NCBI GenBank assembly: GCA_034521445.1
Contig: JAXHMM010000005.1
Coordinates: 1 to 64,000, forward strand
DNA length: 64,000 bases
Direction of reading: 5' to 3'
Origin: Balneolaceae bacterium
Lineage (GTDB): Bacteria > Bacteroidota > Rhodothermia > Balneolales > Balneolaceae
The notes under the pieces were generated by a model that searched no databases, had not been told where the DNA came from, and worked only from the letters and a program-made list of their open reading frames with translations. Shown piece by piece: positions 1 to 64,000 of the stretch (its first letter is position 1; each line of letters begins with the position of its first letter). The translations under genes were made by a program, and so were the position numbers.

Positions 1-1
1 G

Positions 2-1747
2 ATCATCATCCACGCGTCGGGTAAACAGACGCGTATTGCACTGCTCGAAAACAACGAACTCGCCCAACTATTCATAGAATCCGATGAGAACCAGCGCACG
101 GTAGGCAACATCTACCTCGCCAGGGTTCACAAGGTGATGGCCGGCATCCGCGCCGCCTTCATTGACATGGGCACCCCCAAGGACGCCTTCCTTCACTTCT
201 CCGACGCCGGGGACCATCTCAGGGAGTATGTTCAGATGCTTAATGGACGGGACGCCATCAACCCGCGTGTCCGCGCTCAGCTGGAGAAGACCAACTTTGA
301 CAAAATCTCCAACTACGAGAAGCAGAACTGGGCTGGAAAGATCCTGCAGCCCGGCCAGCAGGTCATGGTGCAGATCGTCAAGGAACCCATCGGTTCCAAG
401 GGGCCCCGCGTTTCCACCGACATTACCATCGCCGGACGCTTCCTGGTGCTCATTCCCATGGGCGACTATGTGGCCGCCTCCCGCAAAATCAACAACTACA
501 AGGAGCGCCGCCGCCTCAAAGGCATCGTAGGATCCATGCTGCCGGAGGGTTTCGGAGTGATCATTCGCACCGTGGCCCAGGAACAGGACAAGCAGGCCAT
601 CGAGGACGACATGCGCAATGTGCTCAAGAAGTGGGAGCGCATTCTGGAGCGCCTGGAAGAGTCCAAGCCCACCTCCCTGCTCTACAAAGATCTAGACATG
701 ACCGAGAGCCTGGTACGGGACCTCTTCGCCAAGCAGTACGATCGCGTACTCATCGACGATCCCAAGATGCACAAGAAGATCAAGAACTATGTGGGGCAGA
801 TCGCCCCGCAGATGATTCCCAACGTGGAGCTCTACAACGGCAGGGAGCACATCTTCAACTACATGAACATTGCCAAGGATGTGGACTCCATTTTCTCGGC
901 GCGGGTACGTATGCCCTCCGGAGGCTACCTGATCTTCGAACAGACCGAAGCCATGTATGTGGTGGACGTCAACTCAGGTCCCTATGCAGCCAAGAAGCGC
1001 CAGGAGGACAACTCCCTGAAGACCAACCTGGAGGCCGCCCGCGAGGTGGCCAAGCAGCTCCGGCTGCGCGACATCGGCGGAATTATCGTGGTAGACTTCA
1101 TCGACCTGCGCAGCGACAAAAACCGCAAGAAGATCTACGACGAGATACAGAAGGAATTCAAGAAAGACCCGGCCAAGACCAACGTCATCGGGATGAGCGA
1201 CTTTGGCGTGGTGCAGATCACCCGGCAGCGTATCCGTCCCAGCGTGGTCAACTCCGTCTCCAAGATCTGTCCCATGTGCGGCGGCTCGGGCAACGTGGTC
1301 ACCCAGAACACCATCGTGGCCGACCTGGACGCATGGCTCAGCAAGTTTCGCCACAACACCGGCTACCGGGCGGTGGACATCTACATCAATCCCTACCTGA
1401 AGTCGTTCCTGGAGAAGGGCTTCATCAGCATCAAATGGAAATGGATGCTTCGCTACAAGGTGAAAATCTCCCTTGTCACCGACGAAACCATCTCCCTGAA
1501 CGAATTCAAGGCTACCCTGGCCGGCTCCGACATCGACATCACGACCGTGGTGATGCGCGGCGAAAATCTGGAGGAGGTGATCGCCGACGCACATGAGGAG
1601 CTGGAGGAGCTCGACTCGGGCAAACCGCGGCGGGGACGCGACAAGCTGGATTACGACGATGAAGAGGAGGAGGGCGGACCCTCCACCAACGGGAGGGAGC
1701 ACCTACCCGAACGTCCCACGGGGAACAGCTTCGGCTCGAAGTATTAA
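2..1747 (+). CDS. rng: Rne/Rng family ribonuclease (RNase E/G), 5' end missing
   Basis: Single-strand-specific endoribonuclease of rRNA/mRNA processing. The reading frame is open from base 2, and the first 44 codons (IIIHASGKQTRIALLENNEL...) match the family N-terminus, so the gene continues beyond the left edge; the ATG at 134 is internal. Visible parts: an S1-like RNA-binding segment (NIYLARVHKVMAGIRAAFID, about residues 38-60), the catalytic-domain Asp motifs VVDVNSG (around base 965) and VDFIDLRSDKNR (around base 1095) that bind Mg2+ in this family, and the zinc-link CPMCGGSG (around base 1270). The C-terminus is an acidic tail (DDEEEEGG) with no long RNase E-type scaffold, so it resembles RNase G or a short RNase E. 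It lies 48 bases before hslV on the same strand. Confidence 0.93.
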   Translation: MIIHASGKQTRIALLENNELAQLFIESDENQRTVGNIYLARVHKVMAGIRAAFIDMGTPKDAFLHFSDAGDHLREYVQMLNGRDAINPRVRAQLEKTNFDKISNYEKQNWAGKILQPGQQVMVQIVKEPIGSKGPRVSTDITIAGRFLVLIPMGDYVAASRKINNYKERRRLKGIVGSMLPEGFGVIIRTVAQEQDKQAIEDDMRNVLKKWERILERLEESKPTSLLYKDLDMTESLVRDLFAKQYDRVLIDDPKMHKKIKNYVGQIAPQMIPNVELYNGREHIFNYMNIAKDVDSIFSARVRMPSGGYLIFEQTEAMYVVDVNSGPYAAKKRQEDNSLKTNLEAAREVAKQLRLRDIGGIIVVDFIDLRSDKNRKKIYDEIQKEFKKDPAKTNVIGMSDFGVVQITRQRIRPSVVNSVSKICPMCGGSGNVVTQNTIVADLDAWLSKFRHNTGYRAVDIYINPYLKSFLEKGFISIKWKWMLRYKVKISLVTDETISLNEFKATLAGSDIDITTVVMRGENLEEVIADAHEELEELDSGKPRRGRDKLDYDDEEEEGGPSTNGREHLPERPTGNSFGSKY

Positions 1748-1795
1748 TGAGGCCAACTAGAACGCGAGGCAGACGTCTGAACGCAAACATTCTCG

Positions 1796-2344
1796 ATGAG
1801 CATATCCCCTCTTAAAGCCACCACCGTGGTGGGCGTCATCCACAACGGGGAGGCCGCCATCGGCAGCGACGGACAAGCAACCATGGACAAGACCGTCATG
1901 AAGGCCACCGTCACCAAGGTGAGACGGCTCTACGAAGGCAAAATCGCGGCCGGATTCGCCGGATCCACCGCCGACGCCTTTACGCTCTTCGAGAAGTACG
2001 AAGAGAAGCTGGAGCAATACAACGGTAACCTGAAGCGGGCCGCCGTCGAGATGGCCAAGGAGTGGCGCAGCGACAAATTCCTGCGCAAGCTCGAAGCCCT
2101 GCTGGTGGTCATGAATCGCGATCAGGCCCTGCTCATTTCCGGACAGGGCGATGTGATCGAGCCCGACGACCAACTTCTGGCCATCGGAAGCGGGGGATCC
2201 TACGCCCTGGCGGCCGCCCGCGCCCTCAAAAACAACGCGCAGAATTTAAGTGCCCGCGAGATCGTTGAAAAATCGCTGCACATCGCAGCCGATATCGACA
2301 TCTATACGAATCACAACCTGAGCATCCTCGAGATAGAAGAATAG
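1796..2344 (+). CDS. hslV: HslV, ATP-dependent protease proteolytic subunit
   Basis: Threonine peptidase that forms a double hexamer and degrades proteins unfolded by HslU in the cytoplasm. The 182 residues cover the whole family length. The conserved start of the mature enzyme (TTVVGV) is preceded by eight residues, MSISPLKA, so the catalytic Thr would be residue 9 and need propeptide removal; in E. coli only Met precedes it. GSDGQATM and the [14 protein letters not shown] segment are typical of HslV. The stop lies 3 bases before the hslU start, so the two are surely cotranscribed. An internal Met start would remove the catalytic Thr, so the 1796 start is kept. Confidence 0.95.
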
Positions 2345-2347
2345 ACT

Positions 2348-3781
2348 GTGAGCCCATTCCAACAGACCGTCAAACAACAGAATCTCACCCCGCGGCAAAT
2401 CGTCTCGGAACTGGACAAGTACATCATCGGCCAGCATGAGGCCAAACGCTCCGTGGCCATCGCGCTGCGAAACCGCTGGCGCCGCATGCACTCCGATGAG
2501 GAGCTGCGTGATGAAATCCTCCCCAACAACATCCTTCTCATCGGGCCCACCGGCGTGGGCAAGACCGAAATCGCCCGCCGGCTGGCCCGGCTGGCCGACG
2601 CCCCCTTCATCAAGGTGGAAGCCTCCAAATTTACCGAGGTGGGCTATGTGGGACGCGATGTGGAGTCGATGATCCGCGATCTGTGCGACATCTCCGTAAA
2701 CATGGTGAAGGAGGAGATGCAGGAGCGGGTGCGCGAAAAGGCCGAGAAGATCGTAGAGGAGCGTATACTGGACATTCTCATCCCTCCCGTAACCAAGGGA
2801 GGCGAGAACAACAGCAAACCGGGTTTCCAAAAAAAGGACGGCGACTTCAATCCCGAGCAGGCCAGCGACCGCGAACTCAACCAGCGCACGCGCGAGAAGT
2901 TCCGCGAGAAGCTGCGCAACGGCGAGCTGGAAGACCGCAAGATCGAGATCGAGGTGAAATCCAGCCGCGCTCCCATGATGCAGGTCTTTGGTCCACAGGG
3001 CGGCATGGAGGAGATGGGCATCAACCTGCAGGACATGCTGGGCAACCTGGGCGGTAAAAACAAGACCAAGCGGAATGTCACCATCGAGGAAGCCCGCGAG
3101 ATTCTCCTGGACGAGGAAGCCGAAAAGCTGATCGATCACGAATCGGCCGTGCAGGAGGCCCTTGAGCGGGTGCAGACCCAGGCCATCGTCTTCATCGACG
3201 AGATCGACAAGGTGGCCGAATCGAGCAGTGACGGCAAGAGGGGCGGCGGCGGACCCGACGTGAGCCGCCAGGGCGTGCAGCGCGATCTGCTGCCCATCAT
3301 AGAGGGCAGCAACGTCTCCACCAAGCATGGTATGGTCAAAACCGACCACATCCTCTTCATTGGCTCCGGCGCCTTTCATGTCTCCAAGCCGTCGGACCTG
3401 ATTCCTGAGCTGCAGGGACGCATGCCCATCCGCGTGGAGCTGAATTCCCTGACCGAAGACGACTTTTTCGACATTCTCACCAAACCCAAGAACGCCCTTA
3501 CCAAGCAGTACCAGGCCATGCTGGCCGCCGAGGGCGTGACCATCGAATTCACCGGCGAGGCCCTGCGCGAAGTGGCCTCCATTGCGGCCCAGGTGAACCA
3601 GGCCGTCGAGAATATCGGGGCGCGAAGGCTGCATACCATCCTCTCCTCCCTGCTCGACGAGCTGCTCTTCGCTGTGCCGGACGACATCGGCAGCGGGGAG
3701 ATCACCATCGACCGCGACTACGTGAACAAACAGCTGGACGACCTTGTTAAGGACAAGGATCTGAGCCACTATATACTCTGA
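2348..3781 (+). CDS. hslU: HslU, ATPase subunit of the HslVU protease
   Basis: AAA+ unfoldase that feeds substrates into HslV. It starts with GTG at 2348, 3 bases after the hslV stop. Visible motifs: [17 protein letters not shown] at the N-terminus, Walker [10 protein letters not shown] (near residue 65), a long charged insertion (I domain, about residues 120-245), Walker [12 protein letters not shown] (near residue 280), and the C-terminal tail ending DLSHYIL that in the family docks between HslV subunits. At 477 residues it is slightly longer than E. coli HslU (443), the excess being in the I domain. Confidence 0.97.
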
Positions 3782-3786
3782 ACCGT

Positions 3787-3829
3787 CCCGGGCGTTACGG
3801 CCGCAGGACACGCGCCCGTGCGGCCCGGG
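3787..3829. terminator. GC-rich inverted repeat after hslU
   Basis: CCCGGGC (3787-3793) pairs with GCCCGGG (3823-3829); an alternative inner pairing is GGCCGCA (3799-3805) with TGCGGCC (3819-3825). It starts 6 bases after the hslU stop, which fits transcription ending, but no T-tract follows, so it is only a possible terminator or mRNA-stabilising hairpin. Confidence 0.35.
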
Positions 3830-3960
3830 TATTCGGTCTACAGTTGCTTATAACCGCAGAAAGAGGGTTATTACCCGTTGCGGCCCTTTTTAAAAGCCGT
3901 CGTAAATAATTTGACCTTACCTGCGTTCTTGAACGAAACGGAACCCTACGGATAGCTTTC

Positions 3961-5856
3961 ATGACCTTGAAAAAATTTGCAGCCCCCAATATCGCCGTCC
4001 TGCTTCTCCTGTCCCTTTTCTGGATCGGGGGGATAGACCGCGTCGTGCAGACGGACGAGGACGAGCTCAAAAAGAACCTGATGAAGTACGTGCAGACCAC
4101 CAAGAGCGTACAGGACAATTACGTGGAGCCGGTGAGTCTCACCTCACTCTTTAAAAGCGGTATCAAGGGACTGGTCAAAAACCTGGATGACAGCACCGCC
4201 ACCCTGGAGGGCACGCCGGCCGACACCACCTTTTCCGGGGAGCTTGACATCAGCAGCATCACCGAATCCACCCGTCGCTTCGAGAACGCCTACCTCTACC
4301 TGGCCAACAACTACCCGGACGAAAACATGACCGAGCGTACGGAGGATGCCATACGCAGTCTTCTGAGCACCCTAGATCCCCACTCCATCTACCTGGAACC
4401 CGAAATAAGCGAGCAGGAGCAGGAGGCCTTCGAAGGTAAATTCCAGGGCATTGGCATCCAGTTTAACATCATACAGGACACCATTACCGTGGTGACGGCC
4501 ATTAGCGGTGGGCCCAGCGATCAGCTGGGAATCCGCTCGGGTGACCGCATCATCGCCATCGAAGACAGCAGCGCCCTCGGCTTTCAAAACGAGGACGTTC
4601 GCAATGCTCTGCGCGGACCCAAGGGCAGCGAAGTTGACGTGACCATCAAACGGCCCGGAACCTCAGGCACCCTCAAATACACCATTACGCGCGATGAGAT
4701 TCCGCTCCATACGGTAGACGCGTCCTACATGCTGGACGAGCAGACCGGCTACATTAAAATCAGCCGCTTCGCCGCCACCACCCACGAGGAGTTCATGACG
4801 GCCATGCGCAAACTGGAAGATCTGGGCATGGAGCGGCTGATGCTCGACCTGCGCGGCAACGGCGGGGGGTACATGAGCCAGGCCGTGGCCATCGCCGAAG
4901 AATTTTTTCCCGGCGGCACCAAATTGGTCTCCACCAAGAGCCGCCACGCTCGTTTTACCCAGGACTACTTCTCCAGCCGCACCGGCAACTACACCGATAT
5001 GCCCGTCATCGTGATGGTCAACGAAACCTCGGCCTCCGCCAGCGAAATCGTCAGCGGGGCCATTCAGGATCACGACCGCGGACTGATCGTCGGCAAGCGT
5101 ACCTACGGGAAGGGCCTGGTGCAGCAGCAGTACGCCCTCTACGACACCAGCACCATAAGAGTGACCATCTCACGCTACTACACCCCCTCCGGCCGGCTTA
5201 TCCAGAAACCCTATGCTGACGGGCGCGAGAATTACGTCTACGAAATATACCAGCGTGATAATGCCAGCAGCGACGCCATGGAGTTCACCGAGCACGTGCC
5301 CGACTCCCTGAAGTATCACACGGATGCGGGCCGTACCGTCTACGGGGGAGGCGGGATCGTCCCCGACCACCCCATCCAGGAGGATACCACCCAGTCGGCC
5401 GCTGTGGTTAATTTCATGCGCGGCAAGCAGGTGGCCTTTGACTTCGTACGGCAGTACCTCGACGAAAACGGCGACACCTTTCGATCCGAATGGGCAAACG
5501 ACTACGAAGGTTTCCGGGAGCAGTTCCAGTGGACCGATGCGCAGATGGACCAGGTCTACGGCATGCTGCGCGAAAACAACATGGTGGTCACCGACACCGT
5601 CCAGAGCCCTGAATTCCGTTCCGATTCCCTGATGGTGCCGCCCGGCCATTTCGAGAAAGTTCGCTGGATGTCCGAAGGAATCATGAAGGCCGAATTGGCC
5701 CTGCAGGTCTGGGACCGCAAGCACTACTTTCCCGTGTTCAACGACGTCTTCGACAACATGCTCGACAAGGCCATGAACCTGTGGGACGAAGTGCGGGCAC
5801 TCGAAGAATACGCCGCCGCCCACACCACCGGCGTCAATCGCGGGGAAGGCGGCTGA
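3961..5856 (+). CDS. S41 family C-terminal processing peptidase
   Basis: Envelope serine protease of the Tsp/CtpA family. An N-terminal hydrophobic segment (residues 9-25, NIAVLLLLSLFWIGGID) acts as signal or anchor. A PDZ domain follows (about residues 155-235, with GGPSDQLGIRSGDRIIAIE). The catalytic core carries the Ser/Lys pair: Ser359 in SASASEI and Lys384 in YGKGLVQ, 25 residues apart as in E. coli Tsp, with Asp370 between them. At 631 residues it is longer than minimal CtpA; about 230 residues after the core have no motif I recognise. It sits alone between the hslU hairpin and a convergent rsmE. Confidence 0.93.
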   Translation: MTLKKFAAPNIAVLLLLSLFWIGGIDRVVQTDEDELKKNLMKYVQTTKSVQDNYVEPVSLTSLFKSGIKGLVKNLDDSTATLEGTPADTTFSGELDISSITESTRRFENAYLYLANNYPDENMTERTEDAIRSLLSTLDPHSIYLEPEISEQEQEAFEGKFQGIGIQFNIIQDTITVVTAISGGPSDQLGIRSGDRIIAIEDSSALGFQNEDVRNALRGPKGSEVDVTIKRPGTSGTLKYTITRDEIPLHTVDASYMLDEQTGYIKISRFAATTHEEFMTAMRKLEDLGMERLMLDLRGNGGGYMSQAVAIAEEFFPGGTKLVSTKSRHARFTQDYFSSRTGNYTDMPVIVMVNETSASASEIVSGAIQDHDRGLIVGKRTYGKGLVQQQYALYDTSTIRVTISRYYTPSGRLIQKPYADGRENYVYEIYQRDNASSDAMEFTEHVPDSLKYHTDAGRTVYGGGGIVPDHPIQEDTTQSAAVVNFMRGKQVAFDFVRQYLDENGDTFRSEWANDYEGFREQFQWTDAQMDQVYGMLRENNMVVTDTVQSPEFRSDSLMVPPGHFEKVRWMSEGIMKAELALQVWDRKHYFPVFNDVFDNMLDKAMNLWDEVRALEEYAAAHTTGVNRGEGG

Positions 5857-5877
5857 GGCAGGCCCCTCCCTTCCACC

Positions 5878-6579
5878 CTACCCTTCCGGCAGCATGCGGC
5901 TGAGCAGAGCCACAGCGGCGGTCTCCGTCCTCAGGCGATAACCGCCCAAGCGTACCGGCTCGGCACCCGCCTCCAGGGCATGTCGCATCTCCTCCTCCGA
6001 AAATCCCCCCTCCGGTCCCACCAGCAACAGGAAGCTGTCCCCCTCCCTGTCAGGAAGTTCTTCAGGATATCCGCCCTCCCCCTGGCGGGCGAGCAACGGG
6101 CGGGTATCTGGATGACTCTCCAGCACCTGCGCAAGAGAATCGTGCAGCGTGATCCCGGGCAGCCAGGCGCGCCGGCTCTGCTTCATGGCGGCCAGGGCCG
6201 CAGACTCCAGGCGGTCCATGCGCACATTCTCCTTGACCGTATGCTGGCTGCGGAAGAGAGCCACGTCCCCCGCACCCAGCTCCACCGCCTTCTCGACGGC
6301 AAATTCCATGCGGTCCCTTTTTTTCAGGATTCCCATGGCCAGCACGCAGTAAGGGTCCGGGCGCGGCAGCTCCTCGCGGGAGGCCCACTCCACGATCACC
6401 CCATTCTTGCCTGCGGAGACGACGCTGCCCTGGTAGCGAGTGCCCCGTCCATCAGCGACTGCCACCGGATCGCCCGGCCCCAGGCGCAGTACCCGCGCGG
6501 CGTGATGTGCCTCCTGTCCCTCGAGCCGTATACGGCGGCCGGATACCTGTACGGGGGGAGCATAGAATAGCGGTCCCAT
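5878..6579 (-). CDS. rsmE: RsmE, 16S rRNA m3U1498 methyltransferase
   Basis: SPOUT-class enzyme that methylates N3 of U1498 in 16S rRNA using S-adenosylmethionine. The N-terminal PUA-like part (HHAARVLRLGPGDPVAVADG) and the C-terminal knot (LLVGPEGGFSEEE and LGGYRLRTETAA) are clear. The length of 233 residues is normal. Its ATG directly follows the stop of the BFD-like gene with no gap, making it the last gene of a leftward operon with 6580-6804, 6831-8036 and 8045-8521. Confidence 0.95.
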   Translation of the reverse strand: MGPLFYAPPVQVSGRRIRLEGQEAHHAARVLRLGPGDPVAVADGRGTRYQGSVVSAGKNGVIVEWASREELPRPDPYCVLAMGILKKRDRMEFAVEKAVELGAGDVALFRSQHTVKENVRMDRLESAALAAMKQSRRAWLPGITLHDSLAQVLESHPDTRPLLARQGEGGYPEELPDREGDSFLLLVGPEGGFSEEEMRHALEAGAEPVRLGGYRLRTETAAVALLSRMLPEG

Positions 6580-6804
6580 TTATACGTCCTCCTTTTTCCG
6601 GTAAAACTCGCCGGGCTCGAATACCGTCCTGCCGCTGCACAGCAGGTGCGCAACGTAGGGTTCGCAGAGGCCGCAGCTGTCGGAACAGTAGGACCTCTCC
6701 TTGAGGACCTCCACCGAGTCGATGTCGTTGCGGCGCGCGTAATCCCGAATCTCTTCGAAAGAGCGATTGCGGCAGATGCACCGATCAACCTTGTAGCGTG
6801 ACAT
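6580..6804 (-). CDS. BFD-like [2Fe-2S]-binding small protein
   Basis: A 74-residue protein with the cysteine pattern CxC (9 and 11) and CSDSCGLC (Cys40, Cys44, Cys47). This resembles the bacterioferritin-associated ferredoxin/NifU-middle fold, where CxC and CxxC ligate a 2Fe-2S cluster; the extra Cys40 and a Cys at 56 are not part of the usual set. Such proteins act in iron release from bacterioferritin or as redox adaptors, but no bacterioferritin gene is visible here. It is packed between dcd (26-base gap) and rsmE (no gap). Confidence 0.75.
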   Translation of the reverse strand: MSRYKVDRCICRNRSFEEIRDYARRNDIDSVEVLKERSYCSDSCGLCEPYVAHLLCSGRTVFEPGEFYRKKEDV

Positions 6805-6830
6805 GCGCGTGCGTGGACCTGGCGTTGCGG

Positions 6831-8036
6831 TTACTGTTTGAAGTGCTTGCCCAGCTTGAGTCCCTGTCCCTGGTAGTTGCTCTCGATATCCTCCCCGTAG
6901 ATATACTCGGGAACTTCGGTGTTGGGCTCAAAGCGCATGCTGCAGAAGGTCTGCCCGTCCTCGATCAGGAAGGGCACGTCGTGGGATCGCACCTCCAGCA
7001 CGGCGCGTGCGCCGCCCGCCTTCACGCTGCCGCCGAAGCCGCTGTCAAAGAAGCCCGCATAGTGGGTGCGCAGCTCCCCGGAGCCGGTGTCGTAGGCAAT
7101 CATTTCGGCGGCCAGGGTCTCCGGTATGCGGCATCGCTCCTTGGAGGCAAAGATGTAGAAGGCCTCGGGTTCCAGGATCAGATGGTCGTCGCGGCGCGCT
7201 TGGATGGGCTCCCAGAAATCGGCCACCTCGTAGTGACCCACCTTCTCCAGGTCGATGATGTCGCGGTGCTTTCGCGCCTTGTAGCCTACGATGTCCCGGC
7301 CGCCGCCCAGCAGGTTCACGCTCAGGAAGAGTCCGCTGCTTACCTTCACCTCGTCCAACGGCAGGGGATCGCCTGCCGCATTGAAGAGCAGGGGATCGGT
7401 GCCGTGGGTGTGCAGGATATCCTGGTCGCTGAGCACCTGGTGTCCATGGCGTATACGCAGCTGGTTCAGCCGCTGGCCCGTTTGCACCCGGATGGGAAAG
7501 GACTTGGGCACCACCTCCAGGAAAAGGGGTCCGCTGTAGCCCGGCCGCACCTCCTCGAAACGGTGGGAGCCGTCGGTGACCACCCGCGTGAAGATGTCCA
7601 GGCGGCCCGTGGTACTCTTGGGATTGGCCTTGGCCGAGAGACGTTCTTCGGAGACGATACGAAAGTATTCCTCGGAATCACCGTTGAAAAGAGACTTCTG
7701 CGGTGAGATCTGGGCCGGCAGGTGCACCTCCTCCAGCAGGGGGATGATATAGACGCAGTTGGTTTCCAGGATGGCCCCGCCCTCCAGGGATATTTCGTAC
7801 TGGCGGAGTTTGTCCAGCTTGTCCTGCACGCTTTCGTCTTCGGGCAGGAAGCTGCTGCGCACGCGGTAGGCGGTCTCTCCCAGGCGCAGGTCAATGGAGT
7901 TGGGCTGAAACTGGTCCTCCTCGATGGGATAACCCTCCCGCCCGCGGATCACGCCGGCCTCCACCAGCGTGCGGAGCTTCTGCACGGGCAGGATGCCCTT
8001 GGTACGAAAATAGACGTCGTTGGAAACTTCGCTCAC
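6831..8036 (-). CDS. dcd: 2'-deoxycytidine 5'-triphosphate deaminase (double-domain Dcd)
   Basis: Converts dCTP to dUTP in pyrimidine deoxynucleotide synthesis. It is about 401 residues, twice the length of E. coli Dcd, matching the two-domain family. The substrate/active-site segment ANPKSTTGRLDIFTRVV and the N-terminal FQPNSIDLRLGE are visible, and the second half holds a similar fold (FYIFASKERCRIPETLAAEMI). A GTG at 8036 is chosen: it is preceded by GAGG at 6 bases and lies 8 bases after the stop of the upstream EVE gene. An upstream ATG at 8090 would overlap that gene and adds 18 residues with no family character. Confidence 0.88.
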   Translation of the reverse strand: MSEVSNDVYFRTKGILPVQKLRTLVEAGVIRGREGYPIEEDQFQPNSIDLRLGETAYRVRSSFLPEDESVQDKLDKLRQYEISLEGGAILETNCVYIIPLLEEVHLPAQISPQKSLFNGDSEEYFRIVSEERLSAKANPKSTTGRLDIFTRVVTDGSHRFEEVRPGYSGPLFLEVVPKSFPIRVQTGQRLNQLRIRHGHQVLSDQDILHTHGTDPLLFNAAGDPLPLDEVKVSSGLFLSVNLLGGGRDIVGYKARKHRDIIDLEKVGHYEVADFWEPIQARRDDHLILEPEAFYIFASKERCRIPETLAAEMIAYDTGSGELRTHYAGFFDSGFGGSVKAGGARAVLEVRSHDVPFLIEDGQTFCSMRFEPNTEVPEYIYGEDIESNYQGQGLKLGKHFKQ

Positions 8037-8044
8037 GGCCGGCC

Positions 8045-8521
8045 TCACAAAAGGGGTTCGGCGCCGGCCATCTCGTGGATCTTCTTCCACTCGGTTCCGG
8101 TGACCGGGGTGATGGAGAGGCGAAAGCGGTTCAGCAGCACCATGTCCTGCAGGGTGGGCTCCCCCTTGACGGCGTCGCGGGTGACGGGATCGTCGAATTT
8201 CTGCACAAACTCCACATCCACCAGCTCCCAGGTGGGGTCCGACTCGCTGCTGTCTTCGTCAAAATATTTGGAGTCGGGGTTGAACTGGGTGGGATCCGGG
8301 TACGGCTCGCTGGCCACCTTCATCGTGCCCACGATGACCGGGGGACGCACCTGCGAGTGGTAGAACAGGATGCCGTCGCCCACCTGCATATCGTCTCTCA
8401 TATGGTTGCGGGCCTCGTAGTTGCGGATGCCGTCCCAGGGCTCCGTACCCACCTCCTGCAGGTCGTCAATGCTGAATGCGTCCGGCTCCGATTTCATCAG
8501 CCAGTACTGTCGGTCGCTCAT
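8045..8521 (-). CDS. EVE domain protein
   Basis: A 158-residue single-domain protein: MSDRQYWLMKSEPDAFSIDDL, WDGIRNYEARN, GDGILFYHSQV and IVGTMKVASEPYPDPTQF are the hallmarks of the EVE family (bacterial homologues of THYN1). The fold is PUA-related and is thought to read modified bases such as 5-methylcytosine in DNA; the bacterial role is not settled. It is first in the leftward operon with dcd, BFD-like and rsmE, and is divergent from the ATP-pyrophosphatase gene at 8591. Confidence 0.9.
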   Translation of the reverse strand: MSDRQYWLMKSEPDAFSIDDLQEVGTEPWDGIRNYEARNHMRDDMQVGDGILFYHSQVRPPVIVGTMKVASEPYPDPTQFNPDSKYFDEDSSESDPTWELVDVEFVQKFDDPVTRDAVKGEPTLQDMVLLNRFRLSITPVTGTEWKKIHEMAGAEPLL

Positions 8522-8590
8522 AGGAAGTCGCTGCTAATTGTTATCTTTTCAAATGCCCTTGAATATAGAAGTTAGAACAGAGAATTCAGA

Positions 8591-9175
8591 ATGAACTACC
8601 TCTTTTGGAGTGGCGGCAAGGACGCCTTCCTGGCCTGGCATTTCTGGCGCGAGCGCCGGCCCGAGGCGGAACTCACCCTGCTGACCACCTACAACGAAGA
8701 GACCGGGGTGGTGCCCCACCAGCAGATCCCGATGGAGAACATCCGCCGGCAGGCCGGGATGATGGCTCTGCCCCTGGCGGAGGTGGCCCTGCCCCCGGAA
8801 TGTCCCAATGAAACCTACCTGGAGAAGGTGCGGGAGGCCTTTGCCGAGCACGGACAGCCCGGCGAGCTGATCTTCGGCGACTGGAAGCTGGAGGAGGTAC
8901 GCGCCTGGCGGGAGAAGCATTTCGGGGAGCGGTGCCGGTTTCCCATCTGGAAAAAGGACCTTGACGAGCTTATGACGCTGCTCACACTGCTGCCGGTGGA
9001 GGTGCGCATCAGCGCGGTGCGCGAGGAGTTCCGCCACCTGCTCAAGCCCGGGGAGCGCTATGGCCAGGGACTGGTGCGCCAGCTGCTGCACCTGGGCGGG
9101 GAGATCGATCCCATGGGCGAAAACGGGGAGTTCCACACGGAGGTGCGGTTCGCCGATCCGCCGAAGCCGGTGTGA
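8591..9175 (+). CDS. Dph6-like ATP pyrophosphatase (diphthine-ammonia ligase family)
   Basis: A 194-residue protein with the PP-loop SGGKDA at residues 7-12 and the family-specific DPMGENGEFHT near residue 175. These mark the Dph6/MJ0570 branch of adenine nucleotide alpha-hydrolases. In eukaryotes Dph6 amidates diphthine on EF2; bacteria lack diphthamide, so the bacterial substrate is unknown. The gene is followed by the convergent rfbB. Confidence 0.85.
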   Translation: MNYLFWSGGKDAFLAWHFWRERRPEAELTLLTTYNEETGVVPHQQIPMENIRRQAGMMALPLAEVALPPECPNETYLEKVREAFAEHGQPGELIFGDWKLEEVRAWREKHFGERCRFPIWKKDLDELMTLLTLLPVEVRISAVREEFRHLLKPGERYGQGLVRQLLHLGGEIDPMGENGEFHTEVRFADPPKPV

Positions 9176-9213
9176 AGCCCGTGCGCCTGCCGGCGCCGGA
9201 GGGAGAGGACGAA

Positions 9214-10221
9214 TCAGCCGGAACGGCCGTAGCGGTCGAGGTACCACTGCAGGGTCTCCCGCAGGCGGTCCTGGAAACTGCCCTCGGCCTTCCAGCCCAG
9301 CTCGCCCTTGATCTTGGAGGCGTCGATGGCGTAGCGGAAGTCGTGTCCCGGCCGGTCCTCCACAAAGGTGATCAGCGACTCGTGCCCGCCTTCGGGCGCA
9401 TCGTCCGTCAGCTCGTCGAGCTGCCGGCACATGAGGCGCACCAAATCGATGTTCTTCCACTCGTTGTCGCCCCCCACGTTGTAGGTCTCCCCGGAGCGCC
9501 CTTCCCGGAAGGCGAGGTCGAGGGCCCGGCAGTGGTCGACCACGTAGAGCCAGTCGCGCACGTTCTCCCCGCGCCCGTAGACGGGAATATCGTCGTGCGC
9601 CAGGGCCGTGCGGATCACCGTGGGAATGAGTTTCTCGTCGTGCTGGTGCGGGCCAAAGTTGTTGGAGCAGTTGGTGGTCACCACATTCATGCCGTAGGTG
9701 TGATGGTAGGAGCGCACCAGAAAATCGCTGCCCGCCTTGGTGGCCGAATAGGGCGAATTGGGGGCATAGGGAGTGGTTTCGGAGAAGGCGCCCTCATCAC
9801 CCAGGGTGCCGTAGACCTCGTCGGTGGAGACGTGCAGGAAGCGGCTGTCGGACCAGCGCTCCTGGTCGCCGCTCCAGAGCCGGCGGCACTCCTCCAGCAG
9901 GTTGAACGTGCCCACCACGTTGGAGAGCACAAACGGTTCGGGTCCCTTGATGGAGTTGTCCACGTGCGATTCGGCCGCCAGGTGAAATATCCCCCGGGGT
10001 TCAAAGTCGTGCACAGCCTTGCGCACGGCCTCGCGGTCGACCAGGTCGATCTTCTTGAAGTAGTAGCGTCCGGACGATTTCACCGGCTCCAGGTACTCGG
10101 GGTTGGAGGCGTAGGTGAGCTTGTCCAGGTTGAGGATCTCCCAGTCGGGGTGCTCCTCGAGCAGGTGCATGATGAGATTGGATCCGATAAAGCCGGCTCC
10201 GCCGGTCACGATGATACGCAT
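9214..10221 (-). CDS. rfbB: dTDP-glucose 4,6-dehydratase
   Basis: Second step of dTDP-L-rhamnose synthesis: NAD-dependent conversion of dTDP-glucose to the 4-keto-6-deoxy sugar. The Rossmann motif GGAGFIGSN lies at residues 7-15; the active-site segment STDEVYGTLG and the YxxxK pair (SPYSATKAGSDFLV) follow. 335 residues is the usual length. It is the last gene of a leftward rfbD > rfbC > rfbB operon with 1-base and 8-base gaps. Confidence 0.96.
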   Translation of the reverse strand: MRIIVTGGAGFIGSNLIMHLLEEHPDWEILNLDKLTYASNPEYLEPVKSSGRYYFKKIDLVDREAVRKAVHDFEPRGIFHLAAESHVDNSIKGPEPFVLSNVVGTFNLLEECRRLWSGDQERWSDSRFLHVSTDEVYGTLGDEGAFSETTPYAPNSPYSATKAGSDFLVRSYHHTYGMNVVTTNCSNNFGPHQHDEKLIPTVIRTALAHDDIPVYGRGENVRDWLYVVDHCRALDLAFREGRSGETYNVGGDNEWKNIDLVRLMCRQLDELTDDAPEGGHESLITFVEDRPGHDFRYAIDASKIKGELGWKAEGSFQDRLRETLQWYLDRYGRSG

Positions 10222-10222
10222 G

Positions 10223-10759
10223 TCAAAACAGGTCTTTGAAGGTTACTTCGTTAAGGGTGGGCAGCTCGCGATCCTTTTCGGAGAGGACGGGGTCCTCCAC
10301 CTGCCAGTCGATGGCCAGGTCGGGATCGTCCCAGCGAATGCCCCGCTCCCCCTTCGGAAAATAGTAATCGCTGCACTTGTAATACACCACGGCGCTTTCG
10401 GAGAGCACGGAAAAGCCGTGGGCAAAGCCCTCGGGTATGTAGAGCTGGTACATGTTGGTGCCCGAAAGGCGGTGGGCCGTATGCAGCCCGTAGGTGGTGG
10501 ACCCCTCGCGTAGGTCCACCGCCACGTCGAGGATCTCCCCGCTCACGGCCATCACCAGCTTGGCCTGCGGGTGCTCGATCTGGTAATGTAGCCCGCGCAC
10601 TACACCCTGCCGGGAGCGGGAGAGGTTGTCCTGCACGAAGTCCAGGTCCGCGGGAAATTCCTCACGCCGGTAGGTCTCGGTAAAAAAACCGCGGTCGTCG
10701 TCGTACTTCTCCGGCACCAGCAGGAGTACGCCGTTGAGAGGGGTTCGTTGAATATTCAT
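10223..10759 (-). CDS. rfbC: dTDP-4-dehydrorhamnose 3,5-epimerase
   Basis: Cupin-fold epimerase, third step of dTDP-L-rhamnose synthesis. DRGFFTETYRREEF, the catalytic-His segment GVVRGLHYQ and IPEGFAHGFSVLSE are family signatures. 178 residues, full length. It lies between rfbD and rfbB. Confidence 0.96.
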   Translation of the reverse strand: MNIQRTPLNGVLLLVPEKYDDDRGFFTETYRREEFPADLDFVQDNLSRSRQGVVRGLHYQIEHPQAKLVMAVSGEILDVAVDLREGSTTYGLHTAHRLSGTNMYQLYIPEGFAHGFSVLSESAVVYYKCSDYYFPKGERGIRWDDPDLAIDWQVEDPVLSEKDRELPTLNEVTFKDLF

Positions 10760-10767
10760 GTGGGGCG

Positions 10768-11652
10768 TCAGCTTTCGTGGTTTTCCTTGAGTTCCTCCAG
10801 CAGCGAGCCGAGCCCCTCTTCCCAGGAGGCCATGGGGCGGCCGGTCGCCTCCTCCAGCCTGCGGCAGCAGAGCTTGGAGAAGGCGGGCCGGCGGGCTCTG
10901 CTCTCAAAGGCCTCCGAGGAGACCGCCTCCAGCTCCACCTCCAGCCCGGCCCGATCGAAGATGGCCTCCGCAAAATCGTGCCAGGTGAGGATGCCGGCGG
11001 AGCTGCAGTGCCAGGTGCCCTCCGCCCCATCTTCCATCAGTGCCAGGCTGCGGCGCACCGCCTGCCGGGTGAAGGTGGGGCTACCCCACTGGTCGTCCAC
11101 CACCTGCAAATGGTCCCGTTCACTCGCCAGCCGCAGCATGGTTTTCACGAAGTTGCCGCCGCCGGCCCCGCAGAGCCACGACAGGCGCAGGATGAGGTGC
11201 CGGCAGCCGGAGGCGCGGATGGCCTCCTCACCCCGCCACTTGGTCTCCCCGTACCAGTTGAGGGGACTTGTGCGGTCCTCCTCGCGGTAGCCCTCCGGGC
11301 GACGCGCGCGGTCGTCGGCGCGGCCGGGAAAAACATAGTCGGTGGAGTAGTGCATCAGCATGATGCCACGTTCTGCGCAAAGATCTGCCAGGGCGCCCAC
11401 GGCTTCGGCGTTGACCTGCAGGGCGCGGTCGCGCTCCTCCTCGGCACGGTCCACCGCCGTATAGGCGGCGCAGTTAACCACCGCGTGGGGCTCCTCCCGG
11501 TCCAGTTCAGCACTCACGGCCCCGGCGTCGGTAATGTCCAGCCCGGAGGCGTCACGGGGCGCCAGACGCAAACCGGAACCCTCCGGCGAACGGGCGTGGC
11601 GTACCCACTCCACTCCCAACTGTCCTCTGGCGCCCGTAAGCAGTATATTCAT
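10768..11652 (-). CDS. rfbD: dTDP-4-dehydrorhamnose reductase
   Basis: Final NAD(P)H-dependent step giving dTDP-L-rhamnose. The ATG at 11652 begins MNILLTGARGQLG, the family's N-terminal nucleotide-binding motif; an upstream ATG adds 24 residues of no family character. AVVNCAAYTAVDRAE, MHYSTDYVFPG and YGETKWRGEEAI (catalytic Tyr/Lys) are visible. 294 residues. No rfbA (glucose-1-phosphate thymidylyltransferase) is present in the window, so the first step must be encoded elsewhere. Confidence 0.95.
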   Translation of the reverse strand: MNILLTGARGQLGVEWVRHARSPEGSGLRLAPRDASGLDITDAGAVSAELDREEPHAVVNCAAYTAVDRAEEERDRALQVNAEAVGALADLCAERGIMLMHYSTDYVFPGRADDRARRPEGYREEDRTSPLNWYGETKWRGEEAIRASGCRHLILRLSWLCGAGGGNFVKTMLRLASERDHLQVVDDQWGSPTFTRQAVRRSLALMEDGAEGTWHCSSAGILTWHDFAEAIFDRAGLEVELEAVSSEAFESRARRPAFSKLCCRRLEEATGRPMASWEEGLGSLLEELKENHES

Positions 11653-11956
11653 CAATAATTTCGTATCATTAAGCAATGTTGAGGGGCCCGCAGTCCGCAT
11701 CAGGAGGGACACGGAAGAGAACACGGCAAACCGCCTGTAAATATATTGCGTATATCAAGAACTTCACAACGACTTCCGGGAAAGGGCACAGCCGCCGGAA
11801 CACACAGACTTTCCCGCTAAAGAAGAATGGTTACAGGGTCGATAATTGCCGTAAAAACAACCTCTTGCGGCCCTCCGAGGTTAAGACATTCTAATTGAGG
11901 GCTGAGGGCGGCACTCGTTATTTTTTTATACTTCGGTGGATTCCCAATATCGCCCC
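11653..11956. other. Divergent intergenic region between rfbD and the giant T9SS protein
   Basis: About 300 bases that must hold promoters for both the leftward rfb operon and the rightward 7.3-kb gene. AT-rich stretches occur near 11740-11760 and 11921-11932. I see no exact match to the Bacteroidota -7/-33 promoter consensus and no convincing small gene or RNA. Confidence 0.5.
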
Positions 11957-14900
11957 ATGCGTAGCCTGACCTTACTCCGTACCCTGGTACCCCTGCTGGC
12001 TCTCCTGTTCGGCGTGAGCGTGGGATCGGTCTATGCGCAGCCGGAAGACATCACGCTCCAGTACAAAAACAACAACGCCAACAACCCCACGCAGTCGCCC
12101 CAGCCCCACATGCGGCTGATCAACAACGGGTCGTCCACCCTTAACCTGTCGGACCTCACCATCCGCTACTGGTTTACCTCCGAGCCTTCGGGACAGGACG
12201 TCTACGCCCTTTACTCGGCGGCCGTGGGCAACGGCGAGGTGAACGGCACCTTCGGGACGGTCAACGGCCAACGCTACCTGGAGATCAGCTTCACCTCCAA
12301 CGCGGAGATTCCGGGCTACCTGGGCGGCAACGGCAATCCCAACGACTTCCCGGCGGGTGCAAGCACAGGCAATATTCAGAATTCCTTCCACGACGACGGC
12401 TGGAATAACTACGACCAGAGCGACGACTTCTCCTTCGACCCGAACGAGACCTCCTACCCGGGCAACACCACCACCGCCAACAACACCAACATTACGGTGT
12501 ACTACCAGGGCAGCCTGGTATCGGGATCGGGTCCCCCGGGCACGGCACAGGCCGAGGAGATGAGCATTACCCAGCAGCCCACCGGCGGCACAGCCGGGCA
12601 GATCTTTTCGCCGCCCCCCACCGTGCTGCTGGAAGACGCCAATGGCAACCCGGTGGAGGGCGTAGAAGTGACCGTCACCCTCAACCAGGGCAGCTTTGCG
12701 GGGGGCAGCACCACCATACTGACTACCGACGCCAGCGGAGAAGCCACCTTTGACGACCTGAGCATCAACACGGCCAACACCGGCTATGAGCTCACTTTTG
12801 ACGCCGCCGCCGACCTGGTTTCCGACGAAGTCTCCAATTCCTTCAGCATTAGCGCCGCGGCGGCCGACCAGATCTCCATCTCCCAGCAGCCTCCCGCCTC
12901 CACTGCCGCGGGACAGACCCTCTCTTCCGCCCCGGCCGTGACCATCACCGACGCCTTCGGCAACCCGGTCTCCGGCTCCGACATCACCATCACCCTCAAC
13001 AAGAACAGTTTTGCCTCCGGCACTCTCACCCGAAGTACCAACAGCTCGGGTGTGGCCGCCTTCAATGACCTGGTGATCACGACCAAGGCCACCGGCTACA
13101 AGATCACCTTCGACCCGGCCGCGGGGGGACTGTCCGACCGCATCACGGGCAACTTTGCCATCACGGAAGCAGCCGCCAGCCAGATGAGCGTCACCACCCA
13201 GCCGGGGGAATCGGTAACCAACGGAACGGTCGAGGGTCCCCCCACGGTGCGGGTGACCGACACCTACGGCAACGGCATATCCGGGGTGAACGTAACCGTT
13301 TCAGAGACAGGGGGCTACACCTTCGACGCCGGCACGCTGACGCGCGCCACCGGCTCCAACGGCTTCGCCGCCTTCGACGACCTGGAGATCCATACCGCCG
13401 ACACCGGCTACCAGCTTACCTTCGACGCATCAGCCGGCGGGGTGTCGAACGTCAATTCCAACACCTTCGATGTGGTCTCGTCAGGCGGCAGTATGACGGT
13501 GAATGCCAGTCCCGGACAGAGCATCGCCGGAGTGACCCTCTCCCCCTCCCCGCAGGTGACCCTGGAAGACGATCAGGGGAATCCCCTCTCGGGCGTGGAC
13601 ATCACGGTCACCCTTAATCAGAACAGCTTCGCGTCGGGCACCCTCACGCGCACCACCAACGGTTCGGGCGTAGCCACTTTCAACGACCTGGTGGTCACCG
13701 CCGCCGAGAGCGGCTACCAGATCACCTTTGACGCCGACCAGACGGGCGTAGCCAACGCCTACACCTCCAGCTTCGAGGTGGTGGCGGCTAGCGCCTCCTC
13801 TATGAGCATGGAGACCCAGCCGGTCAACACCTCCTCAGGCAGCATCCTGGGGGGACCACCGGCCGTTACGCTCGTCGACACCTACGGCAACCCCGTCTCC
13901 GGGGTGGACATTACGGTCACCCTCAACCAGAACAGCTTCGCCTCGGGCACCACCGTGGTGGCGACCGACGCCGGCGGGGAGGCCGAATTCAATGACCTGG
14001 TGATCAGCACGGCCGATACCGGCTACGAACTCACCTTCGACGCGGACGCCAGCGGGGTTTCCAACGTGATCTCCAACAACTTTAACGTCACGGCGGGCTC
14101 GGCCAGCAACATGTCCATCTCCCAGCAGCCGACGCAGTCCACTGCCGGGGTGACCCTCTCCCCCGCCCCGGCCGTGACCCTTACCGACGGGCAGGGCAAT
14201 CCCGTTCAGGGCGTGAGCGTGACGGTTAGCCTCAACAAGAACAGCTTTTCTGGGGGCAGCACCACCGTAGTCAACACCAATTCCAGCGGGGTGGCCACTT
14301 TCGGCAACCTGAAAATCGGCACGGCCGCCTCCGCCTACCAGCTCACCTTCAGCGCCAGCGGGGTAAGTAACGCCGTCTCCAACACCTTCAACGTGGTGCA
14401 GCCCAACCCGGCCTTCGGCTCCATCACCGTGGAGTACAAGAATGACAATACCAGCAGCACCTCCCAGCAGCTCGAGCCCTGGATGCGTCTCAACAACGAA
14501 AGCAACGTAGACATCAACCTGAGCGACCTGACCGTGCGCTACTGGTTTACCTCCGAACCGCCGGGGCAGGACGTGCACGTGGTGGATTTCGCGGAGATGA
14601 CCAATGACGATAGCAACATCACCGGTACCTTCGGCACCATCGACGGAAACCACTTCCTGGAAGTCGGTTTCGACTCGGATATCGTGGTGCCTATCGGACT
14701 GGGCGGCGATGGCAGCACGCCGGACCTCTTTCCGGTCAACGCCAATACGGGCGCCATCCAGCAGCGCATCCACGACGACGGCTTCGCCAACTACGACCAG
14801 ACCAACGACTACTCCTACGACGCCACTAAGACCAGCTACACCGAACACGACAAGATCACCATCTACTACAAGGGCAGCCTGGTCTGGGGCACCCCGCCCT

Positions 14901-17900
14901 CCGGCGCTGCCGAAGCGGAGGAGATGACCATCACCCAGCAGCCCACCGGCACAACCGCAGGGCAGTCTCTCTCCCCCTCGCCCACCGTGCTGCTGGAAGA
15001 CGCCCAGGGCAACCCGGTGGAGGGCGTGGACGTGACGGTGACCGTCAACCAGAACTCCTTCAGCGGGGGAAGCACGACTGTGGTGACCTCCAACGCCAGC
15101 GGGGAGGCTGTCTTCGATAATCTGAGTTTCCAGAACGCGGCCTCCGGCTACGAGCTTACTTTTAATGCCGACGCGAACCTGGTAGACAACAAGACCTCCA
15201 ACTCTTTTACCATCAGCGCCGCGGCAGCCAGCCAGATGAGTATCACGCAGCAGCCTCCCTCTTCGGCGACCGCCGGCGCCACACTGAATCCGGCGCCCAA
15301 GGTCACCCTCACCGACGCCTACGGCAACGTAAAATCGGGCGAGAACGTGACGGTCTCCCTCAATAAGAACAGCTTCTCCTCGGGTACACTGACCCGCACC
15401 ACCAACAGTTCAGGGGTGATCACCTTTTCGGGACTGGTCATCACCGCTGCCGCCTCGGGCTACAAAATCGTATTCGACGCCGCCGCCTCCGGCGTAGCCA
15501 ACAAGGAGTCCAATACCTTTACCGTCAACCCCGCCGCGGCCAGTACGGCCACCATCACCACCCAGCCCGGGGAATCGGTGACCACGGGCTCGGTCGAGGG
15601 GCCTCCGGCGGTCAAGATCACCGACACCTACGGCAACCCCATTTCAGGGGTTAATGTCACTGTTTCAGAGACCGGAGGCTACACCTTTGACGCAGGAACG
15701 CTGACCAGGGCAACCGGCTCAAACGGTATCGCCACCTTCAATGACCTGGAGATTCACAGCGCCGCCTCCGGCTACCAGCTTACCTTCGAACCGGCGCCGG
15801 GCAGCGTCTCCAGCCTCAACTCCAACACCTTTACCGTAGTAGAGCCCGCAGGCTCGATGACCATCGACGCCGAGCCGGGTCAGACCACCGCGGGACAGAC
15901 GCTGAGTCCCGCACCCTCGGTCACCCTGGTGGACGGCCAGGACAATCCCCTCCAAGGGGTAAACATTACCGTGAGCGTCAACCAGAACAGCTTTGCATCG
16001 GGGACCGTAACCGTGCAGACCAACAGTTCGGGCGTGGCCACCTTCAGCGACCTGGTGATCGAGGCGGCGGCCTCCGGCTACCAGATCACCTTCGATGCCG
16101 ACGAGACGGGAGTACCCAATGTGGTGACCAGCTCCTTCGAGGTGGTGGCGGCCAACGCCACCGCACTGAACATTACCACCCAGCCGGCCAACACCGAAAC
16201 GGGAAATACCCTGGAGGGTCCCCCTGCGGTGGTCCTGACCGACAACTTCGGCAACCCCGTGCAGGGCACCAATATTACGGTCAGCCTGAACAAGAACAGC
16301 TTCGATTCGGGCACCACCACCCTGGCGACGGACGGATCCGGTGAGGCGGTATTCGACGACCTGGTCATCTCCACTATCGCCACGGGCTACGAGCTCAGCT
16401 TTGACCCCGATGCCCAATACGTCTCCAATGCCCTCTCTGACGATTTTGACGTGACGGCAGGGGCGGCGGACGACCTGGAGATCACCACGCAACCCAGCGA
16501 ATCCACCTCCGACGTAACCATCTCCCCGGCCCCGGTGGTGCTGGTGACCGACGGCGGCGGCAACCCGGTTTCAGGAATAAATGTGAGCGTCAGTCTGAAC
16601 AAGAGCAACTTTACGGGAGGAAGCACTACCGTAGCCACCAGCGACGCCAGCGGCGAGGCCGTTTTCAACAACCTGAGCATCAGCACGGCCGACACAGGCT
16701 ACGAATTGAGTTTCAGCACCACCGGCCTCACCTCAGTCACCTCCGACGCCTTTGAAGTGGTGCAGCCCAATCCGCCCTTCGGCAGCATTCGCCTGCAGTA
16801 CCGGAACAATGCAACCAACACCACCAGCGAGACCATCCAGCCCTGGATCAAGATTTTCAACGACAGCAACCTGGACATCAACCTAAGCGACCTGACCGTG
16901 CGCTACTGGTTTACCTCCGAACCTGCCGGATCGGATGAGTATGTGGTAGACTTCGCCGAGATGACCAACGACGAAAGCAACTTCAGCGGATCCTTCAATA
17001 CCGAGGAGGGGCGCTACTTTCTGGAAGTCGGTTTCGACTCGGATATCGTGGTGCCTATCGGACTGGGCGGCGACGGAAGCACGCCCAACCTCTTTCCCGC
17101 CTCGGCCTCCACGGGCGGCATCCAGCAGCGCATTCACGACGACAATTTCCAGAATTACGACCAGAGCGACGACTATTCCTTCAATCCCACCATCACCAAC
17201 TACTCCGACTTCGACTCCATCAACGTCTACTACAAGGGACAGTTGATCTGGGGCGACGCACCGCCCATGACCGAGACCTATTACAGCCGGCAGACCGGCA
17301 GCTGGGGCAACGCCACCAACTGGTCCACTGTCAGCCACACTGGCGCCGTGGCCACCGTGCCTCCGGGCCCCGAGGACGAGGTGATCATCGGCAGCGGACA
17401 CAAGATTACCCTGACCGACAACATAACCAACGATAATTCGGTCACCGTCTCCGGGACCGGCAAGCTCTACACGGGCAACTGGGTGCTGGACGGCACGGGA
17501 GATTTCGTACTGGAGCCAGACGGTACGCTGCAGGTGGGCTCAGTCAACGGAATCAACGCAAACATCTCCTCCGGCAGCATCCAGAGCGATGGCACGCGCA
17601 GCTACAGCGCTTCGGCCGATTACATCTTCCAGGCCGGGTCACCCCAGACCACCGGCGACGGGCTCCCCGCCACCCTGCAGGGCGATCTGACCATCGACAA
17701 TTCCACCGGCGTGACGGCCGACAAATCCTACGAGGTAAACGGCACGCTTTTCCTCAATAGCGGTCCCTTCATCTTCGAAGACGGCGACGAGCTGCTCGCC
17801 AACGACAAGACGGTCAGCTCAGGCGAGCTTACCTTCCGCCTGGAAGTGGACAGCCCGCGCGGCTACCGCCTGCTCTCCTCCCCCATTGACACCGATTTCG

Positions 17901-19285
17901 ATAACTTCCTGGACGGCGTACACACCCAGGGCTTCACCGGGGCGACCTACGGCACCAGCTACCAGCCCAACGTGCTCTGGTACGACGAAACCTACGAGGG
18001 TACCGACAACCAGCGCTGGCGGGCCCCCTCCAACATTACAGACGACGTGGGCACCGGCCGCGGCTACCACGTCTACATGTTCGGCGACATCCCATCCGAC
18101 AGCGACTACAACGACCCTTTCCCCTACACCCTGGAGGTGAACGGGCAGGAACACGAGGGACCGGTGGACCTGAATGTCACCTTCACGGCGGCCGCCGACA
18201 GCGGCTGGAACCTGGTGGGCAACCCCTACGGGGCCACGCTGGACTGGGAAGACGCCTCGTGGACCAAAACGAATATCGATCCCAACATTTACGTGTGGGA
18301 TCCCGCTACCAACCAGTACAAAACATGGAACGGCGCGGCCGGTGACATTACCGACGGACTCATCGCCCCCTTCCAGGGCTTCTGGGTGAAGGCCAACGAC
18401 ACCAATCCGCAGCTGGTGGCCAGCGAAAACGCCAAGACCACCGGCGGCGAGTTCATCGGAAGCGACCCGGCGGCGGGCGCGGAGCGGCCCGAGGTCCCCA
18501 GTATCAGCCTGCGCGCCTACCATTCGAAGAACCTGCAGTCTACCGTGCACTTCTCCTTTACCGAGGACGGCACGACCGAGCTCGACCGCATGGATGCCTA
18601 CAAGCTGCTCCCGCCTCCCAACGTCACCGACTACGTGGAGGCCTACTCGCGGGCAGAGAACCGCGAGCGCCTGGCCATCAGCAACCTGCCCCGCTGGTTC
18701 GGCAAGGTGATTGAAGTTCCCATCGAGGTAAATGCTTACCGCGACGGACAGCCCCTGGCCGACGAGCTCTGGCTGAAAGTAGACAAGGTACGCAACCTCC
18801 CCAACCACTGGGAAGCCGAGCTGGTGCACCAGGCCAGCGGGAAACGCATCGCCGTGAACAACCTCAGGGACTCCATCCGGGTTTCCCTTGAACACCTGGC
18901 CGGACAGCAGGCGCTGGCGGCCCCAGCCACGGGCGGCACCATCACCACCAACGACGAACGAAACCACGTTCGATTTACCCTGCGCATACAGTCCATCCAG
19001 GTCACCTCCGACTCCCCGCAGCAGTACGAGGTGGGCAACAACTATCCCAACCCCTTCTCGGAATCCACGAACCTGCGCTTCGGAACCCCGCGCGAGGGGC
19101 GCGTGCGCCTGCACGTTTACACCGTGATGGGACGGAAGGTCGAAACGCTGGTGGACGAGGTACTGCCGGCGGGCTACCATGAGGTGCCCTGGCGGCCGAG
19201 GGGACTCTCCAGCGGGGTCTACCTCATCGTGCTGGAATCGGAGCATGGCGCGGCCAGTGGCAAGGTGACCTACATCAAGCAATAA
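11957..19285 (+). CDS. Giant T9SS-exported protein with 3 CBM3 modules and 12 Ig-like repeats
   Basis: Predicted 2442-residue cell-surface or secreted protein. A signal peptide (residues 1 to about 28, MRSLTLLRTLVPLLALLFG...VYAQ) is followed by CBM3-like module 1 (about 32-191), six Ig-like repeats of about 100 residues (202-816), CBM3 2 (823-980), six more Ig-like repeats (990-1606), CBM3 3 (1611-1770), a beta-rich region (TYYSRQTGSWGNATNW..., GYRLLSSPI..., WNLVGNPYG...), and a type A T9SS sorting domain (about 2354-2442, YPNPFS ... GVYLIVLES). CBM3 modules bind cellulose or chitin in known proteins; no catalytic domain is visible, so the likely role is adhesion to polysaccharide or scaffolding. 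GTG at 11936 is an alternative start; ATG 11957 places the signal peptide properly. Confidence 0.85.
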   Translation: MRSLTLLRTLVPLLALLFGVSVGSVYAQPEDITLQYKNNNANNPTQSPQPHMRLINNGSSTLNLSDLTIRYWFTSEPSGQDVYALYSAAVGNGEVNGTFGTVNGQRYLEISFTSNAEIPGYLGGNGNPNDFPAGASTGNIQNSFHDDGWNNYDQSDDFSFDPNETSYPGNTTTANNTNITVYYQGSLVSGSGPPGTAQAEEMSITQQPTGGTAGQIFSPPPTVLLEDANGNPVEGVEVTVTLNQGSFAGGSTTILTTDASGEATFDDLSINTANTGYELTFDAAADLVSDEVSNSFSISAAAADQISISQQPPASTAAGQTLSSAPAVTITDAFGNPVSGSDITITLNKNSFASGTLTRSTNSSGVAAFNDLVITTKATGYKITFDPAAGGLSDRITGNFAITEAAASQMSVTTQPGESVTNGTVEGPPTVRVTDTYGNGISGVNVTVSETGGYTFDAGTLTRATGSNGFAAFDDLEIHTADTGYQLTFDASAGGVSNVNSNTFDVVSSGGSMTVNASPGQSIAGVTLSPSPQVTLEDDQGNPLSGVDITVTLNQNSFASGTLTRTTNGSGVATFNDLVVTAAESGYQITFDADQTGVANAYTSSFEVVAASASSMSMETQPVNTSSGSILGGPPAVTLVDTYGNPVSGVDITVTLNQNSFASGTTVVATDAGGEAEFNDLVISTADTGYELTFDADASGVSNVISNNFNVTAGSASNMSISQQPTQSTAGVTLSPAPAVTLTDGQGNPVQGVSVTVSLNKNSFSGGSTTVVNTNSSGVATFGNLKIGTAASAYQLTFSASGVSNAVSNTFNVVQPNPAFGSITVEYKNDNTSSTSQQLEPWMRLNNESNVDINLSDLTVRYWFTSEPPGQDVHVVDFAEMTNDDSNITGTFGTIDGNHFLEVGFDSDIVVPIGLGGDGSTPDLFPVNANTGAIQQRIHDDGFANYDQTNDYSYDATKTSYTEHDKITIYYKGSLVWGTPPSGAAEAEEMTITQQPTGTTAGQSLSPSPTVLLEDAQGNPVEGVDVTVTVNQNSFSGGSTTVVTSNASGEAVFDNLSFQNAASGYELTFNADANLVDNKTSNSFTISAAAASQMSITQQPPSSATAGATLNPAPKVTLTDAYGNVKSGENVTVSLNKNSFSSGTLTRTTNSSGVITFSGLVITAAASGYKIVFDAAASGVANKESNTFTVNPAAASTATITTQPGESVTTGSVEGPPAVKITDTYGNPISGVNVTVSETGGYTFDAGTLTRATGSNGIATFNDLEIHSAASGYQLTFEPAPGSVSSLNSNTFTVVEPAGSMTIDAEPGQTTAGQTLSPAPSVTLVDGQDNPLQGVNITVSVNQNSFASGTVTVQTNSSGVATFSDLVIEAAASGYQITFDADETGVPNVVTSSFEVVAANATALNITTQPANTETGNTLEGPPAVVLTDNFGNPVQGTNITVSLNKNSFDSGTTTLATDGSGEAVFDDLVISTIATGYELSFDPDAQYVSNALSDDFDVTAGAADDLEITTQPSESTSDVTISPAPVVLVTDGGGNPVSGINVSVSLNKSNFTGGSTTVATSDASGEAVFNNLSISTADTGYELSFSTTGLTSVTSDAFEVVQPNPPFGSIRLQYRNNATNTTSETIQPWIKIFNDSNLDINLSDLTVRYWFTSEPAGSDEYVVDFAEMTNDESNFSGSFNTEEGRYFLEVGFDSDIVVPIGLGGDGSTPNLFPASASTGGIQQRIHDDNFQNYDQSDDYSFNPTITNYSDFDSINVYYKGQLIWGDAPPMTETYYSRQTGSWGNATNWSTVSHTGAVATVPPGPEDEVIIGSGHKITLTDNITNDNSVTVSGTGKLYTGNWVLDGTGDFVLEPDGTLQVGSVNGINANISSGSIQSDGTRSYSASADYIFQAGSPQTTGDGLPATLQGDLTIDNSTGVTADKSYEVNGTLFLNSGPFIFEDGDELLANDKTVSSGELTFRLEVDSPRGYRLLSSPIDTDFDNFLDGVHTQGFTGATYGTSYQPNVLWYDETYEGTDNQRWRAPSNITDDVGTGRGYHVYMFGDIPSDSDYNDPFPYTLEVNGQEHEGPVDLNVTFTAAADSGWNLVGNPYGATLDWEDASWTKTNIDPNIYVWDPATNQYKTWNGAAGDITDGLIAPFQGFWVKANDTNPQLVASENAKTTGGEFIGSDPAAGAERPEVPSISLRAYHSKNLQSTVHFSFTEDGTTELDRMDAYKLLPPPNVTDYVEAYSRAENRERLAISNLPRWFGKVIEVPIEVNAYRDGQPLADELWLKVDKVRNLPNHWEAELVHQASGKRIAVNNLRDSIRVSLEHLAGQQALAAPATGGTITTNDERNHVRFTLRIQSIQVTSDSPQQYEVGNNYPNPFSESTNLRFGTPREGRVRLHVYTVMGRKVETLVDEVLPAGYHEVPWRPRGLSSGVYLIVLESEHGAASGKVTYIKQ
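12050..14422 (+). repeat. Higher-order repeat unit 1: CBM3 + six Ig-like repeats
   Basis: First copy of a composite unit inside the giant T9SS gene: one CBM3 module (12050 to about 12530) then Ig-like repeats 1-6 (from 12560). Each Ig repeat has the pattern ITQQP...GxPxSPxPxVxLxDxxGNPVxGVxVTVTLNxNSF...TxxSGxAxFxDLxI...GYxLTF. Repeat 3 differs from the others by a VSETGGYTFDAGTLTRATG segment. The distance to unit 2 is 2373 bases. Confidence 0.9.
14423..16786 (+). repeat. Higher-order repeat unit 2: CBM3 + six Ig-like repeats
   Basis: Second copy of the composite unit, 2364 bases long. Its six Ig repeats correspond one-to-one with those of unit 1, including the distinctive TGGYTFDAGT segment in repeat 3. 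The whole block was therefore duplicated, not single repeats. Confidence 0.9.
16787..17262 (+). repeat. Higher-order repeat unit 3, partial: CBM3 only
   Basis: Third CBM3 module without a following Ig block. About 50 bases starting at 17021 are identical to those starting at 14657 in unit 2, pointing to a recent duplication or gene conversion between units 2 and 3. Confidence 0.85.
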
Positions 19286-19461
19286 TCATGGGTGCCAGAG
19301 CATTATAATGTGCTAATTCCAGTAATTAGTCCGCAATGTTAAATGAATATTGAAAAATCTTTGTTAAATTATATAGGAGTGCCTGGATCATCCCGGACGG
19401 GGACATCTGAATTGGTTGTCTGCCGGGAGAGACGGTAGTGTCAAATGTTGACTGACCGCAC

Positions 19462-20025
19462 ATGTTAAATTACTACACGGCAAAAATAACGAGTTTTGCG
19501 ACGCTGAGGCACGCCTTGGGGGCGATCCTATTTATATTTTTGTTGCTGGCTGGATTCAGTTACACGACACATGCTCAGGACAATATCCCCCGTTCTTCCA
19601 GTGCTTCTGCCGAGGTATCTGCAAATATCCTGGAAATCAACATAACGCTGGTCACCTTGCGAGATATTCAATTTGACAGGGTGCAGCCCAGTCAAGGCAT
19701 TATATCGGTGAATCCCGTCAGTAATTCCAATGCCGGACTTATGATGGCGGACGGATCCCCCAACACCCCTATCAGCGTAAGATTCCAGCGGCAGGTTACC
19801 CTCGTACACCAAACAGGCGTGAACACCCTGCAGTTTGAATACCAGCTCTCGGGTTATTCGGAAAGAAACCAGTCTGCTTCGGAACTCGTCGCGGGCAATT
19901 CGCAGAACTTCCGTCTGAACGAGGATGGCGAATTCTACATATGGGTAGGAGGCCGGGTGGATATCACCAATGCAGTGAGCGGTAACTACGAAGGTGATTT
20001 AACCGTGGAGGTCGAATATATTTGA
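19462..20025 (+). CDS. DUF4402-type fimbrial subunit candidate 1
   Basis: A 187-residue secreted protein: signal peptide to about residue 38 (ILFIFLLLAGFSYTTHAQ), then one beta-rich domain. The segment DGEFYIWVGGRVDI followed by a terminal strand matches the DUF4402 family. The end, GNYEGDLTVEVEYI, has Gly at -14, Tyr at -12, alternating hydrophobics and a penultimate Tyr, the C-terminal signature by which PapD-type chaperones recognise pilins. No cysteine in the mature part. First gene of a rightward group; the next gene overlaps its stop by 4 bases. About 175 bases separate it from the giant T9SS gene. Confidence 0.75.
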   Translation: MLNYYTAKITSFATLRHALGAILFIFLLLAGFSYTTHAQDNIPRSSSASAEVSANILEINITLVTLRDIQFDRVQPSQGIISVNPVSNSNAGLMMADGSPNTPISVRFQRQVTLVHQTGVNTLQFEYQLSGYSERNQSASELVAGNSQNFRLNEDGEFYIWVGGRVDITNAVSGNYEGDLTVEVEYI

Positions 20026-20594
20026 GGTACTGCATATACCTGATATGCCTGTGCGTTCTGTGTATGCTGGCACCCAGCCAGGGTACAGCCCAGGAAATCG
20101 ATTTCAGTCAGTTTGGAAGTTACACGATTACCCTTGAACCCGTTCCGGGCTATGAATCCCTTGATTTTGGATCGGTAATCAACGGAGAGGGTAATGTTTC
20201 CGTTGACTTGGGTGACGATCCCGGAATGGCGGTACTCTCGATCACCGGTGTCAAATATCTGGACGTGGTGGTCACCATCACCAAACCTGACGCCCTTCTG
20301 CCTATCGACCCCGGTGTTACAGACGAAATTCCGTTCACCACCCTGGAAGCAGCATACGCCAACCACGGAGACAACGACTACCTCAAAGCCAAGATGATGG
20401 GAAACCTTCAAGCCCGATTCCCCATACTTGAGCGACAGTTTCTGCCACCCGGACCACCGCCGGATCCCCCCATTGAAGGGGTGTCACCTCCCTCGGAGAC
20501 TGCCTATATCTATTTATGGGGGAGTATAAATGTAGGCAACGTAGCTGCAGGAGACTATTCAGCCACCATTGACATCACCGTGGAATACAACTGA
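20022..20594 (+). CDS. DUF4402-like fimbrial subunit candidate 2
   Basis: A 190-residue secreted protein starting with TTG that overlaps the previous stop (TTGA), with signal peptide MRYCIYLICLCVLCMLAPSQ and a probable cleavage after GTAQ. The beta-rich domain contains LDFGSVINGEGNVSVDLG, a proline-rich loop (PPGPPPDPP, near residue 145) and YIYLWGSINVG. The C-terminus GDYSATIDITVEYN again has Gly -14, Tyr -12 and penultimate Tyr. Likely a minor subunit translated by coupling to the first. The function is inferred from the chaperone and usher genes downstream. Confidence 0.7.
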   Translation: MRYCIYLICLCVLCMLAPSQGTAQEIDFSQFGSYTITLEPVPGYESLDFGSVINGEGNVSVDLGDDPGMAVLSITGVKYLDVVVTITKPDALLPIDPGVTDEIPFTTLEAAYANHGDNDYLKAKMMGNLQARFPILERQFLPPGPPPDPPIEGVSPPSETAYIYLWGSINVGNVAAGDYSATIDITVEYN

Positions 20595-20601
20595 TCGTCC
20601 C

Positions 20602-21168
20602 ATGGCTGTTCCAAAGCGCATACGAACACATTCGAAGCGTCTGATTTTCCTTTGGATAGCAGCTTTTATGCTGGTATTGCTTCCCGCAGAAAAATCGGAG
20701 GCGCAATTCCTGCGCATCGTTATGGAAGTGGAACCGGAGCTCAGTGCCCAGACCCTGCAGCCCCTGGATTTTGGTCAGCTGTATCAGAACGCAGGCCCCA
20801 TCGAGGTTAATATGGGAGAGAATAATATGGGTATTTTCACCGTCATGGGATATCCGAACCAGAGCGTACGTGTATCTCTGCATAGCCCCGAGTTGCTTCG
20901 TCACGCCGACAGATCCTTTTCTGACAGCCTGAATATATCCATCCGTGCAGCCTACGCCAACCGTGGAGTAAACCGTATAGAAGACGCCCGTTTGTTTAAT
21001 GGAAATACAGCTCAATTTCAAATGATGGAGAGTACCGGGGGCCTTACTCCCACCCAGATGATGCAAAATGCCACCGCATATATATTTATTTTTGGAAGCA
21101 TATCGGTTGGCGATGTGCAGCCTGGTCATTACGATGGTATGGTCGTCATGGAAGTAGAATATCTTTAA
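20602..21168 (+). CDS. DUF4402-like fimbrial subunit candidate 3
   Basis: About 188 residues from ATG 20602, 7 bases after the previous stop; an in-frame start at 20569 would overlap it and lacks a signal peptide character. Signal peptide: LIFLWIAAFMLVLLPAEKSEAQ. Mature domain: LDFGQLYQNAGPIEVNMGENNMGIFTVMG and AYIFIFGSISVGDVQ, parallel to candidate 2 (LDFGSVINGEG..., AYIYLWGSINVGNVA), so the two are paralogues. The end GHYDGMVVMEVEYL carries Gly -14, Tyr -12 and penultimate Tyr. It precedes the chaperone gene. Confidence 0.72.
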   Translation: MAVPKRIRTHSKRLIFLWIAAFMLVLLPAEKSEAQFLRIVMEVEPELSAQTLQPLDFGQLYQNAGPIEVNMGENNMGIFTVMGYPNQSVRVSLHSPELLRHADRSFSDSLNISIRAAYANRGVNRIEDARLFNGNTAQFQMMESTGGLTPTQMMQNATAYIFIFGSISVGDVQPGHYDGMVVMEVEYL

Positions 21169-21260
21169 GTAAGGGGAAAAATTGTGCGATAACACTTGTT
21201 GAATCTTAGTTACGGAACCTATAATATGCTGTTCATTTTGAATATTTGGTCTTACGGTAC

Positions 21261-22097
21261 ATGAAAACAGTATCCAAATCCCTGCTCATAGTATTTTTGG
21301 CCACCCTTTTTGGGACTGTTCAGGGTACAGCTCAGATTACCATAGCTCCCACCACCCTGTATCTGGATGACCAGAACCGTTTCGGTACCATGCTTGTACT
21401 TAACGGTTCCAGCCAACCCCAGGAAGTAAGCATTGAATTTGAATTTGGTTATTTGGCGGCGGATTCAGCCGGAAATCCCGAAATGGTTTACGATGATTCG
21501 CTGGCGGCCTCCGAGAAGTCCGTCGCGGATCGCATTCTGGGCTTTCCCAGCAACTTTACCCTCCAGCCTAACCAACGCCAGGTGGTCAGATTGACCGTAC
21601 GCAATACCGGCAGCCTGGCCGACGGCACCTACTGGTCCCGCATACGGACTATTTCCAACCCTGTCAGCCCCTCCATTGAAGAGCAGACATCCGAGGGCAT
21701 CTCCGCGCAAATCAACTTCCGGTTTGAGCAGGTAACCACCGCCTTTTTTAAAAAAGGAAATGTCACAACCGGCCTGGATTTTGGTGAGAGCAACGTATCT
21801 ATTACTGACGATACCGGAATTATTCATACCCGGATGAGCCAGACCGGGAATTCCCCATACATCGGTACCATGAATCTTCGTATTCTCAACGAGCAAGGGG
21901 ACCTTGTAACCGAAAGCAGCAGCACCGTCGCCATCTATTTCACGACGCAGCGCCAGTTCCAGTTCGATGCCAGCGAGATGCCCCCCGGGACCTACACGGC
22001 CGAAATGGTCTTTGAGACCACCCGAACCTCCATTGATGATGCCGAAATGGTGCAGGCGAGCCCCATCAATCACACCGTTACCTTCCGTATGCAATGA
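21261..22097 (+). CDS. PapD-like periplasmic fimbrial chaperone (atypical)
   Basis: A 278-residue secreted protein, signal peptide MKTVSKSLLIVFLATLFGTVQGTAQ, then an Ig-like domain resembling pilus chaperones: ITIAPTTLYLDDQNRFGTMLVLNGSS (A/B strands), and FPSNFTLQPNQRQVVRLTVRN followed by DGTYWSRIRTI, matching the P-x-x-x-L-x-P-x-x-x-x-x-V/I-R pattern and strand E/F of the PapD family. A second beta domain follows. By eye the N-terminal Arg and the strand-G1 Lys that anchor subunit carboxylates in PapD are not evident (Thr-Thr and Gln/Val occupy the area). In the start choice, ATG 21261 is preferred to TTG 21246. It would chaperone the neighbouring DUF4402 subunits in the periplasm. Confidence 0.7.
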   Translation: MKTVSKSLLIVFLATLFGTVQGTAQITIAPTTLYLDDQNRFGTMLVLNGSSQPQEVSIEFEFGYLAADSAGNPEMVYDDSLAASEKSVADRILGFPSNFTLQPNQRQVVRLTVRNTGSLADGTYWSRIRTISNPVSPSIEEQTSEGISAQINFRFEQVTTAFFKKGNVTTGLDFGESNVSITDDTGIIHTRMSQTGNSPYIGTMNLRILNEQGDLVTESSSTVAIYFTTQRQFQFDASEMPPGTYTAEMVFETTRTSIDDAEMVQASPINHTVTFRMQ

Positions 22098-22162
22098 CTA
22101 CGGGCTTTTATTACTTAAAACCTGCATTTCCCCTTACAGGCTATCATAAAGGAATTTATTCG

Positions 22163-22169
22163 CCCCCCC
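22163..22169. repeat. C7 homopolymer upstream of subunit candidate 4
   Basis: Seven consecutive C bases about 120 bases before the ATG of the 22292 gene, in an otherwise AT-rich spacer. Possible slipped-strand site; no direct evidence of variation. Confidence 0.4.
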
Positions 22170-22291
22170 ATTAAAAATATTTAATTCACAATGCCGTGGA
22201 TTAAGGCATTTTAACTTTCTGGTATGCACGCCAATAGCTATTATTACGGGTGAAATTCTCCAACACTTCAAACCAATGCAAGGACAGAGTC

Positions 22292-22840
22292 ATGAAGAAA
22301 TTACTCACCATTACCTTTATTCTCCTGCTCTTCAGCTATTCCGGGGAAGTATTTGCCCAAGACAGCGACAATACAACCGCTGACGCCCGCGTACTCGCTG
22401 ATATCACCGTAACCGCTAACCGCGGCTTGAATTTCGGCGATCTCACCGCTACCGCGCAGACGCCTTCCATTTCACCGGGCGACGGAACGGACGATGCCCA
22501 GTTCGAAGTGGAAGCCGACGAATCCTCGAGCGTTACTCTTGAGTTCACGCAGCTACCCGAAGGAGCCAGTGGTGGCGACGGCAGTACTTTTACTTACTAT
22601 ATAGAAAACGGTGCCGGCGATGACATGGAAATGACCTTTGCCGCCACCGACGCCGCATGGACGAACAACGACACATTTACCGGCGAAACCTCCTTTGATC
22701 CGACGAGTGCCACTCCCACCGCCACCATTGACGGCGACGGAACCATCTACGTATGGCTCGGCGGTGACCTGGCTGTTACAAGTGGGCAAGCCTCAGGCGA
22801 CTACACCGGTACCATCACGCTGGAAGCCACCTACAACTAG
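22292..22840 (+). CDS. DUF4402-type fimbrial subunit candidate 4 (possible major subunit)
   Basis: A 182-residue secreted protein; ATG 22292 with AAGGA about 9 bases upstream, signal peptide MKKLLTITFILLLFSYSGEVFAQ. The mature part is acidic and rich in Thr, Gly and Asp (LNFGDLTATAQTPSISPGDG, DGDGTIYVWLGGDLAV), the standard DUF4402 layout. The end GDYTGTITLEATYN has Gly -14, Tyr -12 and penultimate Tyr. A separate AT-rich leader of about 190 bases and an immediately following strong terminator suggest a monocistronic, highly expressed unit, as for a major pilin; that is inference. Confidence 0.75.
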   Translation: MKKLLTITFILLLFSYSGEVFAQDSDNTTADARVLADITVTANRGLNFGDLTATAQTPSISPGDGTDDAQFEVEADESSSVTLEFTQLPEGASGGDGSTFTYYIENGAGDDMEMTFAATDAAWTNNDTFTGETSFDPTSATPTATIDGDGTIYVWLGGDLAVTSGQASGDYTGTITLEATYN

Positions 22841-22869
22841 TTCCCACTTTTCCCTTTGTACGCTTAAAA

Positions 22870-22898
22870 GAGCCGCCCCTGTGGGCGGCTCTTTTTTT
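22870..22898 (+). terminator. Strong intrinsic terminator
   Basis: GAGCCGCCC (22870-22878), loop CTGT, GGGCGGCTC (22883-22891), then seven T. A perfect 9-bp GC-rich stem just after subunit 4; the A-run before the stem extends pairing with the T-run, so it could also act leftward. Confidence 0.92.
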
Positions 22899-23056
22899 GT
22901 TTAGACGGTGGACCCTGCCGAAAGCCCCGCCCACCCCTCCAATCATAAAGCAATATAATGGTCTCCTTGGAAAAGGTGCGTTATATTGTCAGGGTTAGGG
23001 TTTATTTCCAGATGACCAGGTTGACAACTACCGTTTCCTTATACGGCGGCTTACCC

Positions 23057-26000
23057 ATGCGACTATTCGTACGCCCCATACTTGCGTCGGTACTGGGCAT
23101 GCTGTTGCTTTTGACAGCCATGCCGGAGGGGAAGCTGCATGCCGTCCCTGCAGCCCATGTCATGCAACAGTCGGACAGCCACGATCCCCAGGAAATATTT
23201 CTCTCGTTCAGCTACCGGGGCACCAAGAGCATGGTCATCACCGCTCTTTATCATAACGACCAGGTCTATCTGCCAGTAGGCGAGCTCTTCGACTTTCTGA
23301 TGATTCCCTACCACACCGATACGCAGTCGTTCGTGATCTCCGGCACCTACCTGTCGGAGAACCAGGACTATGAACTGCACTTTGATGCAGAAGGGGATCC
23401 GCGTGGCAGGGTGGGCGACCGTGAAGCCGCATTCGGTGGACAGGATTTTCTGATCGGTGAACTCGATTTCTACCTGTTGCCCAAGCATTTCGAGCAACTC
23501 TTCGGCCTGAACTTCACGGTCGACATGAATAATCTCACCCTTTCGTTGACGACCGACAACGTCCTTCCGATAATCCAGCAAATGGAGCGCCAGCGACGCA
23601 GAAACCAGATCACGGAACAGCGGGAGCGCTTTGATTACTACGACCTCGCCTTCGACCGGCAGCGCCACTTCCTGCGGGCCGGTTTCGCGGATTACGCTCT
23701 AAACACCACCCTGGATCCTACAGGCACCAACCAGTACAACTACACCCTGGATGTTGGAGGCGAGCTTCTCGGTGGAGACGTGCAGGGGGCGCTGTATGGC
23801 GGATATAACAGTTCCATCGGGTTTCAGAATTATTCGGACAATCTGCGCTGGCGCTTCGTACCGGGAAACCGAAACCTGGTTTCCAACATAAGCGTGGGAC
23901 AGATCCGTTCCGGAGGACTACTGACCAGCTCCAATTTCCGGGGCATCAGCATCTCCAACGAGGACATCCAGCCCCAAATCCTCTTTCAGGACTATGTAAT
24001 TGACGGCACGACCGTCCCTGAATCGGAAGTGGAGGTCTACCTTAACAACAGCCTGATCGCCTTTAAGACGGCTGATATGAGCGGTTACTACCGTTTTCAG
24101 ATTCCTATAACCTACGGTACGACCCAGTTGTCCCTCCGGATCTACAGGCCCGACGGTACCATTGAAACACGATCAGAACGTATACAAATACCCTATACCT
24201 ATCTCCGGCCGGGTCAGGTGCGCTACAATGCCAGCGCAGGCCTTGCGGAGAGCTCGCTGCTGGAGGACCAGGACCAGTATTTCCAGGGACAGGCCAATGC
24301 GGCCGTAGGTATAGCGTCGTGGCTCACCCTGCGCACAGGGATGGACTATCTGGAGGCTGACCCTGCCTTTCAACCCCTGCTATACAGCTCCCTTTCCACC
24401 CGGTTGGCCTCCAATTTCCTTTTTAATCTGGACCTGGCCCCCCAGGCCTATTACCGGGCAGACCTGAGTGCCGTGTATCCTTCCTCGGCCAGTCTGGGGG
24501 CCACGTACACCCATTACACGCGTGACCGCAGCCTCTTTAACCCAACCTCTATCCAGCGGATCTTTCAGGGCAATATCTACCTGCCTTTCGATCTATGGGG
24601 TACACCACTCAGCGCCCGCTTATTCGGCGGCTACCAGCAGAGTAGAACTACCGACCAGACGCAATACCGGCTTGACCTGTCAGGACGCTTCGGGCGTATG
24701 AACGTACGACTTTCCATCCGGGACCGTCAGAACGGTGCGGTCAGGCCCGAGTTTTCAAATCGTGCCAATGTCAGCGCCACCGCATCCTACGTTTTTCCCC
24801 GCGGTCCCGCCACAGCCGGATTGCTGAAAGGGCTCTACTTGCGATCCCAAATGGATTACAATCCCCACCTAAATCGTATCACGCAGGCCTCCACGCAAAT
24901 CTCCAAGGAACTCGGACAAAATCTGCGATTCCAGGTCTCCATGGGACAGAACTTTCTTACCAATTCGCTGTCGGGCTACGTAAACCTGACCTTTGAGCTC
25001 AACCGGGTACGCGCCACGTCCACGGCCCGCATGGCCCGCAACAGCGTACAGTTCTCCCAGAATCTGAGCGGATCGGTGGGATATGACGGCAATTACAAGG
25101 AGCTATACTTCACAAACCGGCGCCAGGTCGGACAGTCGGCTGCCTCAGTGCGACTGTTTCTGGACGAGAACGACTCCGGAACCTACAACGAAGGCGAAGA
25201 GATTCTTCCCTACAACGCTGTTCGACTGCAGCGCTCCGGGCGCACCCAGCTCGAGGAGGACGGCATCATCCGCGTGACACAGCTCCAGTCCTACTACCGG
25301 CACAACATGGAGATCAACTACGCGGCGCTGCAAAATCCAACATACGTTCCAAAATTTGATGAGTTTTCCTTTATAGCCGACCCCAACCAGTTTAAGCCCA
25401 TAGACATTCCCTTCTATATCACGGGCATCCTGGAGGGCATGGTCTACCGGCAGCAGGATTCCGGACAGCGTCAGCCGGCGGCCGGCGTTCGCATCTATAT
25501 GATTTCGGAGGATGGGGAGTTTGAAAAAACCTTCAATACCTTTTCCGACGGTTCCTTCTATACCTACGAGGTCCCGCCCGGGGAGTATGACATGTTCATC
25601 GATCCTGCGCAGCTGCAGCGCCTGGGCGCTGAAGCGGTCCCGGACACCATCGATCTTAAAGTGGAGTCGGTGGAGGGCGGCGATTATATTTCGGGATTGG
25701 AGTTTACCATCGTCCCCGAAGGTACTGGCCGCCCTGAAGTCATCACGGCCGCCGACCAGGATACCGCAATGGACAAACAGGGATTATCCCCGCTGGATGT
25801 ATACGGGGAATACAACCACAGTGTGCAGCTGGCTAGTTTTTCAAATTTTGAAAACGCTGACCGGGCCCTGGCCACCGCCCGTGAACAATTCAACATCCCA
25901 CTGACGGTCAGTCACACAAATGATCTCTATGCCTTGCGGACCCATCCCATTCAAAACCGGCAGCAAGCCATCACCCTGCTTCACCGAATAGCTGACAGCC

Positions 26001-26614
26001 AGTTCAGCCAACCGGTCCTGGTCCTTACGCGCAATGGGAATACCGCGATGCAGAAGGGTGCGGACCCATCAGAAACCCGAGAGGTCGTCAGCGAGGTCTA
26101 TTCTCTGCAGATAGGTGCTTTCAGCAGAAAGCAGAGCGCACAGCAATTCGTCTCCGGGTCGGAGAACCCGCTGGGCGAACCGGCCTCGGTTGTTTTCGAT
26201 TCCACACGCGGCCTTTACAAGGTATATGCCAACAGCCATCCCTTTGATTCACTGGAGAGGGCCCGCAATGCCCTGACAGATCTGCGCAGCCGGCCAGCGT
26301 TCGACAACGCTTTTATTGACCGGCGAACCGTACGCAGGAAGATTGCGGCTGAGCATTCTTCCCAGGATCCTGACCGAAGCTTTACTTACGAGGTGCACAT
26401 ACAGGGGGTGAGTGACATCTCCCGTGAGCGATTTCTGAGTGAGGCCATAACGAGCAATTTCAATCTCCTCAGCAACGGTCCCAAAGAAGAGCTGGTTGTT
26501 TTTCAGGATATTCCCGACTGGCAGACGGCAGTGGACCTAATCGGTAAATTGCGTCGCATTGCAGGAATGGGCCAACCTTTCATCGTGCTGCTCGAGACTG
26601 ACAATGGGGAATAG
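23057..26614 (+). CDS. Usher-like outer-membrane protein fused to SPOR-like repeats
   Basis: About 1185 residues from ATG 23057 (signal MRLFVRPILASVLGMLLLLTAMPEGKLHA; an ATG at 22958 gives an unlikely leader). The N-terminal domain (VYLPVGELFDFLMIPY..., DFYLLPKHFEQLFGLNFTVD) resembles usher N-domains. A long barrel region follows (ISVGQIRSGGLLTSSNFRGISISN; DYVIDGTTVPESEVEVYLNN as plug-like segment; IPYTYLRPGQVRYNASAGL), all features of PapC/FimD-type ushers. After the barrel come a Ca-binding-like SdrD_B/CNA-type stretch (VRLFLDENDSGTYNEGEE) and a carboxypeptidase-regulatory-like domain (PAAGVRIYMISEDGEF). Three SPOR-like repeats end it, from about residues 915 (VQLASFSNFENADRALA), 1013 (YSLQIGAFSRKQSAQQF) and 1109. 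SPOR domains bind denuded peptidoglycan. It would secrete and assemble the subunits encoded on either side. Confidence 0.72.
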   Translation: MRLFVRPILASVLGMLLLLTAMPEGKLHAVPAAHVMQQSDSHDPQEIFLSFSYRGTKSMVITALYHNDQVYLPVGELFDFLMIPYHTDTQSFVISGTYLSENQDYELHFDAEGDPRGRVGDREAAFGGQDFLIGELDFYLLPKHFEQLFGLNFTVDMNNLTLSLTTDNVLPIIQQMERQRRRNQITEQRERFDYYDLAFDRQRHFLRAGFADYALNTTLDPTGTNQYNYTLDVGGELLGGDVQGALYGGYNSSIGFQNYSDNLRWRFVPGNRNLVSNISVGQIRSGGLLTSSNFRGISISNEDIQPQILFQDYVIDGTTVPESEVEVYLNNSLIAFKTADMSGYYRFQIPITYGTTQLSLRIYRPDGTIETRSERIQIPYTYLRPGQVRYNASAGLAESSLLEDQDQYFQGQANAAVGIASWLTLRTGMDYLEADPAFQPLLYSSLSTRLASNFLFNLDLAPQAYYRADLSAVYPSSASLGATYTHYTRDRSLFNPTSIQRIFQGNIYLPFDLWGTPLSARLFGGYQQSRTTDQTQYRLDLSGRFGRMNVRLSIRDRQNGAVRPEFSNRANVSATASYVFPRGPATAGLLKGLYLRSQMDYNPHLNRITQASTQISKELGQNLRFQVSMGQNFLTNSLSGYVNLTFELNRVRATSTARMARNSVQFSQNLSGSVGYDGNYKELYFTNRRQVGQSAASVRLFLDENDSGTYNEGEEILPYNAVRLQRSGRTQLEEDGIIRVTQLQSYYRHNMEINYAALQNPTYVPKFDEFSFIADPNQFKPIDIPFYITGILEGMVYRQQDSGQRQPAAGVRIYMISEDGEFEKTFNTFSDGSFYTYEVPPGEYDMFIDPAQLQRLGAEAVPDTIDLKVESVEGGDYISGLEFTIVPEGTGRPEVITAADQDTAMDKQGLSPLDVYGEYNHSVQLASFSNFENADRALATAREQFNIPLTVSHTNDLYALRTHPIQNRQQAITLLHRIADSQFSQPVLVLTRNGNTAMQKGADPSETREVVSEVYSLQIGAFSRKQSAQQFVSGSENPLGEPASVVFDSTRGLYKVYANSHPFDSLERARNALTDLRSRPAFDNAFIDRRTVRRKIAAEHSSQDPDRSFTYEVHIQGVSDISRERFLSEAITSNFNLLSNGPKEELVVFQDIPDWQTAVDLIGKLRRIAGMGQPFIVLLETDNGE

Positions 26615-26665
26615 CCTCCATTCCCACCCAGCATATAATCAGACCTGAGTCTGTCGTTCAAACAC

Positions 26666-27085
26666 CTAATTGTACTCGATGGTAGCCATCAATTCTCCCC
26701 TGCTGTCTGTCCGTCCTGTGCTGTGGTCACTAATCCTCTCCGGCAGAATATCGTAGGTGGCGCTTCCCCCAAGCTCAACCATCGTATGGGAAATCAAATT
26801 TCCATGGATCATCTGTCCCGTATCGCTGCGAAGGGCCAGGGGTCCAGTGATCTTCAGGCTTAAAATTGCATAATCGATAGAGGGGAGCAATAGCCTGCCA
26901 AAGGAAGTAGTTAGATCAACGTCATCCCTGAAAGTTGTGTCGGGGAAGGTCACCGTGACAGGCTCCGGAGCAGGAAGCACACGTGCTGTTACTTTCATGG
27001 TGGCGGAATCGTAACCCTGGGCCCATACTATGGAGGGCAAAGATGGCACCATCACCAAGAATAATATTGCGATAAAACGCGTCAT
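26666..27085 (-). CDS. Small secreted fimbrial subunit candidate 5
   Basis: 139 residues with signal peptide MTRFIAILFLVMVPSLPSIVWAQ. The mature part is a short beta-rich domain ending GELMATIEYN: penultimate Tyr, alternating hydrophobics and Gly at -10 like the other subunits, but Thr instead of Gly at -14. It is the last gene of a leftward group and ends 52 bases from the usher stop (convergent). No database family recognised. Assignment as a subunit rests on the C-terminal pattern and location. Confidence 0.55.
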   Translation of the reverse strand: MTRFIAILFLVMVPSLPSIVWAQGYDSATMKVTARVLPAPEPVTVTFPDTTFRDDVDLTTSFGRLLLPSIDYAILSLKITGPLALRSDTGQMIHGNLISHTMVELGGSATYDILPERISDHSTGRTDSRGELMATIEYN

Positions 27086-27135
27086 GTAATTGCTCGTAGG
27101 CGGGGGATGAATGTGTCAATCCCAATGTATTAACT

Positions 27136-27153
27136 TTTTCTAATATTAGAAAA
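27136..27153. promoter_or_regulatory. 18-bp perfect palindrome, candidate operator
   Basis: TTTTCTAAT followed directly by ATTAGAAAA, in an AT-rich spacer about 50 bases upstream of the start of the 26666-27085 gene. The half-site ATTAGAA recurs, in the opposite arrangement, in the palindrome at 27218-27252. Confidence 0.5.
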
Positions 27154-27217
27154 TATTAATATTATATATACCAGTCCTATTCAAGCAATATCGTATCTTG
27201 ATGTGTTTAAGCTTCGT

Positions 27218-27252
27218 TTTTACATATATTAGAATTTCTAATTTATGTAAAA
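27218..27252. promoter_or_regulatory. 35-bp near-perfect AT palindrome
   Basis: Two arms of 17 bases around a central T at 27235 pair at 16 positions (the only mismatch is T27227/T27243). The core is ATTAGAA-T-TTCTAAT, flanked by TACATA and TATGTA. It lies between the T9SS gene and subunit 5. It may be an operator for a dimeric regulator or a hairpin ending the T9SS transcript; no T-tract follows on the minus strand. Confidence 0.5.
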
Positions 27253-27260
27253 TTACATTT

Positions 27261-27268
27261 GGGGGGGG
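27261..27268. repeat. G8 homopolymer (C8 on the minus strand)
   Basis: Eight consecutive G, 8 bases beyond the 35-bp palindrome and about 175 bases upstream of the start of subunit 5. Possible slipped-strand site affecting expression; variation not shown. Confidence 0.45.
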
Positions 27269-27293
27269 TAATGGAATAAGGTAAGAAGGGAAG

Positions 27294-28151
27294 TCAGCGA
27301 ACCAGGGTGAGCTCCTGTGAAAGTACAAAGCGGCTTCCGTCAGAACCCAGGGCCTCGAGGCGGTATATATACAACCCGCTGGCCTGATCGCGCGGACGCC
27401 AACGGACGGTATGTACACCGGGGGATATAACCTCTCGGTCCACAAGGCGAATCACTTCCCGTCCGAGCAGATCGTAGACCGTGATTCGTACCCTGGCCCG
27501 TACAGGAATCCAGAACTCGATGGTCGTCTCCTGATGAAATGGATTCGGATAATTCTGTTTGAGATCGTAGACCTTGCCGGGTACCCCCTCCACAGGAAGC
27601 ACATCCAATCGAAAAACCTCCTCATCGGATAGTCCTTCGGGATCCTCGACGAAGAGACGAACCGGGATGTCACTGGCGAAGAAGAGGCGCGTAGTAGAAA
27701 AGGTCAATATTCGAGTTTCTTCGTCCAGATCCACCTTCAGGTAGTGGTCACTCTCCGTATCTGGGTTATCCAAGAAGCGCTCATCCAGCACTTGCACTTC
27801 CCATTCCAGTTGATCGATGGTCTCCGCCTCATCGCTAACAAGTGTATCGAGCGCGACCCTGAGCGTATCAATCTGGTAAAAACTCAATACCTCCAGGTCG
27901 TCAATCTCAGGCGCCCGGATATGTGCGGTAGCCCTCGCCGGTCCATATCCAACATCCAAGGTGAGGGTACCCGGAGCTGTAGCTATTTCTTTCTGAGATT
28001 CAGGGGCGTCCTGCCCCACCGCAGTTGCAGACAAGGCCGTTTCCAGCAGCACCAGAGCCGCGCTCATGAATAAATACTTCAGCGTAGATACCGTTGGAAT
28101 CTGTCGGGTGCCCCATCCCGGAAACTGCCATGGATGCATGTGCCGTTGCAT
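27294..28151 (-). CDS. Small T9SS-sorted surface protein
   Basis: 285 residues. A hydrophobic signal-like stretch lies at residues 25-46 (LKYLFMSAALVLLETALSATAVGQ); the true start could be an internal Met nearer to it (codons 5 or 29). The middle is one beta-rich domain of about 150 residues with no family recognised (RLFFASDIPVRLFVEDPEGLSDEEVFRLDVLPV resembles Ig/cadherin-like strands). The end is a type A T9SS sorting domain: YDLKQNYPNPFHQETTIEF ... VYDLLGREV ... SGLYIYRLEA. Its place inside the fimbria-like locus suggests a surface-attached partner, but that is guesswork. It follows the SPOR lipoprotein gene by 62 bases. Confidence 0.75.
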   Translation of the reverse strand: MQRHMHPWQFPGWGTRQIPTVSTLKYLFMSAALVLLETALSATAVGQDAPESQKEIATAPGTLTLDVGYGPARATAHIRAPEIDDLEVLSFYQIDTLRVALDTLVSDEAETIDQLEWEVQVLDERFLDNPDTESDHYLKVDLDEETRILTFSTTRLFFASDIPVRLFVEDPEGLSDEEVFRLDVLPVEGVPGKVYDLKQNYPNPFHQETTIEFWIPVRARVRITVYDLLGREVIRLVDREVISPGVHTVRWRPRDQASGLYIYRLEALGSDGSRFVLSQELTLVR

Positions 28152-28213
28152 TAGTTCAGGAGTGTTTCTGTAGAGTATCGTTCAAAATAATCACCATGTT
28201 GAAGCGGGAAGTT

Positions 28214-29857
28214 TTAGGGGGAGGAAGGTGATACTTCACTCACAAGAATGATCTCTGTCCTTAGCGAAGGAAAACGGTCCTCCGATATCTCGGCCTGCTG
28301 TCGCAACGGTCCCCAATCGGTACTCATATAACCAAGTATTACCCTTGATTTTTCACCCAGATAGTGCCAGAGTTGAAGGTTCCAATCCACCCGGGGCTGC
28401 CATACCCGGTATTGGGACAGGCCCTCCTCAAGGGTCTCATAATTTCCAAGCTGCAACAGATACCGGTACGTCGGCCGGTACGTACGGGGGGGCTCTCCTC
28501 GCGCCACAAACATTTCAGCCCCGATCCCTGCATTCTGAAGCTCGTCCAGAGCCTGCTCCGCCTCAAGTATGGAGTCATAAGTCCTGCTTCGAACGCGGTA
28601 CACATCGCCCTCATCAGACCGCTGAATCTGCAAGGCTGTCCCGTGACGCCGATTAACATTATCAACGTAATTGCGGGCTCGCAGACTGTCTCCGAAGGCG
28701 GCAACCTGCACCTGATAGGGTATAGGAGTCGCTTCACTTCCCTCACAAGACTGGTATACCATGGCATCCTCAAATTCTTCGGCTTCCCGCACCTCAGCCA
28801 AAAACTCCAGGCTTTCGGCCAGACTGCCCCGCTCCGATGTTCTTACGACATAGAGCATCCGGACGGAATCCAGGTAAATCCGGGGATATTCTCCTGTAAG
28901 ATCCGACAAGGTCCTGACGGCCTGCAATGCGTTTGAATAGGATTCGTAGCCTCCAACCTGCACGCTGAATACACATGATGACTCATAGAGTGTATCCACC
29001 CTTACGGAGGAGTGAGGCATCTCTCCTTCACGTCCGGTACTATCCTCCTCGGCTTCTTCCTTGCCACGCTTGACCTCCACTATCTGTGGCGGAACATCTG
29101 CCTCGGGGGGCTGCGGTTCCTCCACACTACCAATCCCGTCGCGTCGTCCTCCCATGCGAATGTTTAACCCTATCGAAAATTCCATATAGTCATGGTCATA
29201 CCCCTTTCCCCGAACGGGAATTTCGTTTAGCATGCGCACGCCCCCCGCGTTGACCTGTAAATGTACGTCAGTGTTGAACTGAATTTCAAAGCCCACGCCA
29301 AAAGAGAATTTCGGGGTCACGCCATCGTCCAGGGAAAAGAACGACGAGGCCGGCAGTTTGCCTCCCAGATTTCCAGTGCGGGGATCGGGGTCGGGTCTCT
29401 CCTCCACCGTTTGATGAATCAGGACGCCTGTTCCCATATAGGCGTATGGAGAAATGGCCTCCCCCCTATTCTTACCTGCTGACAGCACCGGAAGAAGGCG
29501 GACGTTAAGGCGGTACTCCAGGGGAATCAGCCGGGCTTCCCCACCCCTGCTGTTTACCGTGCCTATGGAGGCGCGTGCTTCCCCAAAAAGATCTCCCGCA
29601 AAATTATGCCGCGCCTGTATGCCGAACAGGACGTTTGAGCCCGTCAGGCCAGTGAATACGCTCCCGGTTCCGGGTACACCCCCGAGGAAGACTCCAAGGG
29701 ATCGTTCCGATTGAACACCTCCGAGTGTATCGCGTTGGGTCGAGGATCGATCCGATACGGCCTGATCCTGAAGCGTGTGTGAAGAGGCCCCGGTCGGCGC
29801 CACGCAACCCAGCACAACCAGTAATCCTGTAACCAGGAAAAAAAGCCTCAGCTTCAT
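28214..29857 (-). CDS. Beta-barrel lipoprotein with three SPOR-like repeats
   Basis: 547 residues from ATG 29857. The signal peptide has a lipobox LVVLGC (Cys18). Residues about 45-245 look like an outer-membrane beta-barrel (GVFLGGVPGTGSVFTGL, YAYMGTGVLIHQ, FSFGVGFEIQFNTDVHLQVNAGG, YMEFSIGLNIRMGG). An acidic/proline linker follows, then three SPOR-like repeats: CVFSVQVGGYESYSNALQA, YQVQVAAFGDSLRARNYVD and YRYLLQLGNYETLEEGLSQ. The number and type of SPOR repeats mirror those at the end of the usher across the convergent junction. A role in anchoring the assembly platform to peptidoglycan is plausible but unproven. Confidence 0.72.
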   Translation of the reverse strand: MKLRLFFLVTGLLVVLGCVAPTGASSHTLQDQAVSDRSSTQRDTLGGVQSERSLGVFLGGVPGTGSVFTGLTGSNVLFGIQARHNFAGDLFGEARASIGTVNSRGGEARLIPLEYRLNVRLLPVLSAGKNRGEAISPYAYMGTGVLIHQTVEERPDPDPRTGNLGGKLPASSFFSLDDGVTPKFSFGVGFEIQFNTDVHLQVNAGGVRMLNEIPVRGKGYDHDYMEFSIGLNIRMGGRRDGIGSVEEPQPPEADVPPQIVEVKRGKEEAEEDSTGREGEMPHSSVRVDTLYESSCVFSVQVGGYESYSNALQAVRTLSDLTGEYPRIYLDSVRMLYVVRTSERGSLAESLEFLAEVREAEEFEDAMVYQSCEGSEATPIPYQVQVAAFGDSLRARNYVDNVNRRHGTALQIQRSDEGDVYRVRSRTYDSILEAEQALDELQNAGIGAEMFVARGEPPRTYRPTYRYLLQLGNYETLEEGLSQYRVWQPRVDWNLQLWHYLGEKSRVILGYMSTDWGPLRQQAEISEDRFPSLRTEIILVSEVSPSSP

Positions 29858-30045
29858 CAATTGATAGCCAATTCGGGTTGCACAGTTACTCAGATCGGCC
29901 GGCGACGGGGCCGTCCGGGACCATACCGCCGGGCCAAGGCAGTATAAGAAAGCCTCTGCAATGTTATGTACTAATCTTCAGGGATCACCGTGGATGGGAA
30001 AAGAAATGACCTGAGTCAACGGTTAAAAGAACCAGGTAGCCTCCC

Positions 30046-30468
30046 TCAGTTGTAGACAATAGTGGCGGTCAGGCTGCCGCTGTAGCGTCCAACCCCTTTC
30101 TGCACCATTCTTCCGCGAAGAATATCGAGTACCGGCCTTCCCTGACGGTCCATACGGGGCACCGTCCGTACGTCCAGTTTCATCCGGCGGCCCTGGTCAT
30201 CCCCCAACTCCATGCTCTTGGCAAGGTCCAGATGGTATGAACTGCGGGGTTTCTTATCCATTACCAGGCGTCCCAGCAAAATTTCAGGTGCCAGACTGTT
30301 CATGCTGCCGGGATTATAATTCGTTTGAGCTGTCTCCAACAGGAGCGAAGGAGGCGATTTGACGATCATCACCCGGACGTTCATGACGGCAGTAAGCACC
30401 CGTTGTGCCTGAGAGGGGTTCGCGCATGCGAGGAGCATCCCCGTAAGAAATAGCAAAACTCGTCTCAT
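30046..30468 (-). CDS. Small secreted fimbrial subunit candidate 6
   Basis: 140 residues, signal peptide MRRVLLFLTGMLLACANPSQAQ (an alternative reading is a lipobox LLAC with Cys15). The short beta-rich mature domain ends GRYSGSLTATIVYN, with Gly -14, Tyr -12, Gly -10 and penultimate Tyr exactly as in subunits 1-4. First gene of the leftward group 30468 to 26666, with 188 bases before the SPOR lipoprotein gene. Confidence 0.62.
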   Translation of the reverse strand: MRRVLLFLTGMLLACANPSQAQRVLTAVMNVRVMIVKSPPSLLLETAQTNYNPGSMNSLAPEILLGRLVMDKKPRSSYHLDLAKSMELGDDQGRRMKLDVRTVPRMDRQGRPVLDILRGRMVQKGVGRYSGSLTATIVYN

Positions 30469-30628
30469 GAAACCATGCCATTTTCGGGAACGGGGTCTGC
30501 CGCCCCACCCCCATCCGTTGACAGATACCGTTAGTCTGGTATCTTTATCGGACGGCGAGAAGGAAACCTTAGGTGAAAACGGAAAAATATTTCCGGTCCC
30601 GCGCCCGGCCCGTGGCGCCAGACAGGGA

Positions 30629-31876
30629 CTAAAGCAACATGCCCAGGGGATTCTCCAGCATCTCCTTGAGGGTATTGAGGAAGCGGGCGGCAGTGGCGCC
30701 GTCCACGATGCGGTGGTCGCTGGAAAGGGTAACCTTCATGCGTTTGCCGGGGACCACCTCGCCGTCTTTGACCACCGGCACATCCCGGATGGCGCCCACC
30801 GCCAGGATGCAGGCGTTGGGGGGATTGATGATGGCGGTGAACTCCTCGATGCCGAACATGCCCAGGTTGCTCACCGTAAAGGTGCTTCCCTCCATCTCTT
30901 CAGGCTGCAGGTTCCGGTCGCGCGCCTTATCGGCCAGCTCGCGGGTCTCCCGCGAGATCTGAAGCAGGCCCTTCCTGTCGGTGTTCTGGATCACCGGCGT
31001 CACCAGTCCCTCGTCGATGGCCACGGCCACCGCCACGTGCACGCCGCCGTGCTCCACGATGGTGTCGCCCTTCCAGGAGCTGTTGACCTGGGGATGGCGG
31101 CGCAGGGCCGCGGCACAGGCCTTGACGATAATGTCATTGAAGGAGATTTTCTCGTCGGCCGAATCCACCAGCTGCTTGCGCGCCGACCAGGTCGCCTCCA
31201 TGTCGATGTCGATGGTCTCGTAGTAATGGGGGCTGGAGAATTTGCTTTCGGCCAGCCGGCGGGCGATGGTCTTGCGCATCTGCGAGACGCGGTACTCCTT
31301 GTCCTCCGCCGATACAGGCGCCATGGGGGCGGCTGCGGGTTCGTAGGACTCGATATCCTTCTTGACGATGCGGCCCTCGGGTCCGCTGCCGGAAACCCGT
31401 CCCAGGTCGATGCCGCGCTCTTCGGCCATGCGCCGCGCCAGCGGCGAGGCCTTGATGCGCCCGTTGCCGCCTGCAGGCCGCCCGTTGCCGCCCGCGTCGG
31501 TCGAGGGAGCGGGTGATGGGGCTCCGTCCGATTCCTTTTCCGCGGTCTCCTCGCTGCCGTCCTCCTCGCTGCCGGAAGACTCCTCCCCGGAAGCCTCCTC
31601 GCCACCCTCATCCTCGAGCAGGCCGGAGATGTCCTCCCCCTCCTCGCCTATGACGGCCATGGTGCGTCCCAGCGGCACTGCCTCCCCCTCCCCGAAAAGA
31701 ATCTTCAGGATGGTGCCGCCGTCAAAGACCTCCACCTCCATGGTGGCCTTGTCGGTCTCCACCTCGGCGATAACATCGCCGGATTCCACCTTGTCGCCTT
31801 CCTCTACGTTCCACTTGGCGATCACCCCTTCCTCCATGGTGTCGCTCAACTTGGGCATTTCAACCTTAACAGCCAT
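30629..31876 (-). CDS. pdhC: Pyruvate dehydrogenase E2, dihydrolipoamide acetyltransferase
   Basis: Core of the 2-oxoacid dehydrogenase complex that makes acetyl-CoA. Order: one lipoyl domain (residues 1-80, lipoylated Lys in VETDKATMEVE), an acidic Ser/Glu-rich linker (85-130), the E1/E3-binding domain (ASPLARRMAEERGIDLGRVSGSGPEGRI) and the catalytic domain with the C-terminal SSDHRIVDGATAARFL active-site motif. 415 residues. Third in the leftward operon after E1-alpha and E1-beta; no E3 gene is seen here. Assignment to pyruvate rather than a branched-chain substrate is by family resemblance. Confidence 0.92.
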   Translation of the reverse strand: MAVKVEMPKLSDTMEEGVIAKWNVEEGDKVESGDVIAEVETDKATMEVEVFDGGTILKILFGEGEAVPLGRTMAVIGEEGEDISGLLEDEGGEEASGEESSGSEEDGSEETAEKESDGAPSPAPSTDAGGNGRPAGGNGRIKASPLARRMAEERGIDLGRVSGSGPEGRIVKKDIESYEPAAAPMAPVSAEDKEYRVSQMRKTIARRLAESKFSSPHYYETIDIDMEATWSARKQLVDSADEKISFNDIIVKACAAALRRHPQVNSSWKGDTIVEHGGVHVAVAVAIDEGLVTPVIQNTDRKGLLQISRETRELADKARDRNLQPEEMEGSTFTVSNLGMFGIEEFTAIINPPNACILAVGAIRDVPVVKDGEVVPGKRMKVTLSSDHRIVDGATAARFLNTLKEMLENPLGMLL

Positions 31877-31897
31877 AAAAGGTACCTGCGGATTGGG

Positions 31898-32881
31898 TTA
31901 TTTTCGGTAGGTGACGGTGTTGACGGCGTCGATGACCTGCTGGGCGTCGGGCAGCCATTTGTCGAATAGGTTCTTGGCAAAGGGCGCGCTGGTGTCGGGC
32001 AGGGTGACCCGCTGTACCGGGGCGTCGAGCCAGTCGAAGGCCTCGCGCTGGATGAGGTAACCCGTCTCGGCGGCGAAGCCTCCGAAGGGATGCGCCTCAT
32101 CGACGATCACGCATCGGTTGGTCTTTTTTACGGAGCGCACGATGGTCTCCATGTCCAGGGGCTTGACGGTGCGGGGATCGATAATTTCCACCTCCACGCC
32201 CTCTTTGGCGAGCTGTGCGGCGGCCCCCTTGACCACGTGGTACATCTTGCCGTGGGCCACCACGGTCACGTCGCCCCCCTCACGCTTCACCTTGGCCTGG
32301 CCGATGGGGATGGTGTAGTCTTCCTCGTCGGGCACCTCCCCCTTCATGCCGTACATCTGCTCGGACTCCATGAAAAGCACCGGGTTGTCGTCGCGAATGG
32401 CCGACTTGAGCAGGCCCTTGGCGTCGCCCGGCTCGGAGGTGTAGATCACCTTCAGGCCGGGGAAATGGGCGTACATGGCGTCGTAGGAAACCGAGTGGGT
32501 GGCGCTGAGCTGGCCCGCCGAAGCGTTGGGCCCGCGGAAGACGATGGGAATCTGGATCTGTCCCCCGGTCATGTAGCGGATCTTGGAGGCGTGGTTGATG
32601 ATCTGGTCGGCCGCCAGCACCGCAAAGTTGAAGGTCATGAACTCCACGATGGGACGCAGGCCGTTCATGGCGGCCCCCACCCCGATGCCGGCGAATCCCA
32701 GCTCGGAGATGGGCGTGTCGATCATGCGCCTGGGACCGTACTTGTCCAGCAGTCCCTCGGTGACCTTGTAGGCGCCGTCGTATTCGGCGACCTCCTCGCC
32801 CATCACCAGGATGTTATCGTCGCGGGACATCTCCTCGTCGATGGCCGCGCGTATCGCTTCTCGAAATTGTAATTCAGCCAT
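31898..32881 (-). CDS. pdhB: Pyruvate dehydrogenase E1 component, beta subunit
   Basis: Pairs with E1-alpha for thiamine-diphosphate-dependent decarboxylation. MAELQFREAIRAAIDEEMSRDDNILVMGEEVAEYDGAYKVTEGL is the standard N-terminus; RGPNASAGQLSATHS and IIDPRTVKPLDMETI are also typical. 327 residues, 47 bases after E1-alpha and 21 bases before E2. Confidence 0.96.
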   Translation of the reverse strand: MAELQFREAIRAAIDEEMSRDDNILVMGEEVAEYDGAYKVTEGLLDKYGPRRMIDTPISELGFAGIGVGAAMNGLRPIVEFMTFNFAVLAADQIINHASKIRYMTGGQIQIPIVFRGPNASAGQLSATHSVSYDAMYAHFPGLKVIYTSEPGDAKGLLKSAIRDDNPVLFMESEQMYGMKGEVPDEEDYTIPIGQAKVKREGGDVTVVAHGKMYHVVKGAAAQLAKEGVEVEIIDPRTVKPLDMETIVRSVKKTNRCVIVDEAHPFGGFAAETGYLIQREAFDWLDAPVQRVTLPDTSAPFAKNLFDKWLPDAQQVIDAVNTVTYRK

Positions 32882-32928
32882 GAGTACCTTCTTAGGCCGC
32901 TGGGGCCGTGTGTTCGCGTTTGCGTAAC

Positions 32929-34023
32929 TTAATGGTGGAAAGGATAGTCGTCTTCCACGAAGACGTCGCGGAAAAGATCCTCCTCCTCGGGAAAGTCGCT
33001 CTCCTCGGCGAAGTCGATGGCGTCAAGAACGGTCTGGTCCACCTGCTCCTCGATCTCCTCCAGTTTTCCGGCCTCTGCAATATCGTTGTCGGTAATATAC
33101 TGCCGCAGCCGCTCGATGGGGTCCATCTCCTCGTACTCCTTGAGCTCGTCCTTGGTGCGGTAGTTCATAGGGTCGGACATGGAGTGGCCGCGGTAGCGGT
33201 AGGTGCGAATCTCCAGCAGCCAGGGCATGGAGTTCTCGCGGATGTCTTCGGCGATTTCCTTGATGGACTCGTAGACGGTGAACACGTCCATCCCGTTGAT
33301 CACCCCGCTCTTCATACCGTAGCCCTTCGCCCGCTCGTGCAGCTCGCCCACGGAGTGGCGGTGCACCGCCGTGCCCATGGCGTAGCCGTTGTTCTCGATG
33401 GCGAAGAGGCAGGGCAGCTCCCAGAGCTGGCTCATGTTGAGCGTTTCGTGGAAGGCGCCCTGGTCCACCGCCCCGTCGCCCAGAAAGCAGGCGGTCACGC
33501 GGCTGTTCTGCTTGTACTTGTTGGCCAGGGCGATGCCGGCCCCCAGCGGGATGTGTCCCCCCACAATACCGTAGCCGCCCCAGAAATGCTCCTTCACGTT
33601 GGCGAAGTGCATGGAGCCGCCCTTGCCGCGGGAGCAGCCGGTGACCTTGCCGTAGAGTTCGGCCATGCCCTCTTCCGGGGTGACCCCGCGCACCAGTCCC
33701 CACCCGTGGTCGCGGTAGGCGGTAATGATGTCGTCGTCGCCGTTGAGCGCCCGGGCCGTGCCCGTGGAGACCGCCTCCTGTCCCATATAAAGGTGTAAAA
33801 AGCCCCCGAACTTTCCCTTCTGGTACATCTGCATGGCCCGCTCCTCGAAGCGCCGCTGCAGGTACATCTCCTCGAACATCTCCACCACGTCCTCTTCGGT
33901 GAGACCGAGGGACTTGTGTTTCTTGCGGGTGGGCTTGGGGAGGTCGGTGCTGCGCATGATCTCCCCGTTGGTCCGGATGCCTGTGCCCTGGGGATGGAAA
34001 GTTATCTCCTTCTCATTGGCCAT
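32929..34023 (-). CDS. pdhA: Pyruvate dehydrogenase E1 component, alpha subunit
   Basis: 364 residues. The thiamine-diphosphate-binding motif GDGAVDQGAFHETLNMS...ENNGYAMGT is present, as are the substrate channel segment GKGGSMHF and the phosphorylation-loop-like region YRYRGHSMSDP. First gene of the pdhA-pdhB-pdhC operon. The upstream spacer toward alaS carries a degenerate octamer repeat. Confidence 0.96.
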   Translation of the reverse strand: MANEKEITFHPQGTGIRTNGEIMRSTDLPKPTRKKHKSLGLTEEDVVEMFEEMYLQRRFEERAMQMYQKGKFGGFLHLYMGQEAVSTGTARALNGDDDIITAYRDHGWGLVRGVTPEEGMAELYGKVTGCSRGKGGSMHFANVKEHFWGGYGIVGGHIPLGAGIALANKYKQNSRVTACFLGDGAVDQGAFHETLNMSQLWELPCLFAIENNGYAMGTAVHRHSVGELHERAKGYGMKSGVINGMDVFTVYESIKEIAEDIRENSMPWLLEIRTYRYRGHSMSDPMNYRTKDELKEYEEMDPIERLRQYITDNDIAEAGKLEEIEEQVDQTVLDAIDFAEESDFPEEEDLFRDVFVEDDYPFHH

Positions 34024-34084
34024 AAATAACGGTCTGGTTGGATGCTGCCTTCATTTGGGGAGCGAAAATATACCTAAAAACTTA

Positions 34085-34133
34085 CAAAGTCTTAAAGTCT
34101 TTAAAGTCTGAAAGTCCAGAAGTCCGAGGTCTA
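34085..34133. repeat. Degenerate AAAGTCTT tandem repeat
   Basis: About six copies of an 8-9-base unit (AAAGTCTT, AAAGTCTT, TAAAGTCTG, AAAGTCCAG, AAGTCCGA, GGTCTAAA), decaying towards the alaS stop at 34142. It occupies most of the spacer between alaS and pdhA; role unknown. Confidence 0.7.
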
Positions 34134-34141
34134 AAAGCCTA

Positions 34142-36808
34142 TTAAGTCTGAAGTTGCTCGCGGATGAGTTGCTCGGCTTCCTGGAGCACCTGCGGCAGCT
34201 TTTCAGGATGGCGCCCGCCGGCCGTGGCCAGGGTGGGCTGCCCTCCTCCCCCGCCGCCCAGGCGCTTGCCGAGCTCGCCCACCAGCGAACCGGCCTTCAG
34301 GCCGTCGGCGGCCAGATCTTTGGTCACCGCGGCCATCAGGTAGACCTTGCCCTCCTGCGGGTCGCGCGATCCCAGCAGGGTGACGGATTTATCGGGACGC
34401 TTTTCAAGAGCCTCGTAGCCCAGCTGCTTGAGCAGGTCCATGTCGGCCCCCTCAATCTCGCCGCGGGTCAGCCGCAGCCCTGCGGGCAGCTCCTCGGACT
34501 GCTCCATGAGCCGTTCCAGCCGGGAGCCGGCCTGCTGCATGCGCAGTCGTTCCACCTCCTTCTGGAGTTCTTTGCGCTCCTCCAGGAGACGATGCACGTC
34601 CCGTACCGGGTCGTCGGTCTGTCCCAGCTCCCTGCGTATGCCCTCCAGCTGCTCCTGCTCGCCGCGCAGCAGCCGGTCGGCGCTGCGTCCGGCCACCGCC
34701 TCGATGCGGCGTATGCCGGCGGCCGCGGAAGACTCGTCGGAGAGGCGGAAATAGCCGATCTCCCCGGTGGCCTTCACGTGCGTGCCCCCGCAGAGCTCCA
34801 CGGAGTAGTCCGGATCGAAGGTAATCACCCGTACGCGTTCGCCGTACTTCTCGCCGAAAAGCATCATGGCGCCGCGCTCGCGGGCCTCCTCGATGGGAAC
34901 TTCGCGCTCCTCCCCGCGGGGGATGTTCGCCTGTATTTTTTCGTTGACGATAGACTCGATCTGCCGGAGCTCCTCGCGGGAGACCTGCTCGTAGTGAGAA
35001 AAGTCGAATCGCAGGTGCTCCTCGTCCACCAGCGAACCTTTCTGGGCTACATGATCTCCCAGCACCCTGCGCAGGGCGGCGTGCACCAGGTGGGTGGCGC
35101 TGTGGTGCTTGCGGATTTCACGGCGCCGCTCGGCGTCCACGATGGCCTCCCACTCCCCCCCGGGATCTTCCGGAAGGCGGTCCACGTAGTGCACGAAGCC
35201 GCGGGGTGATTTCTGCACGTCGGTCACCCGCAGGTGCACATCACCATTGGTCAGCACGCCGGTGTCGGCCACCTGTCCCCCGCTCTCGGCGTAGAAGGGG
35301 GAGCGGTCCAGCAGCACGGCCTTGCGCTCTCCGCCCCTAACCGCGCGGATGCGGCTGGCGGTCCGCAGAGTGTCGTAGCCCTCGAAGGAAAAATCCTCGC
35401 CCTCGTGCACGCTCACCCACGCCTCGCCGGCGTCGGCATCGGCCTGGAAGGAGCCGGCCGCGCGGGCCCGCTCGCGCTGGGCCTCCATGCGCTCGCGGAA
35501 GCCCTCCGTGTCCACCTCCATCCCCCGCTCGCGTGCCATGAGCTGGGTCAGGTCGATGGGAAAACCGAAGGTGTCGTGCAGCTTGAAGGCGTCGGCGCCC
35601 GATATGCGTTCGGAATCCTCGGCCACCTCCTCGAAGAGCTCGATGCCCTGCCCCAGGGTTTTCAGAAAGCCCTGCTCCTCCGAGCGGATGACGTTGGCCA
35701 CGTAATCCTCCTGCTGCGCCAGCACGGGGAAAACCTCCTCGAACTGCTCCGCCAGCACGGGCACCAGCTTGTGGAAAAAGGGCTCCTTGAGATCGAGCTT
35801 GTCCCAGCCGTAGCGGATGGCCCGACGCAGGATGCGGCGCACCACAAAGCCGCGGCCCTCGTTGCCAGGGGAGGCGCCGTCGGCAATGGAGAAGGCCACC
35901 GCGCGGATGTGGTCGGCGATCACGCGCATGGCGATGTCGGTCTCCTCCTTCCCGCCGTAGCTCACACCGGCCAGCTCGCCGATGGCCTCCAGCAGGGGTT
36001 CGAACAGGTCGGTGTCGTAGTTGGAGCGCTTCTCCTGCAGCACGGCGCAGATGCGCTCGAAACCCATGCCCGTATCCACGTGCTGCGCGGGGAGCTTCTC
36101 CAGCTCGCCGCCGGAGGTGCGGTTGAATTGGATGAAAACCAGGTTCCAGATCTCCATCACCCGCGGGTCGTCGCGGTTCACCAGCTCGGCGCCGGGCTTC
36201 TTCGCCCGCTCGTCGTCGGGACGCAGGTCGATGTGCACCTCCGAGCAGGGTCCGCAGGGACCCGTATCGCCCATCTCCCAGAAATTATCCTTTTTGTCGA
36301 ACAGCAGAATCTGCTCCTCCGGTATGCCCGTTTCGGACTTCCAGAGATCAATGGACTCCTGGTCCACCGGCAGGCCGTCGGAGGCGTCCCCTTCAAAAAC
36401 CGTGGCGTAGAGGCGGTCCGGGGCCAGTCCCCATCGATCCACCAGCAGCTCCCAGGCCCAGGCGATGGCCTCCTTTTTGAAGTAGTCGCCGAAGGACCAG
36501 TTGCCCAGCATCTCAAAGAGGGTGTGGTGGTAGGTGTCGTGGCCCACCTCCTCCAGGTCGTTGTGCTTGCCGCTGACGCGGATGCAGCGCTGGGTGTCAA
36601 CCGCCCGCTTCCAGACCTCGCCGTCCTCCCGGTAGCCCGGCTCCCGGCCCAGGAAAATGGGCTTGAACTGATTCATGCCGGCGTTGGTGAAAAGAAGGGT
36701 GGGATCGTCCTTGGGCACCACTGGTGCGCCGGGAACGAGCAGATGCCCCTTCTCCCTGAAAAAATCGAAAAATTCCCGGCGTATCTGTTCGGAACTCTTG
36801 AAACTCAT
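34142..36808 (-). CDS. alaS: Alanyl-tRNA synthetase
   Basis: Charges tRNA-Ala. The 888 residues include the class II catalytic domain (residues 1-250; TNAGMNQFKPIFLG, DDPTLLF), the tRNA-recognition region, the editing domain with HSATHLVHAALR (HxxxH zinc motif) and CGGTHV, and the C-Ala domain with a coiled coil and a glycine-rich LGGGGGGQPTLATAGG. Full length. Leftward, with a 118-base spacer before pdhA downstream; divergent from the DUF502 gene. Confidence 0.98.
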   Translation of the reverse strand: MSFKSSEQIRREFFDFFREKGHLLVPGAPVVPKDDPTLLFTNAGMNQFKPIFLGREPGYREDGEVWKRAVDTQRCIRVSGKHNDLEEVGHDTYHHTLFEMLGNWSFGDYFKKEAIAWAWELLVDRWGLAPDRLYATVFEGDASDGLPVDQESIDLWKSETGIPEEQILLFDKKDNFWEMGDTGPCGPCSEVHIDLRPDDERAKKPGAELVNRDDPRVMEIWNLVFIQFNRTSGGELEKLPAQHVDTGMGFERICAVLQEKRSNYDTDLFEPLLEAIGELAGVSYGGKEETDIAMRVIADHIRAVAFSIADGASPGNEGRGFVVRRILRRAIRYGWDKLDLKEPFFHKLVPVLAEQFEEVFPVLAQQEDYVANVIRSEEQGFLKTLGQGIELFEEVAEDSERISGADAFKLHDTFGFPIDLTQLMARERGMEVDTEGFRERMEAQRERARAAGSFQADADAGEAWVSVHEGEDFSFEGYDTLRTASRIRAVRGGERKAVLLDRSPFYAESGGQVADTGVLTNGDVHLRVTDVQKSPRGFVHYVDRLPEDPGGEWEAIVDAERRREIRKHHSATHLVHAALRRVLGDHVAQKGSLVDEEHLRFDFSHYEQVSREELRQIESIVNEKIQANIPRGEEREVPIEEARERGAMMLFGEKYGERVRVITFDPDYSVELCGGTHVKATGEIGYFRLSDESSAAAGIRRIEAVAGRSADRLLRGEQEQLEGIRRELGQTDDPVRDVHRLLEERKELQKEVERLRMQQAGSRLERLMEQSEELPAGLRLTRGEIEGADMDLLKQLGYEALEKRPDKSVTLLGSRDPQEGKVYLMAAVTKDLAADGLKAGSLVGELGKRLGGGGGGQPTLATAGGRHPEKLPQVLQEAEQLIREQLQT

Positions 36809-36979
36809 CGTCGGACCCGGTGGACTGTATGGGATTGCTCGGCGCCGCCGGACCTTCCGGAAACGCCTTGGAAAATAGAAAAATTACGGCTATAACTCAC
36901 CTTGCGCAGGCGGTCTTGCAGAGCTCCGCGGGTCCTTCTATCATAGGGTGGTTCCATAACTTCAAATACGACTCCTTTC

Positions 36980-37546
36980 ATGAAAACCCTCGCCAACTAT
37001 TTCTTCCGCGGTCTCCTGGTACTTTTTCCCGCCTTTGCCACCGTCTACCTGCTGGTTGCAGGCGTACGCTGGGCCGACGGCCTGCTCAGCAACCTGCTGG
37101 CGGAGTCGTTCGGGGTGGTGGTGCCCGGACTGGGCCTGGTGATCGTGCTGGGAGGCGTCACCCTCATGGGATTTCTCTTCTCGCGCGCCTTCGTGCGTCC
37201 CATACTCTCCTTCCTGGAGCGCCTGATCACCCGCGTGCCCCTGGTCAGCATCGTCTACTCCTCCCTCAAGGAGCTGACGGAGGCCTTTGTGGGCGACAAG
37301 AAAAAATTCAACAAGCCGGTCCTGGTTCGATTCCCCGGCAGCGGCGTACACAGGGTGGGCTTCCTGACGAGGGAGTCACTGGACGATTTCGAGCTGGAAG
37401 GTCATGTGGCGGTCTACTGCCCGCACTCCTACAACTTTTCGGGCAACCTCTACCTGGTGCCGTCAGACTGCGTGAGCCGGCTGGAGATCAACGCCAGCGA
37501 TGCCATGCGCTACGCGGTTTCCGCAGGCGCCACGGAGCTGGGCTAG
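36980..37546 (+). CDS. DUF502 membrane protein
   Basis: 188 residues, two N-terminal membrane helices (FRGLLVLFPAFATVYLLV and FGVVVPGLGLVIVLGGVTLMG) and the conserved segments ERLITRVPLVSIVYSSLKEL and GHVAVYCPHSYNFSGNLYLV. These are the signature of DUF502, a family of inner-membrane proteins of unknown function. Its stop overlaps the stop of the convergent reductase gene by 4 bases. Confidence 0.85.
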   Translation: MKTLANYFFRGLLVLFPAFATVYLLVAGVRWADGLLSNLLAESFGVVVPGLGLVIVLGGVTLMGFLFSRAFVRPILSFLERLITRVPLVSIVYSSLKELTEAFVGDKKKFNKPVLVRFPGSGVHRVGFLTRESLDDFELEGHVAVYCPHSYNFSGNLYLVPSDCVSRLEINASDAMRYAVSAGATELG

Positions 37547-38469
37547 TAGACCTCCACAAAGGTGCGGGATGCGGGTTTCACCTTTCGCCTGATCTCCTCG
37601 TCGGTCCACGTCGAGGGATCCTTGCCGTGCAGCTCCTCCCGCACGTCCAGGTACTCGGTCAGCCCCTTGAGAGCCAGCGCCTGGTAGATGCCCGACTCCA
37701 TGCCCTTGAGTCCGCATATATAAAGTAAGGTGTCGTCCCGCTGCAGCAGGGGATCCAGCAGCCGGTCGTAGTCCCACAGGCAGGTCTGCACATACTTCTT
37801 GGTGCCGTCGGGACGGCGCGCCTCCCGTGAGACGTGGGGCAGGTAGTGAAAATGCTCTTTCTCCTTCGCCAGGGGCTCGAAATAGTCCGCATAAAGCAGG
37901 TCGGTCCGGTAGGGACATCCGAACACGAGCACCACATCTTTCTCCATGCCCTCCTTCATCATCTCCATGACCATGCCCCGGAAAGGCGCGATGCCGGTGC
38001 CGGTGGCGAACATCACATAGTTGAAATCCCCGCTGTTTTCGGGAAGCAGGAAGCGGCGCCCGCTCGGGCCGGTCATGCGCACGGTGTCGCCGGGCTCCAG
38101 ATCGGCCAGGTAGTTCGAGCAGACCCCCAGGTAGAGAGAGTTGTCCTCCAGCTCCTCGATGGTGCGCTTGACGGTGGTGGAGATGAGACTGGACCGGCCT
38201 CCCTCCCCCTCGGTGGGTGAGGAAACAGAATACAGCCGCAGCTTGTGCGCGCGTCCGCGCTCGTTTTCCCCGGGAGGCAGAATGCCCACCGACTGTCCCA
38301 CGCGCACGTGCCCCTCAAGTTCGGTGCCGGAGATGTCGAAAGTCACGTGTCGCACGAAATTGGGACTGTTCTCCTTGGTGCAGACGTAGTTCTCCACGAT
38401 GGGCACCTCCACCGGGTCCCTGGGCGTGTAGATGTTCAGCTCGACTTCCGGCAGCTTGATCTCAGGCAT
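37543..38469 (-). CDS. Ferredoxin-NADP+ reductase, plant type
   Basis: About 308 residues. FAD-binding RLYSVSSP near residue 85, NADP-binding GTGIAPFRGMVMEM near 160, YICGLKGMESGIYQAL and the C-terminal aromatic (VEVY) are the markers of plant/cyanobacterial FNR, which exchanges electrons between ferredoxin and NADPH. A GTG at 38481 is an alternative start. It stands alone; a strong terminator for the OmpW-like gene lies just upstream. Confidence 0.9.
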   Translation of the reverse strand: MPEIKLPEVELNIYTPRDPVEVPIVENYVCTKENSPNFVRHVTFDISGTELEGHVRVGQSVGILPPGENERGRAHKLRLYSVSSPTEGEGGRSSLISTTVKRTIEELEDNSLYLGVCSNYLADLEPGDTVRMTGPSGRRFLLPENSGDFNYVMFATGTGIAPFRGMVMEMMKEGMEKDVVLVFGCPYRTDLLYADYFEPLAKEKEHFHYLPHVSREARRPDGTKKYVQTCLWDYDRLLDPLLQRDDTLLYICGLKGMESGIYQALALKGLTEYLDVREELHGKDPSTWTDEEIRRKVKPASRTFVEVY

Positions 38470-38574
38470 TACCTGTGGCACGTTCGGTTGGGGCTCTTTT
38501 CAGCGGCTTGGAAATTGTGAAGTTGCCTCGTAACAAACAAGGCAAAAATAGGCCGAATAAGGTGGAATAGCCAT

Positions 38575-38615
38575 AAAAAAACCCGTCCCCTGCCGCCGTC
38601 AAGCGGGGGAACGGG
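38575..38615 (-). terminator. Intrinsic terminator of the 38656-39234 gene
   Basis: On the minus strand CCCGTTCCCCCGC, a short loop, then GCGGCAGGGGACGGG and seven T (A-run at 38575-38581 on the plus strand). Long, GC-rich, about 40 bases after the stop. Confidence 0.9.
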
Positions 38616-38655
38616 CGTATAGACTCAAATGGCCCTCAGGGGCCGGGACGGGCAC

Positions 38656-39234
38656 TCAAAGATTGAATGTGAGGGCCAGCGAGAAGACGCTTCCGCTGAA
38701 ACTGGCGTCTTCGACGTTGTTCTCATTCTGGTCGGGATTCAGGAAGAGGTAGCGGTAGTCTCCGCTCAGGGAGATGTTGTCGTTCGCCGCCAGTTCCAGC
38801 CCGAATCCAAGGTGGTAGCCCATGTTGAAGTCGCTGTCGTCGGAGCAGCCTACCAGGCCCCCGTCGCAGTCGTAGTTTTGGTAATACAGACCCAGTCCGC
38901 CCAGACCGTAGGGACGCACGCCGGCATCAAGGGGAACAAAAAGCATCAGCGATCCAGTTATAGGCACCTGGCTGACGGTCACGTCGGTGCCGTCGGGATA
39001 GCTGTAGTCCGCGGAAGTGCGGTATTCAAGCGCGGCCTCAAAGCCCACGATGCGGCTGAAACGTAAGCGCATCTGTCCTCCGAAATAGAATTGGCCCTCG
39101 TTGGCATCCTCGGCCTGGTAGTAGCCGATGCGCGGACCGATGCCAAAGGCATTGTCGGAAGAGGTGTCCTGGGCTAAAATTGCCGCGGGGACCGCCAGGA
39201 ACAAGGCAATGGCTAGCAGTATGGATTTTTTCAT
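38656..39234 (-). CDS. Small outer-membrane beta-barrel protein
   Basis: 192 residues, signal peptide MKKSILLAIALFLAVPAAILAQ, then about eight amphipathic strands with the barrel pattern GIGPRIGYYQAED, GFEAALEYRTSADYS, GYHLGFGLELAAND and a terminal aromatic strand SVFSLALTFNL. It fits the OmpA/OmpX-like barrel class; two cysteines in one loop (YDCDGGLVGCSDD) could form a disulfide. Monocistronic with its own terminator. Confidence 0.8.
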   Translation of the reverse strand: MKKSILLAIALFLAVPAAILAQDTSSDNAFGIGPRIGYYQAEDANEGQFYFGGQMRLRFSRIVGFEAALEYRTSADYSYPDGTDVTVSQVPITGSLMLFVPLDAGVRPYGLGGLGLYYQNYDCDGGLVGCSDDSDFNMGYHLGFGLELAANDNISLSGDYRYLFLNPDQNENNVEDASFSGSVFSLALTFNL

Positions 39235-39325
39235 GAAAGTCGGTGATTTGAATTAGGGGTTACGGCCTGTGTACAGCACACCGACATGCTTGTTCCGGTC
39301 TTTTTGGAATAGGGCGGTCCCCTTG

Positions 39326-40057
39326 CTACTGGTTGCTGATGCGGTAGCGGATGATCTCCTCAATGGTGGGCAGCTCCCCGTCCGGATTCTGTTCAATGAG
39401 CGACTCCACGTCGTCTGAAGTCGCGCCCACGTTGCGCAGGCGGATCAGCTCATCCATGGTAATATCTGGATAACCCAGGTCGTGCATGTTGCTCGTGAAA
39501 AAGGCCGTCACGCCGGCCCTCTCCAGCTGGATGAGCTCGTCCACCGACAGCTCGTAGCCCAGCTCCTGCATCATGGCGGCGAAGGTGGAACTGACCCCCT
39601 CCTGCGCCAGGCGGGTGACCTGGTCCAGCGTCAGCTGATCGTAGCCCAGGGCGCGGATGGCACGGGTATAGGTGGCCGTGACCCCCTGCTCACGCAGGAC
39701 TAGCAGGTCCTCCTCGGTCAGGCCCGTATAGCCCATCTCCTCCATCGAGGCGCCCATGGCCTGAAGGAGCTGCGGGCTGGGACTGTTCGAGAACAGTTCA
39801 AAGGTGGGAAAGAGATCGGGCTGAATCTCCATGTCGGTGTAGCGGTTCCCAGCATAGATGAGAAAGGTGGTCAGGAAACCGATAAGCAGCACATACTTGA
39901 TCCAGTTGGAGGCCGAAAATCCTGCCTGCAGGATACCCTCACGGGGACGGCGGCGCACGCCGGTCTCTCCAGCACCCGATTCGTTTTCCAGCGAGCGGAG
40001 TTGCTCCTTGAGCGATTTAAACTTGGTGGTCATGACTTCTTGCCCGATCGTTGCCAT
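39326..40057 (-). CDS. Membrane protein with four extracytoplasmic helical repeats
   Basis: 243 residues; AGGAAG lies 5 to 6 bases upstream of ATG 40057. A charged cytoplasmic N-terminus (TKFKSLKEQLRSLENESG) precedes one membrane helix (YVLLIGFLTTFLIYAG, near residues 55-72). Then four tandem repeats of about 33-35 residues follow the pattern LTxDxLxxLxxxGVTxxFxxxMxxLGY (TGLTEEDLLVLREQGVTATY; QLTLDQVTRLAQEGVSSTF; ELSVDELIQLERAGVTAFF; DITMDELIRLRNVGATSDD). Similar repeats occur after BlaR-type sensor peptidases, but no peptidase is here. It lies 57 bases after a response regulator, likely as part of the same transcript. Function unknown. Confidence 0.7.
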   Translation of the reverse strand: MATIGQEVMTTKFKSLKEQLRSLENESGAGETGVRRRPREGILQAGFSASNWIKYVLLIGFLTTFLIYAGNRYTDMEIQPDLFPTFELFSNSPSPQLLQAMGASMEEMGYTGLTEEDLLVLREQGVTATYTRAIRALGYDQLTLDQVTRLAQEGVSSTFAAMMQELGYELSVDELIQLERAGVTAFFTSNMHDLGYPDITMDELIRLRNVGATSDDVESLIEQNPDGELPTIEEIIRYRISNQ

Positions 40058-40114
40058 TCACACTCTTCCTACGAATAACATTGCTTCGGGATTCACATAG
40101 CGGAAAAGTTGGAC

Positions 40115-40477
40115 TCAGGAAGCCTGGCTGAAGGATCGCGTCAGGTCGTCGAAGGTGACAGGCTTGGTAAGAAAATCGAGGTACTCGGAGCGCTGGATAC
40201 GGTTGCGGTACATCTGGTCGGTATTGCCCGTAATGTAAATAACGGGGATGTCCTCCAGCTTGCGGATCTCGGTCATGGCCTCGATGCCGTCGATCTCCCC
40301 CTGCAGGCGAATGTCCATCAAAATAAGGTCGGGCTTGAGTGATCTTGCCGAATAGATTGCCTCCTCGCCGGAGCGGACCTTGCCGACCACCCGGTGCCCC
40401 ATGTTCTTGACCATCTTCTCGATGATCAGGGAGATGATCAGTTCATCCTCTACGATAAGTATGTTTTTGCTGCTCAC
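40115..40477 (-). CDS. Single-domain response regulator (CheY-like receiver)
   Basis: 120 residues, one receiver domain: acidic pair Glu10-Asp11, phosphoacceptor Asp55 (LILMDIRL), Thr83 and Lys105 (FLTKPV). GTG start with GAGG 8 bases upstream. No output domain and no histidine kinase nearby, so it must act through partners elsewhere. The neighbour downstream is the repeat membrane protein. Confidence 0.92.
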   Translation of the reverse strand: MSSKNILIVEDELIISLIIEKMVKNMGHRVVGKVRSGEEAIYSARSLKPDLILMDIRLQGEIDGIEAMTEIRKLEDIPVIYITGNTDQMYRNRIQRSEYLDFLTKPVTFDDLTRSFSQAS

Positions 40478-40835
40478 GATGCCAACCTCTTCTTTTTGGG
40501 GGTTGCGTTCTGAACTTACATATACAAGAGAACTTCAGGCCCCTATTGTTACAAATTTCATATTAGAGTTTTTTAATACGCTATATGGGGCCCAAAGACC
40601 ATTCATCACCCGATTTTGCAACCATCCAAGCCCTTCAAAGCCGCTCGCTTCCTGCCCGACCGATTCTACAGGCACCAAGATAATCGACTCCGCGCTATAC
40701 TGCCTTAAGGTTATAAATGTTTAATCCGACCTGAAGGCCGAACTGTGCAAATTGCCCCCCGTGCAACTCGATTTGCGGACTCCGAAAAATTGTCTATTAT
40801 CGGAGTACAGCTGATCCTCAACGAGCGCATAGGCC
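40478..40835. other. Divergent intergenic region, response regulator / nfeD
   Basis: 358 bases. The left 110 bases are AT-rich and probably hold the response-regulator promoter; the right half leads to nfeD. I found no convincing promoter consensus, small gene or structured RNA. Confidence 0.5.
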
Positions 40836-41306
40836 ATGGACGGAGAAACCCTTACCCTCATTTTCCTCGTAGGAGGCCTGTTGCTGATGCTGCTGGAAAC
40901 AGTAGTCCCGGGCGGGGTCTCGCTCTTCCTGGGACTCAGCGGATTGTTCGTGGCAGCCCTTCGCTGGTTCGGCATCATGGCCGACCCGGCCACCTCCGTG
41001 CTTGTCTGGCTCTTTTCTTCCATAGGACTCATCCTGCTGATGCGGCCCCTCTTTATGAAATACTGGGGAGGCGAAACCTCCTGGAAACCGGCAGACGAAG
41101 ACCTGGAGGCCATGGACCAGCTGGTGGAGGTGACACAGCCGATCAATGCACACGACAGCAGCGGACGGATCCGGTTTCAGGGCAGCGACTGGCAGGCCCG
41201 CACGCTGGAAGGAAAAATTGAAGCCGGCCAAAAGGCGGTCATCAAGTACCGCGACAACGTCACCTGGATTGTCGAGCCTGCGGACGACTACCTGGACGAT
41301 TTCTGA
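40836..41306 (+). CDS. NfeD family membrane protein
   Basis: 156 residues with two to three membrane helices (LIFLVGGLLLMLLETVVPGG; VSLFLGLSGLFVAALRWFGI; VLVWLFSSIGLILLMRPLF) and a C-terminal OB-fold-like domain (GRIRFQGSDWQARTL...GQKAVIKY...VTWIVEP). Short NfeD proteins partner with SPFH/stomatin proteins in membrane organisation, and two SPFH genes follow, so the three form a functional set. Confidence 0.9.
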   Translation: MDGETLTLIFLVGGLLLMLLETVVPGGVSLFLGLSGLFVAALRWFGIMADPATSVLVWLFSSIGLILLMRPLFMKYWGGETSWKPADEDLEAMDQLVEVTQPINAHDSSGRIRFQGSDWQARTLEGKIEAGQKAVIKYRDNVTWIVEPADDYLDDF

Positions 41307-41364
41307 AACGCGGGCGAAGCCTCTCCGTACACTCTTTTCATCCCAACCCCAAATAAACCAGCTT

Positions 41365-42294
41365 ATGTGGACCGCCATTCTAATCCTGGTTGCCCTGGGC
41401 GTCTTTATCTTTACCAAGGTCTTCAAGATTGTGGAGATGCGTGAGGAGGTCATCAAGGAGCGCCTGGGCAAGTACAACAAGACCCTCAAGCCGGGTTTTC
41501 ACTTTCTCATTCCCTTTATCGACCGCCCCGCCTACCAGCAGGAAATGCGCGAGCAGGTCATCGACGTGCCCAGCCAGACCTGCATCACCAAAGACAATAT
41601 CGAAGTGGAGGTCGACGGGCTGGTCTACGTGAAGGTGATGGACTCCTACAAGGCCAGCTACGGCATCGGCAACTACAAGATGGCCGCCGTCAACCTGGCC
41701 CAGACCACGATGCGCAGCGAGATCGGCAAGATAACGCTCGACGACACTTTTTCGGAGCGTGAGAAGATGAACGAAAATATCGTCGAGGAGATCGACAAAG
41801 CCTCCGATCCCTGGGGCATCAAGGTGATGCGCTACGAAATCCGCAACATCCGTCCTTCCGACAACCTGATCAATACCCTGGAGAAGCAGATGGAGGCCGA
41901 ACGGGAGAAACGGGCGGAGATCACCGAGTCGACGGGATCGCGCGATTACAAAATCAACGAATCGGAGGGCGACAAGCAGAGCGCCATCCTTCATTCGGAG
42001 GCGCAGCGTCAGAAACGCATTAACGAAGCCAAGGGCAAGGCGAAGGAGATCGAGCTGATCGCCACCGCAACGGCTAAAGGACTCAAGCGCGTCTCCTCGG
42101 CCATCGCCAAGCCGGGCGGCGACCTCGCCGTCAAGACCAAGCTGATCGAACAGTTTGTCGGGCAACTGGGACGAGTCATGGAGCAAGCCAACGTTTCGGT
42201 ACTGCCTACCGAAACCGCCAACCTGAAAACCTTCTTTGAAGGGGCCAGCAAGATTACCGAGCACACGCCAACCAAATCCAAGGGTGACTCCTGA
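41365..42294 (+). CDS. SPFH/stomatin-like protein 1
   Basis: 309 residues from ATG 41365; the frame extends upstream to 41146 but that part overlaps nfeD out of frame. One N-terminal membrane segment (AILILVALGVFIFTKVF), the SPFH domain (ERLGKYNKTLKPGFHFLIPFIDRP ... DNIEVEVDGLVYVKVMDSYKASYGI), then a coiled-coil/flotillin-like tail (EKQMEAEREKRAEITES). It resembles QmcA/paraslipins. The stop shares one base with the start of the second SPFH gene (TGATG). Confidence 0.92.
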   Translation: MWTAILILVALGVFIFTKVFKIVEMREEVIKERLGKYNKTLKPGFHFLIPFIDRPAYQQEMREQVIDVPSQTCITKDNIEVEVDGLVYVKVMDSYKASYGIGNYKMAAVNLAQTTMRSEIGKITLDDTFSEREKMNENIVEEIDKASDPWGIKVMRYEIRNIRPSDNLINTLEKQMEAEREKRAEITESTGSRDYKINESEGDKQSAILHSEAQRQKRINEAKGKAKEIELIATATAKGLKRVSSAIAKPGGDLAVKTKLIEQFVGQLGRVMEQANVSVLPTETANLKTFFEGASKITEHTPTKSKGDS

Positions 42295-43257
42295 TGGACA
42301 TTATCGAAATGATCAGTAAAATTGTACTGGGACTCCTCTCGGTCTTCGTTCTATTTAAATTTATTCAGTCCATTCAGCTCGTACCCAACCAGAAGGCGTA
42401 CATTGTGGAGCGGCTGGGTTACTTCCAGAAGACGCTTGGTCCCGGTTTCCATGCTCTCATTCCCTTCTTCGACAAGGTGAAGTACCGCCAGGACCTCCGC
42501 GAGGAGACCATCGAGGTTCAGCCCCAGGAGTGTTTTACGCAGGACAACGTAAAGGTGGAGGTGGACGGGGTGATCTACCTCAGCGTCATCGACCCGGTCA
42601 ACGCCTCCTACGGGGTGACCGACTACCGATTTGCCGCCGTGCAGCTGGCGCAGACCACCACGCGCTCCATCATCGGGACGATGGATCTGGACGATACGTT
42701 CGAAGATCGCGCGCGCATCAACAAGGAGGTGGTGGGCGTGCTCAGCGACATGGAAAAGCCGTGGGGCATCCGGGTGCACCGCTACGAAATAAAAAACATC
42801 ATGACCCCGCGTACCATCCAGCAGGCGATGGAGCGGCAGATGACCGCAGAACGGGAGCGCAGGGCCACCATATCACGCTCGGAGGGCCTGATGCAGTCCA
42901 CCATCAACGACGCCCAGGGTACGAAAGCAGGAGATCATCAACCAGTCGGAGGGTGAGATGCAGCGACAGATTAACGAAGCGGAGGGTGTGGCGCAGGAGA
43001 TCGAGTCGCTTGCCGAAGCCACAGCCGTATCCATCGAGCAGCTCGCCGAAGCGCTGAACTCCGAAAAAGGGAAAGAGGCGATGCAGCTGCGGCTGGCTGA
43101 AAAATACATTGACCAACTCTCCAAGCTCGCCCGCAAGGAGAACGATATCATCATTCCCACCGACATCACCAACTACGACGACATCATGAAGGGTCTCTCG
43201 CTCGACAAGATTTCCATTGTGCCTGGGGAGGGTGACCTGGATATGCGATCGGACTGA
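42294..43257 (+). pseudogene. SPFH/stomatin-like protein 2, frameshifted
   Basis: The first frame (42294-42956) encodes a membrane segment and SPFH domain (VERLGYFQKTLGPGFHALIPFFDKV ... EVDGVIYLSVIDPVNASYGV) and stops early. A second frame ending at 43257 supplies the expected tail (EGEMQRQINEAEG ... IDQLSKLARKENDIIIPTDI). Removing one A from the AAA at 42924-42926 joins them as ...NDAQGTKQEIINQSEGEMQRQ..., giving a 320-residue protein parallel to its neighbour. This is either a real inactivating mutation or a sequence error; the body is otherwise well conserved, which favours an error or a very recent change. Confidence 0.85.
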
Positions 43258-43574
43258 GGCTGGGAGTCCCCGCGGCATACACGACATTATATAGGTAAAA
43301 TAGCGTACGCATATAATCTTATTGATATGTATAATTTTTGTTAAAAATCCAAAAAAATAAGTTAATTTCTCTAAGATTTATATGCCCCAGCATCCCCTCA
43401 GGTGCGATTTTATCCATTCTGAAAGTCAACATATTTAAATTTGTGTGATGTATGGGGATCAGTTAAATTAGATTCACAACTTAATGTCGGGGTTAATATG
43501 GTATCAAGAGTAGATATTACTTTATTGCCGCCCCCACCTACATCTGAACAATCACCACAACCAAAACTGGGATT
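43258..43574. other. AT-rich intergenic region
   Basis: 317 bases, clearly more AT-rich than the surroundings (especially 43284-43385). It probably contains the promoter of the 43575 barrel gene. No gene, RNA or repeat recognised. Confidence 0.5.
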
Positions 43575-44108
43575 ATGAATACCTTTAAAAAAATCATCAC
43601 ACTCAGCTCCCTTTGCTTGGGATTGATCCTTTTCACCATGGCGGACGCCACCGCCCAGGACGGTGACTTCGATCCTCCTTTCAGCCAGGGCGACGTGGTT
43701 ATTAACGCCGGTATCGGACTTGGCACCACCTATTCCTGGGGCGGCGGACTGGGACTGCCTATCGGCGGCGGAGTCGAGTTCGGCGTTGCCGATCTGGAGA
43801 CCGGTACCATAGGGGTTGGCGGTTCCGTAGGATACGTGGGCGGAACCGGCCTTAGCATCCTCTATATAGGCGGAAAGGGAAGCTACCACTATCCCTTTGA
43901 GAATTCGCCGGACCTGGATGTATACGGTGGACTTAGTCTTCTCTATCGTAACTTCAGCTGGGACTCCTCTTTCATACAGAGCAGCAGCGGCCTGGTCGTA
44001 GGTTTCCACCTGGGGGGACGCTACTACTTTGCCGACAACATCGGCGCCTATGCCGAGCTGGGCAACAACTGGGCCTGGCTCAATGCCGGTATTGTTTTCA
44101 AGCTGTAA
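43575..44108 (+). CDS. Small glycine-rich outer-membrane beta-barrel protein
   Basis: 177 residues, signal peptide MNTFKKIITLSSLCLGLILFTMADATAQ, then strands rich in Gly and aromatics (VVINAGIGLGTTYSWGGGLGLPI, SILYIGGKGSYHYPF, GGLSLLYRNFSWDSS, GFHLGGRYYFADN, WAWLNAGIVFKL). The pattern and the C-terminal aromatic strand indicate a small barrel in the outer membrane; function unknown. Followed by a terminator. Confidence 0.75.
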   Translation: MNTFKKIITLSSLCLGLILFTMADATAQDGDFDPPFSQGDVVINAGIGLGTTYSWGGGLGLPIGGGVEFGVADLETGTIGVGGSVGYVGGTGLSILYIGGKGSYHYPFENSPDLDVYGGLSLLYRNFSWDSSFIQSSSGLVVGFHLGGRYYFADNIGAYAELGNNWAWLNAGIVFKL

Positions 44109-44119
44109 GTCACAGTCAA

Positions 44120-44157
44120 GGGCCGGACACCGCTGCAAAAGGTTCCGGCCCATTTTT
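44120..44157 (+). terminator. Intrinsic terminator
   Basis: GGGCCGGA (44120-44127) pairs with TCCGGCCC (44144-44151), followed by A and five T; 12 bases after the barrel gene's stop. Confidence 0.85.
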
Positions 44158-44241
44158 ATATATCGGTCCTTACTTCGTTAAAACGACTGCTCACCAATTT
44201 AGTTGACCGGGACCTCCAGTTCCTCCTGACTCCCTATCATT

Positions 44242-44814
44242 ATGGATGTTCAAAACACTTTCGATCGCATCAAGGCCATTTTGCTGAATCCAAAAAGCAC
44301 CTGGCCTGAAATCAAACAGGAGAGCAGGACCAACAAGAATCTTATCATCTTTTACGCCCTGCCGCTCTCCATACTGGCCGGTTTGGCAAGCCTGGTCAAT
44401 TTCCTGTCATCGGCAGGGATGGGCTTCGGATATGGACTGCAAATGGTGGTTCTTCAAATCGCTTGGCCGCTGATCACCATTGTTATCGCATCTTTCGTAA
44501 TCAACACCCTGGCCGAAAATTTCAATTCCACAAAGGATCTGAACAGCGCCTTCAAGCTTGTAACCTACTCCTATACCCCATCGCTACTTGCGGCCATCAT
44601 AACCAACCTCTCCTGGACCCTGGGATGGGTGGGTATCGTCGGCCTTTATGGCATATACCTCTTCTGGATCGGCCTTCCCGTGCTGATGGAAACACCCGAG
44701 GAAAAGAGGGGAGGGTACGTACTGGCCGCCGCTGTCATCATCATCGTGGTCAATCTGGTCATAGGAGCGCTGCTTGGATTCGGATCGATGGGGAGGGCGG
44801 GCTACCTGGGCTGA
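44242..44814 (+). CDS. Yip1 domain membrane protein
   Basis: 190 residues, MDVQNTFDRIKAILLNPKSTWPEIKQE at the N-terminus (the typical bacterial YIP1 start) followed by five hydrophobic helices and the conserved FKLVTYSYTPSLLAAIITN and YGIYLFWIGLPVLM. Inner-membrane protein of unknown bacterial role. Not obviously linked to its neighbours. Confidence 0.85.
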   Translation: MDVQNTFDRIKAILLNPKSTWPEIKQESRTNKNLIIFYALPLSILAGLASLVNFLSSAGMGFGYGLQMVVLQIAWPLITIVIASFVINTLAENFNSTKDLNSAFKLVTYSYTPSLLAAIITNLSWTLGWVGIVGLYGIYLFWIGLPVLMETPEEKRGGYVLAAAVIIIVVNLVIGALLGFGSMGRAGYLG

Positions 44815-44928
44815 TTTTCCACCCCAATGGATTTTTAATACCTTTTAAACACTGATTAACGCGAACCTGGGTAGTTGCAGAACCGCTCAAGTTCCTACAA
44901 CCATATAACTCAATTTGAGGAATCTACT

Positions 44929-45507
44929 ATGATTACTTGGGTAAAAAAAGCACGCGGACTACTCATCCTGTTACTTGGATTGTTCCTGATTCAGGGATGC
45001 TCTGATGAATCAAACTCCGAAAGCACCGGTTCCTTTACCATTGAGATCACTGGTGACGTGAACAAGACCATCGAAGGCACAGCCATCTTCGGCGGCGCCA
45101 CCGACCCCGAAACGAACCAGTCAGGCTTTGTGCTGGTAATGAGCACCGCCGATGACCCCGAACAGTCCAGCGGAACCTCCGAAGGAGTTTGGATCGGCAC
45201 CGACGACTCCGATCGTCCCGGTGAAGGCACCTACTCCCTGCTGAATACCGACAACTACGAAGAAGGCGACTCCGGTTTCTGGGGTTTCTCCTTCCTGAAT
45301 GAGGGGCAACAAATGTCTACCATTATATACTCCACTTCGGGTTCCGTCGAAATCACGTCGTCCTCTTCCGACAACGTGAGCGGCACCTTTACCATGCAGG
45401 CGGAAGGCTTCCGCACCAGCGGCCAAGGATCCGAGGAGATTACCGTGACACTCTCCGGTGATTTCAGCGCAATCGGCGGGAATGCTTTCGTGCCCGGATC
45501 ATTCTAA
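44929..45507 (+). CDS. Putative lipoprotein, beta-rich
   Basis: About 192 residues from ATG 44929 (GAGGA 9 bases upstream). Lipoprotein signal: GLLILLLGLFLIQGC (Cys near residue 24), then an acidic Ser-rich spacer (SDESNSEST) and one beta-rich domain (SFTIEITGDVNKTIEGTAIFGG ... GTFTMQAEGF ... EITVTLSGDFSAIGGN). No family recognised. Possibly in one transcript with the next lipoprotein, 42 bases downstream. Confidence 0.7.
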   Translation: MITWVKKARGLLILLLGLFLIQGCSDESNSESTGSFTIEITGDVNKTIEGTAIFGGATDPETNQSGFVLVMSTADDPEQSSGTSEGVWIGTDDSDRPGEGTYSLLNTDNYEEGDSGFWGFSFLNEGQQMSTIIYSTSGSVEITSSSSDNVSGTFTMQAEGFRTSGQGSEEITVTLSGDFSAIGGNAFVPGSF

Positions 45508-45549
45508 AAAGGTCTACAGGCAACGCTATATCAGTAAAAGGAAGTGACC

Positions 45550-46542
45550 ATGGATAAACGCAACCCTCCGTTCCTCATCCCCGTACGCCAAAAAATTCCG
45601 CTGTTGCTGCTACTCGCCTTCGTCCTGACGGCATGGGGCTGCACCACCAGCGGATCCCTGCTCAACCAGATCCCCATCCACTCGGTGACGGTTCAGGTGC
45701 TCGACCAGCAAGGCAATCCCATACAGGGCGCCCAGGTGCAGACCTCCAGTGGCCGGGCCTCCTCCACTAACGAGGAGGGCATGGCCGAAGTGAACTTTGG
45801 CGCTGTGGGCGTGCACAGCATTACGGTGCTGGCCGACAACCATCTGCCCTCCAACTTTGTGGTGACCATGCCCGCCGACAACGGGGAGACCTATACACGG
45901 CGGCTGGCCGAAGAGATACAGATCGGCACCATCAGCTTCGGGTCGATCAACCTCTACCCGATGATCTTCAACTACATGTTCAGCAGCTACGGCTACAGCC
46001 ACGCCGTCGAAGATTACGAGGAGGGAGAATACACCACCTGGAGCGTCTACACCGAAGAGGCGCAGGAAGACTCCATCACCATGACCCGCGCATTCCTTAC
46101 CGAGAACGACAACGGGCAGCAGTGGTGGCGCATCGAAATGCGCTATCCCGATCGGGACGACAACTACACGGCTGAAATGCTCTTTTCGGAAGACCGCACC
46201 TCCATCCTGCGCTACCGCGAGCGCATCGGCCAGGGTGAACCGCAGGAGAAACCGGTGTCCGACAACTGGTACTCCAAGCCGGTGCAGCTGACTGAGGAGT
46301 CCATGGAGGGCGCCGTCAGCCAAAGCGATGTTTCGGTCACCGTGCCCTCCGGCACCTTCACGGCCGACCTGCTTGAGTTCGGGGTGGCATCCGAGACCAC
46401 CCTGCGCATATGGCGGGTCCGGGACGGATCGGTGCCCGGAGGCGCCGTCAAGTATGAAACCGTCGAAGGTTCTGAATTGGATTACAGCAGCGAGCTGGTG
46501 GACTACGGCACAGACGCCGAAACAGTCCTCAACAGTTACTAG
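45550..46542 (+). CDS. Putative lipoprotein with carboxypeptidase-regulatory-like domain
   Basis: 330 residues from ATG 45550 (AAGGAAG 5 bases upstream). Lipobox LTAWGC near residue 31. Residues about 45-110 form a regulatory-like Ig fold (VTVQVLDQQGNPIQGAQVQTSSGRASSTNEEGMAEVNF); the remaining 220 residues are an unrecognised domain (WWRIEMRYPDRDDNYTAEMLFSEDRTSILRYRE ...). Likely faces the periplasm or cell surface. Ends at a bidirectional terminator. Confidence 0.7.
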   Translation: MDKRNPPFLIPVRQKIPLLLLLAFVLTAWGCTTSGSLLNQIPIHSVTVQVLDQQGNPIQGAQVQTSSGRASSTNEEGMAEVNFGAVGVHSITVLADNHLPSNFVVTMPADNGETYTRRLAEEIQIGTISFGSINLYPMIFNYMFSSYGYSHAVEDYEEGEYTTWSVYTEEAQEDSITMTRAFLTENDNGQQWWRIEMRYPDRDDNYTAEMLFSEDRTSILRYRERIGQGEPQEKPVSDNWYSKPVQLTEESMEGAVSQSDVSVTVPSGTFTADLLEFGVASETTLRIWRVRDGSVPGGAVKYETVEGSELDYSSELVDYGTDAETVLNSY

Positions 46543-46569
46543 GCTGCTACGAATTACCTTTGGGGGACC

Positions 46570-46615
46570 AAAATGAATCAGGCACCGCCTTTTCGGGCGG
46601 TGCCTGATTCATTTT
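46570..46615. terminator. Bidirectional intrinsic terminator, 20-bp perfect stem
   Basis: A 20-base arm (46570-46589) and its exact complement (46596-46615) flank the loop TTTTCG. A-run on the left and T-run on the right allow termination from both sides, serving the convergent lipoprotein and beta-helix genes. Confidence 0.93.
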
Positions 46616-46633
46616 CGGGAGGTATTTCATCCC

Positions 46634-47686
46634 TCAGGGGTTCTCGGGATCGAAGGGGGGCGGGAGCTTGGTATCGCTGCCGTTGTCCACAATAGGCTGG
46701 TCCCAGCCGTCAAGGCTATTGCCGATTAGCTTGGTATTGCCGCTGTTGGCAAATACATAGATACCCCAGGTCCCCCCGTCGGCACCCAGGCTATTCTGAA
46801 CAAGTTTGTTGTTGCTCCCGGATACGTAAACTCCGAGGTTCACAGTGGAGCGGGCGTCGTTAACCACACGGTTGTGCAACACCTTGTTGCCATTTCCTGC
46901 CAGGGCTATGCTGTAGTCGTTGTTACTCAGCTCGTTGTCCCTGATATGCACGTCGTCCGATCCATTTACGATGATGCCGGACGAACCGAAGTTGTTCAGG
47001 TCCCACCAGTGGTCGGAGACAGTGTTTCCGCTGATCTTGCCAGTAGCTCCCCGGGAAATCTGTATGCCGTTTTCGGCCCATCCGGTAGTCTGGGCTCCGG
47101 TGCCCGTGACGCTGTTGCCCGTTACCCGGGCGTCGGTGCCCTCACGGTCAAGCAGGATGCCGACGCGGTGGGCGCCCTCGATGGTGTTGTCCGCTATGCT
47201 GCCTGAAGCGCCGTAAAGATAGCCGATGGAGATGAACTGGTGGGGGTAGTCATCCTCAACCGTAACATCCGTATGGCTGACGTCCAGGCTGGCGCCGTTG
47301 CTGTAGACACCGAACTGCTCCGATTTGGCGCCGTCAGTGGTTCCCGTGATGGAAACACCCCGCACGGAGTGGCCGTCCTCGTCGTAGTAGGTGCCGATAT
47401 CGCAGGGAGCCACCGTCATGGAGCCCCCGTTCAGCGTCGTGTTTACGTATTTGGCGGTAAGTCCCTCATGTCCGGTCTCCTGGCATGTCTGCAGGTCCTG
47501 CGCCTCTACGCCACCCGTGATTCCCGGGCCGTTTCCGTTTCCGCCTCCATTGCCCGCTCCGCGTCCGTTCGGTGGACCAGGCTGGAAGCCCAGTTCGCTG
47601 CAGCCCGTAAAAAGCACCATGGCGAACAGGACCAGCAGTGCGCAGGTTTTTGTGATGCGCCTGTCGTCGATAATGGAATGTATCAT
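46634..47686 (-). CDS. Lipoprotein with right-handed parallel beta-helix
   Basis: 350 residues; ATG 47686 has GGAGGG upstream. Lipobox MVLFTGC (Cys near 29), then a Gly/Asn-rich linker (GRGAGNGGGNGNGPG), then a series of parallel-helix rungs with I-x-x-N-x-[LIV] (GSIADNTIEGAHRVGILL, ARVTGNSVTGTG, GKISGNTVSDHW, VHIRDNELSNNDYSIALAG, NKVLHNRVVND, NKLVQNSLG). Such NosD/pectate-lyase-like folds bind or cleave polysaccharides; no catalytic residues can be assigned. Outer-membrane anchored, substrate unknown. Confidence 0.78.
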   Translation of the reverse strand: MIHSIIDDRRITKTCALLVLFAMVLFTGCSELGFQPGPPNGRGAGNGGGNGNGPGITGGVEAQDLQTCQETGHEGLTAKYVNTTLNGGSMTVAPCDIGTYYDEDGHSVRGVSITGTTDGAKSEQFGVYSNGASLDVSHTDVTVEDDYPHQFISIGYLYGASGSIADNTIEGAHRVGILLDREGTDARVTGNSVTGTGAQTTGWAENGIQISRGATGKISGNTVSDHWWDLNNFGSSGIIVNGSDDVHIRDNELSNNDYSIALAGNGNKVLHNRVVNDARSTVNLGVYVSGSNNKLVQNSLGADGGTWGIYVFANSGNTKLIGNSLDGWDQPIVDNGSDTKLPPPFDPENP

Positions 47687-47754
47687 ACTACCCTCCTTGA
47701 TGGGTTAATTTCAGGTGAGTTGAATGGAAATATCTGCTATTCATTGGGATATAT

Positions 47755-47787
47755 AAAAAAAGGCGGCCTAAAAGCAAAGTGCGGCCG
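47755..47787 (-). terminator. Possible terminator of the DUF389 gene
   Basis: On the minus strand CGGCC, 14-base loop, GGCCG, then CC and a T-run (A-run ending at 47761 on plus). The stem is short, so support is moderate. Confidence 0.45.
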
Positions 47788-47810
47788 GTCGGATCCGCGC
47801 CAAATACCCC

Positions 47811-48818
47811 TCAGTTGCTCCAGAGCCAGATGGCTGCGGCCGCCAGGGCCAGGAGCACGGCCCACGCCGCCAGGGCTATACGCGTGGCCTTTCGCGCCTT
47901 CTCGGCCTCCCACCAGGTTCTGGGACGCACCCCCTGCACCAGGAAGGTGCCCACCCCGGCCAGGTTGATGCAGATCAGGTTGGTGGCCGTCAGGATCGCC
48001 GCGCCCACCGCCTGGCCCCCGTAGCCGGACCCCAGAAGCAGTCCCGCGTTGACCAGGGGCGGCAGCAGAGCCACCGCCACCATAACCCCGACAATAGCCG
48101 CGGGGACGTCCCTGGTGAAGGCGAGCACACCCGCGCAACCTGCCGCCAGGGCGATGATGATGTCGCTTAGGCTGACCGTCGACCGGGAAAATACCTGATT
48201 CGAAGAAGGATCCACCGTCAGCAACAGCCCCATCAGACAAGCTACGCCGAAGGCCAGCAACAGACCCGCCAGGTTGGTTTGAAGCGCACGCCAGCCCAGC
48301 TTGACGTCCCCAAGTGTTACAGCCAGCGACATGGAGACATTCGGACCCAGCAGCGGAGCGATCACCATGGCCCCGATGATAACAGCCACATCGTCGCGGA
48401 GGAGTCCCATCCCCGCCACCAGGGCCGAAAGCACCACCAGTCCGATGTAGACCGGCGTCAGATCCCCGCCTTCCGAAACATCGTTGTAGAGCTCCTCCCG
48501 GCTGATGCGGCCGGACGAGGACTGGGACTCCCCGGAGGTATCGTCCGGCTTTTCCGCATCCTCTGCTTCTTCGGGTACGGGGAGGGTGGCCTCCACAGCA
48601 TAGAGCATGATGCGAAAGCCCTCGGTGTGGGAATAGCGGTTACTTAGCTCGTCGCTGAGTCCCTCGATGCGCTCGGCGTCCAGCAGGAAACGAATGCTGG
48701 ACCGCTCGTCCGAAAGCTGCTGCATCCAGGTTTCGATGGGCTTGTACTTCTCGGCCATCTCCCCCGCCTCCTCCACGGCCTCGGGGGTTGAAACCATTTC
48801 CAGGATACGGTAGCTCAT
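47811..48818 (-). CDS. DUF389 (TIGR00341-like) membrane protein
   Basis: 335 residues. A cytoplasmic N-terminal domain of about 115 residues with an acidic, Ser-rich linker (EEAEDAEKPDDTSGESQSSSG) precedes about six membrane helices with the family motifs LVAGMGLLRDDVAVIIGAMVIAPLLGP and VGVMVAVALLPPLVNAGLLLG. The family is widespread, of unknown function. It follows the short ridA-like gene by 95 bases. Confidence 0.88.
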   Translation of the reverse strand: MSYRILEMVSTPEAVEEAGEMAEKYKPIETWMQQLSDERSSIRFLLDAERIEGLSDELSNRYSHTEGFRIMLYAVEATLPVPEEAEDAEKPDDTSGESQSSSGRISREELYNDVSEGGDLTPVYIGLVVLSALVAGMGLLRDDVAVIIGAMVIAPLLGPNVSMSLAVTLGDVKLGWRALQTNLAGLLLAFGVACLMGLLLTVDPSSNQVFSRSTVSLSDIIIALAAGCAGVLAFTRDVPAAIVGVMVAVALLPPLVNAGLLLGSGYGGQAVGAAILTATNLICINLAGVGTFLVQGVRPRTWWEAEKARKATRIALAAWAVLLALAAAAIWLWSN

Positions 48819-48913
48819 GGGTACGAAAATCGAGTTGCGAAGGTCCGGGTGCGTCTGCGTGCGCCCCTACGAGGCCTAATGGTACAAAATTTCGACCACT
48901 ATCCGGTACCGGA

Positions 48914-49183
48914 CTACGCAACAGCCTCGATCTCCAACAGCATGTCGGGATCGATCAGGCGGCTCACCTCCTGCATAGAGCTTCCCGCCTCCTCCAGCGC
49001 CCGTCGGATGTTGGCCAGGGTCTGTACAGCCTGGGCGTACATGTCGCCCCGGCCGACCACCTCCCCTTTATCATCGGTGGCGGTGGTTCCGGAGACAAAG
49101 ATATGGTTTCCGGCGCGTACCGCGCGCGAGTAGCCCACGATGGGCTCCCACCGGGTGCCGGTGTTCACTCGTAGTCTTGACAT
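48914..49183 (-). CDS. RidA-family protein with an internal deletion
   Basis: 89 residues against about 125-130 for the family. The N-terminal half (GYSRAVRAGNHIFVSGTTATDDKGEVVGRGDMYAQAVQTLANIRRALEEAGSSMQ) and the last segment (EVSRLIDPDMLLEIEAVA) both match RidA/YjgF proteins, but the intervening 35-40 residues (usually VVRTRxxVTDI ... PATTMV) are missing without loss of frame. Much of the trimer core and the ligand cleft would be absent, so it is probably non-functional. ATG 49183 is preferred to the upstream ATG 49207. It lies directly after tmRNA. Confidence 0.75.
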   Translation of the reverse strand: MSRLRVNTGTRWEPIVGYSRAVRAGNHIFVSGTTATDDKGEVVGRGDMYAQAVQTLANIRRALEEAGSSMQEVSRLIDPDMLLEIEAVA

Positions 49184-49209
49184 GGCTGATGTGGGTTGGA
49201 TTGGCATAG

Positions 49210-49245
49210 AAAAACCCCGCCTCCCATTCAGGAAGAGGGGTTTTT
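49210..49245 (-). terminator. Intrinsic terminator of the tmRNA gene
   Basis: AAAAACCCC (49210-49218) and GGGGTTTTT (49237-49245) flank an 18-base loop. On the minus strand it follows the tmRNA 3' end by about 10 bases and ends in five T. Confidence 0.75.
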
Positions 49246-49256
49246 AAAATAAGTAG

Positions 49257-49621
49257 TGGAGGTGCGGGGAATCGAACCCCGGTCCGAGATGGTATATCGT
49301 TCAAGCATCTACATGCTTAGTTGCCGAATTGGGTTTTGCCCGGGGCAACGCTCGGCAACAAACAACCCCGGACTAGTCCGCTGAGAGTTCACATGGGTTA
49401 AGACGGACGGCTCAACCCATGCTATCCTGTCATAGTCGACGCTCCTACAGCACTAACAGGCAAGAAGCTGAAGGAACGGCTTGGCTGCGTTACGCAGCCA
49501 GGCTATAGGAATAGTTGGTATCAACTACATTTAATGCAGGATGATTATTTACGAGTGTCATCGCGCAAACTCGGCATGCAGCCTGCGATGCTACTCACCC
49601 CGTCGAATCCATTACACCCCC
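49257..49621 (-). ncRNA. ssrA: tmRNA
   Basis: Rescues stalled ribosomes. The 5' end GGGGGTG (49621-49615) pairs with CACCTCC (49264-49258) as a 7-bp acceptor stem; the 5' part reads AATGGATTCGACGGGG, and the 3' part holds a T-arm GGGGTTCGATTCCCC, both standard for one-piece tmRNA. After the discriminator A (49257) the DNA reads CTA, so CCA is not encoded. Pseudoknot-forming segments lie between the tag frame and the T-arm. Length about 365. The tag frame is annotated separately. Followed by its own terminator. Confidence 0.95.
49490..49552 (-). other. tmRNA tag reading frame
   Basis: On the minus strand an open frame ends NYSYSLAA then TAA (49492-49490). With resume codon GTA (49552-49550, preceded by ACTC, like AGTC before GCA in E. 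coli) the tag has 20 residues starting VNNHPA; with the GCA at 49537-49535 it has 15 starting ALNVVD. The terminal LAA is the usual degradation signal. Confidence 0.7.
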
Positions 49622-50039
49622 AATATGTCAAAGAACACGCCTCACCGGGTAACGTCCACCCAGTTCGTGTTGGTACATCTAAAATAAGAAATAACCATGC
49701 CAATCCAATGACCTCCGCCATCTTATCAGATTACTGGCAAGCCTGCAGTCCCCCCTTTGCGATTGTATAGCAGATTTGCCATGTTTGAAGATACATTACA
49801 TATCATACCGGCAGACGAGGGGTTCCAGGGCAGGGATCTCTCCCATCTTTCATGACATTCCCCTCTGCCGCATTTTTCGTGCTTCCACCGGGTTGTACGG
49901 AAAGTGGACCGACGGGCAGCCGGCCCTTCTGGCCCCGGCCGTACGGCGACGGGCTTCAGTTTTTCCCCGTTATGCCGATACTTATGGTAGAACGTCATTT
50001 ATTCATTACCCCTGAACCTGACTGTAAGAGAGCAATGCC
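49622..50039. other. Intergenic region between tmRNA and the curlin-like gene
   Basis: 418 bases holding the leftward tmRNA promoter (AT-rich near 49622-49700) and the rightward promoter of the curlin-like gene. On the minus strand CATATT lies about 4 bases from the tmRNA 5' end, but I cannot define a full promoter. No gene recognised. Confidence 0.5.
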
Positions 50040-50753
50040 ATGGCACACCCGTCTTCCTCGCTAAACAAGATCCTTCTGGGCCTTTTCACCATCGCTTTCC
50101 TCCTGCCAGCCCTCCAGGGCAATGTCCGTGCCCAGGACAACGGCACGACGGTTCACGATTCCGGGCTGGACAATCTCCAAACCGTGACCCGGTCCCCGGG
50201 AGAGCTGTCAGCCCTGGCCTATATCGTCCAGGTGGGCAGCGGGGGAAGCGCCACCATCATCCAGCAGGCTGGTGCATCGGCGGCCGGAGCTGCCTTCGGC
50301 GAAGCGCACATCCGCCAGCTTGACGGATGGGGAAACGAAGCGCTTATACATCAGGAAAGCGCAACCGGGCCCCACGACCATGAAGTTGTGCAGAGGGGCG
50401 ACCGCAACACCGCCACCCTCCGGGCCCGGGCGGGCGGCCAGCAAGGTACGGTGATCCAGGAGGGCACATCCAATACCGTGCGCCTAGAGCAGTATGGGGC
50501 GGCCGGAAGTCGTGCCTACGTGCGCCAGGGCAGATCGGAACCGGGTGGAGATGTTTCCGGAAACCTGATCGAAATCTACCAGGGCATGGGCGGCGACCAC
50601 ACGCTTCGCGTCATACAGACCGGCAGCCACAACTCGGGCGACATTATCCAGTACGGGACCGGGGCTGACGCCTTCCTGCATCAGGCCGGGGACCGAAACA
50701 ACGCGCGAATCCTGCAGGGTAGCAGTCCCCAGCGAGGCGGGCACCAGCGATAG
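50040..50753 (+). CDS. Curlin-repeat (curli-like amyloid) protein
   Basis: 237 residues, signal peptide to about residue 32 (LLGLFTIAFLLPALQGNVRAQ). The mature part has repeats of about 20-23 residues with the curlin pattern of spaced Gln, Gly and Asn: VVQRGDRNTATLRARAG, VIQEGTSNTVRLEQYG, IEIYQGMGGDHTLRVIQTG, SHNSGDIIQYG, AFLHQAGDRNNARILQG. This matches the CsgA/CsgB family, whose members are secreted and polymerise into amyloid fibres. No csgG, csgE, csgF or second curlin gene is in the window. The repeats are irregular, so it may be a minor (CsgB-like) component. Convergent with the lysine gene, 6 bases from its stop. Confidence 0.78.
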   Translation: MAHPSSSLNKILLGLFTIAFLLPALQGNVRAQDNGTTVHDSGLDNLQTVTRSPGELSALAYIVQVGSGGSATIIQQAGASAAGAAFGEAHIRQLDGWGNEALIHQESATGPHDHEVVQRGDRNTATLRARAGGQQGTVIQEGTSNTVRLEQYGAAGSRAYVRQGRSEPGGDVSGNLIEIYQGMGGDHTLRVIQTGSHNSGDIIQYGTGADAFLHQAGDRNNARILQGSSPQRGGHQR

Positions 50754-50759
50754 TCCCAT

Positions 50760-53345
50760 TCAGATCATCTCTTCGGAGGCGGGTGGGCGCAGGTTGTAAG
50801 AGGAGCTCATGACCCGCCCGTAGGCGCCCGCATGGGCGATGAGGATCACATCTCCCTCCTGCGACTCCGGCATGTGGCGGTCGATGCCCAGCTTGTCACC
50901 CGACTCGCAAATGGGTCCCACCACGTTTACCACGCTGTCTGAGGGCTCTTCGAGGCGACTCAGGTTGACGATGGTGTGGCGGGCGCCGTAGAGTGCGGGA
51001 CGGATGAAGGAATTCATGCCGGTGTCCACTCCCAGGTAACGCACGTTTCCCTTGCCTTTCAGCTGGGTCACCCGCGTCAGGAGCACTCCCGCCTCGGCCA
51101 CCAGGTAGCGCCCCGGCTCCACCCAGATCTCATAGCCGGGCCAGGCGCGGCGGAAGGCGTCCAGGGCCTCATCCACCCGCTCCAGGTCGACGGCGCTCTG
51201 GGTCTCGTTTTCGCGGACGCCGAATCCTCCGCCCAGGTCCAATATATCCACCCCGCCCAGCTCCTGCGCCACTTCGTGCAGGGCGAGGGCGGTGTTCTTC
51301 CAGGCGAGGGGGTCCTTGATGCCACTGCCCGTGTGGGCGTGCAGGCCGCGCACCTTCAGGCCGAGCTCCTCAGCGCGCCGGGCCACCTCAGGTATTTCGA
51401 AACGGGGTATGCCGAACTTGGAATGCGTTCCGCCCGTCTTTACGTGGCGATGGTGCCCGTGGCCGTAGCCTGGGTCGATGCGCAGGAAGACCTCCCGGCC
51501 CTCGAAGAGTTCCGGCCACTGGCGCAGCGGGTAGATATTGTCCAGGGTCACACGCACCCCCAGCCCAAATCCCCTGACGTACTCCCCGCGTGGGGCGAAG
51601 TTGGGGGTGAAAAGCACCCGCCCGGGGTCGATGTCGGGGAAAAGCTCCAGCACGCACGCCACCTCCCCGATGGAGACGCACTCCAGTCCCAGTCCCATGC
51701 CTTCCAGCTCGCGCAGCACGCCGGGATGGGCGTTGGCCTTCATGGCGTAGAAGATGCGGTCAACCGACGACATCTCCAGCATCTGCAAGGCGCTGCCGCG
51801 CAGGGTCTGCCGATCGTAGACGTAGCGCGGGCTGCGCTCACCGCCCAGGCGGAGCAGCTCCTCGCGGCGGCGGTTCCACCAGGCGGTTTTGACCGGGTCT
51901 TCGGGCTGTCCGTCGCCCATCAATTCGGTCCACGTCGGACCGAAAGAGTGACGGTTGCCCGACTGGGTGATCACCTGCTCGTGCAGCTGGCGTACCAGGC
52001 GCCCGGCCTGGCTGCTGTCCACCACAAAAGTGAAGTTGAGATCGTTGGCCGCCTGGCTGAGCAGGTAGACGTGCTGCTCCTGAAAGACCTCGAAAGCGGG
52101 CCCCAGCTGGTGCAGGATAGTGCGGATGTTGCGTCCCAGCAGGCTGACAGCGGAGACCCCTCCGATGATCTTCACCCGGCAGTGCTCCTGCAGTTCACCT
52201 ACGAACGCCTCCTCCACCTGCCGGAAATGGGCGTTGAGCCCGGGATCCAGCGATACGGTCACGTTCGATTCGGAGGTCGAAACCAGGTCGATGGAGAGGC
52301 CGTGCTTCTTGAAAACCGCAAAGGTGTCCGACAGGAAGCCCACCTGCTGCCACATGCCCAGCGATTCCATACTCACCAGGACGACGTCGCTGCGCACCGC
52401 CAGCGCCTTGACCATGGCCTCCTCATCGGCGGAACTTCCCGATATAACCGTCCCCTCCAGTTCGGGCCGCTGGGTGCAGCGCACGTGGATGGGTATGGCG
52501 TGCTCGCGGGCTGGCCGGATGCAGCGCGGGTGCAGCACCCGGGCCCCGTTGGTGGCGATTTCCTGGGCTTCGGCGTAACTGAGCCGGCGCAGCAGCCGCG
52601 CGGAGGGCACCTGGTGCGGATTGGCCGAGAACATACCCGGCACGTCGGTCCAGATCTCCAGGCGTTCCGCCCCGATCTTGGCCGCCAGGTAGGCTGCCGA
52701 GGCGTCCGATCCCCCGCGCCCCAGCAGTACGGTTTGTCCCCCGGGATCGCGGGCAATGAATCCCTGCGTCAGCACCACAGGACCCGCCTCGGAAAGCCGG
52801 CGCCGCACCTGGGGGTCCGGGGCGATGTCGCATACCGCCGACAATACCTCGGCCCGCTCCCCGACATTGCGCTGGGGTACGCTCTCCAGCAAGTCGCGGG
52901 CGTCCACCAGCGCAGCACCGTCCAGCCGACGGTCCAGCCAGGCTGCGCCCAGGGCGGTGGCCATGAGCTCGCCCAGTCCCATGAGCCGCGCCTGCACCCG
53001 GTAGCCGGCCTCCCCCACCAGCTCGATGCCACGCACCAGGCGTTCCAACTCCCCCAAGTGCCCGCCCAGCAGGGTCTCCCCGTCCAGTTCCAGGTCCCGC
53101 GCCAGCTCCAGGTGCTGCTCCCGGATGGCGTCCACAGCCGCCCCGCGTCCTTTCTCCGTATCGCCGTCAATGAGCTCCTGCAGGCGGTTGGAGACACCGG
53201 CCAGGGCGGAGTGGACCACACAGACACGCGCCCCCTCCCGGCGCCTCACGGCCACTACCTCCGCAATGCGCTCCCAGTTTTCACGGGAAGAGACGCTGGT
53301 CCCCCCAAATTTAAGTACCATCCACTTTTCGATGTCGGTGCCCAT
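50760..53345 (-). CDS. Bifunctional aspartate kinase / diaminopimelate decarboxylase
   Basis: One chain carrying the first and last enzymes of lysine synthesis. The aspartate kinase half (about residues 1-460) starts MGTDIEKWMVLKFGGTSV, contains GRGGSDASAAYLA and a regulatory ACT pair (MESLGMWQQVGFLSDTFAVFKKHGLSIDLVSTSESNVTV). The decarboxylase half has the PLP lysine in YAMKANAHP, HAHTGSGI, DLGGGFGV and the active-site CESGDKLG. About 861 residues from ATG 53345; an earlier in-frame start at 53408 adds 21 residues before MGTD. Fused proteins of this kind are known in some Gammaproteobacteria. Feedback control by lysine through the ACT domains is likely. Confidence 0.94.
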   Translation of the reverse strand: MGTDIEKWMVLKFGGTSVSSRENWERIAEVVAVRRREGARVCVVHSALAGVSNRLQELIDGDTEKGRGAAVDAIREQHLELARDLELDGETLLGGHLGELERLVRGIELVGEAGYRVQARLMGLGELMATALGAAWLDRRLDGAALVDARDLLESVPQRNVGERAEVLSAVCDIAPDPQVRRRLSEAGPVVLTQGFIARDPGGQTVLLGRGGSDASAAYLAAKIGAERLEIWTDVPGMFSANPHQVPSARLLRRLSYAEAQEIATNGARVLHPRCIRPAREHAIPIHVRCTQRPELEGTVISGSSADEEAMVKALAVRSDVVLVSMESLGMWQQVGFLSDTFAVFKKHGLSIDLVSTSESNVTVSLDPGLNAHFRQVEEAFVGELQEHCRVKIIGGVSAVSLLGRNIRTILHQLGPAFEVFQEQHVYLLSQAANDLNFTFVVDSSQAGRLVRQLHEQVITQSGNRHSFGPTWTELMGDGQPEDPVKTAWWNRRREELLRLGGERSPRYVYDRQTLRGSALQMLEMSSVDRIFYAMKANAHPGVLRELEGMGLGLECVSIGEVACVLELFPDIDPGRVLFTPNFAPRGEYVRGFGLGVRVTLDNIYPLRQWPELFEGREVFLRIDPGYGHGHHRHVKTGGTHSKFGIPRFEIPEVARRAEELGLKVRGLHAHTGSGIKDPLAWKNTALALHEVAQELGGVDILDLGGGFGVRENETQSAVDLERVDEALDAFRRAWPGYEIWVEPGRYLVAEAGVLLTRVTQLKGKGNVRYLGVDTGMNSFIRPALYGARHTIVNLSRLEEPSDSVVNVVGPICESGDKLGIDRHMPESQEGDVILIAHAGAYGRVMSSSYNLRPPASEEMI

Positions 53346-53527
53346 AACGTGTTCCAAAAGTTCGAGCGGAGTGCGTTCGCGTGCCCGCACAGCCGCATGG
53401 TCTGCCATACTGGCTTAAAGATAGCAAGGCTGAGTCGGATATATTACCCTGCCGCCTAAAAATATCCCTTCCGTGCCATTTAGCCTTGAAGGGAACGAAC
53501 CCCGGTCCCCTGCGCATTCGTATAGCC

Positions 53528-55822
53528 TTGCACCCCGAACCCCGAATCCGAGGTACCTTGCGCACCGTTTGCTCTGTTGTCCTCCTGGCGGTTCTGCTGC
53601 CGGCGTTGCCCCTGTACGCCCAGCAAACCGCAACGCTGAACGGCTACGTAAGCGATGCGGAGTCGGGCGAAACCCTTATCTCAGCCAACGTGGGCATAGG
53701 CGAGGGCACGAAGGGCAGCTCTTCCAATACGTCGGGATACTACAGCATCACCGGTATCGAACCCGGTACCCACACGGTTATCGCCACCTATATAGGCTAC
53801 CGCCGCTTCGAGCGGGAGGTCACCTTTGCCGAAGGGGAGAAGGTGCGGCTGGACATCGAAATGGAGCCTGAGACCTTGCAACTCGATCAGCTTGTGGTGG
53901 AGTCGGAAGAAGAGAAGGAGGAGCAGAAGGACCTCGGGGTCTCCCAGCTTGAAATCCAAACCATCAAGAAGGTGCCTTCGGTATTCCAGGCCGACGTCTT
54001 CCGCGCCCTGCAACTGGTGCCGGGCGTAAAGTCGGCTTCCGACTTCTCCAGCGGACTCTACATACGGGGAGGCAGTCCCGATCAGACTCTCATCCTTCTC
54101 GACCGCACAGTGGTCTATAACCCCACGCACTTTTTCGGCTTCTTTTCCACCTTCAACCCCGACGCCGTCAAGGACGTGCGCCTCTACAAGGGAGGCTACC
54201 CCGCCCGCTACGGGGGACGCCTCGGGTCGGTGCTGACCGTCTTCAACAAAGACGGAAACCGCATGGAGACCGAAGGCTCGGTCACCCTCGGTCTGCTCTC
54301 CTCGCGCCTCTCCCTCGAAGGACCCCTCAAGAAGGGCTCATGGATGGTGGCGGCACGCCGCTCCACCCTGGAGCCCCTGCTGGCGGGGCTGCGGCAGGTG
54401 GAGGAGAACATCCCCTCCCGCTTCTGGTTCCTCGACCTGAACGGTAAGATCAACTACGACCCGGACCCCGACAACCGGCTTTCGCTGGCCTTCTATTCGG
54501 GTGCCGACAACCTCTCCTTTCCCTTCGCCGACGACGCCGGCATACGGCTCAACTACGGCAATCAGACCCTCAGCGGGACGTGGACCCACCTCTTTTCCGA
54601 CCGGATCTTCGCCAACTTCACCGTCACCGGCTCGCGCTATTTCAATTTCCCCTCTTTTGAAATCGCCGCTACCCCCTTTAAGAGGTCGAACAACATATGG
54701 GACTTTTCCGTGAAGGGGGATCTGGAGTACCTGGCCTCCGACCGCCACGACCTCTCCGCCGGCCTCTGGAGCGGCATCAAGACGCTCAAGGTGCGGGACT
54801 CCTTCGACGGTACGGAAACCTTCTCCTCGCGCATCCAGGCCCCCTACCACTCCTTTTACCTGCAGGACACCTGGACGCCTTCCGAACGATGGGAGGTGAC
54901 CGGGGGAATCCGCCTGAATGGTTTCGCCGAGGGCGGATACTGGCGACTCTCCCCGCGGCTTTCAGCCGAATATCAGCCCTCCGATCGTATCCGCCTGCAG
55001 GGAGCGTACGGACGCTACCATCAGTTTCTCACGCTCATCAGCAACGAGGCCTTCACCGGCTTCGATACCTGGCTCACCACCGACGACGGGGTGCCGCCGG
55101 CATGGGGGGACCAGTTCGTGGCGGGCGTCAAAACCATACCCCGGGAGGGGTGGGGGCTGGACGCCGAGGTCTACTACCGCACCATGAAGGACCTTTTCGA
55201 ACTGGACCCTTTCCTGCCCGACATTGCCGGTCTGGAGTACGAGGAGATCTTCCGCTTCGGGGAGGGCTACGCCTGGGGGGCGGAGCTACTGCTTGAAAAA
55301 CGTGTCGGGCGTCTCACCGGTTTCCTGGGCTACACCTTCAGCGTAACCCGCCGTAAATTCCCCGGCTTCAACGAGCCCCTCACCGGCGGGGAAGGCGCCC
55401 GATTCTACCCGCCCAAGTTCGACCGGCGTCACGACTTGAACCTGGTGCTCAGCTATCGTCTCGGTTCGCGCTGGGAGGCCACCGCATCCTTCAACTACGC
55501 CACCGGCCAGGCCTACACCGAACCGCTGGGACGCACCCTGGCCGTCGATTTCCCCACCTCTTCAGCCAACCTGGACCAGCTGGTGGTGGGTCGCGTCAAC
55601 GCTTCGCGCCTGCCTTCCTATCACCGCCTGGACCTCTCCTTCAGCCGCAGCGGCACCTTTTTCGGGCTGGGCGAAGCGCAGTGGCAGTTTCAGCTTATCA
55701 ACGCCTATTCGCGGCGCAACGTCTGGTTCTACAACTTCAACTTCGAAGAGAATCCCGTGGAGCGGAGCGAAGTCCCCCTGCTGCCCATACTTCCCTCGGT
55801 CTCCTACACCGTTAACTTTTAA
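53528..55822 (+). CDS. TonB-dependent receptor with carboxypeptidase-like N-domain
   Basis: About 764 residues. After a signal peptide (VCSVVLLAVLLPALPLYAQ) comes a regulatory-like domain (ATLNGYVSDAESGETLISANVGIGEGTKGSSSNTSGYYSITGI), a plug (VPSVFQADVFRALQLVPGVKSASDFSSGLYIRGGSPDQTLILLD) and a 22-strand-type barrel ending in VSYTVNF. It imports or binds an unknown substrate at the outer membrane. No ATG lies near the signal peptide; a TTG at 53528 is used here and a GTG at 53381 or TTG at 53552 are alternatives, so the start is uncertain. Followed by its DUF4249 partner. Confidence 0.88.
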   Translation: MHPEPRIRGTLRTVCSVVLLAVLLPALPLYAQQTATLNGYVSDAESGETLISANVGIGEGTKGSSSNTSGYYSITGIEPGTHTVIATYIGYRRFEREVTFAEGEKVRLDIEMEPETLQLDQLVVESEEEKEEQKDLGVSQLEIQTIKKVPSVFQADVFRALQLVPGVKSASDFSSGLYIRGGSPDQTLILLDRTVVYNPTHFFGFFSTFNPDAVKDVRLYKGGYPARYGGRLGSVLTVFNKDGNRMETEGSVTLGLLSSRLSLEGPLKKGSWMVAARRSTLEPLLAGLRQVEENIPSRFWFLDLNGKINYDPDPDNRLSLAFYSGADNLSFPFADDAGIRLNYGNQTLSGTWTHLFSDRIFANFTVTGSRYFNFPSFEIAATPFKRSNNIWDFSVKGDLEYLASDRHDLSAGLWSGIKTLKVRDSFDGTETFSSRIQAPYHSFYLQDTWTPSERWEVTGGIRLNGFAEGGYWRLSPRLSAEYQPSDRIRLQGAYGRYHQFLTLISNEAFTGFDTWLTTDDGVPPAWGDQFVAGVKTIPREGWGLDAEVYYRTMKDLFELDPFLPDIAGLEYEEIFRFGEGYAWGAELLLEKRVGRLTGFLGYTFSVTRRKFPGFNEPLTGGEGARFYPPKFDRRHDLNLVLSYRLGSRWEATASFNYATGQAYTEPLGRTLAVDFPTSSANLDQLVVGRVNASRLPSYHRLDLSFSRSGTFFGLGEAQWQFQLINAYSRRNVWFYNFNFEENPVERSEVPLLPILPSVSYTVNF

Positions 55823-55829
55823 TGACCCC

Positions 55830-56810
55830 GTGAACGCAATACGCCCCCATACCGAATCCAAAGCCGACCCGACCCCGGGCCTCCCCTCCATTCGCCTGCC
55901 GGCCGTCCTGCTGCTGGCAGCCGCGCTGCTGGCCGGACTTTCCGCCTGCGATCCCTATGCGCAGGACTCCTACCGGGAGTACCTGGTGGTGGAATCCTAC
56001 CTGGTGGCCGGGGCGCCCCTCCCGGAAGTGCGCCTTACGCGCACCCTCCCACTTGAAGAGGAGTACACCCTTCAGAAAGCGGGGGTGCCCGACGCTTCAA
56101 TACGCATCATGCAGTTGAACGAGAGCGAGAGCGCCGTGAACACCTACACCTACCGCTACGACGAAGAGGGGACCTACCTGCCCGTGGACAACAGCGCCCG
56201 TATCCGGGCCGGCAGGCGATACCGCCTGGTGGCCGAGGTTGCCGGGGAGGAGCCGGTGCGGGCGGAAACCCTGGTACCGGGCGCATTCCAGGCCACGGAC
56301 GTTGCGGTGGACAGTGCGGCCTACCAGTCCGACAACCAGATCGAAGTCACCACCACCCCCAGCTACTACCCGGGGAGGCAGTCGTTTTTCCTGTTCACCC
56401 TTGAGGTGCAGGATCCTACGGTAGTCGAGCTCACCCCCTTTTACCTTGACCAGTACGTCCAAACCGACGACGGGGAGGAAAGGCGGCAGCTGCTGGAGGA
56501 ACTGGCGAAGAACTCTTCAGGCATCATCAACGAGCGAAACTACGAACGCAACGACAACCAAACCATCACCCTGCGGCTGCCGTGGATTGCCGTGGCCTAC
56601 TACGGTCCCAATGATCTTATTGCCAGTGCCATAGACGACAACATGTACGATTTTCTGCGCTCACAGTCCGTGCAGACGGGGGGCTCCACCCTTCCGCCCG
56701 GGGAGGTCCAGAACGTGCGCTATCATGTGGAGGGCGGCATCGGTATCTTCGGGAGCCTGGCAACCGACACGGTCAGCATTTATATTGTTCGCAACCATGA
56801 CCTTCCGTAG
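55830..56810 (+). CDS. DUF4249 lipoprotein
   Basis: 326 residues, GTG start 7 bases after the receptor stop. Lipobox LAGLSAC (Cys near 40). The beta-rich domain (YLVVESYLVAGAPLPEVRLTRTLPL ... ASIRIMQLNESE ... RYRLVAEVAGEEPVRAETLVPG) is typical of DUF4249, which is almost always encoded next to a TonB receptor and is presumed to cap or assist it on the cell surface. The gene end overlaps the next start by 14 bases. Confidence 0.85.
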   Translation: MNAIRPHTESKADPTPGLPSIRLPAVLLLAAALLAGLSACDPYAQDSYREYLVVESYLVAGAPLPEVRLTRTLPLEEEYTLQKAGVPDASIRIMQLNESESAVNTYTYRYDEEGTYLPVDNSARIRAGRRYRLVAEVAGEEPVRAETLVPGAFQATDVAVDSAAYQSDNQIEVTTTPSYYPGRQSFFLFTLEVQDPTVVELTPFYLDQYVQTDDGEERRQLLEELAKNSSGIINERNYERNDNQTITLRLPWIAVAYYGPNDLIASAIDDNMYDFLRSQSVQTGGSTLPPGEVQNVRYHVEGGIGIFGSLATDTVSIYIVRNHDLP

Positions 56811-57492
56811 CAAAGCCCTGCTTATCACACTCCTGCTGACGCTGGCGGCCTCCGATCCGGCTCACCATCTCCTGGCCCAGTCGTCCGGAGAGGATGACCT
56901 GCGCATCGCGCGCGTCAAGTACCGGGGCGGCGGCGACTGGTACAACGACCCTTCCTCGCTGACCAACCTGGTGGAATTCACCCGCAGCCACGCCCCCCTG
57001 GCCATGGGTACGGAGTTCCGCGACGTGGCCCTCGGCAGCAGCGAGCTGCACAAGTATCCCTTCGCCTTCATCACCGGCCACGGCACCATCAGCTTCAACA
57101 GCGCCGAGGTGGAGAACCTGAGGTCCTTCCTGGAAAACGGAGGCTTTCTCTACATCGACGACGACTACGGGCTCGACTCGCATTTCCGCGAGCTCATAGG
57201 TGCGGTTTACCCGGGCGAAGAACTGGTGGAAGTTCCCTTCGACCACCCCATCTATCACCAGATTTTCGATTTTCCCAACGGCCTGCCCAAGGTTCACGAA
57301 CACGACAACGAGGCGCCGCAGGGCTTCGGCCTCTTCCGCGAGGGACGCATGGTGCTCTTCTACACCTACGAGTCCAACCTGGCCGACGGCTGGGCCAATC
57401 CGGAGGTGCATCAGAATCCCGCCTCTCTCCGCGAGCAGGCCCTGCGAATGGGCGCCAACATCCTGGTATACGCCCTCACAAGCGGGCGTTAG
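56797..57492 (+). CDS. DUF4159 exported protein
   Basis: About 231 residues from ATG 56797, overlapping the DUF4249 stop. Signal peptide LLITLLLTLAASDPAHHLLAQ. The domain DLRIARVKYRGGGDWYNDPSSLTNLVEFTRSH ... LRSFLENGGFLYIDDDYGLDSHFRELIGAV is DUF4159, related to class I glutamine-amidotransferase-like folds; function unknown. The overlap indicates translational coupling to the receptor/DUF4249 pair, which is not a usual third partner. Confidence 0.85.
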   Translation: MTFRSKALLITLLLTLAASDPAHHLLAQSSGEDDLRIARVKYRGGGDWYNDPSSLTNLVEFTRSHAPLAMGTEFRDVALGSSELHKYPFAFITGHGTISFNSAEVENLRSFLENGGFLYIDDDYGLDSHFRELIGAVYPGEELVEVPFDHPIYHQIFDFPNGLPKVHEHDNEAPQGFGLFREGRMVLFYTYESNLADGWANPEVHQNPASLREQALRMGANILVYALTSGR

Positions 57493-57663
57493 GAGCGGCA
57501 GCCGGTCGGTTTCTCTCCCATTTTTATCGCAGTACGCCATTTTTTTCAAAGGCTTTTTTTGGTGATATTTAGCCTTTCGCTGCCCCTTTGCCCAGGCAGG
57601 CGGTAGCCGGCCCGCCGGCCGTTGTCCGGAGGGCATTCATACCAATGTCCAGATCCCCACGCC

Positions 57664-58107
57664 ATGATCATTCCCATCGCAAGCGACCATGCGGGCTACC
57701 CCGCCAAGGAAACCGTCAAGGAGATCCTCGAGGAGATGGGCCACATGCCCGTGGATTTCGGCACGCACTCCGAGGAGTCGGTGGACTACCCCGAATTTGC
57801 CGTGCAGGTGGCCGAAAAGGTGGACGGCGGCGAGCACGATCAGGGTATCCTGATCTGCGGCAGCGGACAGGGCATGTGCATGACGGCCAACAAGTTTCCC
57901 AACGTCCGCGCCGGGCTGGTCTACTCGCCCGAGGTGGCCGCCCTCACGCGCCGCCACAACAACGCCAATGTGCTCTGTCTGCCCGGCCGCGAGCTCGACA
58001 ATAATCAGCTCCGTGACATTCTCGAGGCCTGGTTCGACTCGGATTTCGAGGGTGGCCGACATGAGCGCCGGGTGGGCAAAATCCATTCCCTAACCGAGAA
58101 ATCCTGA
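57664..58107 (+). CDS. rpiB: Ribose-5-phosphate isomerase B
   Basis: 147 residues. Pentose phosphate pathway enzyme interconverting ribose 5-phosphate and ribulose 5-phosphate. N-terminal [11 protein letters not shown], catalytic-Cys segment [16 protein letters not shown] and [17 protein letters not shown] are clear. ATG 57664 gives the family N-terminus [11 protein letters not shown]; the frame extends upstream to 57622 without family residues. glyA starts 7 bases later. Confidence 0.95.
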
Positions 58108-58114
58108 GCTTCCC

Positions 58115-59413
58115 ATGAAATCACTGCAGCAGCAGGACCCCGACCTTCATGCCATCCTGGACGACGAGCGGCGGCGGCAGAACCAGAACCTGGAACTGAT
58201 CGCTTCGGAGAATTTCGCCTCCCGCGCCGTCATTGAGGCCATGGGATCCACCCTCACCAACAAATACGCCGAGGGGCTGCCCGGCAAGCGCTACTACGGG
58301 GGATGCGAGCACGTGGACCGTGCGGAAAACCTGGCACGCGAGCGGGCAAAAAAGCTGTTCGGAGCGGAGTGGGTGAACGTGCAGCCCCACTCGGGCGCGC
58401 AGGCCAACGCCGCCGTATACCTGGCCCTCATGGAGCCGGGCGACACCCTGCTGGGGCTGGATCTCTCTCACGGGGGACACCTGACGCACGGCTCGCCGGT
58501 GAATTTTTCCGGCATCCTCTACCGTTCGGAGTTCTACGGCGTGGACCGCCAGACCGGGCGCATCGACCTGGACAAGGTGCGTGAGCGCGCACGCGAGGTG
58601 CAGCCCCGCATGATCTCCATCGGCGCTTCGGCCTATCCCCGGGACTTTGACTATGCGGCGTTTCGCGAGATCGCCGACGAGGTGGGAGCCTTCCTCTGGA
58701 TGGATATGGCCCACACGGCCGGGCTCATCGCGGCGGACCTGCTCAACGATCCCCTCCCCCACTGCCACGTGGTCACCACTACCACGCACAAAACCCTCCG
58801 GGGTCCCCGCGGCGGGATGATCCTGCTGGGCAGGGACGGGGAGAATACCGTGGGCGTCACCGCCCGCAAGTCGGGCCGCACCAAAAACTGGAGCGAGGTC
58901 TTCGACTCGGCCGTTTTCCCCGGCACCCAGGGGGGTCCCCTGATGCACGTGATCGCCTCCAAGGCCGTGGCCCTGGGCGAGGCGCTGGAGAAGGATTTTC
59001 CCGCCTATCAGCGGCGCGTGCAGCAGAATGCGCAGGTGATGGCCGAGGCCTTCCTGTCGAGGGATTACGACCTGGTGAGCGGCGGCACCGACAACCACCT
59101 CATCCTGGTGGACCTGCGCAACAAGGGCTTGACCGGCAAGACGGCCGAGGAGGCCCTGGAGCGCGCCAACATCACCCTCAACAAAAATATGGTGCCCTTC
59201 GACGAGGAGAGCCCCTTTGTGACCTCGGGCATCCGCATCGGCTCCCCCGCCATGACCACGCGCGGCATGGGAGACGAGGAATTCCGGCTCATCGCCCGCC
59301 TCATCGACCGGGTGCTGCAGGACCCCGACGACGAGTCGGCGATACGGGAGACCCGCGCCGAGGTGAGGGAGCTCTGTGCGGAGTTCCCTCTCTATGATTT
59401 CGTAACCGCCTGA
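58115..59413 (+). CDS. glyA: Serine hydroxymethyltransferase
   Basis: 432 residues; PLP enzyme converting serine and tetrahydrofolate to glycine and methylene-tetrahydrofolate. [30 protein letters not shown], the PLP-lysine segment [17 protein letters not shown] and [17 protein letters not shown] are diagnostic. Starts 7 bases after rpiB, so likely cotranscribed. Confidence 0.97.
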
Positions 59414-59467
59414 CCCGACCAGCCGGCCCGACGGCCGGCGCGAACCAACCGCATTTCCCATTCCTCC

Positions 59468-60319
59468 ATGGCCTCATCCGACCAACGCCAGATCATGTCC
59501 GGAAGCCCTCCCAAGGCGCGCATGCCCAAAGACCGCACCAAGGAGATGTCTTTCCTGGAACACCTGGAGGAGCTGCGATGGCACCTGCTGAAGGGGCTGG
59601 GCGGATTTGCGGTGGGCATTGCCATCGCCGCCTTCTTCGCCGATTTCCTGGTGGACCGGATGATACTTGGACCCACCCGCGCCGATTTTATCATCTACCA
59701 CTGGCTGGGCATCGAGGCGGTGGACCTCACCATCCAGAGCCGCAGGCTGCCGGGTCAGTTTTTCACCTACTACGGCACCCTCATTATCGCAGGGGCAGTC
59801 ATCGGCTCGCCCATCTTCTTCTACCAGATCTGGTCGTTCGTCGAACCGGCCCTGGAGCGCTCTTCCCGCTGGAAGACTTACCTGCACACCTTTTTCATCG
59901 CTTTCTTCTTTCTGCTGGGCATCGCCTTCGGCTACTTCCTGCTGGTGCCCTTTGCCCTGCAGTTCTTCGCGCAGTTCCAAATATCCGACGTCATCCGCAA
60001 CGACTTTGACATCAACGAGTACTTCACCTCCCTGACCATGTGGGTGGTCTCCTGCGGAATCATTTTTCAGCTGCCCATGGTAAGCTACTTCCTGTCGAAA
60101 TTCGGCCTGCTCACGCCCGAATTCCTCCGGAAGTACCGGCGCCACGCCATCCTGGGATGCTTTATCGTCTCGGCCGTGCTCACTCCGCCCGACCCGGTCT
60201 CGCAGGTGCTCATCGCCATCCCCCTGATTCTGCTCTACCAGTTTTCCATAGCAGTGAGCCGCTTCGGACTCAGACGTCGGGAAAAAGAATTCAACCGAGC
60301 CATGGATGGGTCCTCGTAG
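59468..60319 (+). CDS. tatC: TatC, twin-arginine translocase subunit
   Basis: 283 residues, six membrane helices; MSFLEHLEELRWHLLKGLGGF is the conserved N-terminus, and SPIFFYQIWSFVEPAL and RRHAILGCFIVSAVLTPPDPVSQ are family segments. The N-terminal 25-30 residues (MASSDQRQIMSGSPPKARMP) are extra cytoplasmic sequence; ATG 59503 is an alternative start. No tatA gene in the window. Confidence 0.95.
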   Translation: MASSDQRQIMSGSPPKARMPKDRTKEMSFLEHLEELRWHLLKGLGGFAVGIAIAAFFADFLVDRMILGPTRADFIIYHWLGIEAVDLTIQSRRLPGQFFTYYGTLIIAGAVIGSPIFFYQIWSFVEPALERSSRWKTYLHTFFIAFFFLLGIAFGYFLLVPFALQFFAQFQISDVIRNDFDINEYFTSLTMWVVSCGIIFQLPMVSYFLSKFGLLTPEFLRKYRRHAILGCFIVSAVLTPPDPVSQVLIAIPLILLYQFSIAVSRFGLRRREKEFNRAMDGSS

Positions 60320-60387
60320 CGGATTACTTTTCAAGCATGGAAAAAAATCTTACTTTTCCCTAAATGCCAACTTTCAGCGATACAGCT

Positions 60388-60960
60388 ATGCAACGTCTGT
60401 CCCTGCCCTACCACCAAGCCATCGTCCTCATGCTGGCGATTCTGGTACCGTTTATATCCGGTTGCGGCGACAATGCATCCGGTCCTGATTTCAGCACGGT
60501 GCCCAGTCCCTACGACACCAGCCAGGCCGTAAAAACGGTGACGACACCGGGGGGCATGGTCGTACATATCATCGAGGAGGGGGATGGAGCCTTTCAGGTC
60601 GTCAGCCGCGACATCATCGACCTCTTCTACACGGGCCGCTCGCTGGACGACCAGCGGGTATTTGACAGTTCCTATGCCAACGGCAGCGAGGAACCCCGCA
60701 CCTTTCGGAACCTGACACCTGTATCCGTGGCCTCCGGCAACCAACCCATATCACCCCTTATCGAAGGCTTCCGCAAAGGCATCACAGGCGTTACCGTGGA
60801 CGGTGAAACCTTGCTGGAAGGCATGCGGGAAGGCGAGCGCCGGACGCTCATCATTCCCCCTTCCATGGGTTATGCGGGAGCCCCGGAGGGTAACAGCGGT
60901 TACAACCTGCGCAACGACACCCTGCGCTTCGACATCAAACTTTCCCAGATCTACTACTGA
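60388..60960 (+). CDS. FKBP-type peptidyl-prolyl isomerase lipoprotein
   Basis: About 190 residues from ATG 60388, lipobox VPFISGC (Cys near 26). One FKBP domain: DIIDLFYTGRSLDDQRVFDSSYANGSEEPRTF ... PLIEGFRKGITGVTVDGETLLEGMREGERRTLIIPPSMGYAG ... LRFDIKLSQIYY. The region between the first FKBP strands and the EG-M motif is longer than in simple FKBPs. Predicted protein-folding helper in the outer-membrane periphery. The 3' end overlaps alr by 26 bases, convergent. Confidence 0.88.
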   Translation: MQRLSLPYHQAIVLMLAILVPFISGCGDNASGPDFSTVPSPYDTSQAVKTVTTPGGMVVHIIEEGDGAFQVVSRDIIDLFYTGRSLDDQRVFDSSYANGSEEPRTFRNLTPVSVASGNQPISPLIEGFRKGITGVTVDGETLLEGMREGERRTLIIPPSMGYAGAPEGNSGYNLRNDTLRFDIKLSQIYY

Positions 60961-62050
60961 GTCCCGCGCTGCGCGGGACCCTGCGTGAGAGTCCCGTAAG
61001 TATTTCGTAGGAAATGGTGCCGGCGGCCGCGGCCCACTCTTCCACCCCGTTTTCACCTCCCAGCAGCGTCACCTCGGTAAGTTCAGGCCATCGCTCGGAC
61101 CCGAGCCAGACCATGGCGTAGTTCATGGTGACCGTGCCGGCCAGCTCGTAGTGTTCGGACCCGATCTCCACGGATATTTTACCGGACAGATCCCGGCGCA
61201 GCCCGTCCTCGTAGCCTACCGGAAGCACGCCCACCCAGCCGTCGGAGGGGGCCGCCCAACGCGCCCCGTAGCTGACCGTCTCTCCTTTTCGAACCCGATT
61301 TACCTGCACCAGGTGCGTTTTCCATCCCAACACGGGACGCAGCCCCTCCAGGGGGGTCTCCCCGGGGGCACAGCCGTAGAGCGCGATGCCCGTCCGCACC
61401 AGGTCGAAGCGCGCCTCCGGGTAGAAAAAAAGTCCCCCGCTGTTGGACATATGTACAGTGAGTCCGTCCGCCAGGTCCCCCAATCCGTCCTGCACCTCCC
61501 GGAAACGTGCCAGCTGCCTGCGTGCCATACCGGATTCCGGGACGTCCGCCGTGGCGAAATGGGAGTAGATACCCGTGCAGCGGGGTCCGTCGACTGCCTG
61601 CAGGCGCCTTATCATATCCCCCGCCGCCTCCGGCCGCACGCCCAGGCGTCCCATGCCCGTATCGACGTTCAGGTGGCAGGTGGACCCCTTCTCCAGCAGC
61701 TCGACATGGTGCAGCGTACTTACCGTGGCGGTGAGGTCCCACCGGCGGTAGGCGCCCCGGTGCCGCGACTCGGGCACGCCGAAGACCAGCACCGGCGCAC
61801 GGATGCCTGCCCGTCGGAGGGCCACGCCTTCGGCCACCTCGTTCACCGCCAGCCCCTGGACCTCCCCTTCCAGGGCCCCGGCGATACGCACCAGGCCGTG
61901 CCCGTAGGCGTCGGCCTTGACCACCGCCATGACGCCGGCCTCCCCGGCCCTGCGGCGCACCTCGGCCAGGTTGTGCCGCAAGGCGCCCAGATCAATTTCG
62001 ATGACCGAGTGTCCCCCTGTGCGGAAGCTATGTTCGCCGGTCCCCGCCAT
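60935..62050 (-). CDS. alr: Alanine racemase
   Basis: 371 residues from ATG 62050, overlapping the stop of the upstream oxidoreductase (TGATG). Makes D-alanine for peptidoglycan. PLP lysine in VVKADAYGHG, LNVDTGMGRLG, HMSNSGG, and the catalytic Tyr in ETVSYGARW are present. The usual catalytic-site segment (GxxxMD) reads GTVTMNYAM here, with Asn in place of Asp. In the closely packed family this residue lines the substrate site; the change may or may not affect activity. Confidence 0.92.
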   Translation of the reverse strand: MAGTGEHSFRTGGHSVIEIDLGALRHNLAEVRRRAGEAGVMAVVKADAYGHGLVRIAGALEGEVQGLAVNEVAEGVALRRAGIRAPVLVFGVPESRHRGAYRRWDLTATVSTLHHVELLEKGSTCHLNVDTGMGRLGVRPEAAGDMIRRLQAVDGPRCTGIYSHFATADVPESGMARRQLARFREVQDGLGDLADGLTVHMSNSGGLFFYPEARFDLVRTGIALYGCAPGETPLEGLRPVLGWKTHLVQVNRVRKGETVSYGARWAAPSDGWVGVLPVGYEDGLRRDLSGKISVEIGSEHYELAGTVTMNYAMVWLGSERWPELTEVTLLGGENGVEEWAAAAGTISYEILTGLSRRVPRSAGLSSRSGKV

Positions 62051-63645
62051 CAGAACCACCGGGTTTTGGAATGGTCTCGGAGCACCATGCGTGCGGCATT
62101 GCGGCCGGCCGCTCCGAAGACGCCCCCTCCGGGGTGGCAGGAGGCCGAGGAGAGGTAGAGTCCGTCAACAGGAGTGCGGTAGTCGCTCATTTCGGGAAGG
62201 GGCCGGAAAAGAAACATCTGGTCCAGGCTCATCTCCACGTGCATCACGTTGCCGCGCGGCATGGCGTGCTTTCGCTCGATGTCGAGGGGCGTCTGTATGT
62301 AGCGGTCGATGAGACCGCCCTCCAGGTTGGGGGCGTAGCGGGTGAGCACGCTCCAGATCCTGTCGGCCTCCCGCTCGCGTATGTCGTCCCAGTTCACTCC
62401 GCCGGCCAGCTCGTAGGGATGCCACTGCGCCCAGGCAAAGAGGGTATGTCCCCCGCTGGGCGCCACATCGTCATCGATGGCCGAAAAGGTCATGGCCAGT
62501 ACGGCGGGCTCCTCCGGAGTGCGGCCCGCCCGGTAGTCGCCTATGGCGCGATTCATATAGTCCACCGAGGGCGCCAGAAGCTGCATGCCCTTGTGAATGT
62601 GAGGGTCGCCGGGGCAGGCCCGGTACTCCGGCAGCTCCTCCACGGCGCAGCGGATGACCATGCCGAAGCCGTTCCCCACGTTGATGTTCTCCACCTTGCG
62701 GTAGAAGTCCGGGTCAAGGTGACCGGCTCCAACAAGACGCATCATGGTGGTCTGCACGTGGGCATTGGAGATCACGGTATCCGCGGCGATCTCTTCCCCG
62801 CCGGCGGCGCGCACGCCCCGGACAGCCCCCTCCTCCACCAGAATCTTCTCCACGGGGGTGGCGGTGCGCAAGGTCCCGCCGTGGTCCTCCAGGAATCCTT
62901 TCAGGGCCTGGGTGAGCATGCCGCTGCCGCCGCGCGGGTGCTTGGCCCCGCTTCGGTGCAGCATGGACTGCCAGCCGGCGAAGTCGCCCGTCGCAGGGTG
63001 GTCGGGGGTGGGACCCGACTGCGCGGCAAACCAGGTGAGGGCGGCCTTGACGGCCGGGTGCTCGAAGGCATCGTCCACCACCTTGCCGTAGGGACTCAGG
63101 ATCTTCTGCAGGCCGTCCATGTGGTCGCCTTTGGCAAACATGCCGCCGCCCGACCACGGCCCGCGCAGCATCTCTGTGGCCAGATGGCGTCCGGTAGGCG
63201 GTTTAAGAAAGGTGCGCATCACCCCCTCATTCACCCTTCCCCAGAAGTCCACGAAGCTCCGGTAGTTTTCGGCGTCGGCCGGGGAGATGCGCGCAATGGA
63301 ATCGGCCGTGCGTTCCAGGTCGCGGAAAAAGTGGATCACCCCCTCCTCTTCCGGCAGCGGGTAGGACATCATCGGGTCCATGTCGATATATTCCAGTCCG
63401 TACTCCTCCAGTGCCAGCTCTTCTAAGATGCCCGTCTGGTGGATCATAATATGCACCGACGACCCCGTGTCCACCCGGAAACCCTCCGGATAGCCCTCGC
63501 TTCGGAACATGGTTTCGGTCTGAACCGCTCCTCCCGCCTGCTCCTGGCGCTCCAGCACGCAGACCGACCAGCCCTCGCGGGCCAGGTAACAGGCCGTCAC
63601 CAGGCCGTTATGCCCCGAACCCACCACGATTGCATCGTATTTCAT
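62050..63645 (-). CDS. Phytoene-desaturase-like FAD oxidoreductase
   Basis: About 531 residues from ATG 63645 (MKYDAIVVGSGHNGLVTACYLAREGWSVCVLER), giving the FAD-binding GxGxxG start directly; an upstream ATG adds 8 residues. The C-terminal DGLYLSSASCHPGGGVFGAAGRNAARM is the second FAD-binding segment shared with CrtI/PYROXD2 proteins. The substrate is unknown; the PYROXD2-like N-terminal GSGHNGL and lack of carotenoid genes nearby argue against carotenoid synthesis. Translationally coupled to alr by a TGATG overlap. Confidence 0.85.
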   Translation of the reverse strand: MKYDAIVVGSGHNGLVTACYLAREGWSVCVLERQEQAGGAVQTETMFRSEGYPEGFRVDTGSSVHIMIHQTGILEELALEEYGLEYIDMDPMMSYPLPEEEGVIHFFRDLERTADSIARISPADAENYRSFVDFWGRVNEGVMRTFLKPPTGRHLATEMLRGPWSGGGMFAKGDHMDGLQKILSPYGKVVDDAFEHPAVKAALTWFAAQSGPTPDHPATGDFAGWQSMLHRSGAKHPRGGSGMLTQALKGFLEDHGGTLRTATPVEKILVEEGAVRGVRAAGGEEIAADTVISNAHVQTTMMRLVGAGHLDPDFYRKVENINVGNGFGMVIRCAVEELPEYRACPGDPHIHKGMQLLAPSVDYMNRAIGDYRAGRTPEEPAVLAMTFSAIDDDVAPSGGHTLFAWAQWHPYELAGGVNWDDIREREADRIWSVLTRYAPNLEGGLIDRYIQTPLDIERKHAMPRGNVMHVEMSLDQMFLFRPLPEMSDYRTPVDGLYLSSASCHPGGGVFGAAGRNAARMVLRDHSKTRWF

Positions 63646-63747
63646 TGTATAAAATGCCTCATTTTTCATAACATGCCGCTGACCGGCATGTCATACCAAC
63701 CGGAGCGCATGCAGCCAATTCAGAAACAAAACAATTTTTTTTAAAGG

Positions 63748-64000
63748 ATGAAATTTTTTAAAAGTCTGATCGCCGCCACGCTGGGCACCTTCCTCGCCCT
63801 GCTCATTGCTTTTTTCGTTCTTGTTATCACCTTTTCGGGAAGCGGACAGGCCCCTGAGCCCTACATCCGCGACAACACGGTGCTGGAGGTGCACATGAGC
63901 GGCAGCCTGCCTGCGCGCGACGCCCGTTCGCCCCTGGAGGAACTGTTCCCCACCGCCGCCAATTCCGGCGTTTCCCTTCAGTCCCTGCGCGAAAACCTCG
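63748..64000 (+). CDS. sppA: Signal peptide peptidase SppA, 3' end beyond the window
   Basis: The first 84 residues are visible: an N-terminal membrane helix (MKFFKSLIAATLGTFLALLIAFFVLVITF), then EPYIRDNTVLEVHMSGSLPARDARSPLEELF, the standard start of the long SppA family (serine peptidases degrading cleaved signal peptides). The catalytic residues would lie beyond the right edge. The ATG follows AAAGG directly. Confidence 0.85.
   Translation, partial: MKFFKSLIAATLGTFLALLIAFFVLVITFSGSGQAPEPYIRDNTVLEVHMSGSLPARDARSPLEELFPTAANSGVSLQSLRENL

Follow-up and report, generated by a model that had tools for sequence, protein, structure and literature searches.

A probable chaperone-usher surface fibre locus with DUF4402-type subunits in a Balneolaceae bacterium

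Introduction

The genome of a Balneolaceae bacterium (GenBank assembly GCA_034521445.1) contains a locus that probably specifies surface fibres assembled by a divergent clade of chaperone-usher systems, a reading to which we assign a probability of roughly 85% and which is based on sequence profiles and predicted structures. The window analyzed here comprises the first 64,000 nucleotides of contig JAXHMM010000005.1. Chaperone-usher systems are known mainly from Proteobacteria. The published range of their archaic clade covers Proteobacteria, Cyanobacteria, and Deinococcus-Thermus (PMC4654587). In the open-access literature we found neither a description of chaperone-usher systems in Bacteroidetes, Balneola or Salinibacter nor a paper naming DUF4402, preprints and most subscription journals being outside the scope of this search, and it is plausible that the system is undescribed. 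The locus would extend the chaperone-usher pathway to a part of the Bacteroidota and their relatives, where it was missed by Pfam and by the public annotations seen, and it would represent a chaperone-usher platform that carries peptidoglycan-binding domains in the same polypeptide and whose locus also encodes a surface protein of the type IX secretion system (T9SS).

Results

Gene Layout and Membership of the Locus

An earlier note, made from the sequence alone, had proposed ten adjacent genes as one coherent set starting at position 19462, and all ten open reading frames (ORFs) were verified at the positions and on the strands claimed. On the plus strand, subunit 1 (19462-20025) overlaps by 4 nt with subunit 2 (20022-20594) and is followed by subunit 3 (20602-21168; the ORF starts at 20569, the first ATG is at 20602), the chaperone (21261-22097), subunit 4 (22292-22840; ORF start 22250), and the usher (23057-26614). 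The minus strand encodes a short subunit-like protein whose gene runs convergently to that of the usher (26666-27085), a small protein with a T9SS tail (27294-28151; TIGR04183 27.5 vs. 23 bits), a barrel and SPOR lipoprotein (28214-29860), and a second short subunit-like protein (30046-30468). The first of the two short proteins resembles in position and sequence pattern the short subunits in three related loci (L032, L037, and L038), while the second aligns with the other short ones and may be linked to the fibre. In none of the usher loci retrieved does the 27294 protein find a relative outside of its tail, and the same is true for the N-terminal barrel half of the 28214 protein, of which only the SPOR part finds relatives. 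The proposed set of ten genes therefore shrinks to about eight, and judged by their sequences both minus-strand genes are probably not part of the fibre system, the membership of 28214 being doubtful. SPOR proteins encoded downstream of the ushers in sister genomes were considered as relatives of 28214 and were rejected as they are of the MotB type.

The proposed start of the set at 19462 did not hold either, as a surface protein of 2449 aa (11936-19285, plus strand), whose homologues are conserved directly upstream in relatives, brings it forward. This protein comprises three CBM3 domains, several Big_1/Ig-like repeats, and a T9SS type A tail, which reaches the TIGR04183 cut-off marginally (23.8 vs. 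23 bits) and stays below that of Pfam PF18962. Its C-terminal approximately 520 aa are conserved in 53 ORFs, and in 49 loci a homologue precedes the subunit genes, often overlapping by 4 nt. The own genome contains one strong copy of the protein, and the presence of SprA places a T9SS in the same genome. As far as conservation and synteny show, the surface protein belongs to the fibre locus.

The Usher

The product of 23057, which the earlier note had described as an usher-like barrel, does match ushers by sequence profile. It scores above the Pfam Usher cut-off (33.2 vs. 27.1 bits), and its profile aligns by hhalign with five FimD-type ushers of E. coli, from the classical pili of Enterobacteria (type 1, Yeh, Yra), at 98.2% (E 6e-14) over 554 columns, compared with only 0.1–0.2% for control barrels. 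The first approximately 140 residues, where an usher would have the N-terminal domain that receives chaperone-subunit complexes, are unaligned with FimD; a Cu_amine_oxidN1 match is found in 4 of 39 relatives. At its C-terminal end, the protein contains a carboxypeptidase-regulatory-like part and SPOR domains (Pfam). By its profile matches the 23057 product is an outer-membrane usher, presumably with the plugged barrel of 24 strands, and its SPOR domains, like the T9SS partner, are a variant feature.

The Chaperone

In PDB sequence searches with chaperone, usher or subunit profiles no clearly significant pilus protein was found, which made a comparison at the level of the fold necessary. By sequence the 21261 product shows only a weak PapD_N match (Pfam, E 0.053), and a profile comparison with the classical pili gives 89.8%. 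The AlphaFold2 model (pLDDT 93.1) has the two-Ig PapD-type fold that had been expected for this gene, and its best PDB matches (Foldseek, VIA-align) are WxLIP and chaperones of the CsuC/FimC/Caf1M type with Z values of about 14. In the predicted structure, the 21261 product is thus a two-Ig PapD-fold periplasmic chaperone. It would also be conceivable, if very improbable, that the locus forms a WxL/WxLIP-like surface complex in which the Ig protein acts as a structural partner of the small proteins and not as a transient assembly chaperone, the barrel only exporting them: WxLIP is the top structural match, and it was the only near-significant match of the chaperone profile in the PDB sequence search. 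However, the chaperones of chaperone-usher systems tie with it within 1 Z unit, the subunits match pilins, and the partner of the Ig protein is an usher by profile. The equal similarity of the chaperone to WxLIP, which is Gram-positive and not an usher partner, and to CsuC or FimC counts in turn against the chaperone-usher reading.

The Subunits and the DUF4402 Family

The subunits had been assigned to the DUF4402 kind as opposed to the usual Fimbrial (PF00419) kind. The second part stands, since none of the subunits has a PF00419 match (Pfam), while the first applies strictly to subunit 4 only, which passes the DUF4402 cut-off (33.3 vs. 25.2 bits). Subunit 1 falls short by 0.1 bit (25.1 vs. 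25.2), the products of the ORFs at 20022 and 20569 score lower still, and no DUF4402 match is seen for the two short minus-strand subunits (Pfam). Those below the cut-off are still related via profile, motif or synteny, subunits 2 and 3 by profile kinship. A shared C-terminal motif, Gly at position -14 and Tyr at position -2, is present in 66 of 113 subunits compared with 4 of 795 other ORFs. In the window it is kept in five of six subunits, and all six have the Tyr, the short protein next to the usher being the one without the Gly. None of the window subunits matches spore-coat-U (PF05229) in Pfam; a single sub-threshold match was seen in a distant relative. By hhalign, only the last 38 columns of the subunits align with E. 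coli Fim subunits.

For subunit 4, an AlphaFold2 model with a pLDDT of 85.4 was obtained, and chaperone-usher pilins make up nearly all of its 50 best PDB matches, with modest VIA-align Z values of up to 8.2. Compared with truncated FimG, the predicted model aligns from residue 35, approximately 12 residues past the signal peptide, to the C-terminus, and this one modeled subunit would accordingly have an N-terminal extension followed by an incomplete Ig fold with strand F as its last strand. The pilin-like matches of the model together with the pilin C-terminal signature give a pointer to the function of DUF4402, which may be that of a chaperone-usher pilin.

The T9SS tails of two window proteins (11936-19285 and 27294) could suggest that the subunits are cargo of the T9SS or pilins of the FimA/Mfa type, with the usher-like barrel serving another purpose. 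This appears hardly credible, as the subunits carry neither a T9SS tail nor a FimA/Mfa match (Pfam, NCBIfam), show the pilin signature at their C-termini, and have signal peptides that end in A-Q and contain no lipobox. FimA/Mfa (type V) pili of Bacteroidales, which are likewise surface fibres of Bacteroidota, work without chaperone or usher and are built of lipoprotein subunits.

The product of the chaperone-usher system could also be a non-fimbrial coat or a layer resembling a capsule, as in the case of Caf1, and not a visible adhesive pilus. The subunit model is as similar to Caf1 as to FimA or CsuA/B, and all window subunits are single-domain proteins lacking the two-domain layout of adhesins. 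Against this stand the fact that a locus encodes several distinct subunits and not one, in most cases four, and the subunits of 270–340 aa in some relatives, which might be tip adhesins; we consider a coat rather unlikely.

Conservation Across the Phylum

The genes were found to co-occur and to be adjacent across the phylum, in a conserved order resembling that of an operon. An usher is encoded in 62 of 296 phylum genomes, including all 47 genomes with DUF4402. Of 123 loci, 115 have the chaperone gene directly upstream of the usher gene, which is more than expected by chance, and most of the remaining eight are truncated by the end of the contig or locus. The Pfam Usher cut-off is passed in only one of the 296 genomes, so that the family is hidden from annotation. 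The same profile matches occur in Novosphingobium.

Discussion

Proposed Mechanism and Relation to Known Systems

For the chaperone-usher fibre reading we infer a course of events that follows the donor-strand mechanism of chaperone-usher systems (PMC4654587). The subunits would enter the periplasm via Sec, where the 21261 chaperone would lend a strand to the incomplete Ig fold of each subunit (donor strand complementation); the 23057 usher would then replace this strand with the N-terminal extension of the subunit that follows and extrude the resulting polymer. The SPOR domains of the usher may tie the platform to peptidoglycan, and the T9SS protein 11936 would reach the surface separately, as an adhesin or partner.

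With the archaic (sigma) pili, Csu of Acinetobacter baumannii and CupE of Pseudomonas aeruginosa, the system shares the order subunits-chaperone-usher and, in the models, chaperone and subunit folds matching CsuC, CsuA/B, and CupE; one distant family encodes a subunit of approximately 290 aa after the usher, as is the case for CsuE. In CsuC the carboxylate anchor consists of Arg89, Arg174, and Tyr196 (PMC4654587). However, the subunits are of the DUF4402 type and not of the spore-coat-U type, the direct hhalign matches of single sequences to an archaic usher (65.5%) and chaperone (23.8%) from Palleronia are weak, and the SPOR domains and the T9SS partner set the locus apart. The pilin C-terminal signature is common to classical pili, which differ by their PF00419 subunits, by an usher N-terminal domain that does not align here, and by the Pfam Usher match that fails in nearly all relatives studied here. 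Of the alternative (alpha) pili CFA/I and ECP, CfaB is the best Foldseek match of the subunit model and the chaperones CfaA and EcpB are among the structural matches of the 21261 product, whereas the profile match to the EcpC usher (72%) covers 200 columns only. On plasmids of Pseudoalteromonas and Novosphingobium there are unannotated loci that encode two DUF4402 proteins, a chaperone-type "hypothetical" protein, and an usher-type "carboxypeptidase regulatory-like" protein next to SPOR proteins, but these loci lack a T9SS protein and the SPOR domains are on separate proteins.

Motor Genes in Sister Loci

In sister genomes, and not in this window, the usher gene is directly followed by genes for a signal-peptide/transmembrane protein with FliG domains, a TPR lipoprotein, MotA, and MotB (with an OmpA and often a SPOR domain), and in all 27 loci the gap between usher and FliG gene lies between -44 and +171 nt. 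The 296 genomes contain 14 close homologues of the FliG-domain protein, each encoded behind an usher, and FlhA is missing in 11 of those 14 genomes, most of them being without a flagellum. Residues important for a motor are kept (MotB Asp32, FliG Arg281, MotA Pro173 and Pro222). By eye and in a sub-threshold Pfam match, the FliG-domain protein is similar in its N-terminal part to the C-terminal part of FliF; since hhalign to FliF gives only 6.9%, we do not regard a FliF-FliG fusion as demonstrated. We see an even chance that chaperone-usher fibres of this clade can couple to an ion-driven, possibly rotary, inner-membrane motor, the SPOR-bearing usher of the window being a motor-less variant. 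No relevant report on FliG together with an usher was found in the open-access literature, and the role of rotor proteins in bacteria that lack a flagellar filament is an open question (PMC12199754); if the coupling is true, a chaperone-usher machine may be what they drive or brace. The FliG, MotA, and FlhA genes of the window's own genome lie together on another contig, as expected of a flagellar cluster, and the usher of another family is followed by a pair resembling ExbB/ExbD.

Organization of the Locus

All ten ORFs that an earlier note had combined into a chaperone-usher-like fimbria locus are present in the window, and both their coordinates and their strands were confirmed. The plus-strand run at 19462–26614 encodes three subunits (19462, 20022, and 20569), a chaperone (21261), a fourth subunit (22292) and an usher (23057). 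The first two subunit genes overlap by 4 nt, and the signal peptides of the proteins encoded in this run end in A-Q, as read from the sequence. While the order subunits, chaperone, usher is found in most of the loci fetched from relatives, the window differs from these by the fourth subunit placed between chaperone and usher. Most likely, the locus encodes a chaperone-usher system from a divergent clade that has gone unrecognised, combining an usher that carries SPOR domains with a partner protein bearing a tail of the type IX secretion system (T9SS). Fold, motif, and gene order suggest that it may assemble a fibre through donor strand exchange.

Usher and Chaperone

The product at 23057, described earlier as an usher-like barrel, is indeed predicted to be an usher, as it passes the Pfam Usher cut-off (33.2 vs. 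27.1 bits), and it carries SPOR domains at its C-terminus (Pfam). Aligned by hhalign to five E. coli ushers, a profile of 39 usher sequences reached a probability of 98.2% (E 6e-14, 554 columns), with the N-terminal approximately 140 residues unaligned, while the control barrels LptD and FhuA, used as single sequences, gave 0.1 and 0.2% and FimD, also as a single sequence, gave 76%. A homologue is encoded in 62 of 296 genomes sampled from the phylum, including 32 of the 36 from the same family (the remaining four all belong to one genus), while the Pfam Usher cut-off is reached in only one of the 296, which is why this usher family stayed out of sight.

For the chaperone at 21261 the PapD_N match is sub-threshold at the sequence level (Pfam), and no pilus chaperone reached significance when PDB sequences were searched with its profile. 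The PapD-like fold proposed for it is supported by an AlphaFold2 model built from 35 relatives, which is confident (pLDDT 93.1) and resembles both WxLIP and pilus chaperones: in Foldseek, WxLIP ranks together with CfaA, CsuC, FimC, and EcpB, and VIA-align gives Z 13–14.5 against WxLIP, YadV, Caf1M, FimC, and CsuC. Model confidence is lowest at residues 141–150, immediately ahead of where the final strand of domain 1 is predicted. In free chaperones, the region preceding this strand forms a flexible loop.

Subunits and Neighboring Genes

The assignment of the subunits to DUF4402 holds for one window subunit, which passes the cut-off, and nearly for a second, while the others fall below. For the 22292 subunit, AlphaFold2 gave a model (pLDDT 85.4) whose best PDB matches by Foldseek are CfaB, CsuA/B, Caf1, FimA, the pilin domain of PapG, and CupE, and chaperone-usher pilins make up nearly all of the best 50 matches listed; VIA-align supports these at modest Z, mostly 6–8. 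The aligned part begins approximately 12 residues past the signal peptide, a stretch as long as the one that the truncated FimG aligned there lacks. The classical C-terminal signature of chaperone-usher pilins, Gly at −14 together with Tyr at −2, occurs in 66 of 113 subunit relatives vs. 4 of 795 other ORFs. Single ORFs of 1002–1169 aa that match both the subunit and the chaperone profile (L068:10489–13998 and L070:9007–12015 in fetched loci) are possible subunit-chaperone fusions.

Upstream of the run, 11936–19285 encodes a 2449-aa product with three CBM3 and several Big_1 domains (Pfam) that ends in a T9SS type A tail of marginal score. Its C-terminal approximately 520 aa have matches in 53 of the fetched ORFs; in 49 loci they precede the subunits, frequently with a 4-nt overlap into the first one. 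Since this position is conserved, only one strong copy exists in the window's own genome and SprA is present there, the protein is likely a component of the chaperone-usher system, in which it might act as an adhesin.

On the minus strand, the 26666 product aligns with short convergent subunits immediately following the usher in three loci (L032, L037, and L038), and the 30046 product is of the same type; the likeliest guess is that both are minor subunits. The inclusion of 27294 and 28214 in the set is doubtful, as neither the 27294 product nor the N-terminal half of the 28214 product has relatives in any fetched locus.

Distribution in Related and Distant Bacteria

The gene set recurs in related genomes. 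The chaperone lies directly upstream of the usher, often with a 4-nt overlap, in 115 of 123 loci (two sets combined, some genomes being in both), and all 47 genomes of the phylum sample with DUF4402 fall within the 62 with the usher. Named records with the locus include Gracilimonas, Balneola, Aliifodinibius/Fodinibius, Rhodohalobacter, Cecembia, and Aquiflexum, and it also occurs in MAGs of Neomarinimicrobiota, Ignavibacteriae, and Bacteroidales. The published range of chaperone-usher systems covers Proteobacteria and, for the archaic clade, additionally Cyanobacteria and Deinococcus-Thermus (PMC4654587). A DUF4402-chaperone-usher module of the window type, but in Pseudomonadota, is carried by two plasmids. 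In Pseudoalteromonas xiamenensis (NZ_CP099918.1; L082) it is flanked by SPOR proteins (SPOR, DUF4402, DUF4402, chaperone, usher, SPOR) and annotated as hypothetical and carboxypeptidase-regulatory-like proteins; the Novosphingobium record (L083) is unannotated.

Motor-Linked Relatives

Immediately after the usher, 27 fetched loci (L033, L039, L041, L042, L044, L049, and 21 more) encode a FliG-domain protein composed of a signal peptide, a periplasmic part, a transmembrane helix, and the FliG domains, followed, wherever the contig is long enough, by a TPR lipoprotein, MotA, and MotB, the latter with plug and OmpA and often SPOR. The N, M, and C domains of FliG all exceed the Pfam cut-offs in the single example scanned, and hhalign gave 97% against E. 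coli FliG. FliG Arg281 (18/18), MotB Asp32 (16/16), and MotA Pro173, Thr209, and Pro222 (17/17) are conserved. The FliG-domain protein has 14 close homologues in the 296 genomes sampled, every one directly behind an usher. FlhA, the flagellar export gate, is missing from 11 of these 14 genomes, one of which belongs to the same family and consists of a single contig (G191). SPOR-bearing and motor-linked ushers exclude each other: SPOR is found on 0 of 22 motor-linked unique ushers vs. 38 of 90 others (Fisher p 4e-5, inflated by shared ancestry). The boldest reading of the conserved gene order and motor residues is that usher and motor may be coupled in these sister loci, not in the window, where neither FliG/MotAB nor ExbB/ExbD-like genes lie beside the usher; FliG, MotA, and FlhA of the window genome are on another contig.

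Usher-free copies of the FliG/MotAB module (L169:9347–14404, L171:8684–13737, and L170:5156–10402), in which an approximately 365-aa protein without Pfam family adjoins the FliG or lipoprotein gene, appear to encode a second FliG/MotAB machine that is non-flagellar. Downstream of the usher, loci of a distant family (L069:1589–4808 and L071:9438–11331) encode a subunit of approximately 290 aa, a protein of the ExbB type, and ExbD-like proteins scoring below threshold. In 23 loci (e.g., L041:1–4320 and L033:1554–3292), the subunits are preceded by pairs of pilin-like single-transmembrane proteins, one of them with DUF4900. The window also contains a tmRNA gene at 49254–49621 on the minus strand, with the tag DTNYSYSLAA.
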